A DNA stretch of 64,000 bases from NCBI RefSeq assembly GCF_010731635.1, contig NZ_AP022583.1:1364001-1428000 (forward strand), read 5' to 3'. The notes below the pieces were generated by a model, which did not search any database, was not told the DNA's origin, and saw only the letters and a program-made list of their open reading frames with translations. Origin of the DNA: Mycobacterium noviomagense (GTDB lineage: Bacteria > Actinomycetota > Actinomycetes > Mycobacteriales > Mycobacteriaceae). Positions 1 to 64,000 of the stretch are shown here, in pieces. Position 1 is the first letter of the stretch, and every line of letters starts with the position of its first letter. The translations under genes were made by a program, and so were the position numbers.

Positions 1-120
1 AGGAGGTGTCAAAGGACGCTTAGCAAGCACACTGTTGCTGCTTCGATGTGCTGATTGTGCGCCAGATCGATCCAAACAATTTTCAACAGTGGCCGATGAA
101 ACGGCTGGAAAGGAATCACC

Positions 121-609
121 GTGACAGTGAGTAGTTTTCGAACCCGCGCTGTGATCTCCGCGGCGGGCGCCACAGCGGCAGCCGCGTTAGCCTTTGCCGT
201 GGTCCCCGCCGCGCACGCCGATGACGAAGCCTGGGGCGCGATTGCCGTTTCTCCGGACGGGAAGGCCGTGGGCGTAGCGACGGACAAGCCAAACGAGTAC
301 CAGGCCAACATAGGCGCAACCTCTGACTGTCACCAAAACAACCCCACCTGCAACGTGCTGATTACCTTCAAGTACCCCGACTGCGGTGCCGTCGTCAGAA
401 ACGGTGACCAGTATTTCGGCGACAGCGGCGCCACGCAGCAAGAAGCAGAACAAAACGCAATGAACCAAAGCCCGGGCAGCACAGTCCTCAAGTCGGCATG
501 CAACAACCCGCCCGCAGGGGCGACCGCCACGCCTACGAGCGGGACCACAACACCGACAAGCACAAGCAGTTCGCCCTCAAGCACGACCAACCCGCCACCT
601 GGCCAGTGA
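121..609 (+). CDS. Secreted DUF4189-domain protein
   Basis: Encodes 162 aa. An N-terminal signal peptide (hydrophobic run around residues 12-30, AHA-type cleavage before the DDEAWGAIA segment) indicates export. The middle has the aromatic/Gly pattern and four Cys of DUF4189 proteins (WGAIAVSPDGKAVG, then an Asp-Cys pair and a late Ala-Cys). The last 35 residues are a Thr/Ser/Pro low-complexity tail, typical of exported mycobacterial proteins. The GTG start is preceded by GGAAAGGA at 109-116. Function is unknown. The gene is monocistronic and followed by a strong terminator. Confidence 0.85.
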   Translation: MTVSSFRTRAVISAAGATAAAALAFAVVPAAHADDEAWGAIAVSPDGKAVGVATDKPNEYQANIGATSDCHQNNPTCNVLITFKYPDCGAVVRNGDQYFGDSGATQQEAEQNAMNQSPGSTVLKSACNNPPAGATATPTSGTTTPTSTSSSPSSTTNPPPGQ

Positions 610-616
610 ACCGTTG

Positions 617-664
617 CCTCGCCGAGCAGGCTCGAGATGTCGGCCTGCTCGGCGGGGTTTTTTC
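617..664 (+). terminator. Intrinsic terminator after the DUF4189 gene
   Basis: A 15-bp stem (617-631 with 643-657, one T-G wobble) with an 11-nt loop is followed directly by TTTTTT at 658-663. It begins 8 bp after the stop codon. This is one of the clearest rho-independent terminators in the window. Confidence 0.85.
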
Positions 665-807
665 TATCGCCTGAACCAGGCGTCATCGCAAACCGCGCCA
701 AATTGCAACACCGCAGTGTTGTTTGGGCCGCGTATGCCACAGCGTCATAGTGCGCTGTTAAACCGTCGCCGCCGCACCTGATGTACTACAGGTGACGAAA
801 GGTGAGC

Positions 808-2394
808 ATGATGCGTAGCGCGATGCGGCTGCTTGGCGCTGTCACGCTGGTGGTTGCCCTGATCGCCGCCTGCAATTCCGAGAAGAGCAGTGACCGGGCA
901 CGCGGACAGCTGCCTGCAGGCGCGCTGACGATCCTGGCGAAACCGGCGTATGCGACCGCGCGATGGCTCTATTACGTAGCCGATCGAGACTCCGGCGAAG
1001 TTCTGTTGAGCCAGCGTCCTGACGAGCTGGTGCTCACCGGCTCGACCGCAAAGCAATTCACGATCGGGACGGTGTACGACAGCATCGGACCCAACACCCG
1101 GCTGACCACACCGGTGTATGCCACTGCACCGGTGGACAACGGAGTGCTGCACGGCGACGTAATCCTGGTCGCCTCAGGCGATCTCACCTTGGGTGGTCGC
1201 GGTGCAATGCACGGCCGCGTCGACGACGCGTTCGACGCCACCAGTATCGACCACGTCTACGGCGACATCGCTCCCAACGCCCGCAAGGTCAACGACGATC
1301 CCCTGGCCGGCCTAAACGACCTGGCCCACCAAGTCGCCGCGAAAGGTGTCAAGACCATCGACGGCGACGTCCTCGTCGACACCCGGATCTGGCAGTCATC
1401 CCCTGGACGTAAGGGTGCCGTGCCACCCATCTTCGTCAACGACAACCTATTGGATATCGAGGTGACACCGGGTGCCGTCGGCCAACCGGCCACCGTCCGA
1501 ACAACCCCGGGCACAACCGCATTCACCGTGCAGTCGAAAGTCTCGACGGTTAAGTCCAATAACCCGTCGAGCCTCGAGGTGAGCGCCGACCCAACCAATC
1601 CGCGCAACATTGTGGTCAACGGACTGATCCCGCAAGGCAAGCCGCAGCTCACGATCTACCGCGTGCCCGATGCTGACACGTGGGCGCGTACCTTGTTCAT
1701 CGAAGCTCTTGGCCGGGCGGGCATTACGGTGTGCACTCCGGCTCTCGGTCCCAACGACCAGTCCCGGCTCCCGGCGCCCAACAGTTATTCACCTCGCCGC
1801 CGGCTGGCGTCGCTGCAATCGCCACCGCTGCAGGCATTCGGCTCGATGACCCTGCGCACCAGCTACAACGCCGGTGCCAACGCGATGCTGTGCTTGCTGG
1901 CAACCAAGTCCGGTTCCACCGATTGCACCGACGGGTTGCGAGCCATTCGGGCCGCCGTGGAGAAGGCCGGATTGCGGTCCGACTCTGTGGTGCTCACCGA
2001 TGGCGAAGGGGCTTACCCGGCCTCGTCGACGCCGAAACAGATGGCGGCCTGGAACAGGTGGGCGGCCCGGCAGCGGTGGGGATCGGCGTTCGTCTCCGGG
2101 CAGCCCGTTTTGGCCGCGACCGGCACCCTAGCGCCCGTCGGCCGCAACAGCCCCGCAAAAGGCAAGGTGCAGGCGAAGACCGGGACCGTGGCGGTGACCG
2201 ACCCCGCGACCGGTCGGGCGCTGGTCAACGTACAGAGTCTCGCGGGCTACATGACCACCGACAAAGGCCGACATCTGGTTTTCGACCTGTCGATGAGCGG
2301 CGCCACCTACCCTGACGTGCTGACCGGCCTGCAGCAAGCCAACGATGACGTCGGAATGGTGGCCGCGCAGATTCAGCAGTCGCTGTCCAAGTGA
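808..2394 (+). CDS. PBP4-family (peptidase S13) D-alanyl-D-alanine carboxypeptidase-like lipoprotein
   Basis: About 528 aa. The N-terminus is a lipoprotein signal with lipobox LIAAC, so the protein should be anchored on the outer face of the membrane. The three S13 active-site motifs are present in order: STAK (SxxK), SYN (SxN) and KTG near the C-terminus. Family members trim peptidoglycan stem peptides. The ATG at 808 is chosen because GAAAGG (796-801) lies 6 nt upstream; GTG at 802 and ATG at 811 are alternatives. A second S13 enzyme lies at 9018-10397. The 3' end overlaps the convergent permease gene by 22 bp. Confidence 0.85.
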   Translation: MMRSAMRLLGAVTLVVALIAACNSEKSSDRARGQLPAGALTILAKPAYATARWLYYVADRDSGEVLLSQRPDELVLTGSTAKQFTIGTVYDSIGPNTRLTTPVYATAPVDNGVLHGDVILVASGDLTLGGRGAMHGRVDDAFDATSIDHVYGDIAPNARKVNDDPLAGLNDLAHQVAAKGVKTIDGDVLVDTRIWQSSPGRKGAVPPIFVNDNLLDIEVTPGAVGQPATVRTTPGTTAFTVQSKVSTVKSNNPSSLEVSADPTNPRNIVVNGLIPQGKPQLTIYRVPDADTWARTLFIEALGRAGITVCTPALGPNDQSRLPAPNSYSPRRRLASLQSPPLQAFGSMTLRTSYNAGANAMLCLLATKSGSTDCTDGLRAIRAAVEKAGLRSDSVVLTDGEGAYPASSTPKQMAAWNRWAARQRWGSAFVSGQPVLAATGTLAPVGRNSPAKGKVQAKTGTVAVTDPATGRALVNVQSLAGYMTTDKGRHLVFDLSMSGATYPDVLTGLQQANDDVGMVAAQIQQSLSK

Positions 2395-3782
2395 GCCACG
2401 GCCGCCGTCTCAGCGCGGTGCACCACATATCCAATTGCGACGAGCCCGAACCAGATAACGCCCACCACGATCGCGGTGCGGCCATGTGCGGTAAAAAACA
2501 GCAGCACCACCACCAAAGCGAGGAATGCCAGAGCCAGCGCAGTCGTCGCCGGTGCACCCGGAAGCCGATAGTGCGAGGCCGGTAATATTCTGGCTGCGAC
2601 TCGGCGGCGATAAACCAGGTGCGACAGCAAGATTGAGGCCCACACGAAAATGATTCCGATGGTGGACACCGACGTGATGTAAGCGAACGCCTTGTCCGGG
2701 GAGAGCCAGTTGACGAATACGCCCAGGCTCATCACCAAAACAGAGAAGGTGGTGGCCACTAGCGGTACGTGACGGGCGCTCAACGCCTGCAGGTGGGCTG
2801 GTGCTTCACCCCGCTGCGACAGGCTGCGCACCATACGGCCCGTCGAATAGATGCCGGCATTACATGACGACAGGGCCGCGGTCAGCAAGATGAAGTTGAC
2901 GATGCCGGCGGCAGCCGGGATGTTGATGTATTGGAACACCGCGACGAATGGACTCTGGCCGTCGTGGAAGCTCCGCCAGCCGCGAACCGACAAGATGACG
3001 AACAGCGCCCCGACGTAGAACAGCCCGATCCGGAACGGCAGGGTGTTAATCGCCTTGCGCAACGTCACTTTGGGGTTCTCCGCCTCGCCGGCGGTGACGC
3101 CGACGAGTTCCACGCCCACATAGGCGAACACCCCGACCTGCAGGCTCAGCAACGCTTGACTCAACCCCGTCGGGAAGACGCCGCCGTCATTCCACAAGTT
3201 GGCGATCGTCGGCCCGATTGCCGGCCCTAATGCCGGAATGGGCAGCAGCACACCGATACCCACGACAATCATGCCGACGATGGCCACCACTTTGATCATC
3301 GAGAACCAGAACTCCGCCTCACCGAAGATCTTCACCGAGATGAGGTTCGCGGCGAAGAGAACAAGCAGCACAACCAGTGCCGTAACCCATTCGGGAATTG
3401 CCGGCCACCAGAACTTCACGTACTTTCCGCCGACGGTGATCTCAGCCATGCAGGTGGTGGTCCACACCGCCCAATAGGTCCAGCCGTTGGCGAAACCGGC
3501 GAATTGGCCTAGGAACTCCTCGGCGTATTCGGACATGCTGCCCGACACCGGTCGGTACACGAGCAGCTCGCCGAAGGCACGCATGATGATGAAGATCGCC
3601 AGTCCGGCCACCAAGTACGCCAGGATCACTGCTGGGCCGGCCTGCTCGATGGCACCACCGGCCCCGTAGAACAGCCCGGTGCCGATCGCGCCGCCGATTG
3701 CGAGCATCTGGACAGTCCGGGCCGAGAGGCCGCGTTCGTATCCGAGGTCGGGTGCCCCCGCTTCGGGCCTGGCCAGACTCAT
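2373..3782 (-). CDS. Amino-acid permease (APC superfamily, AAT family)
   Basis: 469 aa with about 12 predicted membrane segments. The first helix carries the APC substrate-binding signature GGAIGTGLFYGAG, preceded by a short cytoplasmic N-terminus ending RGLSARTVQMLAIG. It belongs to the proton-coupled permeases related to GabP, AnsP and CycA of mycobacteria. The substrate cannot be decided from sequence alone. It is monocistronic, and its 3' end overlaps the convergent PBP4-like gene. Confidence 0.9.
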   Translation of the reverse strand: MSLARPEAGAPDLGYERGLSARTVQMLAIGGAIGTGLFYGAGGAIEQAGPAVILAYLVAGLAIFIIMRAFGELLVYRPVSGSMSEYAEEFLGQFAGFANGWTYWAVWTTTCMAEITVGGKYVKFWWPAIPEWVTALVVLLVLFAANLISVKIFGEAEFWFSMIKVVAIVGMIVVGIGVLLPIPALGPAIGPTIANLWNDGGVFPTGLSQALLSLQVGVFAYVGVELVGVTAGEAENPKVTLRKAINTLPFRIGLFYVGALFVILSVRGWRSFHDGQSPFVAVFQYINIPAAAGIVNFILLTAALSSCNAGIYSTGRMVRSLSQRGEAPAHLQALSARHVPLVATTFSVLVMSLGVFVNWLSPDKAFAYITSVSTIGIIFVWASILLSHLVYRRRVAARILPASHYRLPGAPATTALALAFLALVVVLLFFTAHGRTAIVVGVIWFGLVAIGYVVHRAETAAVAHLDSDC

Positions 3783-3971
3783 TCCGATCTCTTATCACAG
3801 ACTCCGGGCCGAGAACGCGGGGTGCCGACGTACCCGGCGCGTCGAGCGCGGACAGCACGAATTGGGTGGTGGACAACCGGCTTCTGTGGATGAATGCCGC
3901 GCTGTGGACAACTCGGGTGTCGAGAAGCTCGGCCGCCCTCAATGTCGTACCCCAGTGGCATACTCGCACGC

Positions 3972-5600
3972 ATGTTCGATACCGTCGTCGACGCGCTGGA
4001 CGCCGCTGGCGTCGGTGCCGCCGACATGGGTGGGCTGGATGCGGCGGCCTTGGTGGCGGCGGTGGAGTCCACGCACCGGTTGGAGTCGATGCTGGTCGCT
4101 CGCCGGCTGGCAGCGGTGGCGGCGTTGCTGCGGCTTCGGACGGCAGCGGCCGAAAGCCCCGATGACACGCGCGGGTACGCGGTGGTTGACGGGTTCGAGC
4201 AGACCACGGCTGAAGTGGCGGCGGCGATGAACCTGTCCCCGATGGCAGCCAGCTACCTGGTGTCGCATGCCCATACGCTCGATACCCGCCTGCCTAAGGT
4301 GGCCGCGCTGTTAGCTGAGGGCCGAACCGATTGGCGCACAGTCCGACTGATCATCAGCCGAACCGACCTGGTGACCGACCCGGAGCTGATCGCCAAGCTG
4401 GATCAGTCGCTGGCGGCGCGGATCGGCAAGTGGCACAGCTGGTCGCGGCAGCGAATCGTCAACGCCGTAGATGCCGCAGTGCGCGTCACCGATCCTGATG
4501 CCGCCCGTGAACGGCGTGAGCGCGTCGAGGATGACCGCTACATCGCCACCACCGCCACCGAGCACGGGATGGCCGAGATCTACGGCATCGTCGCGGCGTC
4601 GACGGCCACGGCGTTCGACCGGCGGCTGTCGGAGTTGGCCAAGCAGGTGTGCCCCGCGGATCCGCGAACGCGGGATCAGCGCCGCGCCGACGCGTTGGCC
4701 GCGCTGACCGAAGGACGACGCTTGGCATGCACCTGCGGGAAGCCCGAGTGTCCGACTCGCAACGTCACTGCGCCGGACCACGATTCGGGCGGTGCACAAG
4801 TCGTCATCAACGTGGTGGCCAGCGTCCAGACGGTCTACGGCGACAGCTCCCAGCCGGGTTATCTGGAAGGCTACGGGGTCATCGACGCCGAGCAGGTTCG
4901 CGAGCTCGCGGCGGCAGCGTCGGTAAGGCTCGCACAATTAAAGAGCACACCTGAAGAGGCATTGCGCTATCAGCCGTCGGCGGCGTTGGAGCGCGCGATT
5001 CGCTGCCGGGATTTGACGTGCCGCTTTCCCGGCTGCAGCCGTCCGGCGATGGTTTGCGACGTCGACCATACGATTCCGTTCAACCACGCGAACCCGAAAG
5101 CCGGCGGGTTGACTGTGCCGTGAAATCTGAAATGCCTTTGCCGCCAACATCATCGGCTGAAGACCTTCGGCGGATGGCATGACAGACAACTAGCAGATGG
5201 CACCGTCATCTGGACCGCACCGACCGGCCAAACCTATCGAACGGCACCGGCGGGAGCAGACCTCTTCGGAACACCGCGCGCGCCGGCGTGCTCAGCACCC
5301 ACGCCCAGCCGGCGCAGCCGCTCCAAACAGCGCGCCGACCGAATCGCCCGGGCCCGCAAGCATAATCGTGAGCAACGGCCCATCAACGAAGCGCGCCGTG
5401 CACTCGAGGAAGCACGAAAAAAGGAGGTAGCTGCCCGCAAGTTCCGAAACCATATGCGCGACATGCTGTTTCTGTTCAAGGGTCGACCGAGCACCAGCCC
5501 GTTTTGCACCTGGGTCAACGATCCGCGAGAACCCGAAGAACTGCCGCTGGATTGGCGCCCGCCTCCACAAGAACCCCTGCCCGACGATCCCCCGTTCTGA
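3972..5600 (+). pseudogene. DUF222/HNH endonuclease gene of the REP13E12 family, interrupted by a stop codon
   Basis: An ATG at 3972 opens a reading frame with an N-terminal DUF222 domain (about residues 1-300) and the start of an HNH nuclease (CPGC-like zinc ligands, then CDVDHTIPF). The frame stops at TGA 5121-5123 exactly where family members have Trp ([18 protein letters not shown]). Reading through the stop, the same frame continues with the second His pair ([14 protein letters not shown]) and a basic tail to TGA 5598-5600, giving 542 codons in total. This is therefore one nonsense change (TGG to TGA), not a frameshift. The family is the repeated REP13E12 gene of M. tuberculosis, an integration target of phage phiRv1. 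The truncated 383-aa product would lack the nuclease core. Confidence 0.85.
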
Positions 5601-5608
5601 CGACCGAT

Positions 5609-6343
5609 ATGGTGCCAGTCATGCCGATCGCCGGAAGCGGGAAACTGTCACTGCGCTCTGCGTTGGCGGTAGTCGCGTTGGGGTTCATCGCGGCTGCGGT
5701 GTCCGCTTGCGATTCCGGCGCAGATCCGGTCGCGGACAATCCCCCCCAAGTGACCGTCACCGGGCTTGGAAAGGTTCAGGGTGTCCCGGACATGCTGAAC
5801 GTCGACGCGAGCGTCGAGTTCACGGCCCCGGACGTCACAACAGCGATGAACCGGACCAACGAGCGCGAGCAAGCGGTCATCACCGCGCTGACCGACGCCG
5901 GTGTGAGTAAACCGGATATCACCACCACCGACGTCAGCGTGCAACCGCAGTACGGCGAAGGCGCCATCACCGGTTATCGCGCCAACAACTCGATCCGGGT
6001 CAAGGTCCGCAAGCTGGATTCGGCGTCTCATGTGCTGTCGGTCATCGTCAGTGCCGGCGGCGATGCCACCCGGATCAACTCCGTGCGGTACTCCATCGAG
6101 GACGACTCGCAGTTGGTCCGTGACGCGCGGGCCCGCGCCTTCGACGACGCCAAGAATCGGGCCCAGCAATACGCGCAGCTGTCGGAACTTCAGTTGGGCG
6201 AGGTGATCTCGATTTGGGAGACCTCCGGCGCCCCGACGCCGACGCCGATGCCCCGGGCGCCGATGGCCGCCACCGATGTTCCGCTCGAACCGGGCCAGCA
6301 GACCGTCAGCTTCACCGTGACCGCAGTGTGGGAGCTGCGCTAG
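5609..6343 (+). CDS. lpqG: SIMPL-domain (DUF541) lipoprotein LpqG
   Basis: 244 aa. The signal peptide ends in lipobox SAC (VSACDSG), so it is a predicted lipoprotein. The rest is a SIMPL/DUF541 domain (PQVTVTGLGKVQGVPD at the start, the SAGGDATRINSVRY centre, RARAFDDAKNRAQQYA helix). It matches the gene beside hpt in M. tuberculosis (Rv3623). The role is unknown. ATG at 5609 or 5621 can be the start; neither has a good ribosome-binding site. The stop codon TAG lies inside the CTAG border of the adjacent repeat. Confidence 0.85.
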   Translation: MVPVMPIAGSGKLSLRSALAVVALGFIAAAVSACDSGADPVADNPPQVTVTGLGKVQGVPDMLNVDASVEFTAPDVTTAMNRTNEREQAVITALTDAGVSKPDITTTDVSVQPQYGEGAITGYRANNSIRVKVRKLDSASHVLSVIVSAGGDATRINSVRYSIEDDSQLVRDARARAFDDAKNRAQQYAQLSELQLGEVISIWETSGAPTPTPMPRAPMAATDVPLEPGQQTVSFTVTAVWELR

Positions 6344-6397
6344 TCCCTGGTGGCGACCCGCTGCACCCGGCTCCGCCGCGTTTGCGATCGCCACTAG
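6340..6397 (+). repeat. CTAG-bounded mini-repeat, copy 1
   Basis: A 58-bp element starting and ending in CTAG, with the core GGCGACCCGCTGCACCCGGC shared with copy 2 (52288-52347, opposite strand). It sits between convergent lpqG and hpt and supplies the TAG stop codons of both. An internal inverted repeat (GTGGCGA at 6350-6356, TCGCCAC at 6388-6394) could form a hairpin. Confidence 0.75.
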
Positions 6398-7014
6398 TCC
6401 TGGTAGACGCGCGGGTCCAGGGTGCCGATGTATGGCAGGTCGCGGTAGCGCTCGTCGTAGTCCAGGCCGTAGCCGACCACGAACTCGTTGGGGATATCGA
6501 AGCCCACATACGCGATGTCCACGTTCGCGCGCATCGCGTCAGGCTTGCGCAGCAGCGTGCACACCCGAAGCGAACGCGGACGGCGGGTGGCGAGGTTGCG
6601 CAGCAACCACGACAGGGTCAGCCCGGAGTCAACGACGTCCTCGACGATCAGCACGTCGCGGTCGTTGATATCGCGGTCGAGGTCTTTGAGGATGCGCACC
6701 ACGCCCGACGACGACGTCGAGGACCCGTAGGAGCTGACGGCCATGAACTCGAACTGCGTCGGGAGCGGAATCGCGCGGGCCAGGTCGGTCACGAACATGA
6801 CCGCGCCCTTGAGCACGGTGATCAACAGCAGATCCTGAGCACCGGGAGCATCGGTCACGCCGCGGTAGTCGTCGCCGATCATCGCGCCGAGCTCAGCGGT
6901 GCGGGTCTGGATCTGGTCTCCGGTCAGCAGCACCGATTTGATGTCGCCTGGGTACAGTTCGCCCGATTGCGCTGCCACGTCCACAGCGTGCCATGCCGCC
7001 CGGCCAGCCACCAA
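6394..7014 (-). CDS. hpt: Hypoxanthine-guanine phosphoribosyltransferase
   Basis: 206 aa, cytoplasmic purine salvage enzyme converting hypoxanthine or guanine with PRPP to IMP or GMP. The PRPP-binding loop [11 protein letters not shown] and the LKGAVMF loop near residue 68 are present; the C-terminal part carries [15 protein letters not shown] as in bacterial HPRTs. It lies 10 bp downstream of tilS in the same orientation, a pairing conserved in many bacteria. The GTG about 11 codons inside (before [10 protein letters not shown]) is an alternative start. Confidence 0.95.
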
Positions 7015-7024
7015 CGGAGCCCCG

Positions 7025-7987
7025 TCAGACCGGCTCGCGCCGCAAGCTCAGGACCCCGTTGCGTCGGCCGGCCACCAACCGTTGACCGCGCAGTGTCGAG
7101 CCCACCGCCACTCCACCCTGCCCCCGCCACGCTGTGACGAGCCCGTCGATCCCCCGAATCTGCTTGTCGGTCAACCCAATAGCGCCCCGGTCCAGCAGCC
7201 AGCGGCGGATGACCCGCCGACGAACCGGGTCGGGCAGCACCGCCAACGCCGTAGTGTCGAGTCCCTCGCCCCGCGCGGCGGTCGTCAGCGCCTGCGCGGC
7301 AAGCGAGTCGATCAGCTCACCGTCTTCTCGCAACGCCGTCGCGGTGCGGGCCAGCGCCTCGGCGACCCCACCGCCCAGCACCTCCTCCAGCACCGGCAGC
7401 ACCTCCTGGCGCAACCGGGCGCGGGTAAAGCGGCGATCGGTGTTGTGCGGATCTTGCCACGCGGTCAGGCCCAACTCGTCGCACGCGGCGTGCGTCACAG
7501 CGCGGCGCACGCCCAACAGCGGTCGGCACCACGGCGGGTCGTGCGGGCGCATCCCCGCGATTGAGCGGGCGCCGGACCCGCGGCCCAAACCGAGCAGCAC
7601 GGTTTCGGCCTGGTCGTCGAGGGTGTGCGCCAACAGCACCGGCTGGTCCCCGCGGGCGCCGTCCAACGCCTGATAGCGCGCGCTGCGCGCCGCCGCTTCA
7701 GGGCCGCCGTCCACGCCCACCTGCACGCAAAGCACTTGCGCCGCAACACATCCCAGAGCAAGAGCATGGGCCCGTGCGGTGGCTGCGACGTCAGCGGAGC
7801 CCGCTTGCAGGCCGTGGTCGACGACCAGCGCTGTGGTGGCCCGCATCCGGGTCGCGACTGCGGTAAGCGCCAACGAGTCGGGCCCACCGGACAGCCCGAC
7901 GCACCACCGCTCGGTGCCGGCCAGGTAGGTGTCGGCGAACGCCTCGACAGCTGCGGAGAGCTGCCCTACAGCACTCTGTCGATCCAT
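7025..7987 (-). CDS. tilS: tRNA(Ile)-lysidine synthetase
   Basis: 320 aa. The PP-loop SGGPDSLAL (about residues 33-41) is the ATP-pyrophosphatase site of TilS, which converts the wobble C of the AUA-reading tRNA-Ile to lysidine. The conserved [15 protein letters not shown] and GARSIAGM motifs follow. It forms a chain with the zinc protease gene upstream (22-bp overlap) and hpt downstream. Confidence 0.95.
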
Positions 7988-9021
7988 CGTTGCGGGTTTT
8001 CGATCTCGGCGGGGAGCGGCAGCGTTTCCGGCCCGGACCAGATCGTGTTGAACCGCTCCATACCGACCCGGCTGACGACGTGGTCGACGAACGCCTTGCC
8101 GCGGGTGTACTGCTTGAGCTTGGTGTCGATGCCCAGCAACGCACGCAACAACCGCTGCAACGGCGGTTGCTTGCGGTGGCGGCGCTCGTCGAACCGGCTG
8201 CGGATCGTCGCCACCGACGGCACCACCATGGGCCCGACAGCATCCATCACATGATCGGCGTGGCCCTCCAGCAAGGTGCCGAGAACCAGCAGTTGATCCA
8301 GCGCCTCCCGTTGCGGCTCGGACTGCACGGCGCGCAGCAGGCCCAGCACTCCAGGTGAGTTGCCGTCCGGGTTCGCTTGCGAGGCGTCACCGCGGCCGCG
8401 GACGAAGTCGGCGAGCCTGCCCAGCACCTGGTTGACGTCCTCGCCGCTTTCCCGCGTCAACACCGCCAACGCCTGCGACATGTAGCCCGACAGCCACGGG
8501 TTGACCGTGAACTGCACCCGGTGCGTCACCTCGTGCAGACACACCCACAACCGGAAATCCGAAGGGTCTACCCGCAGTTGGCGCTCCACCGCGATGACGT
8601 TGGGGTACACCAGCAGCAGGCAGCCCCCGTCGCCCGCGGCGAAGGGGTCGTACTGGCCGAGAATCCCCGAGGACACGAAAGCCAGCACTGCGCCGGTCTG
8701 CGCGCCGGTGATCCGCCCGGTGAAAAAGCCGCGAGGCTTGTCGGTCCCACCCGTCATCACCCGCATCGACTCCGCGGCCGCCCGGATCCACTGCGGCCGG
8801 TCGACGACACGCGCGTCCGGGACGGGCCGGTCGATCTCCAGACCGGTGACCTCGCGCACCGGCGGTTCGGCCTCCTTCGCCGCGGTGGTCAGCTCGTCGA
8901 TCGCCTTGCGGCGGGTGTATTCCGTCGCCGGCGGGCCCGGGCGGGCTAGCCGTTCGCCGACATCAGCGGCAAACCGCCAGTCGATGGCACGCCCGACTGT
9001 CAGCTCGGTGGCGCCGGTCAT
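7966..9021 (-). CDS. Zinc-dependent metalloprotease (DUF2342 family, Rv3626c homologue)
   Basis: 351 aa. The HExxH metal-binding motif is HEVTH near the middle, followed by the conserved segment with EGHADHVMDAVG that can supply the third ligand. The family is actinobacterial and cytoplasmic, with no known substrate. The ATG at 9021 is chosen because it forms an ATGA overlap with the stop of the upstream PBP4 gene and gives the usual family length. The 3' end overlaps tilS by 22 bp. Confidence 0.9.
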   Translation of the reverse strand: MTGATELTVGRAIDWRFAADVGERLARPGPPATEYTRRKAIDELTTAAKEAEPPVREVTGLEIDRPVPDARVVDRPQWIRAAAESMRVMTGGTDKPRGFFTGRITGAQTGAVLAFVSSGILGQYDPFAAGDGGCLLLVYPNVIAVERQLRVDPSDFRLWVCLHEVTHRVQFTVNPWLSGYMSQALAVLTRESGEDVNQVLGRLADFVRGRGDASQANPDGNSPGVLGLLRAVQSEPQREALDQLLVLGTLLEGHADHVMDAVGPMVVPSVATIRSRFDERRHRKQPPLQRLLRALLGIDTKLKQYTRGKAFVDHVVSRVGMERFNTIWSGPETLPLPAEIENPQRWIDRVL

Positions 9022-10397
9022 GTCGTGCATCCGCACGTGCGCAGCCTGGCGGCCAGGGCGTCGATAGCGAGGCGGCCGGTCGGCCCGGCGTCGTTGGAGA
9101 TGAATGCGAAGGTCAACACACGCCCGCTGTTGTCTGTGATCACCCCGGCCAGGGAGTTGACGGCGGTCAGCGAGCCGGTCTTGGCCCGCAGCCAGCCGGC
9201 CGCGATTCCGTCGGCGGCCGGGTTGATGAAGCGGTTGGACAACGTGCCGCTGCCGCCGGCGATCGGTAGCAGATCCAGCAGCGGTCGCAGCGCCGGCTGG
9301 TCCGGCCCGGCGGCCGCTTGCACTACCGAGTCGAGTGTCTTGGCGGTCAACAGGTCGTCGAGCGATAACCCGCTGGAATCCACAAGGACAGCCCCGGAGA
9401 CGGCGACCTGTGCGGAGGCCAGTTGACTGGTCACCGCGTCGACAGCCCCCGCGAAGCTGCGCGGCCGATGGGTGGCCGCGGCCACCTCGCGGCCGATGCA
9501 TTCGGCCATCACATTGTCGGAGGCGTCCATCATGTCGCCCAACCGCTCGATCAGCGGCGCCGATCGGACGGCGGCCAGCTCGCGCGCATCCGGCGGGGCC
9601 GAGCCCAGCGTCACCGCCGCGGGGTTGACGCCAAGTGCGCTTGCCAGCGCTCGGCCGGCGTCGAGTGCCGGAGTGTGCGAGCGGGTGGATTCATCGGTGG
9701 CGGGCTGCACGCGCCCGGCGTCGAGCATCACCGACTCGATCGGTGCGACGTCGCCGCCGTCGATGTCGCCCGGATCCCAACCCGGCGCTGTCTCCGGACC
9801 GGTGAACGCCGAGGCATCCACCTTGACGGCGGTAGGCATCACCCCCCTGCGGCGAACCTGATCGGCCAGGTCGCTGATGCGCGCCGCGTCGTGATACCAC
9901 GTTTCCCCGCCAGGCGGCACGGCCGACAAGGTCGGGTCACCGCCGCCTACCAGCACGACGACCCCGGGCCGCTGATCCTCGACGACTCGGGTGGTGATCG
10001 TGGCCTCGTGGTCGAGCGTCAGCAGCGCCGCGGCCGCGGTCAGCGCTTTGTTGGTCGACGCGGGGTGCAGCGGCACATCGTCGAGCTGGTGCCAGAGTTC
10101 TTTGCCGGTCATCGCGTCGGTAATCCGACCGCCCAGCTTGCCCAGATTCGGGTCCGCCACTTGCGGCGCCAGCGTTGCGGCCAGCCCAGCTTCCGTGGGC
10201 ATCGGGGCACTCGCCGGGACCGGCACCACTCCCGGGGCTACTGCGGGGGTATGCGGCTCCGGCGGGAGCTGCGGGTCCTTGGTCTCGTGCCCACCCGCAG
10301 TGAACCAGGCCGCTGCCGCTACCACGGCAGCAACCACCGCGAGCACGGCTACCCCGATAATCGCGTGGGTCGACCGCCGCCACCGAATGGGACGCAT
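9018..10397 (-). CDS. D-alanyl-D-alanine carboxypeptidase/endopeptidase, PBP4 type (Rv3627c homologue)
   Basis: 459 aa. A single N-terminal membrane anchor (about residues 12-32) is followed by a Pro-rich linker and the S13 fold. Active-site motifs: STNK (SxxK), SDN (SxN) and KTG. It acts on peptidoglycan in the periplasm-like space. It heads a minus-strand cluster with translational coupling to the metalloprotease, tilS and hpt, and is divergent from ppa. Confidence 0.93.
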   Translation of the reverse strand: MRPIRWRRSTHAIIGVAVLAVVAAVVAAAAWFTAGGHETKDPQLPPEPHTPAVAPGVVPVPASAPMPTEAGLAATLAPQVADPNLGKLGGRITDAMTGKELWHQLDDVPLHPASTNKALTAAAALLTLDHEATITTRVVEDQRPGVVVLVGGGDPTLSAVPPGGETWYHDAARISDLADQVRRRGVMPTAVKVDASAFTGPETAPGWDPGDIDGGDVAPIESVMLDAGRVQPATDESTRSHTPALDAGRALASALGVNPAAVTLGSAPPDARELAAVRSAPLIERLGDMMDASDNVMAECIGREVAAATHRPRSFAGAVDAVTSQLASAQVAVSGAVLVDSSGLSLDDLLTAKTLDSVVQAAAGPDQPALRPLLDLLPIAGGSGTLSNRFINPAADGIAAGWLRAKTGSLTAVNSLAGVITDNSGRVLTFAFISNDAGPTGRLAIDALAARLRTCGCTT

Positions 10398-10466
10398 GAC
10401 TCTCCTGACTGTCTTGTCCCAATTGTGCCGAACCGATCACCGGCCGATGCCGCGTTGGCGGCTGTT

Positions 10467-10481
10467 CGATACTCGGTATCG
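10467..10481. promoter_or_regulatory. Perfect dyad CGATAC-TCG-GTATCG between divergent PBP4 gene and ppa
   Basis: A 6-bp inverted repeat with 3-bp spacer lies in the 162-bp divergent intergenic region, about 80 bp upstream of both start codons. It has the size of an operator. No protein can be assigned. Confidence 0.35.
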
Positions 10482-10559
10482 CTCCATTAGGGTTTGATCT
10501 GATCCAAGAACCGCGACGTCAGCCGACGATCAGCCACCCTCTACGAAGGAGCCGACACG

Positions 10560-11048
10560 GTGCAATTCGACGTGATCATCGAAATCCCGAAGGGCCAGCG
10601 CAACAAATACCAGATCGACCACGACTCAGGGCGGATCTATCTGGACCGTTACCTCTACACATCGATGGTCTATCCGACCGACTACGGCTTCATCGACGAC
10701 ACCCTCGGCGAGGACGGCGACCCGCTCGACGCGATGGTGCTGCTGCCCGAGCCGGTGTATCCGGGAGTGCTGGTCAAGTCGCGGCCGGTCGGGATGTTCA
10801 AGATGACCGACGAGGCCGGCGGCGATGACAAGGTGCTCTGCGTTCCGGCTGGCGACGTCAGATGGGATCACATCAAGGACATCGACGACGTGCCGGCGTT
10901 CGAATTGGACGTCATCAAGCACTTCTTTTCCCAATACAAAGCCTTAGAGCCGGGCAAGTTCGTTAAGACGGCCGACTGGGTGGGCCGCGCCGAGGCCGAA
11001 GCCGAGGTGCAGCGCTCGATCGATCGGTTCAAGACCAGCGGGCACTGA
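10560..11048 (+). CDS. ppa: Inorganic pyrophosphatase
   Basis: 162 aa, a soluble family I pyrophosphatase hydrolysing PPi to phosphate. Typical signature DxDPLD is present as [11 protein letters not shown], with the preceding YPTDYGFID motif. The length matches the mycobacterial enzyme. The start is GTG at 10560, with GAAGGAG at 10544-10550 upstream. Confidence 0.97.
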
Positions 11049-11094
11049 ACTCGCAAGCACTCGACCGCCAGCGGCGAGTGGCATCCTGGCATGT

Positions 11095-11787
11095 GTGAAC
11101 CCGATTTGGCATTTCGCCGCGAACTTCTGGTGGCTTGTCTTCCCGTTCGGGGGCGCGATCGGCGGGGGGTTGCGGGCGATCGCCGCGGCCAACGAGCGAC
11201 GGGCCGAACGACGGCTTGAACGGTATCGGCTGAAGCAACAGGCCAAGATCGCCGCCGCCGAAGCATCGGGTCGGACGCGGAACACCAAGGCGAGCTACCG
11301 GCGTGAGCTCACCAAACTCATCGAGGAACACGACCGGACCAATGCGCGATGGTTCGACTACGAGGTCGATATCGCAAAGCTGCTCGACTTTCCAATGATG
11401 ACCGACATGCGCAACCCGTTGACGATCGAGTTCCACAAAGCCAAGCGGCACGCCGATCTGCTGCGCCCGGAGCGTCCCGAGGATCTCCTTGACGACCGCA
11501 ATGCTCAACTGGACTACCGAGATGCCGTACACGAGTACGTCGCGGCGTTCGAAATCGCTGAGGCCGAGGCAATTCGGCGCCGTCGCAGCGATTTCTCAAC
11601 CGACGACCAACAACGGATGGCGCGCGCCCAGCACCTTCTGCACCTGGCGCAAGACGAAGCCGCAACCCCGCAGGAACGGGAGAACGCCTACGCCCGGGCG
11701 AGCAAGGAACTCGAAGGCCTTGTCGTGCTGCCGGCCCCTGCGCGCGCGAGCATAGAACAGCGGATCGCCGGCGCGATCGAGGCGTGA
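11095..11787 (+). CDS. Conserved hypothetical protein with N-terminal membrane segment
   Basis: 230 aa from a GTG start. A short hydrophobic stretch (IWHFAANFWWLVFPFGGAIGGG) is followed by a strongly charged, mostly helical cytoplasmic region rich in Arg, Glu and Ala (residues 35-75 look like a coiled coil). No enzymatic motif is visible. It follows ppa by 46 bp in the same direction. Confidence 0.75.
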   Translation: MNPIWHFAANFWWLVFPFGGAIGGGLRAIAAANERRAERRLERYRLKQQAKIAAAEASGRTRNTKASYRRELTKLIEEHDRTNARWFDYEVDIAKLLDFPMMTDMRNPLTIEFHKAKRHADLLRPERPEDLLDDRNAQLDYRDAVHEYVAAFEIAEAEAIRRRRSDFSTDDQQRMARAQHLLHLAQDEAATPQERENAYARASKELEGLVVLPAPARASIEQRIAGAIEA

Positions 11788-11797
11788 ACCGGACGTT

Positions 11798-12952
11798 TTA
11801 TCCGACGCGCTGCAACGCCTCGGGCGTCAAATCCTTGCGCGACGGATAGCCGTCGACAGCCATGATCAGATCGGCTTCGGCCAACAGGGATCGCAGCACG
11901 TGCACGATGCCGTCCACACCGCCGAGCGCCAGACCGTAGGCGTAGGGCCGGCCGATCCCGACTGCGGTCGCTCCCATCGCAAGCGCCTTGATGATGTCGG
12001 CGCCGCTGCGAATGCCCGAGTCGAACAACACCGGCAGCCCGTCGGCCGCTTCGAGCACTGCGGGCAGGCAGTCCAATGCGGCCAGCCCGCCGTTGGCTTG
12101 CCGGCCGCCATGGTTCGAGCAGTAAATGCCGTCGACGCCAAGGTCTTTGGCGCGGCGAACATCGTCGGGGTGGCAGATGCCCTTGACCATCAGCGGCAGG
12201 CTGGTCTGCGAGCGCAGCCATTCGACGTCGTCCCAGGTGACCGGTCCACCGAAGATGGGCAACTTGCGCACCGCTGCCTCGGTGGCGTCTTCACCGGGTT
12301 GCAGGCCGGCGCGAAACACCGGGTCGCTGGTGTAGTTGGCGAGGCACCCGCTGGGCACCTGCGGATAGTTTCCGGCGCTCAGATCGCGTGGCCGCCATCC
12401 GGTGACCCAGGTGTCGAGTGTGACCGCGATGCCCCTGAATCCCACCGCCTCGGCACGACGCACCAGGCTGGTTGCCATCTCGCGGTCCGGCGGCGTGTAC
12501 AGCTGAAAGAAGCCCGGCGTATCACCGAGCGCGGGCGCGACGTCTTCCATCGGGTCGGCCGATAGCGTTCCGACGAAGAACGGCACAGCCGTGCGTGCGG
12601 CCGCGCGTGCTGCCGCCAAGTCCCCGTGGCCGTCCTGCGCGCACACCCCGATGACCCCGATCGGCGCCATGAACACCGGAGCCGGCAACGTCACCCCGAA
12701 CAACTCGACGGACAAGTCGCGTTCGGTCGGCGCGACCCCCATGCGTGGGAACAAGCCCCAGCGCTGGAAGGCTTCGCAGTTTGCCCGCTGCGTGTGCTCG
12801 TCGCCGGCACCGCCGGCGACGTAGCCCCACACCTTGGGCGGCAGCGCCGCGCAGGCCTTGGCCTCCAGGTCGGCGAAGAGGATGGGATATGGCGGCTGGC
12901 GCCCGGCCTGGCCTTGCTGATACAGCTCGTTTTGGTATTCGGCGAAAGCCAT
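11798..12952 (-). CDS. Lactate 2-monooxygenase-type FMN-dependent alpha-hydroxy-acid oxidase
   Basis: 384 aa. The sequence closely resembles the known M. smegmatis lactate 2-monooxygenase (for example [16 protein letters not shown] corresponds here to [16 protein letters not shown], and the motif [15 protein letters not shown] with catalytic His and Arg is present). It would convert L-lactate to acetate, CO2 and water. The start at ATG 12952 leaves a 17-bp gap to the terC stop, so the two genes are very likely cotranscribed from the riboswitch-controlled promoter. The frame stays open upstream through terC, but that part is not this protein. Confidence 0.85.
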
Positions 12953-12969
12953 AGCGGCCGGGTACCCAA

Positions 12970-13950
12970 CTAATCGGGGTCGAGAACACGGGTGGCGAAC
13001 AAGCTGGCCAGCGCGGTGACGACAAGCGTCGCAATAATGACCGCGAGACTGAGCAGCGTCGGGATCTCGGGCACGTCGATGTGCTGGCCGCCGTTGATGA
13101 ACGGAACCTCGTTCTCGCGAAGTGCATGCAGCACCAGCTTCACCCCGATGAAGAACAGGATCACGGCCAGGCCGCGGGACAGATAGACCATTCGCTTCAA
13201 CAGTCCGCCGAGCAGGAAGTACAGCTGGCGCAGCCCCATCAACGCGAACACGTTGGCGGCTAGCACCAGGTACGGCTCGCGGGTAAGCCCGTAGATGGCC
13301 GGAATGGAGTCCAACGCGAAAACCAGGTCGGCGGCGCCCAGCGCGAGAATGACGAGAAACATCGGTGTCATTGCTCGCTTGGAAAGCCGCCCTGAGCCCT
13401 TTTTGACGTAGAGCTTGACACCGTCCCAGGTGACGGTGATGTTCACGTGCCTGCGCGCGAACCGGACGACGCCGTTCTCCACGTCGCGTTTGCGGTCGTG
13501 ATCGCGGGCCAGTTTGACCGCTATGTACACGAGAAACACGCCGAACAGATAGAAGACCCAGGAGAACTTCTGGATGGCCACCGCGCCCAGCGCAATGAAC
13601 ACGCCGCGCAGGATCAGGGCGATCACGATCCCGACGAACAGTGCTTGCTGCTGGTAGACCTTCGGCACGTTGAAACTCGCCATGATGACGATGAACAGGA
13701 ACAGGTTGTCGATCGACAAGCTGTATTCGGTGAGCCATCCGGCGAAGAACTCCAGGCCGAACTGGTGGCCGTGAAAGAACCAAACCCAGATCCCGAAGAG
13801 CACGGCAAGCCCCACGTAGATCGCCAGCGCCGTCGCGCTTTCCGGTGTTGCCGGTCGGCGGGGTCGGCGCGCGACGACGACGACGTCGAACAGTAGAACT
13901 GCGGTGGTCGCGCCCAAGGTAAGGAACCATTCGAGCATCGACACGTGCAA
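12970..13950 (-). CDS. TerC-family integral membrane protein (putative manganese exporter)
   Basis: 326 aa with about 8-9 membrane segments. TerC signature residues are present: [12 protein letters not shown] in an early helix and [13 protein letters not shown] in a later one, with the acidic residues expected to bind metal. The family protects against manganese, and a yybP-ykoY riboswitch sits directly upstream, which supports Mn efflux here. TTG at 13950 lies 6 nt after GGAGGT and is the best-placed start; GTG 13944 and ATG 13938 are alternatives. Confidence 0.9.
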
Positions 13951-13977
13951 CAGGTGACCTCCGGCCTCGAGCTAACC

Positions 13978-14080
13978 CAGAGGTCTCTTCCACCGTCGCA
14001 TAACGGTCCGCGGCGCCGGTCGGCCGATTGCTGGGCGACGTGATGACGACGGCGCGGTGCGGGAATACTCCCCTCCTCCG
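13978..14080 (-). promoter_or_regulatory. yybP-ykoY manganese riboswitch upstream of terC
   Basis: On the minus strand the leader contains the conserved first metal-site strand GGGGAGTA (14073-14066), the GTCGTCATCACG segment, and the second strand GGAAGAGACCTC. The ends pair as P1 (CGGAGG with CCTCTG, one wobble). The P1 3' strand GACCTC (13985-13980) is complementary to GAGGTC (13961-13956), which includes the ribosome-binding site of terC. Metal binding that closes P1 would free the ribosome-binding site, so translation would turn on with Mn(II). The switch mechanism is inferred; the aptamer match is seen directly. Confidence 0.85.
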
Positions 14081-14187
14081 CCAGTCTGTCAGGTGTCGCA
14101 GCGCAGCGTCTGCGGCGGCTGGGCCGGTTCTTAGTATTTTCAAACTGTGTCGATACCGGAGCTTCCCGCTCGTCAGTTGTCGTCGCT

Positions 14188-15456
14188 GTGACTGAGGTCG
14201 GCGGTGCTTCGGCTTCCCCTGCTTTTGGCGGAGCCTCGGGGCCGATCACACGTAGCAGCGTGGCCCGGGTCGCCGCGGCGACCGCGCTGAGCGCCCTGTG
14301 CGGCTATGCGGTGATCTATCTGGCCGCCCGCGACTTGGCACCCGCAGGCTTTTCGGTGTTCGCGGTGTTCTGGGGCGCATTCGGTCTGGTCACCGGTGCC
14401 GCCAATGGGCTTTTGCAGGAGACCACCCGGGAGGTCCGCTCGGTGCGCTACACCGACATCGTGCCCGGGGCACGTACCCATCCGTTGCGGATGGCCGGGC
14501 TGGTCGGGGTGGCCGCGGCGGTGGTGATCGCGGGCAGCTCGCCACTATGGAGCGGGCAGGTTTTCGTCGACGCGCGCTGGCTTTCCGTGGGCCTGCTCAG
14601 TGTGGGCCTGGCCGGCTTCTGCGCGCACGCCACGTTGCTGGGCATGCTGGCCGGCGCCAACTACTGGACCCAATACGGGGCGCTGATGGTGATCGACGCG
14701 GCGATCCGGGTCGCGGTCGCCGTCGCCACGTTCGTGATCGGCTGGGGCCTGCTCGGATTCTTGTGGGCCACTGTCGCCGGCGCGGTGGCGTGGCTGATCA
14801 TGCTCATCACCTCGCCGACCACGCGTGCCGCGGCCCGGCTGCTCACACCGGGGGGCAGCACCACGTTCCTGCGCGGGGTTGCTCATTCCGTCACCGCGGC
14901 CGGTGCCAGCGCGATTCTGGTGATGGGGTTTCCGGTACTGCTGAAGGCGACGTCGGCTCAGCTGGGCGCAGAAGGCGGTGTGGTGATCTTGGCGGTCACA
15001 TTGACCCGCGCGCCGCTGCTGGTGCCGCTGACCGCGATGCAAGGCAACTTGATCGCGCATTTCGTCGACGAGCGCACCGAGCGGCTTCGGGCTTTGATCG
15101 CGCCGGCGGCCGTGGTCGGCGGGATCGGCGGTGTCGGTGTCGTGGCCGCCGGCCTCGTGGGGCCGTGGTTGCTGCGGGTCGGGTTCGGGTCCGGTTACCA
15201 GGCCGGCAGCGCGCTGCTGGCGGGGTTGACGGCTGCGGCGGTGGCGATCGCCATGCTGACGCTCACCGGCGCGGCCACCGTTGCCGCGGCGTTGCACCGG
15301 GCCTACGCGCTGGGCTGGGTGGCTGCGACCGTGGCGTCGACGTTGTTGCTGCTGCTGCCGCTGCCGTTGCAAACCCGCACGGTGATCGCCCTGCTGTGCG
15401 GTCCGCTGGTGGGCATCGCCGTGCACCTAGCGGCACTTGCCCGTCCGAGTGGTTGA
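14188..15456 (+). CDS. Polytopic membrane protein (Rv3630 homologue, polysaccharide-flippase-like)
   Basis: 422 aa with about 10-12 hydrophobic segments and short loops. The pattern resembles MATE/MOP-type polysaccharide exporters, but no decisive motif is seen. It lies directly upstream of, and slightly overlaps the longest version of, the polyprenyl-phosphate glycosyltransferase gene, which fits a role in moving a lipid-linked sugar across the membrane. GTG start at 14188. Confidence 0.8.
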
Positions 15457-15496
15457 TCAGCGTGTGGTTGATCTACGAGTAAGTTGTGGATTCGAA

Positions 15497-16186
15497 ATGG
15501 GTTACCCCGACGTCTGGATCGTGGTTCCAGCCTTCAACGAAGCCCCCGTCATCGGCGAGGTGATCGCCGATGTCCGCTCGGTCTTCGACAACGTCGTCTG
15601 CGTCGACGACGGCAGCAGCGACGGCACCGGCGAGATCGCGCTGCGGGCAGGGGCGCATCTGGTGCGTCATCCGGTCAACCTCGGGCAGGGGGCTGCCATC
15701 CAGACCGGCGTGGAGTACGCCCGCCGCCAGCCGGGCGCGCAGGTATTCGTCACGTTCGACGGCGACGGCCAGCACCGCGTCAAGGACGTGGTCACGATGG
15801 TCGATCGGTTGGGCGCCGGCGACGTCGACATCGTCATCGGCACCCGCTTCGGCCGCCCGGGCGGCAACCGGCCACCGCTGCTGAAACGCATCGTGCTGCG
15901 CACCGCGGCGTGGTTGAGCCCGCGCGGGCGCCGACTAGGGCTGACTGACACCAACAATGGGCTTCGGGTCTTCAACAAGAAAGTCGCCGACAAGCTCGAC
16001 ATCACGATGAGCGGAATGAGCCACGCCACCGAGTTCATCATGCTGATCACCGAAAACGGTTGGCGCGTCGCCGAAGAACCCGTCGAAGTGCTCTACACCG
16101 ACTACTCGAAATCCAAGGGCCAGCCGCTGCTCAACGGCGTCAACATCGTCTTCGACGGGTTTTTGCGAGGGAGGTTGCCGCGATGA
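15497..16186 (+). CDS. ppgS: Family 2 glycosyltransferase, polyprenyl-phospho-N-acetylgalactosaminyl synthase type (Rv3631)
   Basis: 229 aa from ATG 15497; upstream GTG codons could add up to about 12 residues. It has a GT-A fold with nucleotide-sugar motifs VVPAFNEAPVIGEV, CVDDGSSDGTG and DGDGQH. Its M. tuberculosis homologue makes polyprenyl-phospho-GalNAc, the donor for galactosamine on arabinogalactan, and needs the small membrane partner encoded next. Here the partner overlaps by 4 bp (ATGA), consistent with a complex. Confidence 0.88.
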   Translation: MGYPDVWIVVPAFNEAPVIGEVIADVRSVFDNVVCVDDGSSDGTGEIALRAGAHLVRHPVNLGQGAAIQTGVEYARRQPGAQVFVTFDGDGQHRVKDVVTMVDRLGAGDVDIVIGTRFGRPGGNRPPLLKRIVLRTAAWLSPRGRRLGLTDTNNGLRVFNKKVADKLDITMSGMSHATEFIMLITENGWRVAEEPVEVLYTDYSKSKGQPLLNGVNIVFDGFLRGRLPR

Positions 16187-16524
16187 ACTGGATTCAGCTG
16201 CTGCTGATTTTCTCGATCATTGCGCTGTTGGTCTATCTGCTGCGCTCCCGGCGCAGCGCGCAGTCGCGGGCCTGGGTCAAAGTCGGCTACGTCGTATTCG
16301 TGTTCGCGGCGGTCTACGCCGTGCTGCGGCCCAACGACACCACGGTGGTGGCGCACTGGGTCGGGGTGGCCCGCGGCACCGACCTGATGCTGTATGCACT
16401 GATCATGGCGTTCAGTTTCACCACGCTGAGCACCTACCTGCGCTTCAAGGACCTGGAATTGCGCTACGCGCGCCTGGCCCGCGCCATCGCGCTGGAGGGC
16501 GCCCGTGCGCCTGAAGAGCACTAG
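16183..16524 (+). CDS. DUF2304 membrane protein, partner of PpgS (Rv3632)
   Basis: 113 aa with three hydrophobic segments (about 5-20, 34-50, 66-84) and a charged C-terminal helix containing FKDLELRYARLARAIA. The DUF2304 family accompanies polyprenol-phosphate glycosyltransferases; the M. tuberculosis homologue is required for PpgS activity. The ATG at 16183 overlaps the ppgS stop by 4 bp and has GAGGGAGG upstream. Confidence 0.85.
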   Translation: MNWIQLLLIFSIIALLVYLLRSRRSAQSRAWVKVGYVVFVFAAVYAVLRPNDTTVVAHWVGVARGTDLMLYALIMAFSFTTLSTYLRFKDLELRYARLARAIALEGARAPEEH

Positions 16525-16550
16525 CTAGACGCGCCGTGTGTCGCGAATAC

Positions 16551-16577
16551 GTCGTAGGATGATGACATGTCTACGAC
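16551..16577 (+). promoter_or_regulatory. Dyad GTCGTA-n15-TACGAC over the antitoxin start
   Basis: Inverted hexamers at 16551-16556 and 16572-16577 flank the ATG of the Xre antitoxin at 16567. Antitoxins of this class commonly repress their own promoter, so this is a candidate operator. Confidence 0.3.
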
Positions 16578-17220
16578 AGTTACTGAGCTTGACGCGCTCC
16601 TTCACCGGGTGAATGACGCGACGAAGCTGTTGCAGCGGTCCACAACGGTTCCCAACGAGGTTATCCACCTCATCGATAGCTTCGAGGCGACACTCGGCGC
16701 CGCGGCGCCACTGCGTCTGAAGGCTGACCCCTACCTCACCACGACCTTGTGGGCAGCGGCTTTTCGCGCTGAGAAAGCGCTCCGTCATGACAACGACGCA
16801 CAGCGGCGCCGCGATGTGCGCATGTCGCTCGAGCAATTCCGGCACGCATTGCGTGATATCGTCGAAAATCGGCCGTACAATGATGACGCCCCGGTGCGCG
16901 ACGTGCTTGCCAGAACCGCCGATATCCTTGCTGCTCCGCAGAAGTCACTGGCAGGCCTGATCGGGGTTTCGGTTCGCCAGCTACAGCGCTGGCTTGCTCC
17001 GGACGGGCCAGAGCCGACGGCGGGTGACTCCGCGCGTATCCGCATTGTCGGGCAAGTTGTGAACCAGTTGCGCCACTCATTGACGGGACCCGGAGTCGTC
17101 GCCTGGTTCAACCGCGAGCATCCAGCACTCAGACAGCGCCCGGTTGACATGCTTGACGACCCGCTGTCCTACCCCGCGCTCCTCGACGCTGCGGTGGCGA
17201 CTCGTGCTATGACGGCATGA
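16567..17220 (+). CDS. Xre/MbcA-ParS-type antitoxin of a RES-Xre module
   Basis: 217 aa. The N-terminal 110 residues are helical; the C-terminal part has a HTH-like segment (SLAGLIGVSVRQLQRWLAPDG) and a C-terminal toxin-binding domain with GPGVVAWFNREHPALRQRP and LLDAAVATR. This is the layout of antitoxins paired with RES toxins, such as MbcA of M. tuberculosis, though this protein is longer. It overlaps the toxin gene by 4 bp. The pair occupies the place between the Rv3632 and Rv3634c homologues. Confidence 0.8.
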   Translation: MSTTVTELDALLHRVNDATKLLQRSTTVPNEVIHLIDSFEATLGAAAPLRLKADPYLTTTLWAAAFRAEKALRHDNDAQRRRDVRMSLEQFRHALRDIVENRPYNDDAPVRDVLARTADILAAPQKSLAGLIGVSVRQLQRWLAPDGPEPTAGDSARIRIVGQVVNQLRHSLTGPGVVAWFNREHPALRQRPVDMLDDPLSYPALLDAAVATRAMTA

Positions 17221-17819
17221 GGCTGATTGGATTTCGGCATGCGTCCTACGACTCGCCGTGGTGGGCATTTCCGAGCTCGCGTTCCGGGCGTTTCCACCGC
17301 GCCAGAAGCGACACCGTCCAGTATCTGAGTCTGCACCCGCTCGGCCCGGCCGCCGAAATGCTTCAGCACGACATCGGCCCGACGGGTGATCCAGACGACA
17401 TCGTCTTGAACCTATGGACCGCGCTCGTCGATCTCGACGACGTGGTTCGGGTCGACTTCGACGAGTGCCACCACTATGGCCTGACCCCTGACGAGCTTGT
17501 GGGCGACGATTACACCCCGACGCAGGAGTTGGCCGAAATCGTCAGAGACAGCGGAGCAACCGCGATGATCGTGCCATCCGCCGCGCTACCGGGAACCTAC
17601 GATCTGGTCTTGTTTGGAGTTCGGGTACTGAATCCGTTTCTTAGTAAACCGCTGACGGTAGAAGAAGTCCCGACTGGGCACATTACTGACGGAGCGCGTC
17701 CCGCGGCCGAGGTAGTGCCATACGTCCGCTGGTTTGGAACTGCGCACAATGCGCTTGACCAGTGGAAAGCAACGGGTAAGTACGACCTGTTCGACGATCC
17801 GACGGCGACACGTTGGTAG
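17217..17819 (+). CDS. RES-domain toxin (NAD-degrading family)
   Basis: 200 aa. The RES fold is suggested by the early R-H-Y pattern (SGRFHRARSDTVQYLSLHPLGPAAEML), a downstream Glu-rich region and a late conserved Ser/Asn stretch (PSAALPGTYDLVLFGVRV). RES toxins such as MbcT consume NAD+ by phosphorolysis or hydrolysis and are held inactive by the Xre partner. ATGA overlap with the antitoxin supports one operon. Whether it is active cannot be judged by reading. Confidence 0.75.
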   Translation: MRLIGFRHASYDSPWWAFPSSRSGRFHRARSDTVQYLSLHPLGPAAEMLQHDIGPTGDPDDIVLNLWTALVDLDDVVRVDFDECHHYGLTPDELVGDDYTPTQELAEIVRDSGATAMIVPSAALPGTYDLVLFGVRVLNPFLSKPLTVEEVPTGHITDGARPAAEVVPYVRWFGTAHNALDQWKATGKYDLFDDPTATRW

Positions 17820-17829
17820 GCAAGCAGCG

Positions 17830-20560
<2,731 letters not shown>

Positions 20561-20563
20561 CGG

Positions 20564-20636
20564 AGCCACCTAGGAGAATCGAACTCCTGACCTGCTCATT
20601 ACGAGTGAGCCGCTCTGCCGACTGAGCTAAGGTGGC
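20564..20636 (-). tRNA. tRNA-Thr (anticodon CGT)
   Basis: Read on the minus strand, 73 nt fold as a full cloverleaf: acceptor GCCACCT pairs with AGGTGGC, the D arm contains AGCTCAGTCGG, the anticodon arm is CTCACT-CGT-AATGAG, and the T arm contains GGTTCGA-like AGTTCGATT. CCA is not encoded. It lies 3 bp downstream of the membrane-protein stop and is antisense to it. No integrated element abuts it. Confidence 0.95.
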
Positions 20637-20659
20637 ATGCCCTGCCGGGCGGCACGAGT

Positions 20660-21880
20660 CTACGGCAGGGCTGCGGATCGGCCCAACTGCTGCCCGATCG
20701 TGGCGACCATGGCGTCGACGGCAAATTTGGGTTTGACGTTGACCGCCAAGGCTTCGCGGCATTCGAGCACCGCCTCGATGCAACGCAGCAGCCGCTCAGG
20801 GGATGCGTGCGCGGCCATCGCGGCAGCCCGGTCGGCCATGTCAGGGTGGTTGGCCCGCACGCTCTCCGCGCCGGCGGCAACCATCAGCGCGTCCCGGAAG
20901 TACGTCGCCAGGTCGATCAGCGCCCGGTCCAGCGCATCTCGCGACGCTCGGGTTTGGCGTGATTTCTGGCGTCGCTCAAGGTCTCTGATCGCACCCGTCG
21001 CGCCCCGCAAGGCGGCCGCGGTGCCTTTGCCGGTGCCTCCCGCGCCCAGCGCGGTCCGCAGCTCCTCGGTCTCCGCCTCGGCGCGCCCGGCGGTCAGCTC
21101 GTAGGCCTCGGCTTCGGCGGCGGCCACCAGCTCTTCGGCGGCGGCGTAGGCCCGCGATGGCGTCGCCGCGTCGCGGGCCAGCTCCAGCGCGCGCTGCCGC
21201 CGTTGCCGCGCCTCCGGATCGGTGGCCAGTCGGCGCGCGCGCCCCACATGGCCGCCGCTGACCGACGCCGCCCAGGTGGCGGTGTCGGCGTCCAGCCCGT
21301 CGCCGTTCACCAGCACCCGCGCGATCGCCTCGGCCGACGGGGTCACCAGCGCGACGTGACGGCACCGGGAACGCAGCGTGATCGCGATGTCCTCGGGATC
21401 CACCGACGGCGCGCACAGCAGAAACACCGTCGACGGCGGCGGCTCCTCGACCACCTTCAGCAGCGCGTTGGCCGCCCCTTCGGTCAGCCGGTCGGCGTCT
21501 TCGATCAGCACGATCTGCCATCGCCCGGTGCTGGGGCGCCGCGAGGCGATCTGCACGATGGCCCGCATCTCGTCCACGCCGATCGACAGGCCTTCGGGGA
21601 TCACGCGCCGCACGTCGGCGTGGGTGCCGGCCATCGTCGTCGTGCATGCCCGGCACTGTCCGCAGCCCGGAACACCGTCGGAGGTGCACTGCAGCGCGGC
21701 CGCGAAGCACAGCGCCGCCACCGAACGCCCCGAGCCGGGCGGGCCGGTGATGAGCCAGGCGTGCGACATGGCCGCCTTGTGAGCCGAATCACCGCGCGCT
21801 GCCTCAGCGGCGGCCACCAGCTCGGCTTCCACGGCCTGCTGGCCCACCAACCGCGCAAAAACCCCGGGCATCACCGGCAA
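20660..21880 (-). CDS. holB: DNA polymerase III delta-prime subunit
   Basis: 406 aa clamp-loader subunit. P-loop GPPGSGRS is at about residue 45, followed by the zinc-binding cluster with four Cys (CTSDGVPGCGQCRAC) and the SRC-type motif RSRCRH after the LLKVVEEPP segment. The C-terminal half is helical as in clamp loaders. Start at 21880 or the second ATG at 21871. Confidence 0.93.
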   Translation of the reverse strand: MPVMPGVFARLVGQQAVEAELVAAAEAARGDSAHKAAMSHAWLITGPPGSGRSVAALCFAAALQCTSDGVPGCGQCRACTTTMAGTHADVRRVIPEGLSIGVDEMRAIVQIASRRPSTGRWQIVLIEDADRLTEGAANALLKVVEEPPPSTVFLLCAPSVDPEDIAITLRSRCRHVALVTPSAEAIARVLVNGDGLDADTATWAASVSGGHVGRARRLATDPEARQRRQRALELARDAATPSRAYAAAEELVAAAEAEAYELTAGRAEAETEELRTALGAGGTGKGTAAALRGATGAIRDLERRQKSRQTRASRDALDRALIDLATYFRDALMVAAGAESVRANHPDMADRAAAMAAHASPERLLRCIEAVLECREALAVNVKPKFAVDAMVATIGQQLGRSAALP

Positions 21881-21965
21881 CAGTACTGGTCACCGCCGAC
21901 ACCACCCGCGACGCGACGTGTTTTTCGGTTGCCGCTAAGACCCCACCGCCGGATACGGTTGGTCC

Positions 21966-23567
21966 GTGAGCACAGCATTGGCACAGCGCGGGCGGATCAG
22001 CGCGTTCATCCGCTGGCTGGCGCGTACGCCGTGGCCGCTGCTCACGCTGAGTATGCTGCAGGCCGACATCATCGGGGCGCTGCTCGTGCTCGGGTTCCTG
22101 CGCTACGGCTTGCCGCCCGAGGACCGCATCGAGCTGCAAGACCTGCCCCGCACCAATTTGCTGCTCTTCGCAATCGCACTGGTCCTGCTCGTCGGAACCG
22201 GGTTTTCGGTGAGTGTGCGACTGCTGGTCCCGGTTTTCCGCTGGCAGCGCCGCGACGGCCTGCTCGCCGAGGACGACCCTGCCGCTACCGAACTTGCCCG
22301 CCGCCGCGCGCTGCAAATGCCGTTCTACCGCGTGCTGATCAGCATGTGCTACTGGTGCGTCGGCGGTGTGGTGTTCATCGTCGCCAGCTGGCGAAAGACC
22401 AGCCACCTCGCACCGGTGGTGGGCGTCGCCGTCGCCCTGGGCGCTGCCGCCACCGCGATCATCGGCTACCTGCAGGCCGAGCGGGTGCTGCGACCGGTGG
22501 CGGTGGCCGCGCTGCGCGGCGGCCTACCGGAGAACGTGCGGGCACCCGGCGTGATCCTGCGGCAATTACTGACGTGGGCGCTGTCCACCGGGGTACCGCT
22601 GCTGGCGATCGTGCTGGCGGTGGTGGCCGACAAAGCCGCCTTCCTACATGGGCCACCCGAAAAGCTGCTCAACCCGATCCTGCTGATGGCGTTGCTCGCG
22701 TTGTTCATCGGAGCGGCCAGCACCTTGCTGGTGGCCATGTCGATCGCTGATCCGCTGCGTCAGCTGCGCTGGGCGCTCGGCGAGGTGCAGCGCGGTAACT
22801 ACAACGCGCACATGCAGATCTACGACGCCAGCGAGCTGGGCATGCTGCAGGCCGGGTTCAACGACATGGTGCGCGACCTGGCCGAACGGCAACGGCTGCG
22901 CGACCTGTTCGGCCGCTACGTCGGCGAAGACGTCGCCCGCCGCGCTTTGGAGCGCGGCACCGAGCTGGGCGGCCAGGAACGCGACGTCGCCGTGCTGTTC
23001 GTCGACATGGTCGGCTCGACGCACCTGGCCGCCACCCGCCCGCCGAGCGAAGTCGTCAACCTGCTCAACGAGTTCTTCCGGGTGGTCGTCGAAACCGTCG
23101 GCCGCCACGGCGGTTTCGTCAACAAGTTCCAGGGTGACGCGGCGCTGGCGATCTTCGGCGCCCCGATCGAGCACCCCGACGCATCCGGCGGGGCGCTGGC
23201 AGCCGCCCGCGAACTGCACGACGCGCTGCTGCCGGTGCTGGGTTCGCTGGAATTCGGCATCGGGGTGTCGGCCGGCCGGGCCATCGCCGGCCACATCGGC
23301 GCGCAGGCCCGCTTCGAATACACCGTGATTGGCGACCCGGTCAACGAGGCAGCCCGGCTCACCGAGCTGGCGAAGCTCGAGGAGGGTCACGTGCTGGCGT
23401 CGGCGATCGCCGTCAGCGGCGCCCTGGACGCCGAAGCCTTGTGCTGGGATGTCGGCGAGGTGGTCGAGTTGCGCGGACGCACCGCGCCCACCCAACTCGC
23501 CCGGCCGATGAACCTCGCTGCGCCCGAAGAGGTTTCCAGCGAGGAAACCTCGCTGCACAGCGGCTAA
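21966..23567 (+). CDS. Membrane-anchored class III adenylate cyclase with HAMP domain (Rv3645 homologue)
   Basis: 533 aa. Six membrane segments in the first 260 residues are followed by a HAMP domain (ADPLRQLRWALGEVQRGNYNAHMQ) and a class III cyclase domain. Metal-binding Asp residues are seen in VLFVDMVGST and FQGDAALAIFG, and the transition-state region in YTVIGDPVNEAARL. It makes cAMP from ATP at the cytoplasmic face. GTG start at 21966. Confidence 0.93.
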   Translation: MSTALAQRGRISAFIRWLARTPWPLLTLSMLQADIIGALLVLGFLRYGLPPEDRIELQDLPRTNLLLFAIALVLLVGTGFSVSVRLLVPVFRWQRRDGLLAEDDPAATELARRRALQMPFYRVLISMCYWCVGGVVFIVASWRKTSHLAPVVGVAVALGAAATAIIGYLQAERVLRPVAVAALRGGLPENVRAPGVILRQLLTWALSTGVPLLAIVLAVVADKAAFLHGPPEKLLNPILLMALLALFIGAASTLLVAMSIADPLRQLRWALGEVQRGNYNAHMQIYDASELGMLQAGFNDMVRDLAERQRLRDLFGRYVGEDVARRALERGTELGGQERDVAVLFVDMVGSTHLAATRPPSEVVNLLNEFFRVVVETVGRHGGFVNKFQGDAALAIFGAPIEHPDASGGALAAARELHDALLPVLGSLEFGIGVSAGRAIAGHIGAQARFEYTVIGDPVNEAARLTELAKLEEGHVLASAIAVSGALDAEALCWDVGEVVELRGRTAPTQLARPMNLAAPEEVSSEETSLHSG

Positions 23568-23590
23568 CCCGCTGAACGGACCACTGTCGG

Positions 23591-24154
23591 TCAAGCCGGC
23601 CACTGCTGCTGGGGAGGCAATGACGTGGGCCGGGCCTGCCCGTCCGAATCGAAGCCCTCGCGCAGCTGGTCGCGCAGCGCCGTAATGGTGGCATAGCTGG
23701 CTTCTGCGGTTTCCGCGGAGACGGTGCCAGACAGTTGGCTCACGATGCGGATGGCCAGCTCACGCAACTTGACATTGGTCTGCTGACAGCTTCTTCAGGA
23801 CACCGAACGCCTGCTCGGCGTTCAGATCGAAGTCCTGCATCAGCATGCCCTTGGCCTCTTCGATCACCCGCATACCCTCCAACTGCTGCTGGCGCTGGAC
23901 GAGCTGCTCGCGCAACTGCGCGATCTCCTCGCGCAACTGCCCGACGTCCTCGCTTCCGGAGCTGGAAGCCAACGCCGCCGCCACGGTGGGGTAGGCAACT
24001 CGGGCCGGCGAGTAGCCAGCAGCTCAGCAACCGCCGCCGACGGTTGGGGCGCGGTGGTCTCGTCGAGGTCACCAGTGACGTGCACGCAGACGGCGTTGCC
24101 ATGGTCCTCGGCGCTGACTTGAAACGGCACAGCTCCATCGTGGTAGCCGGGCAA
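23591..24154 (-). pseudogene. STAS-ANTAR regulator gene broken by two frameshifts
   Basis: From TTG 24154 on the minus strand the frame encodes a STAS-like start (VCVHVTGDLDETTAP). The frame then shifts near 24000 into VAAALASSSGSEDVGQLREE, a coiled coil and an ANTAR core (GMRVIEEAKGMLMQDFDLNAEQAFGVLKKLS). At about 23786 the sequence appears to lack 2 nt (TCAGCAGACC where a CAG-CAG pair is expected), and the remainder (NVKLRELAIRIVSQLSG) continues in another frame to TGA 23591. ANTAR proteins bind RNA and prevent termination. Lying 30 bp downstream of topA, it appears non-functional unless the errors are in the assembly. Confidence 0.75.
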
Positions 24155-24183
24155 AGACGCATCAACACCCGCTCAGAAGCGAG

Positions 24184-26958
24184 CTATCGCTTGGCCGCTT
24201 TCTTCGCCGGGGCCTTGCGGGTGGTCCGCTTGGCTGTCCGCTTCACCGGCCCGCGGGCCCGCCGGTCGGCGAGCAGCTCGGCGGCGCGCTCGTCGGTGAG
24301 CGACAACACGTCGTCGCCCTTGCGCAGGCTGGCGTTGGTCTCGCCGTCGGTGACATATGGCCCGAACCGACCGTCCTTGACCACCATCTGCCGGCCCGAC
24401 GCGGGGTCGGTTCCCAGTTCGCGCAGCGGCGGCGCCGAAGCGCTTTGGCGGCCACGGCGTTTGGGCTCGGCGTAGATTTTCAGCGCTTCGTCCAGCGTGA
24501 TGGTGAAAATCTGATCTTCCGTCGCCAGCGAGCGAGAGTCGTTGCCGCGCTTGAGGTATGGGCCGTAGCGGCCGTTCTGTGCGGTGATCTCCTCGCCCGT
24601 CTGTGGGTCGACACCGACCACCCTTGGCAGCGACAGCAGTTTCAGCGCGTCCTCGAGGGTCACGGTCTGCAAATCCATGCTGCGCAGCAGCGAAGCGGTC
24701 CGCGGCTTGGGACCGGTGGGTTTGCGGCCCTTTTTGGCCCCAGCACCGTCGTCGTCGGGCGGCTCGGGCAAAATCTCGGTGACGTAAGGCCCGTACCGGC
24801 CGTCCTTGGCGACGATCTCATGACCGGTCTGCGGATCCACACCCAGCACCCGGCCCTCTTGAGGAGTCGCGAACAGCTCCTCGGCCTTCTCGAGGGTCAG
24901 CTCGTCGGGGGTCAGGGTGCCGTTGAGGTTGGCCCGCTGCGGGGTGAGCTCACCGTCCTCACCGACCACCATGCGTTCCAGGTAGGCCCCGTTCTTACCC
25001 ACCCGCACGGAGATGGGACGGCCTTGCGCATCGTCGAACAACTTGATCGAGTTGACTTCTCGCGCGTCGATGCCTTCGAGGTTGACGCCGACGAGCTTCT
25101 TCAGCCCGCCGGAACGCGCTACCGATTCCGGCACACCGTGGTCGCCGCCGAAGTAGAAGTGGTTGAGCCAGGTGGTGCGCTGCTCGTTGCCGGACGCGAT
25201 CGCGTCGAGCTCGTCTTCCATGGCCGCGGTGAAGTCGTAGTCGACGAGCCGGCTGAAATGCTGTTCCAGTAGACCGGTGACGGCGAACGCGACCCACGAC
25301 GGGACCAGCGCGCTGCCCTTCTTGTGCACGTATCCGCGGTCCTGGATGGTCTTGATGATCGACGAATACGTCGACGGGCGCCCGATGCCCAGCTCTTCGA
25401 GCGCTCGCACCAGCGACGCCTCGGTGTAGCGGGGAGGCGGGTTGGTGGCGTGCTGATCCGGGGTCACCTCGGTGGCGTCGAGCCGCTGGCCTTCGGAGAG
25501 GTGCGGCAGCCGCCTCTCGGCGTCGTCGGCCTCACCGCCGGCCAGCTCGTCGACCGTTTCCACGTAGGCCTTCAAGAAGCCGGGGAAGGTAATGGTTCGC
25601 CCGCTCGCCGAGAACACCACCTGCCGATCGCCCGAGTGGCCGGTGATGCGCAGGCTCAGCGTGGTGCCCCGCGCGTCGGCCATCTGCGACGCCACCGTGC
25701 GCTGCCAGATCAGCTCGTAGAGCCGGAAGTCGTCACCGTTGAGCTCACGACGCACCGCGTCCGGTGTGGCGAACGTCTCACCGGCGGGTCGGATCGCCTC
25801 GTGCGCCTCCTGGGCGTTTTTGACCTTGCGGGTGTACTGCCGCGGTGACGGCGAGACGTACTCCTCGCCGTAGAGCTGCCGTGCCTGGGTGCGTGCGGCG
25901 TTGATCGCCGACTCCGACAGCGTGGTGGAGTCGGTACGCATATAAGTGATGTAGCCGTTCTCGTAGAGCCGCTGTGCGACGCTCATCGTCCGTTCTGCGG
26001 AGAACCGCAGCTTGCGGCCCGCCTCCTGCTGCAGCGTCGAGGTCATGAACGGCGGATACGGTTTGCGGGTGTAGGGCTTCTCCTCCACCGACGCTACGGT
26101 CAGCTGCCCGCCGCGCAACCCGTCGGCGATCGCGCCGGCGCTGGTCTGGTTCAGGACGAGCACTTCGTCGGGTTTGCGCAGCGCGCCCAGCGAGTCGAAA
26201 TCACGTCCGGTGGCAACGCGCAGGCTGTCGACGCTGGTCAGCCGGGCGGTGAAGGTAGGCGGGGCCGCCCTGGGGTCGGAGACGCTGGCGTCCAGCTCGG
26301 CGATGACGTCCCAGTATTCGGCGCTGCGGAACGCCATCCGCTCGCGTTCGCGCTGCACGATGATGCGGGTGGCCACCGACTGCACGCGACCCGCCGACAG
26401 CTTGGGCGCGACCTTCTTCCAAAGCACCGGGCTGACTTCGTAGCCGTACAGCCGGTCGAGGATGCGGCGGGTCTCCTGGGCGTCGACCAAGTCGTTGTCC
26501 AAGTCGCGCGGGTGTTCGGCGGCGGCGCGGATGGCAGGTTCGGTGATCTCGTGGAACACCATCCGTTTGACCGGTATGCGCGGCTTCAGCGTTTCCAGCA
26601 GGTGCCAGGCGATGGCTTCGCCTTCGCGGTCGCCGTCGGTGGCCAGATACAGCTCGTCGGCGTCTTTGAGCCGGGCCTTGAGCTCGTTGACGGTGCTCTT
26701 CTTGTCGGGACTGATGATGTACAGCGGTTCGAAGTCGGCATCGACGTTGACGCCCAGCCGCGCCCACGGCTCGGATTTGTACTTTGCGGGCACGTCCGCG
26801 GCGGCGCGCGGCAGGTCGCGGATATGACCCCGAGAGGACTCGACGATGTAGTCGGAGCCCAGGTAGCCGGCTAGTTTGCGCGCTTTGGTGGGCGACTCCA
26901 CGATGACGAGTCGCCGCGCGCTTCCATTTCTGCCGTTGCTACGGCCGCCATTAGCCAA
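24184..26958 (-). CDS. topA: DNA topoisomerase I
   Basis: 924 aa type IA topoisomerase. TOPRIM motif VIVESPTKA is at residue 19, DGDREGEAIAWHL follows, and the catalytic Tyr is in YITYMRTDSTTLS. The C-terminal third has four repeated topoisomerase-C domains (each with RYGPYV/L-type motif) and ends in a Lys/Arg-rich tail (KRTAKRTTRKAPAKKAAKR), as in mycobacterial TopA, with no Cys4 zinc fingers. It relaxes negative supercoils. Confidence 0.97.
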   Translation of the reverse strand: MANGGRSNGRNGSARRLVIVESPTKARKLAGYLGSDYIVESSRGHIRDLPRAAADVPAKYKSEPWARLGVNVDADFEPLYIISPDKKSTVNELKARLKDADELYLATDGDREGEAIAWHLLETLKPRIPVKRMVFHEITEPAIRAAAEHPRDLDNDLVDAQETRRILDRLYGYEVSPVLWKKVAPKLSAGRVQSVATRIIVQRERERMAFRSAEYWDVIAELDASVSDPRAAPPTFTARLTSVDSLRVATGRDFDSLGALRKPDEVLVLNQTSAGAIADGLRGGQLTVASVEEKPYTRKPYPPFMTSTLQQEAGRKLRFSAERTMSVAQRLYENGYITYMRTDSTTLSESAINAARTQARQLYGEEYVSPSPRQYTRKVKNAQEAHEAIRPAGETFATPDAVRRELNGDDFRLYELIWQRTVASQMADARGTTLSLRITGHSGDRQVVFSASGRTITFPGFLKAYVETVDELAGGEADDAERRLPHLSEGQRLDATEVTPDQHATNPPPRYTEASLVRALEELGIGRPSTYSSIIKTIQDRGYVHKKGSALVPSWVAFAVTGLLEQHFSRLVDYDFTAAMEDELDAIASGNEQRTTWLNHFYFGGDHGVPESVARSGGLKKLVGVNLEGIDAREVNSIKLFDDAQGRPISVRVGKNGAYLERMVVGEDGELTPQRANLNGTLTPDELTLEKAEELFATPQEGRVLGVDPQTGHEIVAKDGRYGPYVTEILPEPPDDDGAGAKKGRKPTGPKPRTASLLRSMDLQTVTLEDALKLLSLPRVVGVDPQTGEEITAQNGRYGPYLKRGNDSRSLATEDQIFTITLDEALKIYAEPKRRGRQSASAPPLRELGTDPASGRQMVVKDGRFGPYVTDGETNASLRKGDDVLSLTDERAAELLADRRARGPVKRTAKRTTRKAPAKKAAKR

Positions 26959-27172
26959 CTGTGCTTACGCTCCATCTGTCGTTCCTGGTCCTGCAGATCG
27001 AGCAGTCGGCCGTCGTGGGAACCTGTCCCTCAACCCTTAGGACAACTGACAATGTGGCACCCGCGGCCAGCGGACGCAAACCGACTCCCCGGCGCTGGTG
27101 CTTTGGCCTACCCGTATACCCCCTTTTGCCCGGCTCCCCCACAGGCCGCTGAGCGGCTCCCGATGCCGCTGG

Positions 27173-27751
27173 CTAAATGCGAGGCCAATGCGACAACGCC
27201 TGGGGGTCGTCAGGCGGTTCCCCGACGTTTTCCACAAGCCGCGATAGCCGCCGCCGGCCAGTGATCCGCAACGCCGGCCGGCTGCCGCGGGTTCCGATCA
27301 GTGTCGGCGCGATTCCGACCCGCATCAGCGCCGACGCGAGTGGCGAATGGGTGTCGGGCGCGTGCGGGTCCAGTCCGAGCAGGTAGCGGTCAGCCTCCGG
27401 GCTGCCGGCCGCCAGCGTCCATGCCCGCAGCTCCCGGGGTCCGGGCAACCACACCGGCGGCACGGTCTTGACTGCCCCGCGGGTCCAGTCAGCGGCGATG
27501 GCCCGCAGGCGCGGGTCGACTGCCGTCCGCACCAGCGGGGTGTCCTCGTCGGTGCGGGTGATTTCCGCCGCCAAGCCGGCTTCGTCGATCATCTCGGCCA
27601 GCGCGACCGCACGCCAGAGTTGGTCCACCACGACCGACAGCCGCGCACCGGAGCCGACCACCACGATCTGACCCGAAGCTGCCAGCACCCCGGTGAGGTC
27701 GGCGACCGCAGGGGGCACCGACTCCGCCGAGAAGAAGGACAGCTGGCTCAC
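27173..27751 (-). CDS. Conserved hypothetical protein (Rv3647c homologue)
   Basis: 192 aa, matching the length of the M. tuberculosis gene at the same position between topA and cspA. It contains an N-terminal hydrophobic beta-alpha stretch (GQIVVVGSGARLSVVVDQLWRAV) and a basic C-terminal part (ALRITGRRRLSRLVENVGEPP). No recognised domain; cytoplasmic. Confidence 0.8.
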   Translation of the reverse strand: MSQLSFFSAESVPPAVADLTGVLAASGQIVVVGSGARLSVVVDQLWRAVALAEMIDEAGLAAEITRTDEDTPLVRTAVDPRLRAIAADWTRGAVKTVPPVWLPGPRELRAWTLAAGSPEADRYLLGLDPHAPDTHSPLASALMRVGIAPTLIGTRGSRPALRITGRRRLSRLVENVGEPPDDPQALSHWPRI

Positions 27752-27852
27752 GTCACCGACAGTAAGCCGTCCGGCGACGACGAGCGCCGCAGCAGCGCAA
27801 TGCGTCGCATGCGAATTGCGGGCCAGATAAGGCCCAGCACCGCGCGGGCAGC

Positions 27853-27896
27853 GAGAAACCCCCGGCTACGTCCGGTTAGCGGACTTGGCCGGGGGT
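27853..27896 (-). terminator. Terminator of cspA
   Basis: On the minus strand, CCCCCGGC and GCCGGGGG close an outer stem with an inner GTCCG/CGGAC stem, followed by TTTCTC. It begins 17 bp after the cspA stop codon. Confidence 0.75.
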
Positions 27897-27912
27897 CTGC
27901 GAGAACTTTCCC

Positions 27913-28116
27913 TTAGATGGAGCGGACGCCGGTGGCTTGCGGCCCCTTGGGGCTTTGGCCGACCTCGAATTCGACTCGCTGATTCTCCTCAAGCGTCCGG
28001 AAGCCCGTTCCCTGGATTTCCGTGTAGTGGACGAACACGTCGGCCGAACCGTCCTCGGGGGCAATGAAGCCGAATCCCTTCTCCGCGTTGAACCACTTCA
28101 CAGTTCCCTGTGGCAT
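27913..28116 (-). CDS. cspA: Cold-shock protein A
   Basis: 67 aa CSD protein. RNA-binding motifs KGFGFI (RNP1) and VFVHY (RNP2) are present, with the usual [10 protein letters not shown] start. The 284-bp upstream region to the divergent helicase has no other gene. It has AGAAGGAAAGA ahead of the ATG. It binds single-stranded RNA and DNA as a chaperone. Confidence 0.97.
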
Positions 28117-28400
28117 TTCTTGATCTTTCCTTCTCTTCTTGGGTGCGGTACACCGTTTTTCGGTGTCCCGTGGCCTGCTGTGACCGCCATACCTCTCGGA
28201 GTCGCTCGGAACTTCACCCGACCTACACCCTCGCAGGAACCGCGGCCGCAACGTCGATCCTGCGAATGTTTGACACGTACACAGAAGCTGCGACCGCCAA
28301 CAGTCAACCATGTTCGTCGCTCCAGCGACAGCTTCTGTTGATCAATTCGCCCAACCGGGTGGTGAACAATGCTGTTGAGACGTAGTCCGAGGAGAAACAC

Positions 28401-30770
28401 GTGACGTTCGGCAGCGAACTGCTCGCCGCCGTAGTCGCCGGCGTCGAGCCGGGCGAGCACCCGCTGCGCCATGTCGCCGAGCTACCAGCTCAGAGCGGCC
28501 TACCTCACAGCTGGCCGGCATGGGCGCAGCCGGACGTGATTCGCGCGTTCAACGATCGCGGCATCAGCGTGCCGTGGGCGCACCAGTATCGCGCCGCGGA
28601 ACTGGCGCACGCGGGCCGCCACGTGGTGGTCAGCACTGGCACCGCCTCCGGCAAATCGCTGGCCTATCAGCTTCCCATCCTCAACGCGCTGTTGAGCGAC
28701 CCACGAGCTCGGGTGCTGTACCTGTCGCCGACGAAAGCGCTCGGCCACGACCAGTTGCGTGCCGCGCACGCATTGACCGGGGCGATCCAGCGATTGGATG
28801 ACGTCGCTCCTACCGCCTACGACGGCGACAGTCCCGCGGAGGTGCGCCGCTTCGCACGGGAGCGCTCACGATGGCTGTTTTCCAACCCCGACATGGTTCA
28901 CTTGTCGATATTGCGCAACCACGCCCGCTGGGCGGTGTTGCTGCGCGGGCTCCGGTTCGTGGTGGTTGACGAATGTCATTACTACCGCGGCATTTTCGGC
29001 TCCAACGTGGCGATGGTGTTGCGCCGCCTGCTGCGGTTGTGTGCCCGCTACTCCGCGCATTCCGGATCGGCGCCGACCTTTATCTTCGCCAGCGCGACGA
29101 CGGCTTCGCCCGGCGCGACGGCCGCCGAGCTCATCGGCCAACCGGTCGAGGAGATCACCGACGACGGCTCCCCTCAGGGGGCACGCACGGTGGCGCTGTG
29201 GGAACCCGCGTTGCGCCCCGATTTGACCGGTGAGAACGGCGCCCCGGTGCGCCGCTCCGCCGGCGCGGAGGCGGCGCGGCTCATGGCTGACCTGGTCGCC
29301 GAAGGGGCGCGGACGCTGACGTTCGTGCGATCGCGCCGTGGGGCGGAATTGACAGCCCTGGCCGCCCGGGCCCGGCTCGCAGACATTGCCCCGGATCTGG
29401 CTGAGAAAGTGGCGTCCTACCGGGCGGGTTATCTCGCCGAGGACCGCAGCGCGCTCGAGCAGGCGCTGGCCGCCGGCCGGTTACGCGGCATGGCCACCAC
29501 CAACGCGCTGGAGTTGGGCATCGATATCGCGGGCCTCGACGCGGTGGTGCTCGCCGGCTTCCCGGGCACCGTCGCCTCTTTCTGGCAGCAGGCCGGACGC
29601 TCCGGACGGCGTGGCCAGGGCGCGCTGATCGTGCTGGTCGCCCGCGATGATCCGCTGGATACGTACCTGGTGCACCACCCGTCGGCGCTGCTGGACAAGC
29701 CGATCGAACGGGTGGTGATCGATCCGGCCAACCCGTATATTCTCAGCTCCCAATTGCTTTGCGCAGCAACCGAACTACCGCTAGAGGAAAGCGAAGTCCG
29801 CGCGCTGGGTGCCCAAACGGTGGCCGACAAGCTCGTCGACGACGGAACGCTGCGGCACCGCTACGGCAAGTACTTCCCCGCGCCGGGACTGGACCCGCAC
29901 GCTGCGGTCGACATCCGTGGGCCGACGGACGGCCAGGTCGTCATCGTCGAGGCGGACACCGGGCGGTTGCTCGGCACCGCGGGTACCAGTCAGGCCCCGG
30001 CGTCGGTGCATCCAGGAGCGGTATATCTGCACCAGGGCGACAGTTACGTCGTCGATTCGCTCGAAGTCGAGGGCGGGATCGCCTTCGTCCACGCCGAAGA
30101 CCCGGGATATGCGACGTTCGCGCGGGAAGTCACCGACATCGCGGTCACCGGTCAGGGTGAGCGCATGACCTTCGGGCCGGTCACGCTCGGGTTGGTGCCG
30201 GTGACGGTCACCAACCAGGTCGTGGGTTACCTGCGCCGCCGGCTCAACGGGGAAGTCATCGACTTCATCGACCTCGACATGCCCGCACACACCCTGCCCA
30301 CGACCGCGGTGATGTACACGATCACCCCAGAGGCCTTGGCGCGCAACGGCATCGATGGCCCGCGTATCCCGGGCGCGTTACACGCGGCCGAGCACGCAGC
30401 GATCGGGCTGCTGCCGCTGGTGGCCAGCTGCGACCGAGGCGACATCGGCGGGCTGTCCGCCGCGGTGGGTCCCGACCCGTGGGCCGGGCTGCCCAGTGTT
30501 TTTGTCTACGACGGCTATCCGGGCGGGGCCGGGTTCGCCGAACGGGGCTTTCGCCAAGCGAGCACATGGCTCAGCGCGACCGCCGAGGCTATCGAGGCGT
30601 GTGAATGCCCTAGCGGCTGCCCGTCGTGCGTGCAGTCGCCGAAATGCGGCAGCGGCAACCAACCGCTGGACAAGCCGGGTGCGATCCGCGTGTTGCGGTT
30701 GGTGGTCGCCGCGTTGACTCGCGATGACGACCGACCCCTCGACGGTCGACTTCCACGGGCATGGCGGTAG
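28401..30770 (+). CDS. DEAD/DEAH-box helicase with DUF1998 zinc domain (Rv3649, MrfA/Hrq1 type)
   Basis: 789 aa. Walker A is in STGTASGKSLAYQLP, Walker B/DECH in VVVDECHYYRG, motif III SATTAS, and motif VI QQAGRSGRRGQG. The C-terminus has the DUF1998 four-Cys cluster (CECPSGCPSCVQSPKCG). This is the layout of MrfA and Hrq1, 3'-5' helicases linked to repair of mitomycin and crosslink damage. Start is GTG 28401. Confidence 0.9.
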   Translation: MTFGSELLAAVVAGVEPGEHPLRHVAELPAQSGLPHSWPAWAQPDVIRAFNDRGISVPWAHQYRAAELAHAGRHVVVSTGTASGKSLAYQLPILNALLSDPRARVLYLSPTKALGHDQLRAAHALTGAIQRLDDVAPTAYDGDSPAEVRRFARERSRWLFSNPDMVHLSILRNHARWAVLLRGLRFVVVDECHYYRGIFGSNVAMVLRRLLRLCARYSAHSGSAPTFIFASATTASPGATAAELIGQPVEEITDDGSPQGARTVALWEPALRPDLTGENGAPVRRSAGAEAARLMADLVAEGARTLTFVRSRRGAELTALAARARLADIAPDLAEKVASYRAGYLAEDRSALEQALAAGRLRGMATTNALELGIDIAGLDAVVLAGFPGTVASFWQQAGRSGRRGQGALIVLVARDDPLDTYLVHHPSALLDKPIERVVIDPANPYILSSQLLCAATELPLEESEVRALGAQTVADKLVDDGTLRHRYGKYFPAPGLDPHAAVDIRGPTDGQVVIVEADTGRLLGTAGTSQAPASVHPGAVYLHQGDSYVVDSLEVEGGIAFVHAEDPGYATFAREVTDIAVTGQGERMTFGPVTLGLVPVTVTNQVVGYLRRRLNGEVIDFIDLDMPAHTLPTTAVMYTITPEALARNGIDGPRIPGALHAAEHAAIGLLPLVASCDRGDIGGLSAAVGPDPWAGLPSVFVYDGYPGGAGFAERGFRQASTWLSATAEAIEACECPSGCPSCVQSPKCGSGNQPLDKPGAIRVLRLVVAALTRDDDRPLDGRLPRAWR

Positions 30771-30969
30771 CCGTGAGCAAACGCTTTCGTCACTGGTTGC
30801 GGACATGCCGAACATGCGACACGGCGGACGAACGGTCGGACAACGCGATCCGTTCCCAATCCCGACGGCTCGGGTGCAGCAGGAACCTACCCTTCCGGCA
30901 CGCTATACGCAAGTCACTGGCCGGATCCCGCACCCGGAAAGTCATTAGACTGACGTCAACGATGTGCGA

Positions 30970-30990
30970 TACCGCTGTCTACCAGCGGTA
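30970..30990. promoter_or_regulatory. Dyad TACCGCT-n7-AGCGGTA upstream of the sensor protein gene
   Basis: A perfect 7-bp inverted repeat ends 11 bp before the ATG at 31002. It could be an operator or a leader hairpin. No matching regulator is identified. Confidence 0.3.
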
Positions 30991-31001
30991 CAGTCGTCGA
31001 T

Positions 31002-32036
31002 ATGGCCAGGGACTGGCTGCTCGTTGAGACACTGGGCAACGAACCGGCCGTCGTCGCGCAGGGATCGCACCTGAGAAATCTTGTGCCGATTACCGCTTTT
31101 TTGCGCCGCAATCCTCACATCGCTGCGATCCGCACAGCGATCGCCGAATCAGTGCAAAGCGCCGAGCGTCTGGCCAGTATCACGCCCAAGAGCAACCGCG
31201 TGATCCGCACCGAGCCGGTGGTGATGTCGGATGGCCGCGTTCACGGTGTGCACGTCTGGAGCGGCCCTACCGACGCTGAACCACCCGAGCGGCCGATCCC
31301 CGGCCCGCTGAAATGGGACCTCACTTTGGGTGTGGCCACCGACACCCGTGAGTCGCTGACCAACATCGGCAAGAACCCGGACGTCGAGCCGACGCATGGC
31401 CGGACGTTCGCGGAGAATTGGCCGTCGCGAGATCTCAAACCCAACGAGAGCAAGGTTCTCGCGCTGGCGGTCAAAGCACGAGCGGGCCAGACGTTGTGCA
31501 ACGTCTGGGAAGGCACCGATTGGCAGGGCAATCCGATCAGGGTGGGCTTCGTGGCACGCAATGCGCTGGAAGCCGCGGCCGACGGCCACGACCACCTGAT
31601 CGCTCGCGGGATGAACTGGCGTGCCGACCCCGAAAGCGGCGCAGAGTCCGGCGACCACCTCGCGCAGCAGATCTTGCAGGGGCTGGCGCAGCCGGGAGTT
31701 CATCGCGCCCTGTTCGACCTGAAGAACTGGACTTTGCTCAAATGGCTCGACGAGCCCTGCCCGTTCTACGATTGGCGCAGCACGGCCAGCTCCCCGCGGG
31801 TGCATCCCGACGACGAGCAGGTAATGGCTTCGATGACAACCGAATTCGCTCACGGCGCCACCGCGCGGGTGTTGCGTCTGCCGGGACATAGCAGCAACTG
31901 GGTGCCGGTGCATGTGACCGTCAACCGGGTCGAAATCGAGGAAAAGACGTTCGCCGGGCTGATCTCGCTGCGATTGCCCACCGACCGCGAGTTGGCCGAA
32001 ACGGGGCTATCCCGCTTCGGCAAGCGCAGCAGCTGA
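31002..32036 (+). CDS. Triple sensor-domain protein (Rv3651 homologue, PAS-GAF-PAS)
   Basis: 344 aa, nearly the length of Rv3651, which has been described as three successive sensor domains (PAS, GAF, PAS) without an output domain. Matching features are the MARDWLLVETLGNEPAVVAQG start and an extended central region. A signalling scaffold role is likely but unproven. The 3' end overlaps the convergent tadE/G-like gene by 30 bp. Confidence 0.85.
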   Translation: MARDWLLVETLGNEPAVVAQGSHLRNLVPITAFLRRNPHIAAIRTAIAESVQSAERLASITPKSNRVIRTEPVVMSDGRVHGVHVWSGPTDAEPPERPIPGPLKWDLTLGVATDTRESLTNIGKNPDVEPTHGRTFAENWPSRDLKPNESKVLALAVKARAGQTLCNVWEGTDWQGNPIRVGFVARNALEAAADGHDHLIARGMNWRADPESGAESGDHLAQQILQGLAQPGVHRALFDLKNWTLLKWLDEPCPFYDWRSTASSPRVHPDDEQVMASMTTEFAHGATARVLRLPGHSSNWVPVHVTVNRVEIEEKTFAGLISLRLPTDRELAETGLSRFGKRSS

Positions 32037-32423
32037 CAGCACCGGCCGCGCGCTTCGTCCGGGCATGTCGACGGGCCCTGCGCGAGCCGCTGCCGTGGCC
32101 CTGCCGACTTTGCCCACCGCCACTTCGACGGTGACGACGACATCTAAACCCTGTACCCAGCAATCGATTTGGTCGGCTCGCATCCTTCGGACGAGCAGGC
32201 TTGCCCGCGCGCATGCCGCCTCGACTCCGGCCGGCACCCGGGCTGCGGCACTCAGCGCGGCCAGGTCGGCCGCTGCTTGCGCGCGGTGGCGCGCCACCAC
32301 CGCTGAGCCGAGGTACACCCCGCCGCCGGTAACGCACAACAAGACAGCGACCATCGCCGCCGCCAACACGGTCGCGGCGCCGTCCTCAGCCCGCCGCCTC
32401 CGCCGCTGAAATCCCTTCGGCAC
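32007..32423 (-). CDS. TadE/TadG-like pilus-locus protein (Rv3654c homologue)
   Basis: 138 aa from GTG 32423, overlapping the upstream tadE gene. A basic N-terminus is followed by a hydrophobic helix (AATVLAAAMVAVLLCVTGGGVYLG) and the ARHRAQAAADLAALSAA segment typical of TadE/G-type proteins of helicase/secretion neighbourhoods. It is the last gene of the pilus locus. In M. tuberculosis, Rv3654c and Rv3655c have been reported as secreted effectors acting on macrophage apoptosis; whether that applies here is unknown. Confidence 0.8.
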   Translation of the reverse strand: MPKGFQRRRRRAEDGAATVLAAAMVAVLLCVTGGGVYLGSAVVARHRAQAAADLAALSAAARVPAGVEAACARASLLVRRMRADQIDCWVQGLDVVVTVEVAVGKVGRATAAARAGPVDMPGRSARPVLSAAALAEAG

Positions 32424-32712
32424 CAATCGCCAAGGCAGGCAGTAGTTTCGACCGTGCGGTGACAGTTGCGACGACGAATTCGCCGTCGCGATGCACCTGC
32501 ACCAGCGCCGCGTGTGGTGCGATGCGATGAGCGACGTCGAGCGCGGCCCGCTTATCACCGCGGGCGGCAAGTCGCGCGGCCTCCCGTGCGGCGTCGATGC
32601 AACGCACCTGCATCGACACCGCGGTGAGGCCGGCAACGCAGAGCACCAGTACCGCGACCAGTGAGGCGATCGCCAAAGCCGCCTCGACGCTGCTCGCGCC
32701 GGCATCGTCGAC
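32386..32712 (-). CDS. TadE-family protein (Rv3655c homologue), start codon unclear
   Basis: The TadE signature SSVEAALAIASLVAVLVLCVAGL with the invariant Glu is followed by RCIDAAREAARLAARGD. The conserved start falls at about 32712, overlapping the pilin stop codon. In this frame no ATG, GTG or TTG occurs between the signature and the attL junction; the only internal candidate is TTG 32676, which would remove the key Glu. The frame stays open across attL to an ATG in the element at 32976. Coordinates given are those of the conserved domain. Confidence 0.65.
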   Translation of the reverse strand, partial: VDDAGASSVEAALAIASLVAVLVLCVAGLTAVSMQVRCIDAAREAARLAARGDKRAALDVAHRIAPHAALVQVHRDGEFVVATVTARSKLLPALAIGAEGISAAEAAG

Positions 32713-32843
32713 TAAACCTTGGTGTTCAGCGCGCGAGCGATGATGTTGCTCAACGCGCCGACGATGGAATCGCCGGTGACGACCGTGTAGAGGATCGCGC
32801 CGAAGGCTGCGGCCGCGATGGTGCCGATGGCGTACTCGACTGT
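32712..32843 (-). pseudogene. C-terminal part of the Flp-pilin-like DUF4244 gene (Rv3656c), cut by the integrated element
   Basis: On the minus strand the frame from the junction reads TVEYAIGTIAAAAF, continues through the hydrophobic helix, and ends IARALNTKV-stop at 32712. It continues exactly the reading frame of the N-terminal part at 46045-46121. A TAG lies in the element immediately upstream, so this fragment has no start. The rejoined gene would encode 68 aa or close to it, the size of Rv3656c. Confidence 0.9.
32832..32843 (+). other. attL core of the integrated element
   Basis: GTACTCGACTGT here matches GTATTCGACTGT at 46041-46052 (attR) in 11 of 12 positions; TCGACTGT is identical. 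DNA to the left is host pilin sequence and DNA to the right is element sequence. Confidence 0.85.
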
Positions 32844-33175
32844 CTAGTATTACACCGCATGCCCCAGCGGTCTGCCGATACACCAAAACGGGCTGGTACT
32901 GCGGGATCGACACACGATTCGAGCTAAGAATTCCACAAGTGTTATTACAAGATGTGGTATCTCTTCTGAATGTCACCCACTAGGTGTAGTGTTCTGACTG
33001 CTGAAAGACGCAAACCCTCAACCGGGGGTTGAGTCCCGCCAGTTGAGGGTCCGTGTCGAGCAATTGGCCTTGCAGACGACACGCTACACCGAGGCAGGTC
33101 TGGTGTTGCAATTTCGCACCAGAATGGCGGGCTCCGCGTTTCCTTCTTTCAGCATGGATAGAAGGGAGGCCCTCG
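32844..33175 (+). promoter_or_regulatory. Element left-end leader with competing stems
   Basis: This 332-bp stretch holds no convincing gene. It carries the dyad CACTA-GGTG-TAGTG (32978-32991). At 33014-33050, ACCCTCAAC can pair with GTTGAGGGT or, instead, CTCAACC with GGTTGAG, so two mutually exclusive hairpins are possible ahead of the DUF1883 gene. This resembles a leader with alternative folds. A promoter could not be placed with certainty. Confidence 0.4.
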
Positions 33176-33439
33176 GTGAACTACAACTTCTGGGACCTCG
33201 GTAATCAATCAGCTGGCGCTGTCGTCCGCGTGACGCTCGAAGGCAACGCGGCCAATGTGCGGCTGATGGACAGCTCCAACTATCGCTCGTTTGAGCGTGG
33301 CGAGCAGCACCGCTACTTGGGCGGGCACTACAACCGGTCTCCGGTGGTGCTGCAGGTGCCGAACGATGGCCACTGGTTCGTTGTCGTCGACTACGGCGGG
33401 TACGCGGGCAGTGGGCGGGCTGCGGTCCAGGTGGCTTAG
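33176..33439 (+). CDS. DUF1883-domain protein
   Basis: 87 aa from GTG 33176, with GAAGGGAGG 6 nt upstream. The whole protein is one DUF1883 domain (NYNFWDLGNQSAGAVVRVTLEG, then SSNYRSFERGEQHRYLGGHY and HWFVVVDYGGYAG). This domain occurs alone or fused to TIR domains. Its place at the attL end, transcribed towards the element interior and followed by its own terminator, suggests an accessory (morons-type) gene expressed in the lysogen. The function is unknown; an anti-phage role is only an inference. Confidence 0.75.
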   Translation: MNYNFWDLGNQSAGAVVRVTLEGNAANVRLMDSSNYRSFERGEQHRYLGGHYNRSPVVLQVPNDGHWFVVVDYGGYAGSGRAAVQVA

Positions 33440-33467
33440 CCCGCCGCATCGTAGAAGTTCCAAAGGG

Positions 33468-33501
33468 AAGGCGGCGCTCTCTCTGCGGGGGTGCCGTCTT
33501 T
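33468..33501 (+). terminator. Terminator after the DUF1883 gene
   Basis: AAGGCGGC (33468-33475) pairs with GCCGTCTT (33493-33500), one wobble, followed by a short T run. It separates the DUF1883 gene from the convergent small gene at 33514 and may serve both. Confidence 0.5.
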
Positions 33502-33513
33502 CCATTTGAACGC

Positions 33514-33837
33514 CTAATGCACGACACGTAAGTCCGGCCTCGTCTCCCTCGGTGGGGGCTCGGGAAGATCGCCCAGGCTGCGGTAGACCCGGTGCTCGTT
33601 GGCTGCGCCAGGGGCGGTCAGACGGCGGCGGAACCACTCCGCGATGCCCAAGCCCGCCGCGTTGGCAACGTCGAGCGCCAGGGCAGGGTCCACCATATGT
33701 GCGCGGAGCCACGCTCCGATGGCGGGGAGCCGATCCCTCGGTTCCATGTCCGGGTCTCGCAACTCGTCCGGCAGCGCGTTCGCCAAGGTCTCGATCGACT
33801 GGACCTGAGGCCCTCGCCTCCGCTTCGGTCGCCCCAC
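33514..33837 (-). CDS. Small phage-type protein downstream of the small terminase gene
   Basis: 107 aa. The GTG at 33837 overlaps the terminase TAG by one base (TAGTG), which implies coupled translation; TTG 33858 is an alternative. The N-terminus is strongly basic (GRPKRRRGPQ), followed by a helical middle (IGAWLRAHMVDPALALDVANAAGLGIAEWFRRRL). No domain recognised. Pairing with the small terminase suggests a packaging-related job. Confidence 0.6.
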   Translation of the reverse strand: MGRPKRRRGPQVQSIETLANALPDELRDPDMEPRDRLPAIGAWLRAHMVDPALALDVANAAGLGIAEWFRRRLTAPGAANEHRVYRSLGDLPEPPPRETRPDLRVVH

Positions 33838-34223
33838 TATCGAGTCACCCCGCCCCAACGGGCTTGTGCTCCAAGGCGTCCGAGCTGGCTGCGGGTCATC
33901 TTCCCGCTGCCGGCGGTCTCCTCCTCGTCGGGCAACGTCAGCGACTTCAGCAGCGACGTGAGTAGAGCGCGGTACTGCCGCAGTTCTGCAACCTCGGGGG
34001 CGGCGACCGGCTGCCCCTGCGAACCTTTAACCCTCAGGTCGTCGGCTGCATCCACGATGCTCTGGAGCCGCGCGACGACATCGGCGGTGCGGGCGGCTTG
34101 CTCCAAGATGATGAGCTTCTCTGGGCAGTCGGTGAAGTCGTATGTGGTGTGCAGCTCCCGCCAGAGCTGCCTACCGCGTGTCTTTAGGCCCTTCGGGGCC
34201 TTCGGAATGAGCGGATGTGTCAT
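33837..34223 (-). CDS. P27-family phage terminase small subunit
   Basis: 128 aa. The features are those of P27-type small terminases: LKTRGRQLWRELHTTYDF at the start, a helical EQAARTADVVARLQSIV, the KGSQGQPVAAPEVAELRQYR motif and the SLTLPDEEE close, with a basic Gly/Arg tail. Small subunits choose the DNA to be packaged. No large subunit lies in the element. ATG 34223 has GGAAGGA upstream. Confidence 0.85.
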   Translation of the reverse strand: MTHPLIPKAPKGLKTRGRQLWRELHTTYDFTDCPEKLIILEQAARTADVVARLQSIVDAADDLRVKGSQGQPVAAPEVAELRQYRALLTSLLKSLTLPDEEETAGSGKMTRSQLGRLGAQARWGGVTR

Positions 34224-34851
34224 GTTTCGTGTTCCTTCCGTGGTTGTTGAATCGTTGCTGGGGTGTTCGGGCGCGGACGTGGGCGACGTTTGCTGCGCCG
34301 GGGCAAAAACGCGGGCGATGCCGCCGCATAGGCAGGCGACAGCATTACCGTCCGGTCCAAACGCGGGCGGGCAGGGGCAACCGCCTGGGGTGCGCGGACC
34401 TGTGGCTACCCGGCGGCGACGTGCCGGTATGCGGGTGCTGGCCTCTGCCTAGTGCGGTGCCCAGGGCTGCTTGCCCCGTGCCCTACACCCCACCGACCCC
34501 GGCACCCGCTACCCGAAGGACACGCCTGCCCGGTGTCCCTGCCATACCCCGCGTCCTGCTCCTACCCCAGAAGCACCCTGTCCCTTCCCGTCCTAGCCTG
34601 CCCTGCCTGCCCCTGTCCTGTGCCTCTGCCACTGGGCACCTGGAGGGCCCCGGCACCTGCCGGCCCTGTCTGAGCCCCTGGGGGTAGGGACCGGCTGTGG
34701 CCAAAGGCCCAGGTCAAGGCCGCCGAGTTCACCAGGTGGTCTCGGGTCCCAAACGTAGTCTTTGGGCGTAGAGTGAAGGTCAACGGCGACACCACTTCCA
34801 GAAGCCGTTGTGTTGATTTATCTAGTGCAGTGAAAGGTCAAGTGAGAAGCA
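34224..34851. other. Gene-free C-rich spacer
   Basis: Nothing here reads as a gene on either strand. From about 34440 to 34690 the plus strand is strongly C/T-rich (many CCCTG and CCTGCC units) and poor in CpG compared with flanking DNA. The distal part (34790-34850) is AT-richer and should hold the promoter of the HTH gene. Open frames through this stretch are Pro/Arg-rich and lack ribosome-binding sites. Confidence 0.6.
34565..34589 (-). other. G-quadruplex motif
   Basis: On the minus strand four G runs (GGG, GGG, GGG, GGGG) are separated by loops of 2, 3 and 7 nt, which meets the canonical G3+N1-7 rule. It lies in the spacer upstream of the minus-strand small terminase gene. Confidence 0.6.
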
Positions 34852-35442
34852 ATGATTGATCTCACGCTCGAGGTTTCCGGTCTGCGAATGCAGCTGGGCA
34901 CCTCAAACGACGAATGGCTCGAAGACCGGCGTCAGCTTCTGGCGTTCATCGACTTCATCGACACACAGGTGGACGTGATCGATGAGGAGGAGGAGCAGGA
35001 GGAGGAGGAGGACGAGGAGGAAGCCGAGGCGTGCATACATCCTCGGGTCTATGGTCCCGACAGTGATCGGGAGGGCATCTGCGTGGTGTGCGGTGAGTTG
35101 GATCCCACCTATGAGTTCGCCGCCGCCGAGGTTGAGGCCCCCACCGCCGCCGAGGTGGAGGCCCGCAACCAACCCGCCGTTGTCGAGCCGATCAAGCGCC
35201 GTCCGGTCCGGGAGTTCGATCCGATCGAGGTGCTCGCCAAACATCTCCCGATCGCGATGCTTCTGGTCAAGAGGGGCATGATGACACGAAACCAGATGGC
35301 CGAGAAGCTTCACGTGAGCCCGGGCACAGTTAGCGCCAGCCTCAATTACCTGTCGGGCAAGGGCCTCGTACAGCGAGTTGTCGGCAGCCGCTATTGGCAG
35401 GCCACCGCCAGCGCCAAGGCGCACCAGCTTGTGGCGGCATAA
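34852..35442 (+). CDS. Winged-helix DNA-binding protein with acidic tract and zinc-finger-like motif
   Basis: 196 aa. The C-terminal 70 residues form a winged helix (MTRNQMAEKLHVSPGTVSASLNYLSGKGLVQRVVGSRYW). Ahead of it is a cluster C-H-C-C (ACIHPRVYG then CVVCGE), possibly a zinc site, and an unbroken run of acidic residues at about 44-59 coded almost wholly by GAG/GAA triplets. It is the only plus-strand gene in the middle of the element, so a regulator role is likely. Confidence 0.7.
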   Translation: MIDLTLEVSGLRMQLGTSNDEWLEDRRQLLAFIDFIDTQVDVIDEEEEQEEEEDEEEAEACIHPRVYGPDSDREGICVVCGELDPTYEFAAAEVEAPTAAEVEARNQPAVVEPIKRRPVREFDPIEVLAKHLPIAMLLVKRGMMTRNQMAEKLHVSPGTVSASLNYLSGKGLVQRVVGSRYWQATASAKAHQLVAA

Positions 35443-35502
35443 CCAGTGACGGGAACACGGCGCGGATGTCGATGAGGCGCAACTTCGTATCGGTCTAGAT
35501 CG

Positions 35503-35901
35503 TCATCCGCTCGCCTTGATGGTTCCGCTGCCGCCGGCCAGGGCAGCTCGGAGCACAGCGGCGCCGTTGAGCGGCATGTGCTGGGACGGTGCCTGGTTCG
35601 CCTGAGCCAGAGCCGCAGCGAGGAGACCGGCTGCGGTCTGCGGTGCCGGGCTGGCTTCAGCCTTGCGGAGTTCCCCGGCCCGGCGCTCAAGCTCCTGCAT
35701 ATCGCGGAAGTAAGCCAGCACACGCTCTCGCCATTCCCGATCGGGGTCTACCGGGTCGGGCATCCCGGCAACGTCGCCGACTATGCCCCGCTCCTGTAGT
35801 CGCTTGGTGAATGCGATCGCCGCTGCCTCGTCTGCGTTGTCGTACTCGGGTTGGGTGGCGGCGAGCTGCGCCGCCAGCTTGCGGGCTGATCCTGTGGTCA
35901 T
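35503..35901 (-). CDS. Hypothetical phage-type protein
   Basis: 132 aa, starting MTTGSARKLAAQLAAT behind GAAGGA. The content is helical, rich in Ala, Glu and Arg, with a short coiled coil (DMQELERRAGELRKAE). No domain recognised. It lies downstream of the 253-aa gene in the same direction. Confidence 0.6.
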   Translation of the reverse strand: MTTGSARKLAAQLAATQPEYDNADEAAAIAFTKRLQERGIVGDVAGMPDPVDPDREWRERVLAYFRDMQELERRAGELRKAEASPAPQTAAGLLAAALAQANQAPSQHMPLNGAAVLRAALAGGSGTIKASG

Positions 35902-36001
35902 CTCGCGGTGGTTCCTTCTGTCGCGGTGGGGATGTGAGGGTGGGGCCGGAAACGGCCCACAGCGTTGAGCTGAGGGCCATTCCAGACGGAGGTGTAGCCC
36001 G

Positions 36002-36763
36002 CTACCGGGCGGACAGCACGCGCTGTGCTTCGATGGCCTGCCGGATCGCGGCGCCTTCAGCGGGTGTGTTCAGTCCCCACTCGACGTTTTCACGGACGGC
36101 GACGACGAACAGCGGGTTGAGCTGGCCGTAGTGCTCGTACCGCTTAGTGCCCGCGTTCTCCAGCTTGTCGAGCTGGTCGAGGTCGACCGGGCGCAGCACG
36201 CGGGTGAACGCATCGACCCGCCCGGCGATACCGGGCAGCTCTCGCAGCGAGGCAATCCATCCGTCGCAAGAGGCGATGACCGCTTGCGCCCGCGCGGCGC
36301 GCTGATACTCGGCCAGCACAGCCGGACCGCCCCGGACGATCGCGGCGTCGGAGAGGTCGTCGGGCAGTGCCAGGACGGCCTCGGTGAACTCGGCAACGGC
36401 CGCGTCGAATCGTGGTTCCAGTTGCTTGATGATGCCGGGCACGGCTGCTCCCGCCTTGGTGAGCACGTCGCGGGCCGCAAGGTTCAACGCCTGCCGTTTG
36501 GCAGTTTCCAGCGCAGACAAGTCGGTGGCACCGACGCGGGTCGCAATTCCCATCGTCGGCAAAAGCTGATTGGCTAACTCGCGGATCTTCTCTTCGACGT
36601 TGTCGGGTGTCACGTCCGTAATGCCGAACACGACCGGGTGTCCGGTCTCAACGAGGCGGATCGCGTCGAGCACTTCGACGGCGCGGGCAAGTTCTTTCGG
36701 TAGCTTCACGCCAAGCGCCGTCCATCCCGCTACGGAATTGGCGATGTAGATGGGATCGAACAT
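36002..36763 (-). CDS. Hypothetical protein downstream of the origin
   Basis: 253 aa. ATG 36763 has a strong ribosome-binding site (GAAGGAGAT). The protein is almost wholly helical, with no catalytic motif. It is the first gene after the origin region on the side opposite to the primase-polymerase, so a structural, regulatory or replication-accessory role is possible. I do not recognise the family. Confidence 0.65.
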   Translation of the reverse strand: MFDPIYIANSVAGWTALGVKLPKELARAVEVLDAIRLVETGHPVVFGITDVTPDNVEEKIRELANQLLPTMGIATRVGATDLSALETAKRQALNLAARDVLTKAGAAVPGIIKQLEPRFDAAVAEFTEAVLALPDDLSDAAIVRGGPAVLAEYQRAARAQAVIASCDGWIASLRELPGIAGRVDAFTRVLRPVDLDQLDKLENAGTKRYEHYGQLNPLFVVAVRENVEWGLNTPAEGAAIRQAIEAQRVLSAR

Positions 36764-36869
36764 GTTTAGATATCTCCTTCGGTTGTTAACGCGCCGGCGG
36801 ATGTGCCGGTCGCGTTGAAAGAACCCGCCAGCGGGTGCTGACGGGATAGTGGTGGTGTAGATATCCGGG

Positions 36870-37184
36870 GTGGACGGTGGACCGCTTGGTGGACGCCTGA
36901 AAGTGGCTCTGACCAGGAGTGGACGGGTGGACGGGCGTCCACCCAGACTGGCGAACGAGCGAACAAACTCCGCCGGGCGGCGGATATCACATTGAGTGTG
37001 TATTCGCAGCTAGTTATATATAAGTAAATATACTAACTATTTTATACCCGCTGCGAAAGCGAACTGCGTCCTAATACCGCCCGCGAGACGCCGTCCCCGC
37101 GCCGACCAGTGGACGGGCGTCCACCCGTCCACCCCAGGTCAGGCAGTGTTTTACCCGTCCACTTTGACCGTCCCGGCGTCCACC
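36870..37184. other. Putative replication origin: iterons and nested inverted repeats around an AT-rich core
   Basis: GTGGAC-type repeats occur at 36870, 36877, 36889, 36919 and 36927 in one orientation; on the other side CGTCCAC-type repeats lie at 37118-37133, 37157 and 37178. Two perfect palindromes with GG centre are seen: 36925-36944 and 37109-37124. Between them is an AT-rich stretch (37011-37046), bounded by TTCGCAGC (37003-37010) and GCTGCGAA (37050-37057), and itself starting TAGTTA and nearing its end with TAACTA. This is the layout of an iteron origin with an unwinding region, directly next to the primase-polymerase gene. Confidence 0.75.
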
Positions 37185-39256
37185 CCTTGGGTGAGCCGGT
37201 ACCAGTCGTCACCTGTACCGACGACTTCGCCGGACTCGATCAGGTAGTCGAGCGCCAGCTCGAAGTAGTCAGCTCTCCACTGTGACTTTAACGCCCGCCG
37301 CAGATCGCTGCGTGTGATGCCGGTCGGATGCCGGTGCAGCTTGCGCCGCAGCACGTCGACCTGGCGCTGAAGGCGTGCGGCGTCCTCTGCTTCGGCAGCG
37401 GCTTCGGCGCGTAGACCCTGATCCTCGCCGGCCAGCTTCGCCGTCGCCCTGCTGCGCTCAGCTATCGCCCGCTGGGCAGCCTCGCGTGTGCGATCGGACA
37501 TCGCCATCACCACACCGGCCAGGTTCCAATCGGACTCCCTGACCGATTCGTGATGACCGTTCAGCACCGCTAGGGCGTAGGCCACCTTCACCTGTGCGTA
37601 GAGCCGGTGCCCGTCCAGGGCGTCGGCATCCCCACGCATCCCGCGCTTGCGGGCCTCCCGCATCGCCCGCTTCGCCGCGCCGCAGACCTCGACTCTGAGC
37701 ATCACGGGAACAACGGTCCGGCCCAGTGCGCCGGGATGATCCGGCTCGGTATCCGGCGGAGTGTCGTTGGCCGGGAACCACACGAACCGCTGCGCCTGCC
37801 CGGTGGACACCGACTCCGACGACAAAAGCAAGTGCGCGTTGTCGTACTGCACCGACGCCAGCGCGCACAGCCGGTACGACCCTGCCTCGACGGTGACGTT
37901 CTTCGACTCATCGACCGTTGTAAACCCCAGCGCGCCATCGGTGAACGCTGTGCACAGCCGTTGCATCAGCGTCGAGCCGGTGCGGCTCGCCGACGCCTTC
38001 AGCGATCCCAGCTCATCGGCGTAGACCACGGCCGCGTCACGAATCCACCTGTCGACGTATTCACCTTCCTCTTTGACCCGCGAGGCGAACAACCTCGGAA
38101 TCGCTTCGCCGGAAGCGACTTCGGTGGTGTGCACGGAACTAGGCCACAGGTGTTGCGCCGCTCGGTTGGCGATACCTTTGCCGCCTCCCGACCTGGCTGC
38201 CAGCACGGCGTAGAAGTTCAGGCCACCCGAGTAAGGGCCGTTCACTCCGGTGTCGAGCCGCACGCTGGGCGGCACGTCGGCCAGCACCCGCACCAACAAC
38301 GCGCCCAGCACCGCCCACGGCGAGGCCAGCTCGGCGTGTGCCGCCTGCCGGATATGCGCCAGCTCGGGCCGTGCATCCCAGAACGTGCTGAGCCTGCCCT
38401 CTGCCGTCCAGTACAACGGGTTCTCCGGTTCGGCGCGCTTCCATGCCGACCGAATCCAGTTCTCGATCTGCTGGGGATCATCGCCGCCCGACTCGTCGTA
38501 GGCGGCTGTGATCTTGCCGTTGATCGTCTCGGCGTCGAATCCCAGCGTCTTGGCGATACCGACAATCCGAAGCGTCTGCCGCCCCGCTGCGTTGCGCTCA
38601 CCCGCACCGGCCGCTGCAATCACCGCCAATTTCTCTGCGATGATCCGCTCGCCAGCTTCACGCTGTTCTGGCGTCACGTCCGCCGGCTCCGCGACGACGG
38701 CCACGTCGTCACGAGTGCGAGTGCTGGTGCCGACCAGACGCTTCGCCAGCTCGGCGGGAAACTCGGGCAGTTCCCAAACAGATACTCCCCGCGAACCGTC
38801 CGCCTGCCGGTACGCACCGCCACCGGGAAGGACGGTGCCCGGCGCGAACACGTTGCCGCCGGACGCCCGAATATCAACACCCACCATGCCCAAGACGTTG
38901 GCACCGCTGCGGACTTCGGTGTCCTCGGGCGCCCGGTAATAGAAGTGCCGGCCACCCGATTGGGTGGCGATCACCAGGGGCGTGGACGGCAGCTCGACCC
39001 CGGCGGCTTCCAGCGACTCGAAACCGTTCTTGCCGTGGCTGGTGTCGATGTCGACGACGACAAGCCCGCTCAAGCCGGTGTTGATGGCGATGGCATCCCA
39101 CCCGGCCCAATCGGCGGGATCTTCGAACACCCGCCGGGACCAGTCGCTCGGGTAGCTCACTCGTTTCTTGCCGTTGCCGTCCAACTCGACGCTGGCCGGT
39201 GTGCAGCAGTAGCCCAGCGCGGCGTACTGCTGAACCCGGTCGAACATCTCGGTCAT
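37151..39256 (-). CDS. Bifunctional primase-polymerase with DUF3987-like helicase domain
   Basis: 701 aa. The N-terminal 180 residues are an archaeo-eukaryotic primase domain: motif I VVDIDTSHGK (Asp69, Asp71), motif II SGGRHF (100-105) and motif III GVDIRASGGN (126-135). The middle is an ATPase with Walker A ARSGGGKG (Lys360) and Walker B VVYADE (Asp414-Glu415), as in DUF3987 proteins. A winged helix (ITRSDLRRALKSQWRADYFE) closes the protein. One protein can thus prime and unwind, and the origin lies just past its stop codon. Confidence 0.85.
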   Translation of the reverse strand: MTEMFDRVQQYAALGYCCTPASVELDGNGKKRVSYPSDWSRRVFEDPADWAGWDAIAINTGLSGLVVVDIDTSHGKNGFESLEAAGVELPSTPLVIATQSGGRHFYYRAPEDTEVRSGANVLGMVGVDIRASGGNVFAPGTVLPGGGAYRQADGSRGVSVWELPEFPAELAKRLVGTSTRTRDDVAVVAEPADVTPEQREAGERIIAEKLAVIAAAGAGERNAAGRQTLRIVGIAKTLGFDAETINGKITAAYDESGGDDPQQIENWIRSAWKRAEPENPLYWTAEGRLSTFWDARPELAHIRQAAHAELASPWAVLGALLVRVLADVPPSVRLDTGVNGPYSGGLNFYAVLAARSGGGKGIANRAAQHLWPSSVHTTEVASGEAIPRLFASRVKEEGEYVDRWIRDAAVVYADELGSLKASASRTGSTLMQRLCTAFTDGALGFTTVDESKNVTVEAGSYRLCALASVQYDNAHLLLSSESVSTGQAQRFVWFPANDTPPDTEPDHPGALGRTVVPVMLRVEVCGAAKRAMREARKRGMRGDADALDGHRLYAQVKVAYALAVLNGHHESVRESDWNLAGVVMAMSDRTREAAQRAIAERSRATAKLAGEDQGLRAEAAAEAEDAARLQRQVDVLRRKLHRHPTGITRSDLRRALKSQWRADYFELALDYLIESGEVVGTGDDWYRLTQGVDAGTVKVDG

Positions 39257-39492
39257 TCGGAGATGTCCTCGACCACCGAAGCGACCTCAGCCGTTTGCAG
39301 ACTGACGCGCTCTCGGTCCATAAACCCACGGCCCTGCGCCTCGAAGGACACGCACGGCACATAGCCGTCCTCGTGCTCAGCAGCGCCCGTAAATACCGAA
39401 CCCTCTTGGAAAGTGCCGGGAATCACCCGGTAAACCCACCCTTTGCGAGTCGTGACGGTTTTGACCTTTGAAGGGTCCTTGACCAGATTCAT
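39253..39492 (-). CDS. Small hypothetical protein coupled to the primase-polymerase
   Basis: 79 aa, beta-rich (WVYRVIPGTFQEGSVFTGAAE and YVPCVSFEAQGRGFMDRERV). Its TGA overlaps the ATG of the primase-polymerase (ATGA), so the two are translationally coupled. It follows the hairpin array. No family recognised. Confidence 0.65.
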   Translation of the reverse strand: MNLVKDPSKVKTVTTRKGWVYRVIPGTFQEGSVFTGAAEHEDGYVPCVSFEAQGRGFMDRERVSLQTAEVASVVEDISE

Positions 39493-39528
39493 CTTGTTTT
39501 ACTCCATTCTTTTCATTGTGTTGTGTCA

Positions 39529-39805
39529 CAACCACCTTCGGGTGGTTGCGTCAGCTCTCAGCTCGACGCTGAGGGCCTAACGGACACCGGGCGGTGTTCC
39601 GAGTATCGGGAGACGCCTACGGGCGTCTGAGGGTCCGCGAGGGCACCTGCTTGAGGGCCTACGGTCCTCGACGCTTTTGGGCACTCGCTACGCGAGAAAC
39701 CCCCGACCCGCCCAAGAGGAGAGGCAAGGACGAGCCGGGGGCCTCGGGGTAGGCCAGCCCGGAGCTGGCCTGAGGGGACGACCCCACCCGGAGCAGGGGC
39801 GTCCC
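39529..39805. repeat. Array of eight consecutive hairpins
   Basis: Perfect or one-wobble stems occur in order at 39529-39548 (8 bp, TTCG loop), 39557-39573 (6 bp), 39584-39597 (6 bp), 39611-39628 (7 bp, TACG loop), 39653-39669 (7 bp, one wobble), 39684-39696 (5 bp), 39751-39771 (8 bp) and 39775-39805 (two nested stems). The sequences differ but the geometry repeats. The array fills the gap between two minus-strand genes; it may be a structured leader RNA, a single-strand initiation site or a packaging signal. Confidence 0.7.
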
Positions 39806-39818
39806 GGTCTATGTGCGC

Positions 39819-40025
39819 TTAGCCGAGAGCCTTGATGCGCTCGGCCAGCTCCTCGGGGGTGATGGCCTCCAGAGCGCGGACCAGCTCGACGGCCTCACGG
39901 TTACGGTGGTGACGCCGGGCGTCATTCAGCCGTTTGCACTTGCGGCAGAACCCCTGGGCGGTGCGGGCTGTCGCTGTCGGTGTCGGATGCCCGTGTGGGC
40001 AGTGTGTGGCGGTGTGGTTCGCCAT
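39819..40025 (-). CDS. Small zinc-ribbon-like phage protein
   Basis: 68 aa. A Cys-His/Cys-Cys pair (HCPHGHP and FCRKCKR, about 18 residues apart) can hold one zinc, followed by a basic helix and a Leu-rich C-terminal helix. ATG 40025 has AGGAGGG at 8-10 nt. Small zinc proteins of this kind are common in actinophages; the role is unknown. Confidence 0.65.
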   Translation of the reverse strand: MANHTATHCPHGHPTPTATARTAQGFCRKCKRLNDARRHHRNREAVELVRALEAITPEELAERIKALG

Positions 40026-40211
40026 GTGGCCCTCCTGTGCTTATCCGTGCGGATGGGTTGGTTGAAAAAAGAGCCGGCCCCGAGGGCGGGGCCTGTTTCG
40101 GTGTGTGTGTGGGTTGACAACGGTCACGCGGTTGGCGTACCGTCGTCATTGGTGGCCGAAAATGACGGCCGTTTTGCCGTGCCCTCCCACACTTATGGAG
40201 AAAACCGGACA

Positions 40212-41264
40212 TCAGCAGGTCAGGATACTTTTTAGGGTATCCGTCCACCGCGCCGGGGTCGGAACCATCGCCGGACGGCCATGCACCACCGATTGCCGCC
40301 ACCTTTGACCCGGATGGAAGCGGCGCACCGATCGTGGCGTAGGTCTCGCCGGATACACGGCGTTGACGCACCACGACGTGGAGAACCCACGCATGATCCC
40401 GTGCCGCACTTCCAGCTCACGACTGGCCTTGCGTTTCCTAGGTCGCCGTTGCGTTGGTCGATCCACTGGCCGGACATAGCGGCCCGGATACCGGGCCGCG
40501 TTGAGTCCGTCCCGGCGGGCCGGTGGCTCGGCGCCACCGATGAGCCATGTCTTCGTCGGGGTGATGTACTCGACGTTCTCGTACCGCCGGGCCACCATGA
40601 CCGGATGCTTGATGTTCAAACCGCCCAGCCCGTCCGGCCCCGCTGGGACCAACGTCGGCCACGGTTCGTGGATGACCATGCTGTGGGGATCACGCGGATA
40701 CTTCCTGACGCCGTCAGCAAGGCGACGTTTCCGGGCCTTCCGGTCAGCGTCAGCTCGACGCCTACACGTCGCGCCGCAGTACCGGGCCTTGTCCGGGAGT
40801 GCAGGCAGCCCGCCTTCGTCGTCGTTGATGCCCCGCTTGATCAAGACCTCCCAGCAGATCGAGCAGCGAAGCTGCACCATCGACCACCGCCCCTCGGGTA
40901 CCGCTGCCGGTATCCCGGTGATCCGGGTCGCCTCCTCGTCCCGCTCCCGGTTCAGCCACGTAAGCCGGACGCTCGTCCAATCCCGGCCCTCATGGATCGC
41001 CCCGACATGCCACGTCTCGCCCTCGTCATGCGGCTGCGGCAGCCGATGAACCTTCTCCGCGTCGCCGCGTTTGAGCGGTCTCTTGCTGCCGTAGTACCAA
41101 TCCGGCTGTCGCCGGACGCGGGACTGTTCGGTGAGGTCGTCGTCCTCGCCCCAATCGCGCTCGCGCTTGTCGATCTTGCGACCAGCGGTCAGTACGTGAT
41201 CGGCGTTGACGATCCCGGTCTCCGGGTGCCGTGCTTCGCGGGACTCGAACTCGTGGCGGGTCAT
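40212..41264 (-). CDS. Hypothetical protein with central treble-clef-like Cys cluster
   Basis: 350 aa. The central region has CSICWE and, 25 residues on, YCGATCRRRADADRKARKRR, which look like a zinc-binding unit followed by a basic helix, as in HNH-like or DNA-binding phage proteins. The last 100 residues are unusually Arg/Pro-rich, so the end is less certain. ATG 41264 overlaps the stop of the next gene upstream (ATGA), which supports the start. Confidence 0.6.
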   Translation of the reverse strand: MTRHEFESREARHPETGIVNADHVLTAGRKIDKRERDWGEDDDLTEQSRVRRQPDWYYGSKRPLKRGDAEKVHRLPQPHDEGETWHVGAIHEGRDWTSVRLTWLNRERDEEATRITGIPAAVPEGRWSMVQLRCSICWEVLIKRGINDDEGGLPALPDKARYCGATCRRRADADRKARKRRLADGVRKYPRDPHSMVIHEPWPTLVPAGPDGLGGLNIKHPVMVARRYENVEYITPTKTWLIGGAEPPARRDGLNAARYPGRYVRPVDRPTQRRPRKRKASRELEVRHGIMRGFSTSWCVNAVYPARPTPRSVRRFHPGQRWRQSVVHGRPAMVPTPARWTDTLKSILTC

Positions 41265-41584
41265 TCCGGCGTCCCGTAGCGCGGCTCGTAGAGCGCCAAT
41301 TCAGCCTCGCCGAACATCATGTGATGGTCGGGGATCACCTGCGAGTCGATCTGGATGGCGCCGCCGATGTGGTCGAGCATCCGCTCGTACATCGGATGCG
41401 AGGCCCGAAGTAGCGGGCTGCGGTAGACGAACTGCCAGCTAGTCAATTCGCCTTCAAGCTCGGTGATCCGGCCGACGTACAACCAGCACGGCTCGCAGAT
41501 GCCCATCGTGACCGCATCGCCGTTCAATATGTCGATGGTCGGAAGGTTGGGGGCGGTGTTACCCGCCCCCTTGATCCCGGTCAT
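41261..41584 (-). CDS. Hypothetical phage-type protein
   Basis: 107 aa. It has ICEPCWLYVGRITELEGELTSWQFVYRS and an acidic C-terminus. It overlaps by 4 bp with the genes on both sides (ATGA at 41581-41584 and 41261-41264), forming one three-gene coupled unit. No family recognised. Confidence 0.6.
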   Translation of the reverse strand: MTGIKGAGNTAPNLPTIDILNGDAVTMGICEPCWLYVGRITELEGELTSWQFVYRSPLLRASHPMYERMLDHIGGAIQIDSQVIPDHHMMFGEAELALYEPRYGTPE

Positions 41585-41790
41585 CGGTTTCTCAGTCTTT
41601 CGCTGGGCGGCACGTACAGCGACTCAATTGCCGATTCAGGGACCATGGCCTTGAAGGTGACCATCCCATCCACCACTTTGAGAGATCCCATCTTCGCCAT
41701 CACCAGCAGTCGGTGATCTTGGGCTTGATCGGTGTCCAGAAAGACGCCCGAGACTTGGGAATATCTAGCCTTCGGATCGTTGATCCTCAT
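41581..41790 (-). CDS. Small protein, first gene of the leftward early operon
   Basis: 69 aa from ATG 41790, which has AGGAG 8 nt upstream; the frame is open further but without a ribosome-binding site. Sequence MRINDPKARYSQVSG, a central LLVMAKMGSLKVVDGMVTFKAM and a basic end. Its size and place (first leftward gene opposite the regulator) are those of many excisionase or control proteins, but nothing in the sequence proves it. Confidence 0.6.
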   Translation of the reverse strand: MRINDPKARYSQVSGVFLDTDQAQDHRLLVMAKMGSLKVVDGMVTFKAMVPESAIESLYVPPSERLRNR

Positions 41791-42023
41791 TGCGTTATCT
41801 CCTGTTTGTTCGGTGGCAGCGATTCCCCGCTGCCCTGGGTCGCCCAATTCGGGCCTGTTGCTGATCTGCGCGTATTCCAGGGCCTGCTTAGTCCCGAGGG
41901 TGCGAGTGACGGGCTCCAGTTCGCTTGTCGCCCGACTGCCGTTGACGGGCTTCTGGTGCCGGTCGTCCGGCCTCACGTCTTCCGACCACGCCGTTGTGAT
42001 CGACACTTGCAGTGAAGCATGTC

Positions 42024-42050
42024 GTCTAACCGGTTTTCAAGAGGTTAGAC
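42024..42050. promoter_or_regulatory. Operator-like dyad GTCTAACC-n11-GGTTAGAC
   Basis: A perfect 8-bp inverted repeat lies in the 289-bp gap between the leftward operon (first ATG 41790) and the rightward regulator gene. Its right half overlaps a -35-like TTAGAC (42045-42050), spaced 16 bp from a -10-like TATGCT (42067-42072). This would start transcription near the ATG at 42080, possibly as a leaderless mRNA. Confidence 0.5.
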
Positions 42051-42079
42051 CAGCGGGTGGGCATGTTATGCTGCTTGAC

Positions 42080-42619
42080 ATGGAACCGAGGGTGACGTTG
42101 TCCGAGGAGATCGGCCCACAAGGCGAATGGACGGCGGAGATGACCTGGTACGACGACGACCGGCGCGGACCGAGTCAGGTAGTGATTCGGCCAACCGACC
42201 CCGACAAGCGCCCGGCAGGCGGATTGTCATCGACGGTCCTGCGTGAAGTGGACTTCGCGGCGGCGGTAGATGCTGTGCGAAAGATCGAACAACACCCGGA
42301 CCTGGAGATGGTGATCGACTTCGCGACCGTAGGCGGCGAGCTGCGGGAGCTTTCGGCTCGCGGTCTTACCGATGAGTACCTCGTGTGGCTCTCGTTCGTT
42401 TACTGCGCCGCCAGCCAAGAGAAGCCCGACAGTGGGCCGGTCGAATACCTTGCCGAGATCACCGGCAAGTCACCGGCCGCGATCAAGAGTCACCTGTGGC
42501 ACGCAAGCCGTAATGGCTTCCTGATCCGCACGCCGGGGCGGCGTGGTGGGCAGATCACCGATAAGGCCCGTGCTGCGCTTATGCCCCCCAGCGGTAGAAA
42601 CGTCACGTCCGAAACTTGA
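42080..42619 (+). CDS. HTH regulator-like protein of the element
   Basis: 179 aa from ATG 42080 (ATG 42068 is possible). The C-terminal region reads as a HTH: GPVEYLAEITGKSPAAIKSHLWHASRNGFLIRTPGRRGGQIT. The N-terminal half is beta-rich (VTLSEEIGPQGEWTAEMTWYDDDRRG). Divergent from the leftward operon across an operator-like dyad, it is the best candidate for the element's repressor. Confidence 0.65.
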   Translation: MEPRVTLSEEIGPQGEWTAEMTWYDDDRRGPSQVVIRPTDPDKRPAGGLSSTVLREVDFAAAVDAVRKIEQHPDLEMVIDFATVGGELRELSARGLTDEYLVWLSFVYCAASQEKPDSGPVEYLAEITGKSPAAIKSHLWHASRNGFLIRTPGRRGGQITDKARAALMPPSGRNVTSET

Positions 42620-42668
42620 CAACGAACGGTCTCCAGACAGGTCGACTGCCTCACTATGATCCCTGCCT

Positions 42669-43403
42669 ATGCCGGTCGCTAAGGAGGAAATCCTCGAAGA
42701 GATTCGACGATGCGCCGCTGAGAACGGCGGTGTCCCGCTGGGCCGCCAACGGTTCATGGCTGAAACCGGGATCAAAGAGAGCGATTGGCGCGGGCGCTAC
42801 TGGGTCTCTTGGAGCGATGCCATCGCTGAGGCAGGCCTTCAGCCAAACTCGATGCAGAGCCGCCGACACGAAGACGAATACATCTTGCGACGCATGGCTC
42901 TGCTTGCTCGGAAGCTCGGTCGATTCCCCACCGAGGCGCATCTGAGGTTGGAACGCCGGTCTGACGATAGTTTCCCGAGCTGCGGTAGCATCCGGGCGCG
43001 GCTGGGCGACAAGTCCGCACAGCTCGCGCGGCTTCGCATCTTCACAGAGACCGAACCCGATCTCGCAGACGTAAATGAACTATTAGCAACGAACGTCGCG
43101 GATGATGAGCCGGAACCCTCTCAATCGTCGATTTCGACACACCCCAATGGCGTTGTCTATCTGATCAAATCCGGGCGATTCCACAAGATTGGACGGTCAA
43201 ACCACGTCGGTCGGCGGTCGTACGAGATAGGGCTTCAGTTGCCCGAGAAGTACGTCCTGGTCCACTCGTTCGAGACGGACGACCCCGCCGGCATCGAACG
43301 CTACTGGCACGACCGATTCAAGGACCGTCGCCGAAACGGCGAGTGGTTCCTGCTGTCCAAGGCTGACGTAGCGGCGTTCAAGCGCCGACGTAGGTTCATG
43401 TAG
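42669..43403 (+). CDS. GIY-YIG endonuclease (T5orf172/MUG113 type) with homing-endonuclease-associated repeats
   Basis: 244 aa. Two N-terminal repeats (KEEILEEIRRCAAENGGVPL and the EYILRRMALLARKLGRFPTE unit) resemble homing-endonuclease-associated repeats that bind DNA. The C-terminal 90 residues are a GIY-YIG-type domain: GVVYLIKSGRFHKIGRS, the Arg in VGRRSYEI and the catalytic Glu in GIERYWHDRF. ATG 42669 follows CTAAG-GAGG-type sequence weakly. It lies 49 bp after the regulator. It could be a homing or anti-competitor nuclease. Confidence 0.75.
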   Translation: MPVAKEEILEEIRRCAAENGGVPLGRQRFMAETGIKESDWRGRYWVSWSDAIAEAGLQPNSMQSRRHEDEYILRRMALLARKLGRFPTEAHLRLERRSDDSFPSCGSIRARLGDKSAQLARLRIFTETEPDLADVNELLATNVADDEPEPSQSSISTHPNGVVYLIKSGRFHKIGRSNHVGRRSYEIGLQLPEKYVLVHSFETDDPAGIERYWHDRFKDRRRNGEWFLLSKADVAAFKRRRRFM

Positions 43404-43505
43404 TCGGCCACCGGTCATCCTTTGCCGAAATCTGACAACGAACGGAAGGACGGAATGACAAATGACGACCGAACAGGAACATGCTGACCGAACGCTCTGT
43501 ACGCC

Positions 43506-43652
43506 ATGGGCTACCACCAAGCGGCCAAGAGTAAGCCCAGTTCCACCGAGGCTGAGCGAAAGGCATTCGGCAACCTGTACGCGGATAAGTACGCCGTGGA
43601 GGGACTGACCCCCGCCGAAGCGTGGAAGGTTTATGCAGCCGAAGAGAAGTAG
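43506..43652 (+). CDS. Possible 48-aa phage protein
   Basis: Open frame from ATG 43506 to TAG 43652, reading YHQAAKSKPSSTEAERKAFG then YAVEGLTPAEAWKVYAA. The amphipathic composition and codon use are plausible, but there is no clear ribosome-binding site. It overlaps the 3' end of the convergent gene at 43631 by 22 bp. Confidence 0.4.
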   Translation: MGYHQAAKSKPSSTEAERKAFGNLYADKYAVEGLTPAEAWKVYAAEEK

Positions 43653-44101
43653 GTCTCCAGCTCCGCTGTTGCGGCGAGAATTTGTGCACGACGAACCTGT
43701 ATTGCCTTCGCCGCACCATCACCCCACTTAAGCGCCCAAGTGAGAAAGTCACCAACATCGGAAACGTTCTCTATCTGCCCCGCGCACTCTCGCAAGTCGG
43801 CGTACTCCGCCATCGTCAACTTCCCGAGCTTCTTTACGGGTACCGCCACCCGTCGATCGTCTGTCAGTTGCACGATGGCATCGGTGTGCATAGCTATCCG
43901 TCGGTAGAGCTCCGAGAACGTCTGGTCGATGAACGTCTTGAGTTCGATGGCCCAGCGTTCGATGCGCTGGAACTCGTCGGAACCTGCCACATTCTCAAGC
44001 CGTGGGCTTCGCTGAAGAAGCGATAACTTTGACGGCAGCTCGTGCAAGGTGCCTAGTAGGCCGAACACGTGCGATTTCAGGTTGTTGTTGTCGTTGGTCA
44101 T
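43631..44101 (-). CDS. Hypothetical helical protein
   Basis: 156 aa from ATG 44101 (an in-frame ATG at 44170 would add 23 residues). It is mainly helical with a coiled-coil-like middle (IERWAIELKTFIDQTFSELYRRI). No domain recognised. It is the only gene between the nuclease and the integrase, on the integrase strand. The 248 bp upstream of it, to the integrase stop, hold no recognisable feature. Confidence 0.55.
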   Translation of the reverse strand: MTNDNNNLKSHVFGLLGTLHELPSKLSLLQRSPRLENVAGSDEFQRIERWAIELKTFIDQTFSELYRRIAMHTDAIVQLTDDRRVAVPVKKLGKLTMAEYADLRECAGQIENVSDVGDFLTWALKWGDGAAKAIQVRRAQILAATAELETYFSSAA

Positions 44102-44349
44102 GTCGTTGCAATTCCGAGGTCGGTTGTTTCCAGGGCGTGGGTTCACGTCCCTCGGCATCAACGGTGGCACACGGGACCGACAATCCTTCGCAACGACACG
44201 GCAACACGCCGGGGTTCTTATGCGGTTTCTAGACTGCGGTGCGTTATAAGCCGCTCACTGCGCCGAAAACCAACCCTGCGCCGTCAGCGTCGCGCCGCGA
44301 CCGTGAGCCAGCGCGTCCCTGATCTGCTTCTCCGCCGGTAAGAACCGGC

Positions 44350-46017
44350 TCACACCGTGTGCAGCTCATCAGCCGACACCGTAAGGCCCGACGCATGATG
44401 GAACACGATGTCATCGCCGTTGACTTCCATTCCAGCAATGCCGTTATCCCGCATCGCGGTTAGCAGTTCTTGCCAGCCGGCCACAGGCTGACCACTGGCG
44501 TTCATCTGCTCCGTCAGCTTGTACACGTCGCCCAAGATGAGATTCACTCCTTCGTGGTCGAACTCAAGGCGGACATTCATCGAACGGAGCCAGACGTTAC
44601 GACCTGTGATGTCCTGACGCGCCCACCAATCGCCGAACTTCTCGCCGGTGGGCTTCCACGTCCACCCGGCCGGCTTCACGGTCTCCTTGGACAGCTTCTC
44701 TTGGCGGGCGGCAAGCTCGGTGATCCGGTGGTTGAGCCGAACTCGCTGGGGAGTCCCTGCCTTGAACTCACCCGTACCGAGCAGGTCCACTAGGTCGGCA
44801 AGCGTTGCGTCAACTTCGGCCAGCTCGGATGAGTAATCCGAGCCTGATTCCCATTCACGCTCAAGACGTTCGGAGCCACCGAGCAATCCCAGGATGACGG
44901 TCTCGACGCGCTTGTCCGCGTAGTCCAGCGGTACCGACTTGTTCCCGCACGTCGTCTTGTACTGAGCCGACGCACAGCGGTACCGGGGCTTACGCCCGGT
45001 GCCGCCCTTGAGCCGGTATGCGGGCTTCCCGCACACGCCGCAGTAGATGACTTGGAGTAGTAGCGCGCTGCTGCGCTTGGTCGGCTCCTTGCGATTCTCC
45101 CGGTCGGCCAGCTCTGCGCCGAGCCGATCGAATATCTCTCGGGTGATGATCGGGTGAGCCCGGACCACGGGCGAGCCGTCATCGTTGCGGACGACCTTCT
45201 CGGGTCCGAACGCCTTCCGTCCCTTGGTGTCACGCTGTACGCGGCCCTGAGCGTCGGTGAGCGGTTCCCTAGTCACCACGTACCCGAGCAGCGTCGGAGA
45301 CGTGAGAGAGCGTTTAAGCGGGCTGGAGTGCCACTCGTAGCCCTTGACCTCACGTCCCTGAGTCTGTGCGAAGCGATCCTTCGGAGTGAGCACACCGCGA
45401 GCGGACAAGTCGTGGGCAATCGCTCGCAGTGGCTCCCCATCCAGCACACGACGGGCAACCTCGTTGATTACCTCGACCTGTACCGGATCTTGGACGAGTC
45501 GCCACATACCGGACTCGTCCTGCTGAGGCAGGTAACCCCACGGCGGTATGCCGCCGCGGTACTTGCCGGCCTTGAAGTTGTGCCGGAACGCTGAGGCGTT
45601 GCGCTCGGAGATGGCCGACAGTTCCATCTCGGCAACCTTCGCCACCAACAAGGCGATGATGTCACCGAAATCGGTGGAGAGGTCGAAATACGTCTCCGTT
45701 GCCGATACCAGCGTGACAGAGTGTTCACGCGCCCACCGGATGAGGTCGGCCAGGTCGAACAACCTGCGGACGATGCGGTCAGCCCGATAGAACACGAGCA
45801 CGTCGAACTCGCCGAGGCGATTCGACAGCCAGTCTCCGAGCTGCGGCCGGCCAAACGGCGAGGTGGACCCGGCGGATACATCTAGGTCTTCCGCGATGCC
45901 AACGACCTCGTAGCCGCGCTGGTCGCACAGGTCACGGCAAGTGTCGAGCTGGCGTTCCGGTGAGGTAGTAGCGTCGGTGACTCGGGAGAGGCGGACGACG
46001 ATCAATGCTCTAGGCAT
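44350..46017 (-). CDS. int: Large serine recombinase (integrase)
   Basis: 555 aa. Catalytic domain: VVRLSRVTDATTSPERQL with Ser11, then YRADRIVRR. A recombinase domain follows (REVKGYEWHSSPLKRSLTSPTLLGY), then a zinc ribbon with four Cys (YCGVCGKP and RCASAQYKTTCGN) and a coiled-coil (residues about 420-460), as in Bxb1, phiC31 and phiRv1 integrases. ATG 46017 lies 28 bp from the attR core; the frame is open further upstream but that is host DNA. In the lysogen it lies directly downstream of the pilus genes. Confidence 0.95.
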   Translation of the reverse strand: MPRALIVVRLSRVTDATTSPERQLDTCRDLCDQRGYEVVGIAEDLDVSAGSTSPFGRPQLGDWLSNRLGEFDVLVFYRADRIVRRLFDLADLIRWAREHSVTLVSATETYFDLSTDFGDIIALLVAKVAEMELSAISERNASAFRHNFKAGKYRGGIPPWGYLPQQDESGMWRLVQDPVQVEVINEVARRVLDGEPLRAIAHDLSARGVLTPKDRFAQTQGREVKGYEWHSSPLKRSLTSPTLLGYVVTREPLTDAQGRVQRDTKGRKAFGPEKVVRNDDGSPVVRAHPIITREIFDRLGAELADRENRKEPTKRSSALLLQVIYCGVCGKPAYRLKGGTGRKPRYRCASAQYKTTCGNKSVPLDYADKRVETVILGLLGGSERLEREWESGSDYSSELAEVDATLADLVDLLGTGEFKAGTPQRVRLNHRITELAARQEKLSKETVKPAGWTWKPTGEKFGDWWARQDITGRNVWLRSMNVRLEFDHEGVNLILGDVYKLTEQMNASGQPVAGWQELLTAMRDNGIAGMEVNGDDIVFHHASGLTVSADELHTV

Positions 46018-46018
46018 G

Positions 46019-46035
46019 GGTGTAAACCCTACACC
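46019..46035. promoter_or_regulatory. Dyad GGTGTA-AACCC-TACACC in the attP arm
   Basis: A perfect 6-bp inverted repeat lies between the integrase start and the crossover site. TACACCGC also occurs on the other side, at 32851-32858, so both arms of the excised attP carry it. Likely uses are integrase binding or control of int. Confidence 0.45.
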
Positions 46036-46121
46036 GCCGAGTATTCGACTGTGGACATTCCTGACTCGTCGACCGCCAGCAGGGTCATCCGTGCTTGCAG
46101 CGCGCGAAACAGTTTGCGCAT
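46029..46121 (-). pseudogene. N-terminal part of the Flp-pilin-like DUF4244 gene (Rv3656c)
   Basis: ATG 46121, preceded by GGAAGGA, reads MRKLFRALQARMTLLAVDE-SGMSTVEY. It then runs into the element (SAV) and stops at TAG 46029, giving 30 aa. The G-x4-EY pilin processing pattern (GMSTVEY) is just retained, while the hydrophobic helix is on the other fragment. The host part is 46045-46121. It is the fifth gene of the tad-like operon. Confidence 0.9.
46041..46052 (+). other. attR core of the integrated element
   Basis: GTATTCGACTGT, with element DNA to the left and host pilin sequence (GTGGACATTCC onward) to the right. The single mismatch with attL (T for C at position 4) lies left of the crossover, which places the exchange within TCGACTGT. 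Confidence 0.85.
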
Positions 46122-46151
46122 TAATGATTTTCCTTCCTTTGATGAACAGCG

Positions 46152-46742
46152 TCACAGCACACCTGAACGCAGAACGTCGCCGGCCAGCCCAGCCACCACG
46201 GGGACAATGCCCAGGCAGACGAACGCCGGTAGAAAGCACAGGCCCAATGGACCGGCGATCAGCACAGCGGCGCGCTCGGCGGTCGCCTCGGCGGTGTGCG
46301 CGGCGTCGTGGCGGGACTGCGTGGCGAGCTCGGCGAGCCCGTCGGCAAGCGCGGCACCGGAACTCGCCGACCGCCGTGCCAGCCGCAGCAAGGCATGGGT
46401 GTGGCTGTCGAGCGAACTCGCCGGCAGGTCCGGTGGTGGCGACCATGCGGTCGCCGGGTCCGCGCCTAGCGTGAGCAGGTCGGCGGCGCGGCGCAGGATG
46501 CGGGCCAGCCGCGGCGGCGCCGATGCCGCCGTCGCCGCGGCGGCGGTCGGCACGGCCATGCCCGCCGCCAAGCACACCGCGAACACATCCAGGCTGGAGG
46601 CGACCGCGAGCGGGTCTGAGCCACGTGCTGTTTGCCGCGCCGGCCCAGCCGACCGGATACCGATCCCGGCGCGTGCACGCATGATGGAGGGCCCCGCGCC
46701 GGTCAACACCGCGAGGGCCAACAACACCGCTGCGGTGCTCAT
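46152..46742 (-). CDS. TadC-type inner-membrane pilus-assembly protein (Rv3657c homologue)
   Basis: 196 aa. GspF/TadC-like: hydrophobic N-terminal helix, a cytoplasmic stretch (VASSLDVFAVCLAAGMAVP, LARRSASSGAALADGLAELA) and two C-terminal membrane helices (VLIAGPLGLCFLPAFVCLGIVPVV). ATGA overlap with tadB upstream. It is shorter than classical TadC, as in M. tuberculosis. Confidence 0.85.
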   Translation of the reverse strand: MSTAAVLLALAVLTGAGPSIMRARAGIGIRSAGPARQTARGSDPLAVASSLDVFAVCLAAGMAVPTAAAATAASAPPRLARILRRAADLLTLGADPATAWSPPPDLPASSLDSHTHALLRLARRSASSGAALADGLAELATQSRHDAAHTAEATAERAAVLIAGPLGLCFLPAFVCLGIVPVVAGLAGDVLRSGVL

Positions 46743-47533
46743 GGCGCCACCCGGTCGGTGATCCGCTCCGACCACAGCAGCCCGCCACAGACCAGCACCA
46801 TCCCGGTCACCAGCAGCCAGCCACCGGCATGGCCGTCCAGCAAGAAACGCAGCGGTTGCGCGCCGATCAGTTGACCCAGCAGCATCCCAAGCACCGGCAG
46901 AGCGGCCAATATCACCGCGGTGGCGCGCGCCCCGGCCATCCTCGCTAGCACGCGCGCCGAAAACCGCTGCCGCTCAGCGATATCCCGCTGCGCTGCCCGC
47001 ACCAACGCCGACATCGCCAGTCCGTGCTCGGCAGCCAGCTGCCAGCACACCGCAAGGCGCTCCCAGTGCGCCGGCATCGCCGAGGACCCGGCAGCGCTGC
47101 GCAGACCGGCGGCGACGTCGGCACCCAAGCGGGCGCGCGCCGCGACCGTGCGGAAACGGTCAGCAACCGTGCCGTCGGTTTCGTTGGCGGCGACAGCGAA
47201 CGCGCGCACCGGGTGGGCACCGGAGCGTAATTCGCCGACCAGAACATCGATCGCGGCTTTTAGCGACCGACTCTCCGCTACAGCGCGCCGGCTACGCCGG
47301 CGCCGCCGCCATCGCAATCCCATCGTTGCCACCAGCACCGCGGCGGCGAGAACCGTTGTCAACGGCAGCAATAGGGCTGCCACAACCGCAGCGCATGGTG
47401 GAACCCAGCCGACCCAGCTTGCACGCGCCACCGGCCGCGCAGTCGGACCAGCGGCTGTGAGCCGGCGCCGCGACGAGGGCAACACCCCCAACGCAAGCGC
47501 GAGCATCAACGCAGCGACAGCCGGGCCGCTCAT
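46739..47533 (-). CDS. TadB-type inner-membrane pilus-assembly protein (Rv3658c homologue)
   Basis: 264 aa. Two N-terminal helices, a cytoplasmic T2SSF domain (LKAAIDVLVGELRSGAHPVRAFAVAA and ERLAVCWQLAAEHGLAMSALV) and two C-terminal membrane helices. It overlaps by 4 bp with both neighbours, so it is in one operon with cpaF and tadC. Confidence 0.87.
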   Translation of the reverse strand: MSGPAVAALMLALALGVLPSSRRRLTAAGPTARPVARASWVGWVPPCAAVVAALLLPLTTVLAAAVLVATMGLRWRRRRRSRRAVAESRSLKAAIDVLVGELRSGAHPVRAFAVAANETDGTVADRFRTVAARARLGADVAAGLRSAAGSSAMPAHWERLAVCWQLAAEHGLAMSALVRAAQRDIAERQRFSARVLARMAGARATAVILAALPVLGMLLGQLIGAQPLRFLLDGHAGGWLLVTGMVLVCGGLLWSERITDRVAP

Positions 47534-48696
47534 GCCGACATCCGGCGGTCCAGCAAGCAGCGTAAGTCCTTTGCCCCCTCGGTTAATCCGCGGTCGGCGT
47601 GCCACACAGTCACGACTTCGACACGCCCGCTGTGAGTTTGGCGCAGCATCGCGATCTCGGCCAGCAGGCGCCGGCCGGCCCGGTCGCGACCGACGTGCAA
47701 CAGCACCTGCACCGCTGCGGCGAGCTGGCTGTGTAGCGCGCCCCGATCGAGGCCGCCCAAAGCGGCCAAGGCTTCCAACCGGGCCGGAACCTCGCCGGGG
47801 CTGTTGGCGTGCACTGTGCCGGCGCCTCCGTCGTGGCCGGTGTTCAGCGCCGCCAGCAGATCCACCACTTCGGCGCCTCTGACCTCGCCGACCACAATCC
47901 GGTCGGGCCGCATGCGTAAGGCCTGCCGCACGAGTTGGCGTACGGTCACTTCGCCCACACCTTCGACGTTGGCGCACCGTGCCACCAGCTTCACCAGATG
48001 CGGATGGCGGGGCGCCAGCTCGGCGGCATCCTCGACACAGACGATCCGTTCGCCGGGGGGCACCGCGCCCAACATCGCCGCCAGCAGAGTCGTTTTCCCC
48101 GCGCCCGTACCGCCCGAGACCAGAAACGCCAATCGGGCGGCGAGGATCTCGGCGAGCAGCTCAGCGGCCTGCGGCGCGATCGCGCCCGCCTCGCTCAGCG
48201 CCGCCAAATCCTGGGTAGCCGGGCGCAGCACCCGCAACGACAGGCAAGTCCCTTTAGCGGCGATCGGCGGCAGGACCGCATGCAGCCGCACGGCGAAACC
48301 CCCGGAACCCAGACCGGTCAACCGGCCGTCCACCCAAGGCTGCGCGTCGTCGAGGCGACGGCCGGCGGCCAGCGCCAACCGCTGCGCCAAGCGCCGCACC
48401 GCGGCCTCGTCGGCAAATCGAATCTCGCTGCGCTGCAGGCCGTTTCCGTCGTCGACCCAGACCGCATCCGGCGCAGTCACCAGGACGTCGGTGGTCCCGT
48501 CGGCGCACAGCAGCGGCTCGAGGATGCCGGCGCCGGTGAGCTCGGTCTGCAACACCCGCAGATTGGACAGCACCTCGGTATCACCAAGCACCCCACCGGA
48601 TTCGGCCCGAATAGCGGCTGCCACCACATTCGGCCGCAGCGGCACGGGTTCCGCCGCCAACCGCTCACGCACGCGTTCGATGAGGGAACCGCTCAC
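47530..48696 (-). CDS. CpaF/TadA-type secretion ATPase (Rv3659c homologue)
   Basis: 388 aa. Walker A is GGTGAGKTTLL, then the Asp box (IVCVEDAAEL), Walker B region (RPDRIVVGEVRGAEVVDLL) and His box (GTVHANSPGEVPARLEAL). It powers pilus or secretion assembly with TadB and TadC. GTG 48696 overlaps the ssd stop by 4 bp. Confidence 0.93.
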   Translation of the reverse strand: MSGSLIERVRERLAAEPVPLRPNVVAAAIRAESGGVLGDTEVLSNLRVLQTELTGAGILEPLLCADGTTDVLVTAPDAVWVDDGNGLQRSEIRFADEAAVRRLAQRLALAAGRRLDDAQPWVDGRLTGLGSGGFAVRLHAVLPPIAAKGTCLSLRVLRPATQDLAALSEAGAIAPQAAELLAEILAARLAFLVSGGTGAGKTTLLAAMLGAVPPGERIVCVEDAAELAPRHPHLVKLVARCANVEGVGEVTVRQLVRQALRMRPDRIVVGEVRGAEVVDLLAALNTGHDGGAGTVHANSPGEVPARLEALAALGGLDRGALHSQLAAAVQVLLHVGRDRAGRRLLAEIAMLRQTHSGRVEVVTVWHADRGLTEGAKDLRCLLDRRMSA

Positions 48697-49799
48697 GCTG
48701 CCCCGCCTTCCGGCTCGGCCGGTCGGCTGGGCAACACGGCAAGTACCCGGCGGGCCGCACCCGCCAACGCCGATCGGCGGCGCAACCGAAGCCCGCCGTG
48801 TTCGAGTTGCTCAGCGATTCGCGGTTCGGCTCTCATCGACGCCAACAACGGCACGGCGGCGACAGCGGCGACTTCCGCCGCGCGCAGCCCGCCCGGAGAC
48901 GGCCCACGCGCGACCAGCCCTACGTTGGGGTTGATCGTGGATAGCACCGGGGCGATCGTCGCGGTGGCTGCGCATGCCGGTACATCGCATGGGCTGATGA
49001 CGACCACCAGATCGGCTGACTGTAAAGCGGTTTCGCATGCGTCAGTTAACCTGCGCCCAACATCACAGATCACGGTTACGCCGCCGCGGCGGCCGGCGTC
49101 GACGACGGCCTCCACCGTCCCGGGATCCAGTTCATATCCGCTGCGGGTGCCCGAGAGCGTGCTGATGCGCCGGCGTCGCGGTAGGGCCTCGCGAAGCGCT
49201 GACCAGTCCAGCCGCCCGCCCTGGACGGTCAAGTCGGGCCAGCGCAAGCCCGGTGCGTCTTCACAGCCCAGCAGCAGATCTATGCCGCCGCTCCAGGGAT
49301 CGAGATCGACCAGCAGCGCGTTGTCGGAAGTCAGCGCCAGCGCCGCGGCGAACACCGATGCGCCGCCTCCGCCTCGTCCGCCGATAACGGCAACCACGCC
49401 GCCGCGCAGCTGTTGGTCGTGCGTCGACTCTGCGGCGTCGGCAAGTTCACGGACCAACGCGTGCTCCTGCGCGGGCAGCGCCAGCACATGCTGGGCGCCG
49501 ACCGCAATTCCGGCAGCCCAGGTCGCCGCCTCAGGTTCGGTGCCGGTGACCACGACGACATGGGAGCGCCGTGGCAGCGCCTGCTGCTGACAGCGGCCGG
49601 CCGCCGTATCGTCGAGCACCACCGCGGCGGCCGCCGACCAAGTCTTTTTGTTCAGCGCCGCCGTACCGCTCACGTGAACCACCCGCACACCGACTGCTGC
49701 GGCGACGCGATCGATTTCGTCGCGCAATGCCGGTTGGCCGACGATGGCCAACACGCCGGCTCCGCCGGGCGGTCCCATCAGATTTCGAGTGGAGCTCAC
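48693..49799 (-). CDS. ssd: Septum-site-determining/CpaE-like protein Ssd (Rv3660c homologue)
   Basis: 368 aa. An N-terminal receiver-like region is followed by a MinD/ParA-type ATPase with a deviant Walker A (GGRGGGGASVFAAALAL) and switch region (LLVDLDPWSGGIDLLLG). It heads the tad-like operon; CpaE-like proteins position the pilus machinery. In M. tuberculosis the homologue affects septum formation. Confidence 0.88.
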   Translation of the reverse strand: MSSTRNLMGPPGGAGVLAIVGQPALRDEIDRVAAAVGVRVVHVSGTAALNKKTWSAAAAVVLDDTAAGRCQQQALPRRSHVVVVTGTEPEAATWAAGIAVGAQHVLALPAQEHALVRELADAAESTHDQQLRGGVVAVIGGRGGGGASVFAAALALTSDNALLVDLDPWSGGIDLLLGCEDAPGLRWPDLTVQGGRLDWSALREALPRRRRISTLSGTRSGYELDPGTVEAVVDAGRRGGVTVICDVGRRLTDACETALQSADLVVVISPCDVPACAATATIAPVLSTINPNVGLVARGPSPGGLRAAEVAAVAAVPLLASMRAEPRIAEQLEHGGLRLRRRSALAGAARRVLAVLPSRPAEPEGGAA

Positions 49800-50252
49800 T
49801 CACCTACCCTGGCGGCCGTCGCCCGGAACCGCCAGTCCCCCAGCGCAATTTGTGGACAACGGCTGATCTGTGCATAACTCCGCTCGCAGATCACCAATTC
49901 GGAGAAGACACGAAGAACTAATTACGCGATGGCCGACGCGGCTCGAGAACGCCACTGGCGGAAGGATTAACCCCGGAAAGGGGACGACCCCCGCCAGGGG
50001 GGGAGGAGGCGAGGGTCGTCGTGTATCAGCCCCGGGGGGTCGGGCTGATACACCCTCGGCACAGGCCGAGTAATGCTTACTATACACGCGACAGTCCCCG
50101 CGGGCGCAAGTGCTGCTTGCAAGAGAAAGCAGAACACCCTAGTAATTTCAGGCGCGGAATCGGTGCCACCCACAGGCGCCCGCAGCAGCGTTCGAGCCGG
50201 TCTTTATCCACACCCTTCGCGGCCTGTCGCACGATCACCCTATGCTGGGCCG
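49800..50252. promoter_or_regulatory. Divergent intergenic region with three tandem hairpins
   Basis: No gene is seen in these 453 bp. Three stems lie back to back: GACGACCC/GGGTCGTC (49983-50020), GTGTATCAGCCC/GGGCTGATACAC (50021-50053) and CTCGGC/GCCGAG (50055-50070). A promoter-like TTGTGG-17-CATAAC pair is at 49849-49877. The frame of the HAD gene is open through part of this region, but its composition and hairpins argue for a 5' UTR or a small RNA. Confidence 0.5.
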
Positions 50253-51110
50253 GTGACCGTCGCCAATTCGGCCGCACCGCAGCAAACCTCCCCGCACGTA
50301 CCGGCGCAGCCTGACTCGCAGCCGCGCACCGCCGCTTTTTTCGACCTCGACAAGACGGTCATCGCCAAGTCCAGCACGCTGGCGTTCAGTAAAGCCTTCT
50401 TCGATCAAGGTCTGATCAACCGCCGCGCGGTGCTCAAGTCCAGCTACGCCCAGTTCATCTACCTGCTGTCAGGCGCCGACCATGACCAGATGGACCGGAT
50501 GCGTGTGCACCTGACCAACATGTGCGCCGGCTGGGATGTCGAGCAGGTCAAGTCGATTGTCAACGAGACGCTGCACGACATCGTCAGCCCGCTGGTCTTT
50601 GCCGAAGCAGCCGATCTCATCGCCGGCCACAAACTGTGCGGCCGTGACGTGGTCGTGGTATCGGCTTCCGGCGAGGAGCTGGTGGCACCCATCGCCCGTG
50701 CGCTGGGCGCGACGCACGCGATGGCAACCCGGATGGTGGTCGAAGACGGCAAGTACACCGGCGAGATCGCGTTCTACTGCTACGGCGAAGGCAAGGTGCA
50801 AGCGATCCGGGAGCTTGCCGCGCGGGAGGGATACCCGCTCGAGCACTGCTACGCCTACTCCGACTCGATCACCGATCTGCCCATGCTCGAGGTGGTCGGG
50901 CACCCGAGTGTGGTCAACCCAGACCGAGCGCTGCGCAAAGAGGCGATCGCCCGCGGCTGGCCGGTGCTGACGTTCTCGCGGCCGGTGTCCCTGCGCGACC
51001 GCATCCCCGCGCCATCGAGCGCCGCGGTCGCCGCGACCGCCGCGGTGGGCGTGAGCGCGCTGGCCGCCGGAGCACTCACCTATTCGCTGCTTCGCCGCTT
51101 CGCCTTCTAG
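50253..51110 (+). CDS. HAD-superfamily hydrolase, subfamily IB (Rv3661 homologue)
   Basis: 285 aa. HAD motif I AFFDLDKTVIAKSS, motif II VVVSASGEEL, motif III Lys in YGEGKVQAIRE and motif IV YSDSITDLPML are all present. The C-terminus has a hydrophobic helix (AAVAATAAVGVSALAAGALTYSLL), which may attach it to the membrane. Related proteins dephosphorylate phosphoserine or lipid-linked phosphates. GTG 50253 gives the family length. Confidence 0.9.
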   Translation: MTVANSAAPQQTSPHVPAQPDSQPRTAAFFDLDKTVIAKSSTLAFSKAFFDQGLINRRAVLKSSYAQFIYLLSGADHDQMDRMRVHLTNMCAGWDVEQVKSIVNETLHDIVSPLVFAEAADLIAGHKLCGRDVVVVSASGEELVAPIARALGATHAMATRMVVEDGKYTGEIAFYCYGEGKVQAIRELAAREGYPLEHCYAYSDSITDLPMLEVVGHPSVVNPDRALRKEAIARGWPVLTFSRPVSLRDRIPAPSSAAVAATAAVGVSALAAGALTYSLLRRFAF

Positions 51111-51162
51111 CCGCCAGCAAACACTGGCGGTGCCGCTGCGGCTGGGCGGCGACATTTGGCTC

Positions 51163-51191
51163 TTGATGTGATGGGGGTCACGTAGTACAAA
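51163..51191 (+). promoter_or_regulatory. SigA-type promoter of the Ms1 RNA
   Basis: TTGATG (51163-51168) and TACAAA (51186-51191) are separated by exactly 17 bp. Transcription would start at about 51197, which is the first base of the RNA's terminal stem. Confidence 0.75.
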
Positions 51192-51196
51192 GGAGT

Positions 51197-51522
51197 CACG
51201 GAAGCCCGGTGAGGCCAAGGTCGATTCGGAAGAGAAGAATCGATCTCCCGAGCCGGGCGGCCCAGCACGGATACCGGCACCCACGCGGAGCCACAGCCGC
51301 GATAATGGCAGAAGTGTTGCGGGCCTGCGTAATTGCGAAGAGTGAACGGTTTCGACGGCCCTTTGGGTGGGGCTGCCGCCGATCGCTTTGCAAGATCGCC
51401 GAGGCCAACCCACGCAGCCCAGAGTTGCACGCTTGGTAACCGAGTTCCGTGCTAGCGGGCGGCGCGCCGAAGACCTTCGGATCGTCGCCCGCTTCACATA
51501 TGTTGAGGGCTTTTTCGTGGCC
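51197..51522 (+). ncRNA. Ms1-type (MTS2823/ncRv13661A) 6S-like RNA
   Basis: The gene-free region between the Rv3661 and Rv3662c homologues is where mycobacteria encode Ms1, a roughly 300-nt RNA that binds core RNA polymerase. Here a good promoter is followed by 51197-51207 (CACGGAAGCCC), which pairs with 51507-51519 (GGGC-T5-CGTG) to close a long rod-like RNA. A second strong stem (GGGCGGC with GTCGCCC, apex CGAAG/TTCG) lies just inside the 3' end. The identification is by position, size and shape. Confidence 0.75.
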
Positions 51523-51529
51523 TCCCCGG

Positions 51530-52276
51530 CTAACGACCCGACAACATGTCGGCGATCGCCAATGCCTCGCGTGCGCCGTCCTGCAGTGCGCGGCAACACA
51601 ACACCAACCAGCGCGTGATCCCTTCGGATGTGCTGGTCGCAAAGCCCTCTGCCGCCTGGCGATAGTTCGCGGCGCGGCGCATCCAATACACCTCAGGCAC
51701 CCCCAGCCCGTGGGGATCGAGACCGCTCGCGATGGTCACCAGCCGCGACACCGCACGGGCCACCACGCCGTCCGCGCTGCCGAACGGGGCCAGCGTCAAC
51801 AGCTCACCATGCGCGACGGCTGCTACCACCGGCGCCGGGGCTTGGGTGCCGCCACTGACCACCTCCGCGAGCAGCTCGAGACGCGGCGCGATGTGCGCGT
51901 CGGCGCGGGGCCGGCCCAACCGTTCGTCGTGGACCCGACCGGCGGCCGCCAACATGTGCAGCCGGGCCAGCGCCTGTAGCGGCGCCCGCTGCCACACCGC
52001 CACCAGGCTGGTCTCGCCGCCCTCCAGCGCTTGAGCCACCCGCAGCGCCCCCGCGAATACCGGGTCGGCGGCCGCGGAGTCGTCCATCTTCAACGGTCCG
52101 CCGTCGAGTACCGACGAGGCCCGCGCCGCCCGCAGCGCCGCCTCCGCCGCGGTCACCGGCCAGCGCCGCAGGTTGGCCCGGTGCCGGTGCGCCCGGCCCA
52201 GCGCCTCGCGTGCCTGATCGGCAGCCGCAGCGACACCGGGCAGCTCCAGCAGGGGAGCCAGCGGGTCAGTGGTCAC
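51530..52276 (-). CDS. Conserved hypothetical protein (Rv3662c homologue)
   Basis: 248 aa from GTG 52276. Mostly helical and Ala-rich, with an internal segment LRAARASSVLDGGPLKMDD and later GELLTLAPFGSADGVVARAVSRLV. That order (a helix ahead of a FGSADG-type loop) recalls Fic/oxidoreductase-annotated actinobacterial proteins, but no active site can be assigned. It is convergent with Ms1. Confidence 0.78.
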   Translation of the reverse strand: MTTDPLAPLLELPGVAAAADQAREALGRAHRHRANLRRWPVTAAEAALRAARASSVLDGGPLKMDDSAAADPVFAGALRVAQALEGGETSLVAVWQRAPLQALARLHMLAAAGRVHDERLGRPRADAHIAPRLELLAEVVSGGTQAPAPVVAAVAHGELLTLAPFGSADGVVARAVSRLVTIASGLDPHGLGVPEVYWMRRAANYRQAAEGFATSTSEGITRWLVLCCRALQDGAREALAIADMLSGR

Positions 52277-52287
52277 GGGATGCCAAC

Positions 52288-52347
52288 CTAGCGGCGATCG
52301 CAAGCGCGGCGAAGCCGGGTGCAGCGGGTCGCCGCCATTTGACCTAG
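52288..52347 (-). repeat. CTAG-bounded mini-repeat, copy 2
   Basis: A 60-bp element bounded by CTAG at both ends, about 85 percent identical by eye to copy 1 (6340-6397) on the opposite strand. It supplies the TAG stop of dppD (52344-52346) and fills the gap to the Rv3662c homologue. Confidence 0.75.
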
Positions 52348-53981
52348 CGCGCCGGTACCGCGGGGATCGCGGCCAGCAGCTCGCGGGTGTAGTCGTGGCG
52401 AGGTCGGGTGAATACGTCTTCGGTGGCAGCGTGCTCGACCACCCGCCCGGCGCGCATCACCAAAACCTCGTCGGCTATCTGCCGGATCACCGCCAGATCA
52501 TGGCTGATGAACAGGTAGGTCAGGCCGAGTCGGGCCTGCAGGTCGGCGAGCAGATCCAGTATCTGAGCCTGCACCACCACGTCGAGAGCGGACACAGCCT
52601 CGTCGCAGACCAGCACCTCGGGGCGCAGCGCCAGCGCCCGGGCGATGGCGACCCGCTGGCGTTGACCGCCCGACAGCTCGCGCGGCAACCGGCCCAGAAG
52701 CGACGACGGCAACGCCACCTGGTCGGCCAGCTCACGCACGGTCGCGGCGCGCTGCCGACGGTCACCGATGCGGTGGATACGCAACGGTTCCTCGATGGCC
52801 CGGAACACCGAGTACATGGGATCCAAACTGCTGTAAGGGTTTTGAAACACCGGCTGCATGCGTCGACGAAACATCAACGTCTGGCGTCGGTCGAGGGCGC
52901 TGATGTCCTGACCGTCGAAAAGCACTGTGCCCGACGTCGCAGGCAGCAGGCCAAGCACCATTCGCGCCAAAGTGGACTTGCCCGAGCCGGATTCGCCGGC
53001 AATCCCCAGCGTGGTAGCGCGCCGCAGCCTGAACGACACCGCGTCAACAGCACAGAACTCGGCATGCCGCCACGGAGTTCCCCGGGATACCCGGTAAACC
53101 TTGGTCAACTCCGTAGCGACGACCAGTTCGTCGCCCGGCCGACCGGCGTGTTCTGCCGCTTCGTACACGACGCGCTGACGGGTTTGCGCCGCGGACGTCG
53201 TGCGCGGCGTCAGCGCCGGTGCAGCGGCCAGCAGCCGTCGAGTGTAGTCGTGTTGCGGGTTCGCCAGAATATCGTGTGCAGCACCGGATTCCACAACGAG
53301 ACCGCGGTGCATGACGACGAGGTGCTCGGCGCGTTCGGCGGCCAGTGCCAGATCATGGGTGATCAGCAATACCGCGGTACCGCGCTCGTGGGCAAGGCGC
53401 TGCAGATGGTCGAGCACCTTCCGTTGAACAGTCACGTCCAGCGCGGAGGTCGGCTCGTCGGCGATCAGCAGGCGCGGTCGTCCGGCCAACCCGATGGCGA
53501 TCAGGGCTCGCTGGCACAGGCCGCCGGAGAGCTGGTGCGGATAGCGCCGGGCCTGAGCCAGCGGATCCGGCATACCGGCCTCAGCGAGCAGGTCCACAGC
53601 CTGAGCATCACTGATGTTGTTGGCGCGCAACGCCTCTCGCACCTGAAAGCCGACCTTCCATACCGGGTTCAGGTTCGTCATTGGATCTTGCGGGACGAAG
53701 CCGATCGCCCGGCCCCGCACCGAGCACAACACCCGCGGACCGGCCGCGGCTAGGTCCAGGCCGTCGAAAACGATGCGCCCTCGGGTTATTCGGCCACCGG
53801 CGGGCAGCAAGCCGAGGATCGCGGCAGCGGTGGTCGACTTTCCTGAGCCGGACTCACCGACCACGGCGACGGTCTGTCCGTGGTGGACCGTGAGCTGCAC
53901 ACCGCGAACCACGGCATCGTCGGTGCCGAACCTGACTTCCAAGTCCTCGACCGCCAGCAGCGGCGATTCCGGGCCGGTCAT
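52344..53981 (-). CDS. dppD: Dipeptide ABC transporter ATP-binding protein (fused DppD-DppF type)
   Basis: 545 aa with two ABC domains in tandem. The first has Walker [10 protein letters not shown], signature [16 protein letters not shown] and Walker [13 protein letters not shown]; the second has [25 protein letters not shown] and [12 protein letters not shown]. Each domain ends with the oligopeptide-transporter C-terminal motif ([24 protein letters not shown]). ATGA overlap with dppC. Confidence 0.95.
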
Positions 53982-54835
53982 GACCGCGAATCCAAGGCGT
54001 CGCGCAGCGCGTCGCCCATCGCCATGAAGGCCAGCACGGTGATCGCCAGTGCGCCGGCGGGATAGAACAAGATCGGCGAGCCGGCCCGCAGCCGGACCTG
54101 CGCGACGTTGATGTCGCCGCCCCAGGACACCACCGACGGCGGCAGCCCAACTCCGAGGTAGGACAACGTGGCTTCGGTGACGATGAAAACCCCGAGCGCG
54201 ATGGTGGCGACCGCGATCACCGGGCCGATGGCGTTGGGCAGCGCGTGGCGCAGCAAAATCCGAAACCTGCTGAGTCCCATGGCCTGCGCGGCCAGCACAT
54301 AGTCGCTGCCTCGCACCTCGATGACCGCGCTGCGGGCAATGCGGGCGATCTGTGGCCAGCCGAACAAGGCCAGGATCGCGATCACCGTCCACACGGTGCG
54401 ATGGTGCATGACCTGCATCAGCACGATGGCGGCCAGTAACAGTGGTATCCCGAAAAAGACGTCGGCGGCCCGGGACACCGCCGCGTCGAGCCAGCCGCCG
54501 TAGAAACCGGCCAGCGCGCCCAGCGCGCCGCCGACAACGAACACCGCAAGTGTTGCGCCCAATCCGACGGTGACGGAAGCCCGCGCTCCGTAGACGGTGC
54601 GCGCGTAGATGTCATGGCCTTGCAGGTCCGTGCCGAACCAGTGCGCTGCCGACGGATTCAGCAGGCTCTGGTTGGGATCGGCGTAGGTGGGATCGATGCT
54701 GGTGAACAGCCACGGGAACGCGGCCACCCACCCGATGAGCACGATTAGCGCTGCGGCGACGAGAAACTTTGGATTTCGGCGCAGACCGTGGCAGATACCG
54801 CGCCAAAAGCCATGGGTTGCAACGCGTTCAGCCAT
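53978..54835 (-). CDS. dppC: Dipeptide ABC transporter permease DppC
   Basis: 285 aa, six membrane helices. N-terminal region has WFGTDLQGHDIYARTVYGARAS, a DppC/OppC hallmark, and the EAA loop follows (AAQAMGLSRFRILLRHALPNAIGPV). ATG 54835 overlaps the dppB stop by 8 bp. Confidence 0.93.
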   Translation of the reverse strand: MAERVATHGFWRGICHGLRRNPKFLVAAALIVLIGWVAAFPWLFTSIDPTYADPNQSLLNPSAAHWFGTDLQGHDIYARTVYGARASVTVGLGATLAVFVVGGALGALAGFYGGWLDAAVSRAADVFFGIPLLLAAIVLMQVMHHRTVWTVIAILALFGWPQIARIARSAVIEVRGSDYVLAAQAMGLSRFRILLRHALPNAIGPVIAVATIALGVFIVTEATLSYLGVGLPPSVVSWGGDINVAQVRLRAGSPILFYPAGALAITVLAFMAMGDALRDALDSRS

Positions 54836-55754
54836 AGCGGATCCGGGGGTCCAACGCCGCATAGAGCAGATCAACCAGCAGATTGGTGACGAGGTAAACG
54901 ACGACGAGCACCGTCACGATCGACACCACGGTCGGCGCCTCCTGACGAGTGACCGCCTGATAGAGCACACCGCCGACGCCGTGGATGTTGAAGATGCCCT
55001 CGGTCACGATCGCCCCGCCCATCAGCGCCCCGAGATCCGCACCGAGAAACGTCACCACCGGAATCAGCGAGTTGCGCAGAATGTGCACGGCGACGACTCG
55101 CGGTCGGGATAGTCCCTTGGCGGTGGCGGTGCGCACATAGTCGGCATGGGCATTGGCCGCCACCGCCGAGCGGGTCAACCGCACCACGTAGGCAAACGAC
55201 ACCGAGCCCAGCACGATGCCAGGTAGCAGCAGTCGCGCGAACGTCGTTTGATCCCCCACCGTGACGGGGGCGATCCCGAGCCGGACACCGAACACGAACT
55301 GCGCCAAGAAGCCCAACACGAAGATCGGGACCGCGATGATGACCAGACTAGCGATTAGCACCCCGGCATCAAAGATGCCGCCCTGACGTAAACCGGCGAT
55401 GACGCCGAAGCCGATGCCGAGGATCGCCTCGACCGCCAGCGCGATCAGCGCCAGCCGAATCGTCACCGGAAATGCTTGGGCCAACACAGCACTGACCGGT
55501 AACCCCGAGTAGGCGCGGCCGAAGTCGCCGTGCAGGATGCCGCCGAGGTAGTGCACATACTGCAGCCAGAAGGGGTCATTGAGGTGGTATTGGGCGCGCA
55601 GTTGTGCTGCCACCGCGGGACTGAGCGGCCGGTCCCCGCTCAATGCGGCCAGCGGATCGCCGGGCAGCAGGAAAACCATGCCGTAGATGAGCAGCGTGGC
55701 GCCGAGGAAAACGGGAACCATCACCACGATGCGGCGGACGAAATAGGCGCCCAT
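54828..55754 (-). CDS. dppB: Dipeptide ABC transporter permease DppB
   Basis: 308 aa, six membrane helices. The start GAYFVRRIVVMVPVFLGATLLIY and the EAA loop (TATAKGLSRPRVVAVHILRNSLIPVV) are those of DppB. ATG 55754 lies 1 bp after the dppA stop, and the length equals that of the M. tuberculosis protein. Confidence 0.93.
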   Translation of the reverse strand: MGAYFVRRIVVMVPVFLGATLLIYGMVFLLPGDPLAALSGDRPLSPAVAAQLRAQYHLNDPFWLQYVHYLGGILHGDFGRAYSGLPVSAVLAQAFPVTIRLALIALAVEAILGIGFGVIAGLRQGGIFDAGVLIASLVIIAVPIFVLGFLAQFVFGVRLGIAPVTVGDQTTFARLLLPGIVLGSVSFAYVVRLTRSAVAANAHADYVRTATAKGLSRPRVVAVHILRNSLIPVVTFLGADLGALMGGAIVTEGIFNIHGVGGVLYQAVTRQEAPTVVSIVTVLVVVYLVTNLLVDLLYAALDPRIRYG

Positions 55755-55755
55755 G

Positions 55756-57354
55756 TCAGGTCTTGACGATGTGTTCGTAGTCGGGCAGGCCATTCCAGGT
55801 GAGGTTCACGTTGCTCACCGCAGGCGAGTGCCCGGCCGCTGTGACGGTGTACCACAGCGGCACGACAGGCATGTCGTGCAAGAGGATTCGTTGAGCGCGG
55901 TTGCTCAGCGCATACGACTCCGCCAGGCTGGGCGCGGCCTCGGCTTTCGCCAGCGCCGCGTCGAAATCCAGGTTGGAGTAGCCGACATCGTTGGCGCTGG
56001 CCCTCGTGACGAACAGCGGCGCAAGGAATTCCAGCATCGACGGATAGTCGCCTTGCCAGCCGGCGCGAAACGCGGTAGTGATGCTGCGGCCGGTGATCTG
56101 GGTGCGGAATCCGGCGAACGTCGGCTGCGGCGCGCCGACCGCGTCGATGCCCAAGTTGTTCTTGATGCTGTTGGCCACCGCGTCGACCCATTCCTGGTGG
56201 CTGCCGTCGGCGTTGTAGGCGATCGCGTAACGGCCAGTCCATTTCGAGATCGCGTCGGCCTGCGCCCAGAGTCGCCGCGCCCGGTCGGGGTAGAAGTCCA
56301 GAGCGTCGCTGCCTTGGATGTGCGGGTCGTATCCGGGCAGTGAGCTGGCGGTGAACTCGCGGGCGGGCGTGCGGGATCCGGCGAAGATCTGCCGGCAGAT
56401 CTGGTCGCGGTTGATCGCCGCCGACAGGGCCAGCCGGCGCAGCCGGCCTTCTTCCCCACCGAAGTGCGGCAGCCGCAGCGGCGTGTCGAGCGTCTGGTTG
56501 ACCGCCGCGGGCGCGGTGACAGCCCGCTCGCCGAGGTCTTTGCGGTAGACCGGCAGCACGCTGGTCGGAATCGTGTCTAGCACATCGAGATTGGCCGAGA
56601 GCAGATCGGCGTAGGCGGTGTCGAGGTTGGCGTAGAACGTGAAACGCAGGCCCTTGTTCTGCGGTGTGCGGTTGCCGTGGTAACCGGGATTGGGCACCAG
56701 GTCGATTTTGACGTTGTGCTGCCAGGCGTCACCCGCGGCGAGCTTGTACGGGCCGTTGCCGATGGGGCGCTGCCCGAACGTGGCCATGTCCTTGAACGCC
56801 GCCGCTGGCAGCGGATAGAACGGCGAAAACCCAAGTCGTAGTTTGAAGTCGATTGCCGGCGCCTTGAGCCGCACAGTGAACTCGCGATCGTTGACCACCT
56901 TGAGGCCGGACATGGTGGTCGCGGTCGGCTTCGATGCGGCCAGCTCGTCGAACCCGGCGATCGGGCTGAAAAAGCTCTGTTGCAGTTGGGCATTGGTGGC
57001 CAGGGCGCCGTAGTTCCAGGCGTCGACGAACGACTGCGCCGTCACTGGTGTTCCGTCGCTGAAGGCCCACCCCGGTTTGAGCACGATCCGGTAGTTGACG
57101 TTGTCGGTGGTGTCGATCGACTGCGCGACCTCCAGCGACGGTGTGCCGTTGGGGTCATAGGACATCAGACCGGCAAACAGTCGATCCAGGATGCGGCCAC
57201 CGTTGCTGTCGTTGGTGTCGGTCGGAATCAGCGGGTTCTGCGGTTCGCCGGCGTTGACGACGACCACGTCGGGGCTGACCCCACCGCCCCCGCAGCCGGT
57301 GAGCGCCAGCATCGCAGCGGCGGTCATTGCCACCGCGACACGCATCCGATTCAT
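55756..57354 (-). CDS. dppA: Dipeptide-binding lipoprotein DppA
   Basis: 532 aa. Signal peptide ends in lipobox LTGC. SBP family 5 features: NPLIPTDTNDSNGGRILDRLF, PGWAFSDGTPVTAQSFVDAW and the GNGPYKL segment. It binds peptides outside the membrane and hands them to DppBC; the homologous system also carries heme in M. tuberculosis. First gene of the dppABCD operon, divergent from acs across 59 bp. Confidence 0.93.
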   Translation of the reverse strand: MNRMRVAVAMTAAAMLALTGCGGGGVSPDVVVVNAGEPQNPLIPTDTNDSNGGRILDRLFAGLMSYDPNGTPSLEVAQSIDTTDNVNYRIVLKPGWAFSDGTPVTAQSFVDAWNYGALATNAQLQQSFFSPIAGFDELAASKPTATTMSGLKVVNDREFTVRLKAPAIDFKLRLGFSPFYPLPAAAFKDMATFGQRPIGNGPYKLAAGDAWQHNVKIDLVPNPGYHGNRTPQNKGLRFTFYANLDTAYADLLSANLDVLDTIPTSVLPVYRKDLGERAVTAPAAVNQTLDTPLRLPHFGGEEGRLRRLALSAAINRDQICRQIFAGSRTPAREFTASSLPGYDPHIQGSDALDFYPDRARRLWAQADAISKWTGRYAIAYNADGSHQEWVDAVANSIKNNLGIDAVGAPQPTFAGFRTQITGRSITTAFRAGWQGDYPSMLEFLAPLFVTRASANDVGYSNLDFDAALAKAEAAPSLAESYALSNRAQRILLHDMPVVPLWYTVTAAGHSPAVSNVNLTWNGLPDYEHIVKT

Positions 57355-57413
57355 GAGCCCGACCCTAAGTCCTCCGGCTGCGTCGACGTCGTTTACCCGA
57401 TTAGGCTCGAAAC

Positions 57414-59372
<1,959 letters not shown>

Positions 59373-59375
59373 CGC

Positions 59376-59421
59376 GCCCGGCGACCGATGCGGGCGTAAA
59401 CCGCCCGCTGAGGAGCCGGGC
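59376..59421. terminator. Two-tier hairpin between convergent acs and protease gene
   Basis: Outer stem GCCCGGC (59376-59382) with GCCGGGC (59415-59421); inner stem GCGGGCG (59390-59396) with CGCCCGC (59402-59408). It starts 3 bp after the acs stop and ends at the stop codon of the opposite gene. There is no T run, so a bidirectional terminator is likely but not certain. Confidence 0.5.
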
Positions 59422-60110
59422 TAAGTAGCAGAAGCGGTCCCGACTGGGACGAAACCGGCGCCCGGCCGGCCCTTGGCGGCAAGATCGGCCAGCACCGCGT
59501 TGATCGACACCACGACGGCCGGAGTATGCAGCGGAATGTATTTGGTGATGCAGCCCGGCAGGTTTTCGCTGAACGCACCGTGGATCATCCCGACCAGCAT
59601 GCCGTTGGCTGTGACCGGTCCGCCTGAGTCGCCGGGCTGGCCGCATAGCTGGGCCACGATGGTGCCGGGATCTTGGCCCGGGCCGAACGTGACACCGCAT
59701 GATTCGCCCGTGGTGCGGCCCTGTTTGCAGACGACCTGACCAGCCGCCGGATCCGGTCCTATGCCGTTGATCGGAAAGTTGTTGAAGTTCGCCACCGGCG
59801 CCACCTTCGCCGGATCGAAATGGATGACCGCGTAGTCGAGGTTGTCGTTGCCGGCCACCATGGTGCCCAGCGTGCCGCGATCCTGGGCCGCCTCGGCGGC
59901 GACCACGGCGCCGGGCCCGCCGCAGTGCGCGGAGGTGAAGCCGGTCAGTGCGCCGGTGTTGTCGGTGCCGATGGCGGTCAGAGTGCACATCGAATCGCCG
60001 TTGACGACAATAGGCGCGCCCCCGCCGAGCGGAACCCTGTCGTCTGCAGCTCTGCTTGTCGCGGCCGGGGCGGCCAACAGTAGCAGGGCCATGGCCACCA
60101 TCGCCGCCAT
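59421..60110 (-). CDS. Secreted trypsin-like serine protease (Rv3668c homologue)
   Basis: 229 aa. A signal sequence (AMVAMALLLLAAPAATSRA) is followed by a chymotrypsin-fold domain: His in TSAHCGGPG, Asp in NDNLDYAVIHF and Ser in CGQPGDSGGPV. Two pairs of Cys suit disulfides. ATG 60110 is chosen; TTG 60134 is possible. Family S1, secreted or membrane-attached. Confidence 0.87.
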   Translation of the reverse strand: MAAMVAMALLLLAAPAATSRAADDRVPLGGGAPIVVNGDSMCTLTAIGTDNTGALTGFTSAHCGGPGAVVAAEAAQDRGTLGTMVAGNDNLDYAVIHFDPAKVAPVANFNNFPINGIGPDPAAGQVVCKQGRTTGESCGVTFGPGQDPGTIVAQLCGQPGDSGGPVTANGMLVGMIHGAFSENLPGCITKYIPLHTPAVVVSINAVLADLAAKGRPGAGFVPVGTASAT

Positions 60111-60309
60111 GACACGGCGGTGCGCGCTGTGCAAAGCAACACTCCCGTCGATGAGTTCGGGCCCGAATCCCGAACGCTGCGCCAGTCTAGCGTGACCATC
60201 ACGCGCACCGTGCCGTCTGCGGATTTCATCCGCTGTTCGACTGGGCTCGTCTGATATTGCACCGCATGGCAACATGAACCGCGACAGCAGCGAACCGGGA
60301 GGACCGCGT

Positions 60310-60852
60310 GTGAGCAAGGGCGATCGTAAGAACTCCGGGACCGATGGTCAGCGTAAGGGTGGGGTGCCGAGCACGCTGACCACGATTCCCTTGACGGATC
60401 CACACGCCAGCGCCGGCGAGCCATCGATCGGCAACCTCGTAAAAGAGGCGACCACCCAGGTGTCGACGCTGGTTCGCGCTGAGATCGAGCTGGCCCGGGC
60501 CGAGATCACCCGCGACGTCAAAAAGGGCCTCACCGGAAGCGTCTTTTTCATCTCGGCACTGGTGGTGCTGTTTTACTCGACCTTCTTTTTCTTCTTCTTC
60601 GTTGCTGAGCTGCTCAACACCTGGCTGTGGCGGTGGCTTTCCTATCTGATCGTGTTCGGGATCATGGTCGTCGTCACCGCAGTGCTCGCGCTGTTCGGGT
60701 ACCTGAAGGTCCGTCGCATTCGCGGGCCGCGCCAGACAATCGAATCGGTCAAGGAGACGCGCACCGCTTTGACGCCCGGCCACGACAAAGCCGAGCCCCG
60801 GGCGTTGAATGCGCCCCAAGGCGGGACGCCCGCCGATCCATCGGGTTGGTAG
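60310..60852 (+). CDS. Actinobacterial holin-X (DUF1469) family membrane protein (Rv3669 homologue)
   Basis: 180 aa from GTG 60310, with GGGAGG 7 nt upstream. An N-terminal amphipathic helix (IGNLVKEATTQVSTLVRAEIELARAEI) is followed by two membrane helices (SVFFISALVVLFYSTFFFFFF and LIVFGIMVVVTAVLALFGYL). Despite the family name there is no lysis context; it lies directly upstream of ephE. Confidence 0.82.
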   Translation: MSKGDRKNSGTDGQRKGGVPSTLTTIPLTDPHASAGEPSIGNLVKEATTQVSTLVRAEIELARAEITRDVKKGLTGSVFFISALVVLFYSTFFFFFFVAELLNTWLWRWLSYLIVFGIMVVVTAVLALFGYLKVRRIRGPRQTIESVKETRTALTPGHDKAEPRALNAPQGGTPADPSGW

Positions 60853-61818
60853 ATGGCGCCACCGGATCCGTCGGTAACCCGTATCGACGGGCCATGGCGC
60901 CATCTCGACGTGCACGCCAACGGCATCCGGTTCCACGTTGTCGAGGCAACCCCGACTGATTCCGATCCGACTACGCCGCCGTCGGCGCGGCCACTGGTCA
61001 TCCTGCTGCACGGGTTCGCGTCGTTCTGGTGGTCCTGGCGTCATCAGCTGCGCGGGTTGAGCGGAGCGCGCATCGTCGCGGTCGACCTGCGCGGCTACGG
61101 GGGCAGCGACAAGCCGCCTCGCGGCTATGACGGCTGGACGCTCGCCGGCGACACCGCGGGACTGATCCGCGCGCTCGGGCATTCGTCGGCGACACTGGTC
61201 GGTCACGCTGACGGAGGACTGGTGTGCTGGGCGACCTCGGTGCTGCATCCGCGGCTGGTGCGTGCCATCGCGGTAGTCAGCTCACCGCATCCCGCGGCGC
61301 TGCGCAGATCGGTGCTGACCGACCGGGATCAGGCTCTTGCCCTGTTGCCGACACTGCTGCGCTACCAGGTGCCGATATGGCCCGAGCGTGCGCTGACACG
61401 ACACAACGCCGACGAAGTGGAACGGCTGGTCCGCAGCCGGGCCTGCGCTAAATGGCTTGCCTCAGAAGACTTTTCCGAGACAATCGGCCATCTGCGGCTG
61501 GCGATCCAGATTCCGTCTGCGGCGCACTCGGCGCTGGAATATCAGCGCTGGGCGGTGCGCAGCCAGCTGCGCGACGAGGGCAGGCGGTTCATGAGGTCGA
61601 TGAAACGGCCGGCCGGCATCCCTATCTTGCACCTGCGCGGCGACGCCGATCCTTACGTGCTGGCCGACCCGGTGGAACGCACACAGCGCTACGTCCCGCA
61701 TGGCCGTTACGTATCTGTCGGCAGCGTAGGGCATTTCGGTCATGAAGAGGCACCGGAGGAAGTCAACCGGCACCTGATGCGGTTTCTCGAGCAGGTGCAC
61801 GGACCCCGGGTCAGGTGA
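60853..61818 (+). CDS. ephE: Epoxide hydrolase-type alpha/beta hydrolase EphE (Rv3670 homologue)
   Basis: 321 aa. Oxyanion motif HGFASFWWSW; nucleophile region VGHADGGLVCW with Asp in the GHADGG turn; acid in RGDADPYV and His in VGHFGHEEAP. An Asp nucleophile fits epoxide hydrolases. ATG 60853 follows the upstream stop immediately (TAGATG). The 3' end overlaps marP by 8 bp. Confidence 0.88.
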   Translation: MAPPDPSVTRIDGPWRHLDVHANGIRFHVVEATPTDSDPTTPPSARPLVILLHGFASFWWSWRHQLRGLSGARIVAVDLRGYGGSDKPPRGYDGWTLAGDTAGLIRALGHSSATLVGHADGGLVCWATSVLHPRLVRAIAVVSSPHPAALRRSVLTDRDQALALLPTLLRYQVPIWPERALTRHNADEVERLVRSRACAKWLASEDFSETIGHLRLAIQIPSAAHSALEYQRWAVRSQLRDEGRRFMRSMKRPAGIPILHLRGDADPYVLADPVERTQRYVPHGRYVSVGSVGHFGHEEAPEEVNRHLMRFLEQVHGPRVR

Positions 61819-63010
61819 CGCAGGAGCCGGTGCCGACCGCCTGAGTGTCGCCGATCCTGGCGAGTTGGCCTGCCACCTCTTTGGCCGTCAACACAAAACC
61901 GGTGTCGGGGTCGTCGACAGCGGCGCCGAAAACGACGCCGAGCACGTTGCCGTTGAGGTCAATCAGCGGTCCACCCGAATTCCCTTGCTCCACACTGGCT
62001 CTGATTGTGTACACCTGGCGAGTGACTGTCGCGTTGCGGTAGATGTCGGGACCGCTGAGCTCGATGACTTCCCGGATCCTGGCCGGGGTTGCCACGAAGT
62101 CACCGCCCCCGGGATAACCCATCACCACCGCGTCGGTACCGGTTTTCGCGGCGCCGTCGGCGAACGCCAACGGCCCGGCCGGCAGGTTGGGCACGGCGAG
62201 GATCGCGATGTCGACCGACGGGTCATAGGACACCACGGTGGCGTCATAGGGGGTGCCGTTGGCGTTGATGGTGACGTTGTTCGCGCCGGCCACCACGTGA
62301 GCGTTGGTCATCACTCGCTGTGGAGAAAGCACAAACCCGCTGCCCTCCAACACTTTCTGGCAGCTCGGCGCGATGGCGCGCACCTTGACCACACTTGGCT
62401 GGGTGGCGGCGACCACCGGGTTGTTGGCCAGTGCGGCGTCCGGTGTCGCGACCGCGACGACCGGGGTGCGGCTGAACGGTTCCAGCACCGCGGGCAGCCC
62501 GGAGGTGTTGAGCAGCGACGACATCCGCTTGGGCACCGTCTTGAGCCAGTTGGGTGCGACTTGGTTGACCTGAGCCAGCACCCGCGAACCGCGGACCGCG
62601 GCGGCCAAGGCGGGCTGGTCCTTCGACTGGGTCAGCGGTGTGGCCAGCAGCCAGGCCGCGACCAGCACCACCACCAGCTGCAGCGCCACTCCCACGACGG
62701 AGTCGAAGAACCGGATCGGGCGGCTGCGGATGGCGCCGCGCACCGCGCGGCCCAGCACCACACCGGCAATCTCGCCGACCACGACCAAGGCCAGGATCAA
62801 AAACAGCGCGGCGAACAGCTTGGCGCGTGGGGCGCTGATATGCGCGACGATGTGCGGGGCCAGCAGCACACCGGCGACCGCGCCCAGCATGACGCCGACG
62901 AACGACAGCAGCGAGCCCAACGCACCCGAGCGCCAGCCCGAGACGGCGGCGATGAACGCGACCGCCAGCACGGCGATGTCCAGCCACTGCGACGGCGTCA
63001 TCGAGGTCAT
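61811..63010 (-). CDS. marP: Membrane-bound acid-resistance serine protease MarP (Rv3671c homologue)
   Basis: 399 aa (396 from ATG 63001, which matches the M. tuberculosis start; 63010 forms an ATGA overlap with the upstream stop). Four N-terminal membrane helices of CvpA type are followed by a chymotrypsin-like domain with His238 (TNAHVV), Asp267 (SVDIAIL) and Ser345 (GNSGGP). Cys217 and Cys397 match the disulfide known to activate the enzyme. In M. tuberculosis it keeps cytoplasmic pH in acid and processes RipA. Confidence 0.95.
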   Translation of the reverse strand: MTSMTPSQWLDIAVLAVAFIAAVSGWRSGALGSLLSFVGVMLGAVAGVLLAPHIVAHISAPRAKLFAALFLILALVVVGEIAGVVLGRAVRGAIRSRPIRFFDSVVGVALQLVVVLVAAWLLATPLTQSKDQPALAAAVRGSRVLAQVNQVAPNWLKTVPKRMSSLLNTSGLPAVLEPFSRTPVVAVATPDAALANNPVVAATQPSVVKVRAIAPSCQKVLEGSGFVLSPQRVMTNAHVVAGANNVTINANGTPYDATVVSYDPSVDIAILAVPNLPAGPLAFADGAAKTGTDAVVMGYPGGGDFVATPARIREVIELSGPDIYRNATVTRQVYTIRASVEQGNSGGPLIDLNGNVLGVVFGAAVDDPDTGFVLTAKEVAGQLARIGDTQAVGTGSCVT

Positions 63011-63789
63011 CGCACTGCCCCGTCTTCACCACCGACCAACGCCATCGCCTCGTCCAGCTCCCGCACATCGGTGGTGTCCCACGGCTGCGCCCAGCCCGCC
63101 ACGTCGAGCATCGCCGAAATCACCTGGCCAGTGAATCCCCAAACCAGCATCTCGTTCAACAGAAACGCCGGTCCGGCGAAGCGGCGGTGCAAGGAACTGC
63201 GATAGACCATGAGCCGGTTGGCCGGGTTGATGAAGGCGCGCACCGGAACCCGTGCCACAACCGCGGTTTCGGCCTCGTTCACCACGGCCACCGGTCCCGG
63301 ATCCGGTGAGTAGGCCAACACGGGGACGACGTGGAAACCCGACGGCGCGATAAAGGTCTTCTCCATCGTCGCCAGCGGATGAAGCCGGCTGGTGTCGATA
63401 CCGGTCTCTTCCCGCGCCTCCCGCAGGGCGGTCGCGACCGGCCCGTCGTCACCGGGATCGGATGCGCCGCCGGGGAATGCCGCCTGGCCCGCGTGGTGGC
63501 GCAAGGTGGAGGCACGCACCGTCAACAGCAGGTCGGCGTCGTCGGGAACACCGCCGTCGGCCGGTCCAGACTCCGGCCCGGAGAACAGCACCAGCACCGC
63601 CGCGTCGCGGCCGTCGCCGCGCAGCTTCGCCGTCGCCTTGGCGGCGGTCACCATGGCCAGCACGTCGGCGGGCAGCCGGCGCCGAGCCGCTGCCGGAACG
63701 TGATCGATGTTGTCGACTAGCGGGCGCAGCCAGGCCGGGCCGACGTCAGGCGTCAGCGAAACCGCTGCGCTCACCGGCGCCTCCCTCAC
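63007..63789 (-). CDS. CoA-pyrophosphatase-type NUDIX hydrolase (Rv3672c homologue)
   Basis: 260 aa. The CoA-ase signature LLTVRASTLRHHAGQAAFPGG leads into the NUDIX box ending ALREAREETGI; the first acidic residue of the box is Asp, as in related NudL proteins. GTG 63789 overlaps the upstream stop (GTGA); GTG 63774 has GGGAGG at 5 nt and is as good. Confidence 0.9.
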   Translation of the reverse strand: MREAPVSAAVSLTPDVGPAWLRPLVDNIDHVPAAARRRLPADVLAMVTAAKATAKLRGDGRDAAVLVLFSGPESGPADGGVPDDADLLLTVRASTLRHHAGQAAFPGGASDPGDDGPVATALREAREETGIDTSRLHPLATMEKTFIAPSGFHVVPVLAYSPDPGPVAVVNEAETAVVARVPVRAFINPANRLMVYRSSLHRRFAGPAFLLNEMLVWGFTGQVISAMLDVAGWAQPWDTTDVRELDEAMALVGGEDGAVR

Positions 63790-64000
63790 GTCGCTCCGAC
63801 CGCAGCCGCGATCTCGTCGGCACTGGAGAAGGCTCGCGGCAGCGTCTGCGCAACGCTACCGTCCGGGCGCAGTACCACCGTCGCGGGCATCACGTTTGGA
63901 ACCCGCAGCGCCGCAGCGACCCGGCGGCGGCCGTCCTGGAACGTCGGCAGCCGCACACCCAGCTCAGCCAAGCGCAGCAACGCGGCCGTCTCGTTCTCGT
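63786..64000 (-). CDS. Thioredoxin-like protein, 3' end only (Rv3673c homologue)
   Basis: The gene runs off the right edge; 71 codons are visible (ENETAALLRLAELGVRLPTF, then VPNVMPATVVLRPDGSVAQ). The cis-Pro of the thioredoxin fold lies in VMPATVV. The CxxC active site is outside the window. It is coupled to the NUDIX gene by GTGA. Confidence 0.75.
   Translation of the reverse strand, partial: ENETAALLRLAELGVRLPTFQDGRRRVAAALRVPNVMPATVVLRPDGSVAQTLPRAFSSADEIAAAVGAT

Follow-up and report, generated by a model that had tools for sequence, protein, structure and literature searches.

Several described satellite systems bear on the element reported here. In SaPI1, whose CpmA and CpmB proteins act on 80alpha, the island encodes its own small terminase subunit (TerS), and a small helical protein shares the C-terminal motif of the helper scaffold; capsid binding has been demonstrated for this system (PMC5644958, in the sections cited here). 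The cos-type PICI EcCICFT073 carries a helper-like cos inside the island and, in the cited part of its description, has no TerS (PMC6092414). The same part lists as PICI features a specific attachment site, exclusive PICI genes, phage-dependent induction, a conserved organisation of the replication origin and specific packaging (PMC6092414). For mycobacteria, PICI candidates were defined by an integrase and a major capsid protein, SatelliteFinder being also used, and the sections of that survey cited here left open whether phages mobilise such PICI-like elements (Abad et al. 2023, PMC10654092). According to the same sections, these candidates and phiRv1/phiRv2 are small integrated elements with an integrase, some with replication and terminase genes, as is the case for our element (PMC10654092).

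The nearest described kin of the element are 12 Mycobacterium aichiense satellite records (OR387110-OR387121), which carry capsid genes. We read them as satellites from their gene content, the records themselves being silent on the matter, and examined three of them (Anya, JSForest2 and Alyssa1). Like the element, they have a mycobacterial host, a serine integrase, a related TerS adjoining the same cos motif, and GP70-like and HNH-like small genes; the GP70-like protein is common to the element and all three records examined. They are 11 kb long versus 13 kb for the element, and encode a scaffold, a major capsid protein, an adaptor, a stopper and a short tape measure, whereas the element has a primase-polymerase (Prim-Pol) and a two-gene module that we call g253-g132. 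The possibility that their ‘tape measure’, whose gene stands at the Prim-Pol place, is a misnamed replication protein was rejected, as it matches tape measure families in PHROGs (phrog_305, 3.9e-190). Capsid and tape measure genes are also paired in E. coli satellites, as far as described in the part of PMC10448857 cited here, as they are in the sister mycobacterial satellites; the element has neither.

The 13.2-kb element lies in a Mycobacterium chromosome, at 32836-46052 of the window (the whole stretch of 64,000 nucleotides that was analysed). Our preferred reading, with a probability of about 0.7, is that of a satellite that depends on cluster A-type phages (siphoviruses like HerbertWM and Peaches) as helpers and would remodel their capsids and package itself from its own cos. 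Cluster A is the group of L5 and Bxb1.

Insertion, by the serine integrase, is in a DUF4244 (Flp-pilin-like) gene within a tad locus. The borders proposed in an initial annotation of the window were exact: copies of the attachment core ACAGTCGA are found on the minus strand at 32836..32843, joining the 3′ half of the DUF4244 gene (32712-32843), and, on the integrase side, at 46045..46052, joining its 5′ half (46045-46121). The 8-bp repeat is not significant by itself, other shared words of 8-10 bp being also found. The two flanks, lying between tad genes, are halves of a single gene. Once joined, they were matched in 45 of 61 genomes, and the DUF4244 gene is continuous across the junction in 32 of the 36 other same-genus genomes searched, with a shorter match only in one further same-genus genome (G024). 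The host genome has this gene as two halves only; an uninterrupted homologue is a DUF4244 protein (PF14029, 2.7e-23). The same gene is occupied by the elements L119, L071 and L078, pointing to a specific attachment site, and their integrases are 69-73% identical to that of our element. Integration with att sites and an integrase is a general trait of satellites. A near-mode DNA search of the whole element against phages and plasmids gave no match.

All 16 element genes are open frames. The large serine integrase (555 aa, 44350..46017, minus strand) matches PF00239, PF07508, PF13408 and phrog_95 (1.3e-119). It is followed by a 179-aa protein with no confident family match (43631..44170, minus) and, on the plus strand, by a 244-aa MUG113/T5orf172 (GIY-YIG-like) protein with an HNH_repeat (42669..43403) and a 183-aa HTH DNA-binding regulator (42068..42619; phrog_11473, 9.6e-45), divergent from the main operon and with homologues in L117-L119 and L122. 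On the minus strand then come a 141-aa protein of unassigned function with a homologue in L122 (41581..42006), the GP70-like protein (107 aa, 41261..41584, PF17429), a 350-aa protein without family (40212..41264), a small HNH-nuclease-like protein (68 aa, 39819..40025; phrog_826, 1.6e-5) and a 79-aa protein without family (39253..39492). The Prim-Pol (701 aa, 37151..39256, minus) has a helicase-like C-terminus and matches PF09250 (1.1e-22), phrog_28894 and phrog_11515; a helicase-like protein replaces it in L117, with homologues in L119 and L122. Adjoining its gene, a repeat-rich intergenic stretch (36764..37150) carries direct repeats GGGTGGACGG and a 34-nt inverted repeat (36909-36942/37109-37142), and is a candidate replication origin. 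Of the replication unit announced in the initial annotation, the Prim-Pol is identified by PF09250, and these repeats are candidates for the origin. The assignments made there (serine integrase, primase-polymerase/helicase, small terminase, divergent regulator and DUF1883 protein) were all borne out by Pfam and PHROGs.

The absence of structural genes, also claimed there, held in the family search: among the 16 proteins, Pfam and PHROGs gave no capsid, portal, protease, large terminase or tail family, and TerS is the sole packaging or virion family. Having no capsid gene, the element lacks half of the pair that defines the candidates in the cited sections of the 2023 survey (PMC10654092). The host genome's sole PF05065 match is 2.2 Mb distant, and no resident helper was detected in this genome with PF05119, PF05065 and PF03354. 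As for the label ‘PICI-like satellite’, the satellite part is supported and membership in PICIs proper is not established. That first reading did not include what is most telling about the element: its cos site, g253-g132 as a module, and a g132 tail like that of scaffolds.

The place of the scaffold and capsid genes in related satellites is occupied here by g253 (253 aa, 36002..36763, minus) and g132 (35503..35901, minus). The AF2 model of g253 (pLDDT 81) is nearly all helix, unlike the HK97 coat, and fold searches gave no clear match. We use g253 as marker of a capsid-less satellite family. It was found in 8 of 297 genus genomes; this count rests on the genome search, because degenerate patterns of g253 run against genome contigs and viral contigs gave no confirmed relative. 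Gene order is similar among the relatives. In all eight g253 elements, a g253 homologue is followed by a small protein with an LN(G/S) tail and then by a cos-like site; seven have PLNG, and the 104-aa protein of L120, assigned by eye, ends in GLNSDAVLRRALGI. No fetched locus carries both g253-g132 and the capsid module: the 7 other g253 elements gave no match to PF05065, and 11 capsid-encoding loci gave none to g253. A survey of TerS loci, in which 24 of 29 non-own places were fetched (G099, G033, G014, G002 and G037 were left out), gave 11 satellite capsid loci, 3 of ordinary phage type, 1 g253 locus and 9 that are neither by the capsid/g253 test. At the level of gene order, this suggests that one module stands in for the other on the upstream side of cos.

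Such data bear on whether the element could be a decayed prophage, or a decayed capsid-encoding satellite having lost its capsid genes. Its close integrase relatives L071 and L078, at the same site, do carry capsid genes, so that its ancestors may have had them too. Decay is nevertheless hard to reconcile with 16 open genes and with a capsid place filled by g253-g132, a pair that 7 other genomes also have, together with a retained cos. Moreover, the integrase tree, which leaves out L118 (without a detected serine integrase), L075, and L067, L073 and L080 (missed by the ORF filter), forces at least 4 changes between module types, indicating that the capsid-less state recurs. We consider decay very improbable; that the element is a satellite and not a decayed full-length prophage, as first proposed, is upheld by relatives showing a recurrent element.

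The C-terminus of g132 offers a clue to its role. The g132 family (63 proteins) ends in PLNGAAVLRAAL, with PLNG in 56 members and absent from 7. In cluster A-type scaffolds the terminal residues are PLNGDP(I/L)LDAL: the tail is present in 11 of 13 aligned scaffolds (12 fetched to cover a wide range of the 60 listed among 688 records, plus that of HerbertWM), HerbertWM's having ALNG and one other lacking such a tail. Aligned by hhalign, the g132 and scaffold tails gave P 0.0011 over 13 columns, with a probability of 20%; the structure model of g132 is of low confidence (pLDDT 65). Scaffolds of capsid-encoding loci have different ends, and no PLNG was found in the called ORFs of 11 such loci. 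Satellite scaffolds show neither a relation nor a tail match to g132; compared without HerbertWM's to the cluster A set, they match it at 97.5% over 39 columns. From its sequence, g132 is predicted to be a scaffold mimic. The parallel with SaPI1 lies in the principle, the shared motif being RIIK for CpmB and the 80alpha scaffold versus PLNG..IL.A for g132 and cluster A-type scaffolds, and capsid binding, demonstrated in the SaPI1 system, being a sequence-based prediction for g132 (PMC5644958, sections cited). The gene sets also differ, cos, serine integrase and Prim-Pol being found in our element.

A scaffold-tail mimic might merely poison assembly. The element could be a cluster A satellite that leaves capsids as they are and travels, perhaps as head-to-tail concatemers, in helper heads of full size, g253-g132 doing other things such as poisoning helper assembly. 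Four units (4 x 13.2 kb) are close to the 51.5 kb of HerbertWM. PICMI satellites pack concatemers. They are described, in the part of the literature considered, as devoid of capsid remodelling genes. The three M. aichiense records examined are of unit length, which argues against concatemer packing, and the position of g253-g132 at the scaffold and capsid place of its kin suggests that the pair does a capsid job. We regard this alternative as unlikely and favour capsid remodelling.

The second link to cluster A is the packaging site. About 120 bp upstream of the TerS gene (128 aa, 33837..34223, minus; phrog_1496, 2.7e-19, no Pfam match), a cos-like site on the minus strand (34342..34390) consists of CCCCAGGCGGTTGCCCC, 16 bases and GACCGGACGGTAATGC, with a 16-mer at 34342-34357. 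The Anya, JSForest2 and Alyssa1 records start and finish at this motif, and HerbertWM and Peaches have it at their record ends. The cos region of satellite L081 matches 181 phage records, 169 of them from Mycobacterium; among the 40 matches listed, the match in each of the 34 Mycobacterium phages is no more than 2 bases away from the right record end. With a PWM whose training set excluded all g253 elements (and L080, which yielded no cos anchor), the site of the window scored 21.2 bits versus 9.7 for the next best one; among 15 simulated windows, one scored 19.7 bits. The best PWM match in each of the 7 remaining g253 loci lies 3′ of g132, ahead of TerS, HNH or stopper genes, with a score of just 12.2 in L120. 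The 16-mer pattern, composed after the site of the window was known, matches with up to 2 mismatches in 20 of 100 shuffles. An exact 16-nt cos pattern occurs in 77 stretches of viral contigs. Blastn of the element's own cos region hit no phage end, its 11 weak matches being all elsewhere. In carrying a helper-like cos the element resembles EcCICFT073, and differs from it in having a TerS (PMC6092414, part cited).

This TerS matches 23 phage records, of which 12 are the 11-kb M. aichiense ones (42% identity), and satellite TerS shows no detectable relation to that of cluster A (hhalign probability 0.3%, two cluster A sequences). With 41-43% identity to the TerS of Bernal13 and prophi91-3 (43% for Bernal13), the helper might belong instead to another cos-siphovirus group that includes such phages. 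We find this quite improbable: the exact cos pattern is absent from the parts fetched (the first 20.7 kb of Bernal13 and 34.7 kb of prophi91-3), their scaffolds have no PLNG tail, and the cos site and the tail alike indicate cluster A-type phages. Over aligned pieces, the sister satellites and HerbertWM share 27-63% identity in the tape measure, adaptor, stopper and tail-terminator, an independent link to this helper.

Given a cluster-A-like packaging signal and a scaffold-like tail, the element probably steals and reshapes helper shells. The divergent HTH regulator (42068-42619) would keep it silent in the tad DUF4244 gene. Upon helper infection, the integrase would excise it at the observed site, and its Prim-Pol would replicate it from the repeats near 36.9 kb. 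The g253-g132 pair may then act on the helper capsid protein, the g132 tail, a copy of PLNG..IL.A, competing with the helper scaffold and redirecting assembly, probably towards smaller heads. TerS would bring the helper large terminase to the cluster-A-like cos for cleavage, and satellite DNA would leave in helper shells and tails. Induction, packaging and remodelling are steps that we infer.

More broadly, we think it somewhat more probable than the contrary that these loci form a previously unrecognised capsid-less family of mycobacterial satellites living on cluster A phages, with a cluster-A-like cos, an unrelated TerS of their own and a g253-g132 capsid remodelling module whose g132 tail, copying the capsid-binding tail of the helper scaffold, evolved independently of SaPI CpmB, capsid-carrying and capsid-stealing modules being swapped in one pool. 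If so, capsid theft by scaffold mimicry evolved twice, in two bacterial phyla distant from each other, and surveys requiring a capsid gene, such as the definition in the cited sections of PMC10654092, would miss this class. The helper group (cluster A), the packaging site and the putative capsid-binding tail are thereby named for testing. As satellites can lower phage yield, there may be consequences for the use of phages against mycobacteria.

Three further genes complete the map. A 196-aa winged-helix regulator (34852..35442, plus) gave the sole matches, all weak, when 10 proteins were compared to defence models. A 114-aa protein with no family in Pfam or PHROGs overlaps the TerS gene (33514..33858, minus). 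Finally, the DUF1883 protein (33053..33439, plus; PF08980, 8.2e-26), a possible cargo, is 67% identical to the copy found in satellite L117.

The element occupies 13.2 kb (window 32836-46052, or G000:C1 1396836-1410052 in the host genome). In minus-strand orientation, the left flank closes with ...ATGTCCACAGTCGA and the right flank opens with ACAGTCGAGTACGCC..., and the joined flanks form a single small gene with T2SSF genes on one side and TadE/Tad genes on the other. An intact homologue from genome G029 was assigned to DUF4244 (PF14029, 2.7e-23). The joined 201-bp gene was matched in 45 of 61 genomes; among the 36 other genomes of the same genus, one continuous match spanned the junction in 32, G024 gave a shorter match only, G027 was occupied, and G005 and G013 gave no match. 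The host genome holds the gene as two halves only. Insertion has therefore broken a conserved pilin-like gene, and carriers may lack Tad pili. The parts of the split tad-locus gene lie at window 46045-46121 and 32712-32843. The DUF4244 gene is also occupied by elements in loci L119, L071 and L078, whose integrases are 69-73% identical to that of the window element.

Gene content was examined by a Pfam and PHROGs scan of the 16 open frames of the element. The absence of structural genes claimed in the initial annotation was borne out: no capsid, portal, protease, large terminase, tail or lysis family was matched in these frames. Identified products were a serine integrase, a MUG113/T5orf172 protein, an HTH regulator (phrog_11473), a GP70-like protein, a small HNH-like protein, a Prim-Pol with a helicase-like C-terminus, a winged-helix regulator, DUF1883, and TerS (phrog_1496, without Pfam match). 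Proteins of 179, 141, 350, 79, 253, 132 and 114 aa were left without an assigned family. Defence models (PADLOC, 10 element proteins) gave only weak matches, all to the 196-aa regulator. The MUG113/T5orf172 protein (window 42669-43403) carries an HNH_repeat; a published report (PMC10448857) connects this family of domains with CapR, the capsid repressor of PLE. The DUF1883 gene (window 33053-33439), possibly cargo, is 67% identical to one in L117 (5472-5741), the two g253 elements having different integration sites.

Of the 23 phage records with a match to the element TerS, 10 belong to Mycobacterium phages, 12 are M. aichiense records about 11 kb long, and one comes from a Bifidobacterium phage. 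Three of these 12, Anya, JSForest2 and Alyssa1, carry genes for TerS, adaptor, stopper, serine integrase, scaffold, capsid and a short tape measure protein, with no large terminase or portal annotated; this gene content marks them as satellites. They share with the window element matching TerS, integrase, GP70-like and HNH-like proteins, which places the element, at the sequence level, among their kin. A TerS match was found in 28 of 148 relative genomes (host included). The 24 fetched TerS loci comprise 11 with a satellite capsid protein, three of ordinary phage type, one with g253 (G009) and nine with neither by this test. In L066, a lone TerS gene (10046-10387, 65% identical), probably a satellite remnant, lies amid genes that also border the element of L117.

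Protein search returned 11 g253-like proteins, one being a piece of g253 itself, and alignment located g253 in 8 of 297 genus genomes, host included. The window element and seven fetched loci (L107, L117-L122) share one order: a match to the regulator comes first, then a gene that is of replication, tape measure or unknown type, and next g253, ahead of a g132-type protein and a cos-like site. The integrase adjoins the regulator in six, occupies the opposite end in L117 and was not found in L118. Past cos lies TerS in the window element, L107, L120 and L122, HNH in L117-L119 and a stopper in L121. The endonuclease VII/HNH-like genes (L117 12354-12704, L118 6576-6848, L119 12404-12841) occupy the TerS place of other elements; the left end of phage HerbertWM has HNH, then TerS. 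The 322-aa protein of L117 is helicase-like, with homologues in L119 and L122, and its place is taken by a tape measure protein in L107 and L121. Short satellite tape measure proteins of 602-701 aa (L001 8079-10034, L107 10721-12826, L121 7565-9373) are 27-63% identical, over aligned pieces, to that of HerbertWM (807 aa), and satellites may also reset tail length. L085 (G077:C124, 3110-6474) encodes a Prim-Pol 50% identical to that of the window element, and next to it a 269-aa protein that, inspected by eye, looks like g253 at its C-terminus; L085 is possibly a distant family member.

None of the eight g253 elements matched a satellite capsid or scaffold, and none of the 11 capsid-encoding loci matched g253, a pattern in which the g253-g132 pair stands, as far as sequence goes, in place of the capsid module. 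PF05065 is present in three of the seven other g253-carrying genomes, yet outside their g253 elements, and the host match lies 2.2 Mb from the element. On an integrase tree (7 g253-type and 10 capsid-type rows; the tool warned of long branches, L121 and the L120 group), module labels need five changes, at least four forced by well-supported branches, shuffled labels giving similar values (mean 5.6-5.7). The window element falls within a supported group of four, two per module type. From these label changes, the two modules appear to have replaced each other repeatedly.

The records of Anya, JSForest2 and Alyssa1 start and end at one sequence just upstream of TerS (Anya: ...CCCCAGGGGGCTACCCCCTCCACCCCGGTCCT / CGACCGGTCGGTTATGCGG...). 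HerbertWM (Fromanvirus, isolated on M. aichiense) ends in ...CCCCAGGGGGGTACCCCTTCCCCCGCCTATCTCGACCGGTCGGTTA / TGCGGGTG, and the ends of Peaches (Backyardiganvirus) are alike; both are cluster A phages, with 10-base 3′ overhangs at these ends. The satellite cos region of L081 matches 181 phage records (169 Mycobacterium), and all 34 Mycobacterium phages among the 40 matches listed align no more than 2 bases from the right end of their record. The window holds a candidate site, CCCCAGGCGGTTGCCCC + 16 bases + GACCGGACGGTAATGC, which ends 118 bp upstream of TerS. A 16-mer consensus, composed after inspection of this site among others, occurs once in 64 kb, as an exact match; with up to 2 mismatches 0.22 were expected, and at least one was present in 20 of 100 shuffles. 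A 28-nt weight matrix built from 13 sites, g253 elements excluded, gave the window site 21.2 bits (runner-up 9.7; best of each of 15 simulated windows, 10.1-19.7). In each of the seven other g253 loci its best match lies downstream of g132 (L107 18.8, L117 25.5, L118 25.4, L119 26.0, L120 12.2, L121 18.3, L122 24.1). When the cos region of the window element itself was the blastn query, no phage end was matched, which counts against the cos reading. Satellite and cluster A TerS have no detectable relation; the satellite TerS would pair with TerL.

The g132 family (63 proteins) ends in PLNGAAVLRAALaGG. PLNG occurs in 56 of the 63 (0.10 expected from shuffled members) and PLNG..[IVLM][LM].A fits 51. 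PLNG turned up in 10 of the 1223 ORFs called in the loci, and eight of these are g132-type, with one locus counted twice; the strict tail pattern was found in five, all g132. In an alignment of 13 scaffolds (that of HerbertWM plus 12 picked to spread over 688 similar records, from phages of Mycobacterium, Gordonia and Rhodococcus), PLNG is present in 11 and [PA]LNG..[IVLM][LM].[AI] near the C-terminus in 12. Given the full g132 alignment and the full scaffold alignment, hhalign superposed the tails over 13 columns (P 0.0011, probability 20%). The scaffolds that capsid-encoding satellites carry are related to the cluster A set (probability 97.5%, 39 columns, HerbertWM excluded from the satellite side); their C-terminus differs and they do not match g132, which is what one would expect of scaffolds that work with their own capsid protein. 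In the SaPI1 system (PMC5644958), the RIIK motif at the C-terminus of CpmB is also that of the 80alpha scaffold; CpmB contends for the capsid site of this scaffold, and small heads result. Here the common tail motif links g132 to cluster A-type scaffolds, and by this parallel g132 would bind the helper capsid protein and change head size. The element would also excise and replicate, and its helper would presumably be a cluster A-type phage.

In the open-access literature (most subscription papers fall outside this scope), no title or abstract beginning among the matches listed concerned M. aichiense satellites, nor, for mycobacterial satellites, a cluster A helper or capsid remodelling. In Abad et al. 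2023 (PMC10654092), candidate mycobacterial PICIs are defined by integrase plus capsid gene, their induction and transduction being still to be determined.

A second small element lies at about G000:C1 3633785-3639800 (L134: 4785-10787). It encodes a 375-aa protein that resembles a tyrosine integrase by eye, along with a small HTH protein and two proteins of 361 and 460 aa, the latter overlapping the sole PF05065 match of the host genome. Relatives of the first three are found in L082.
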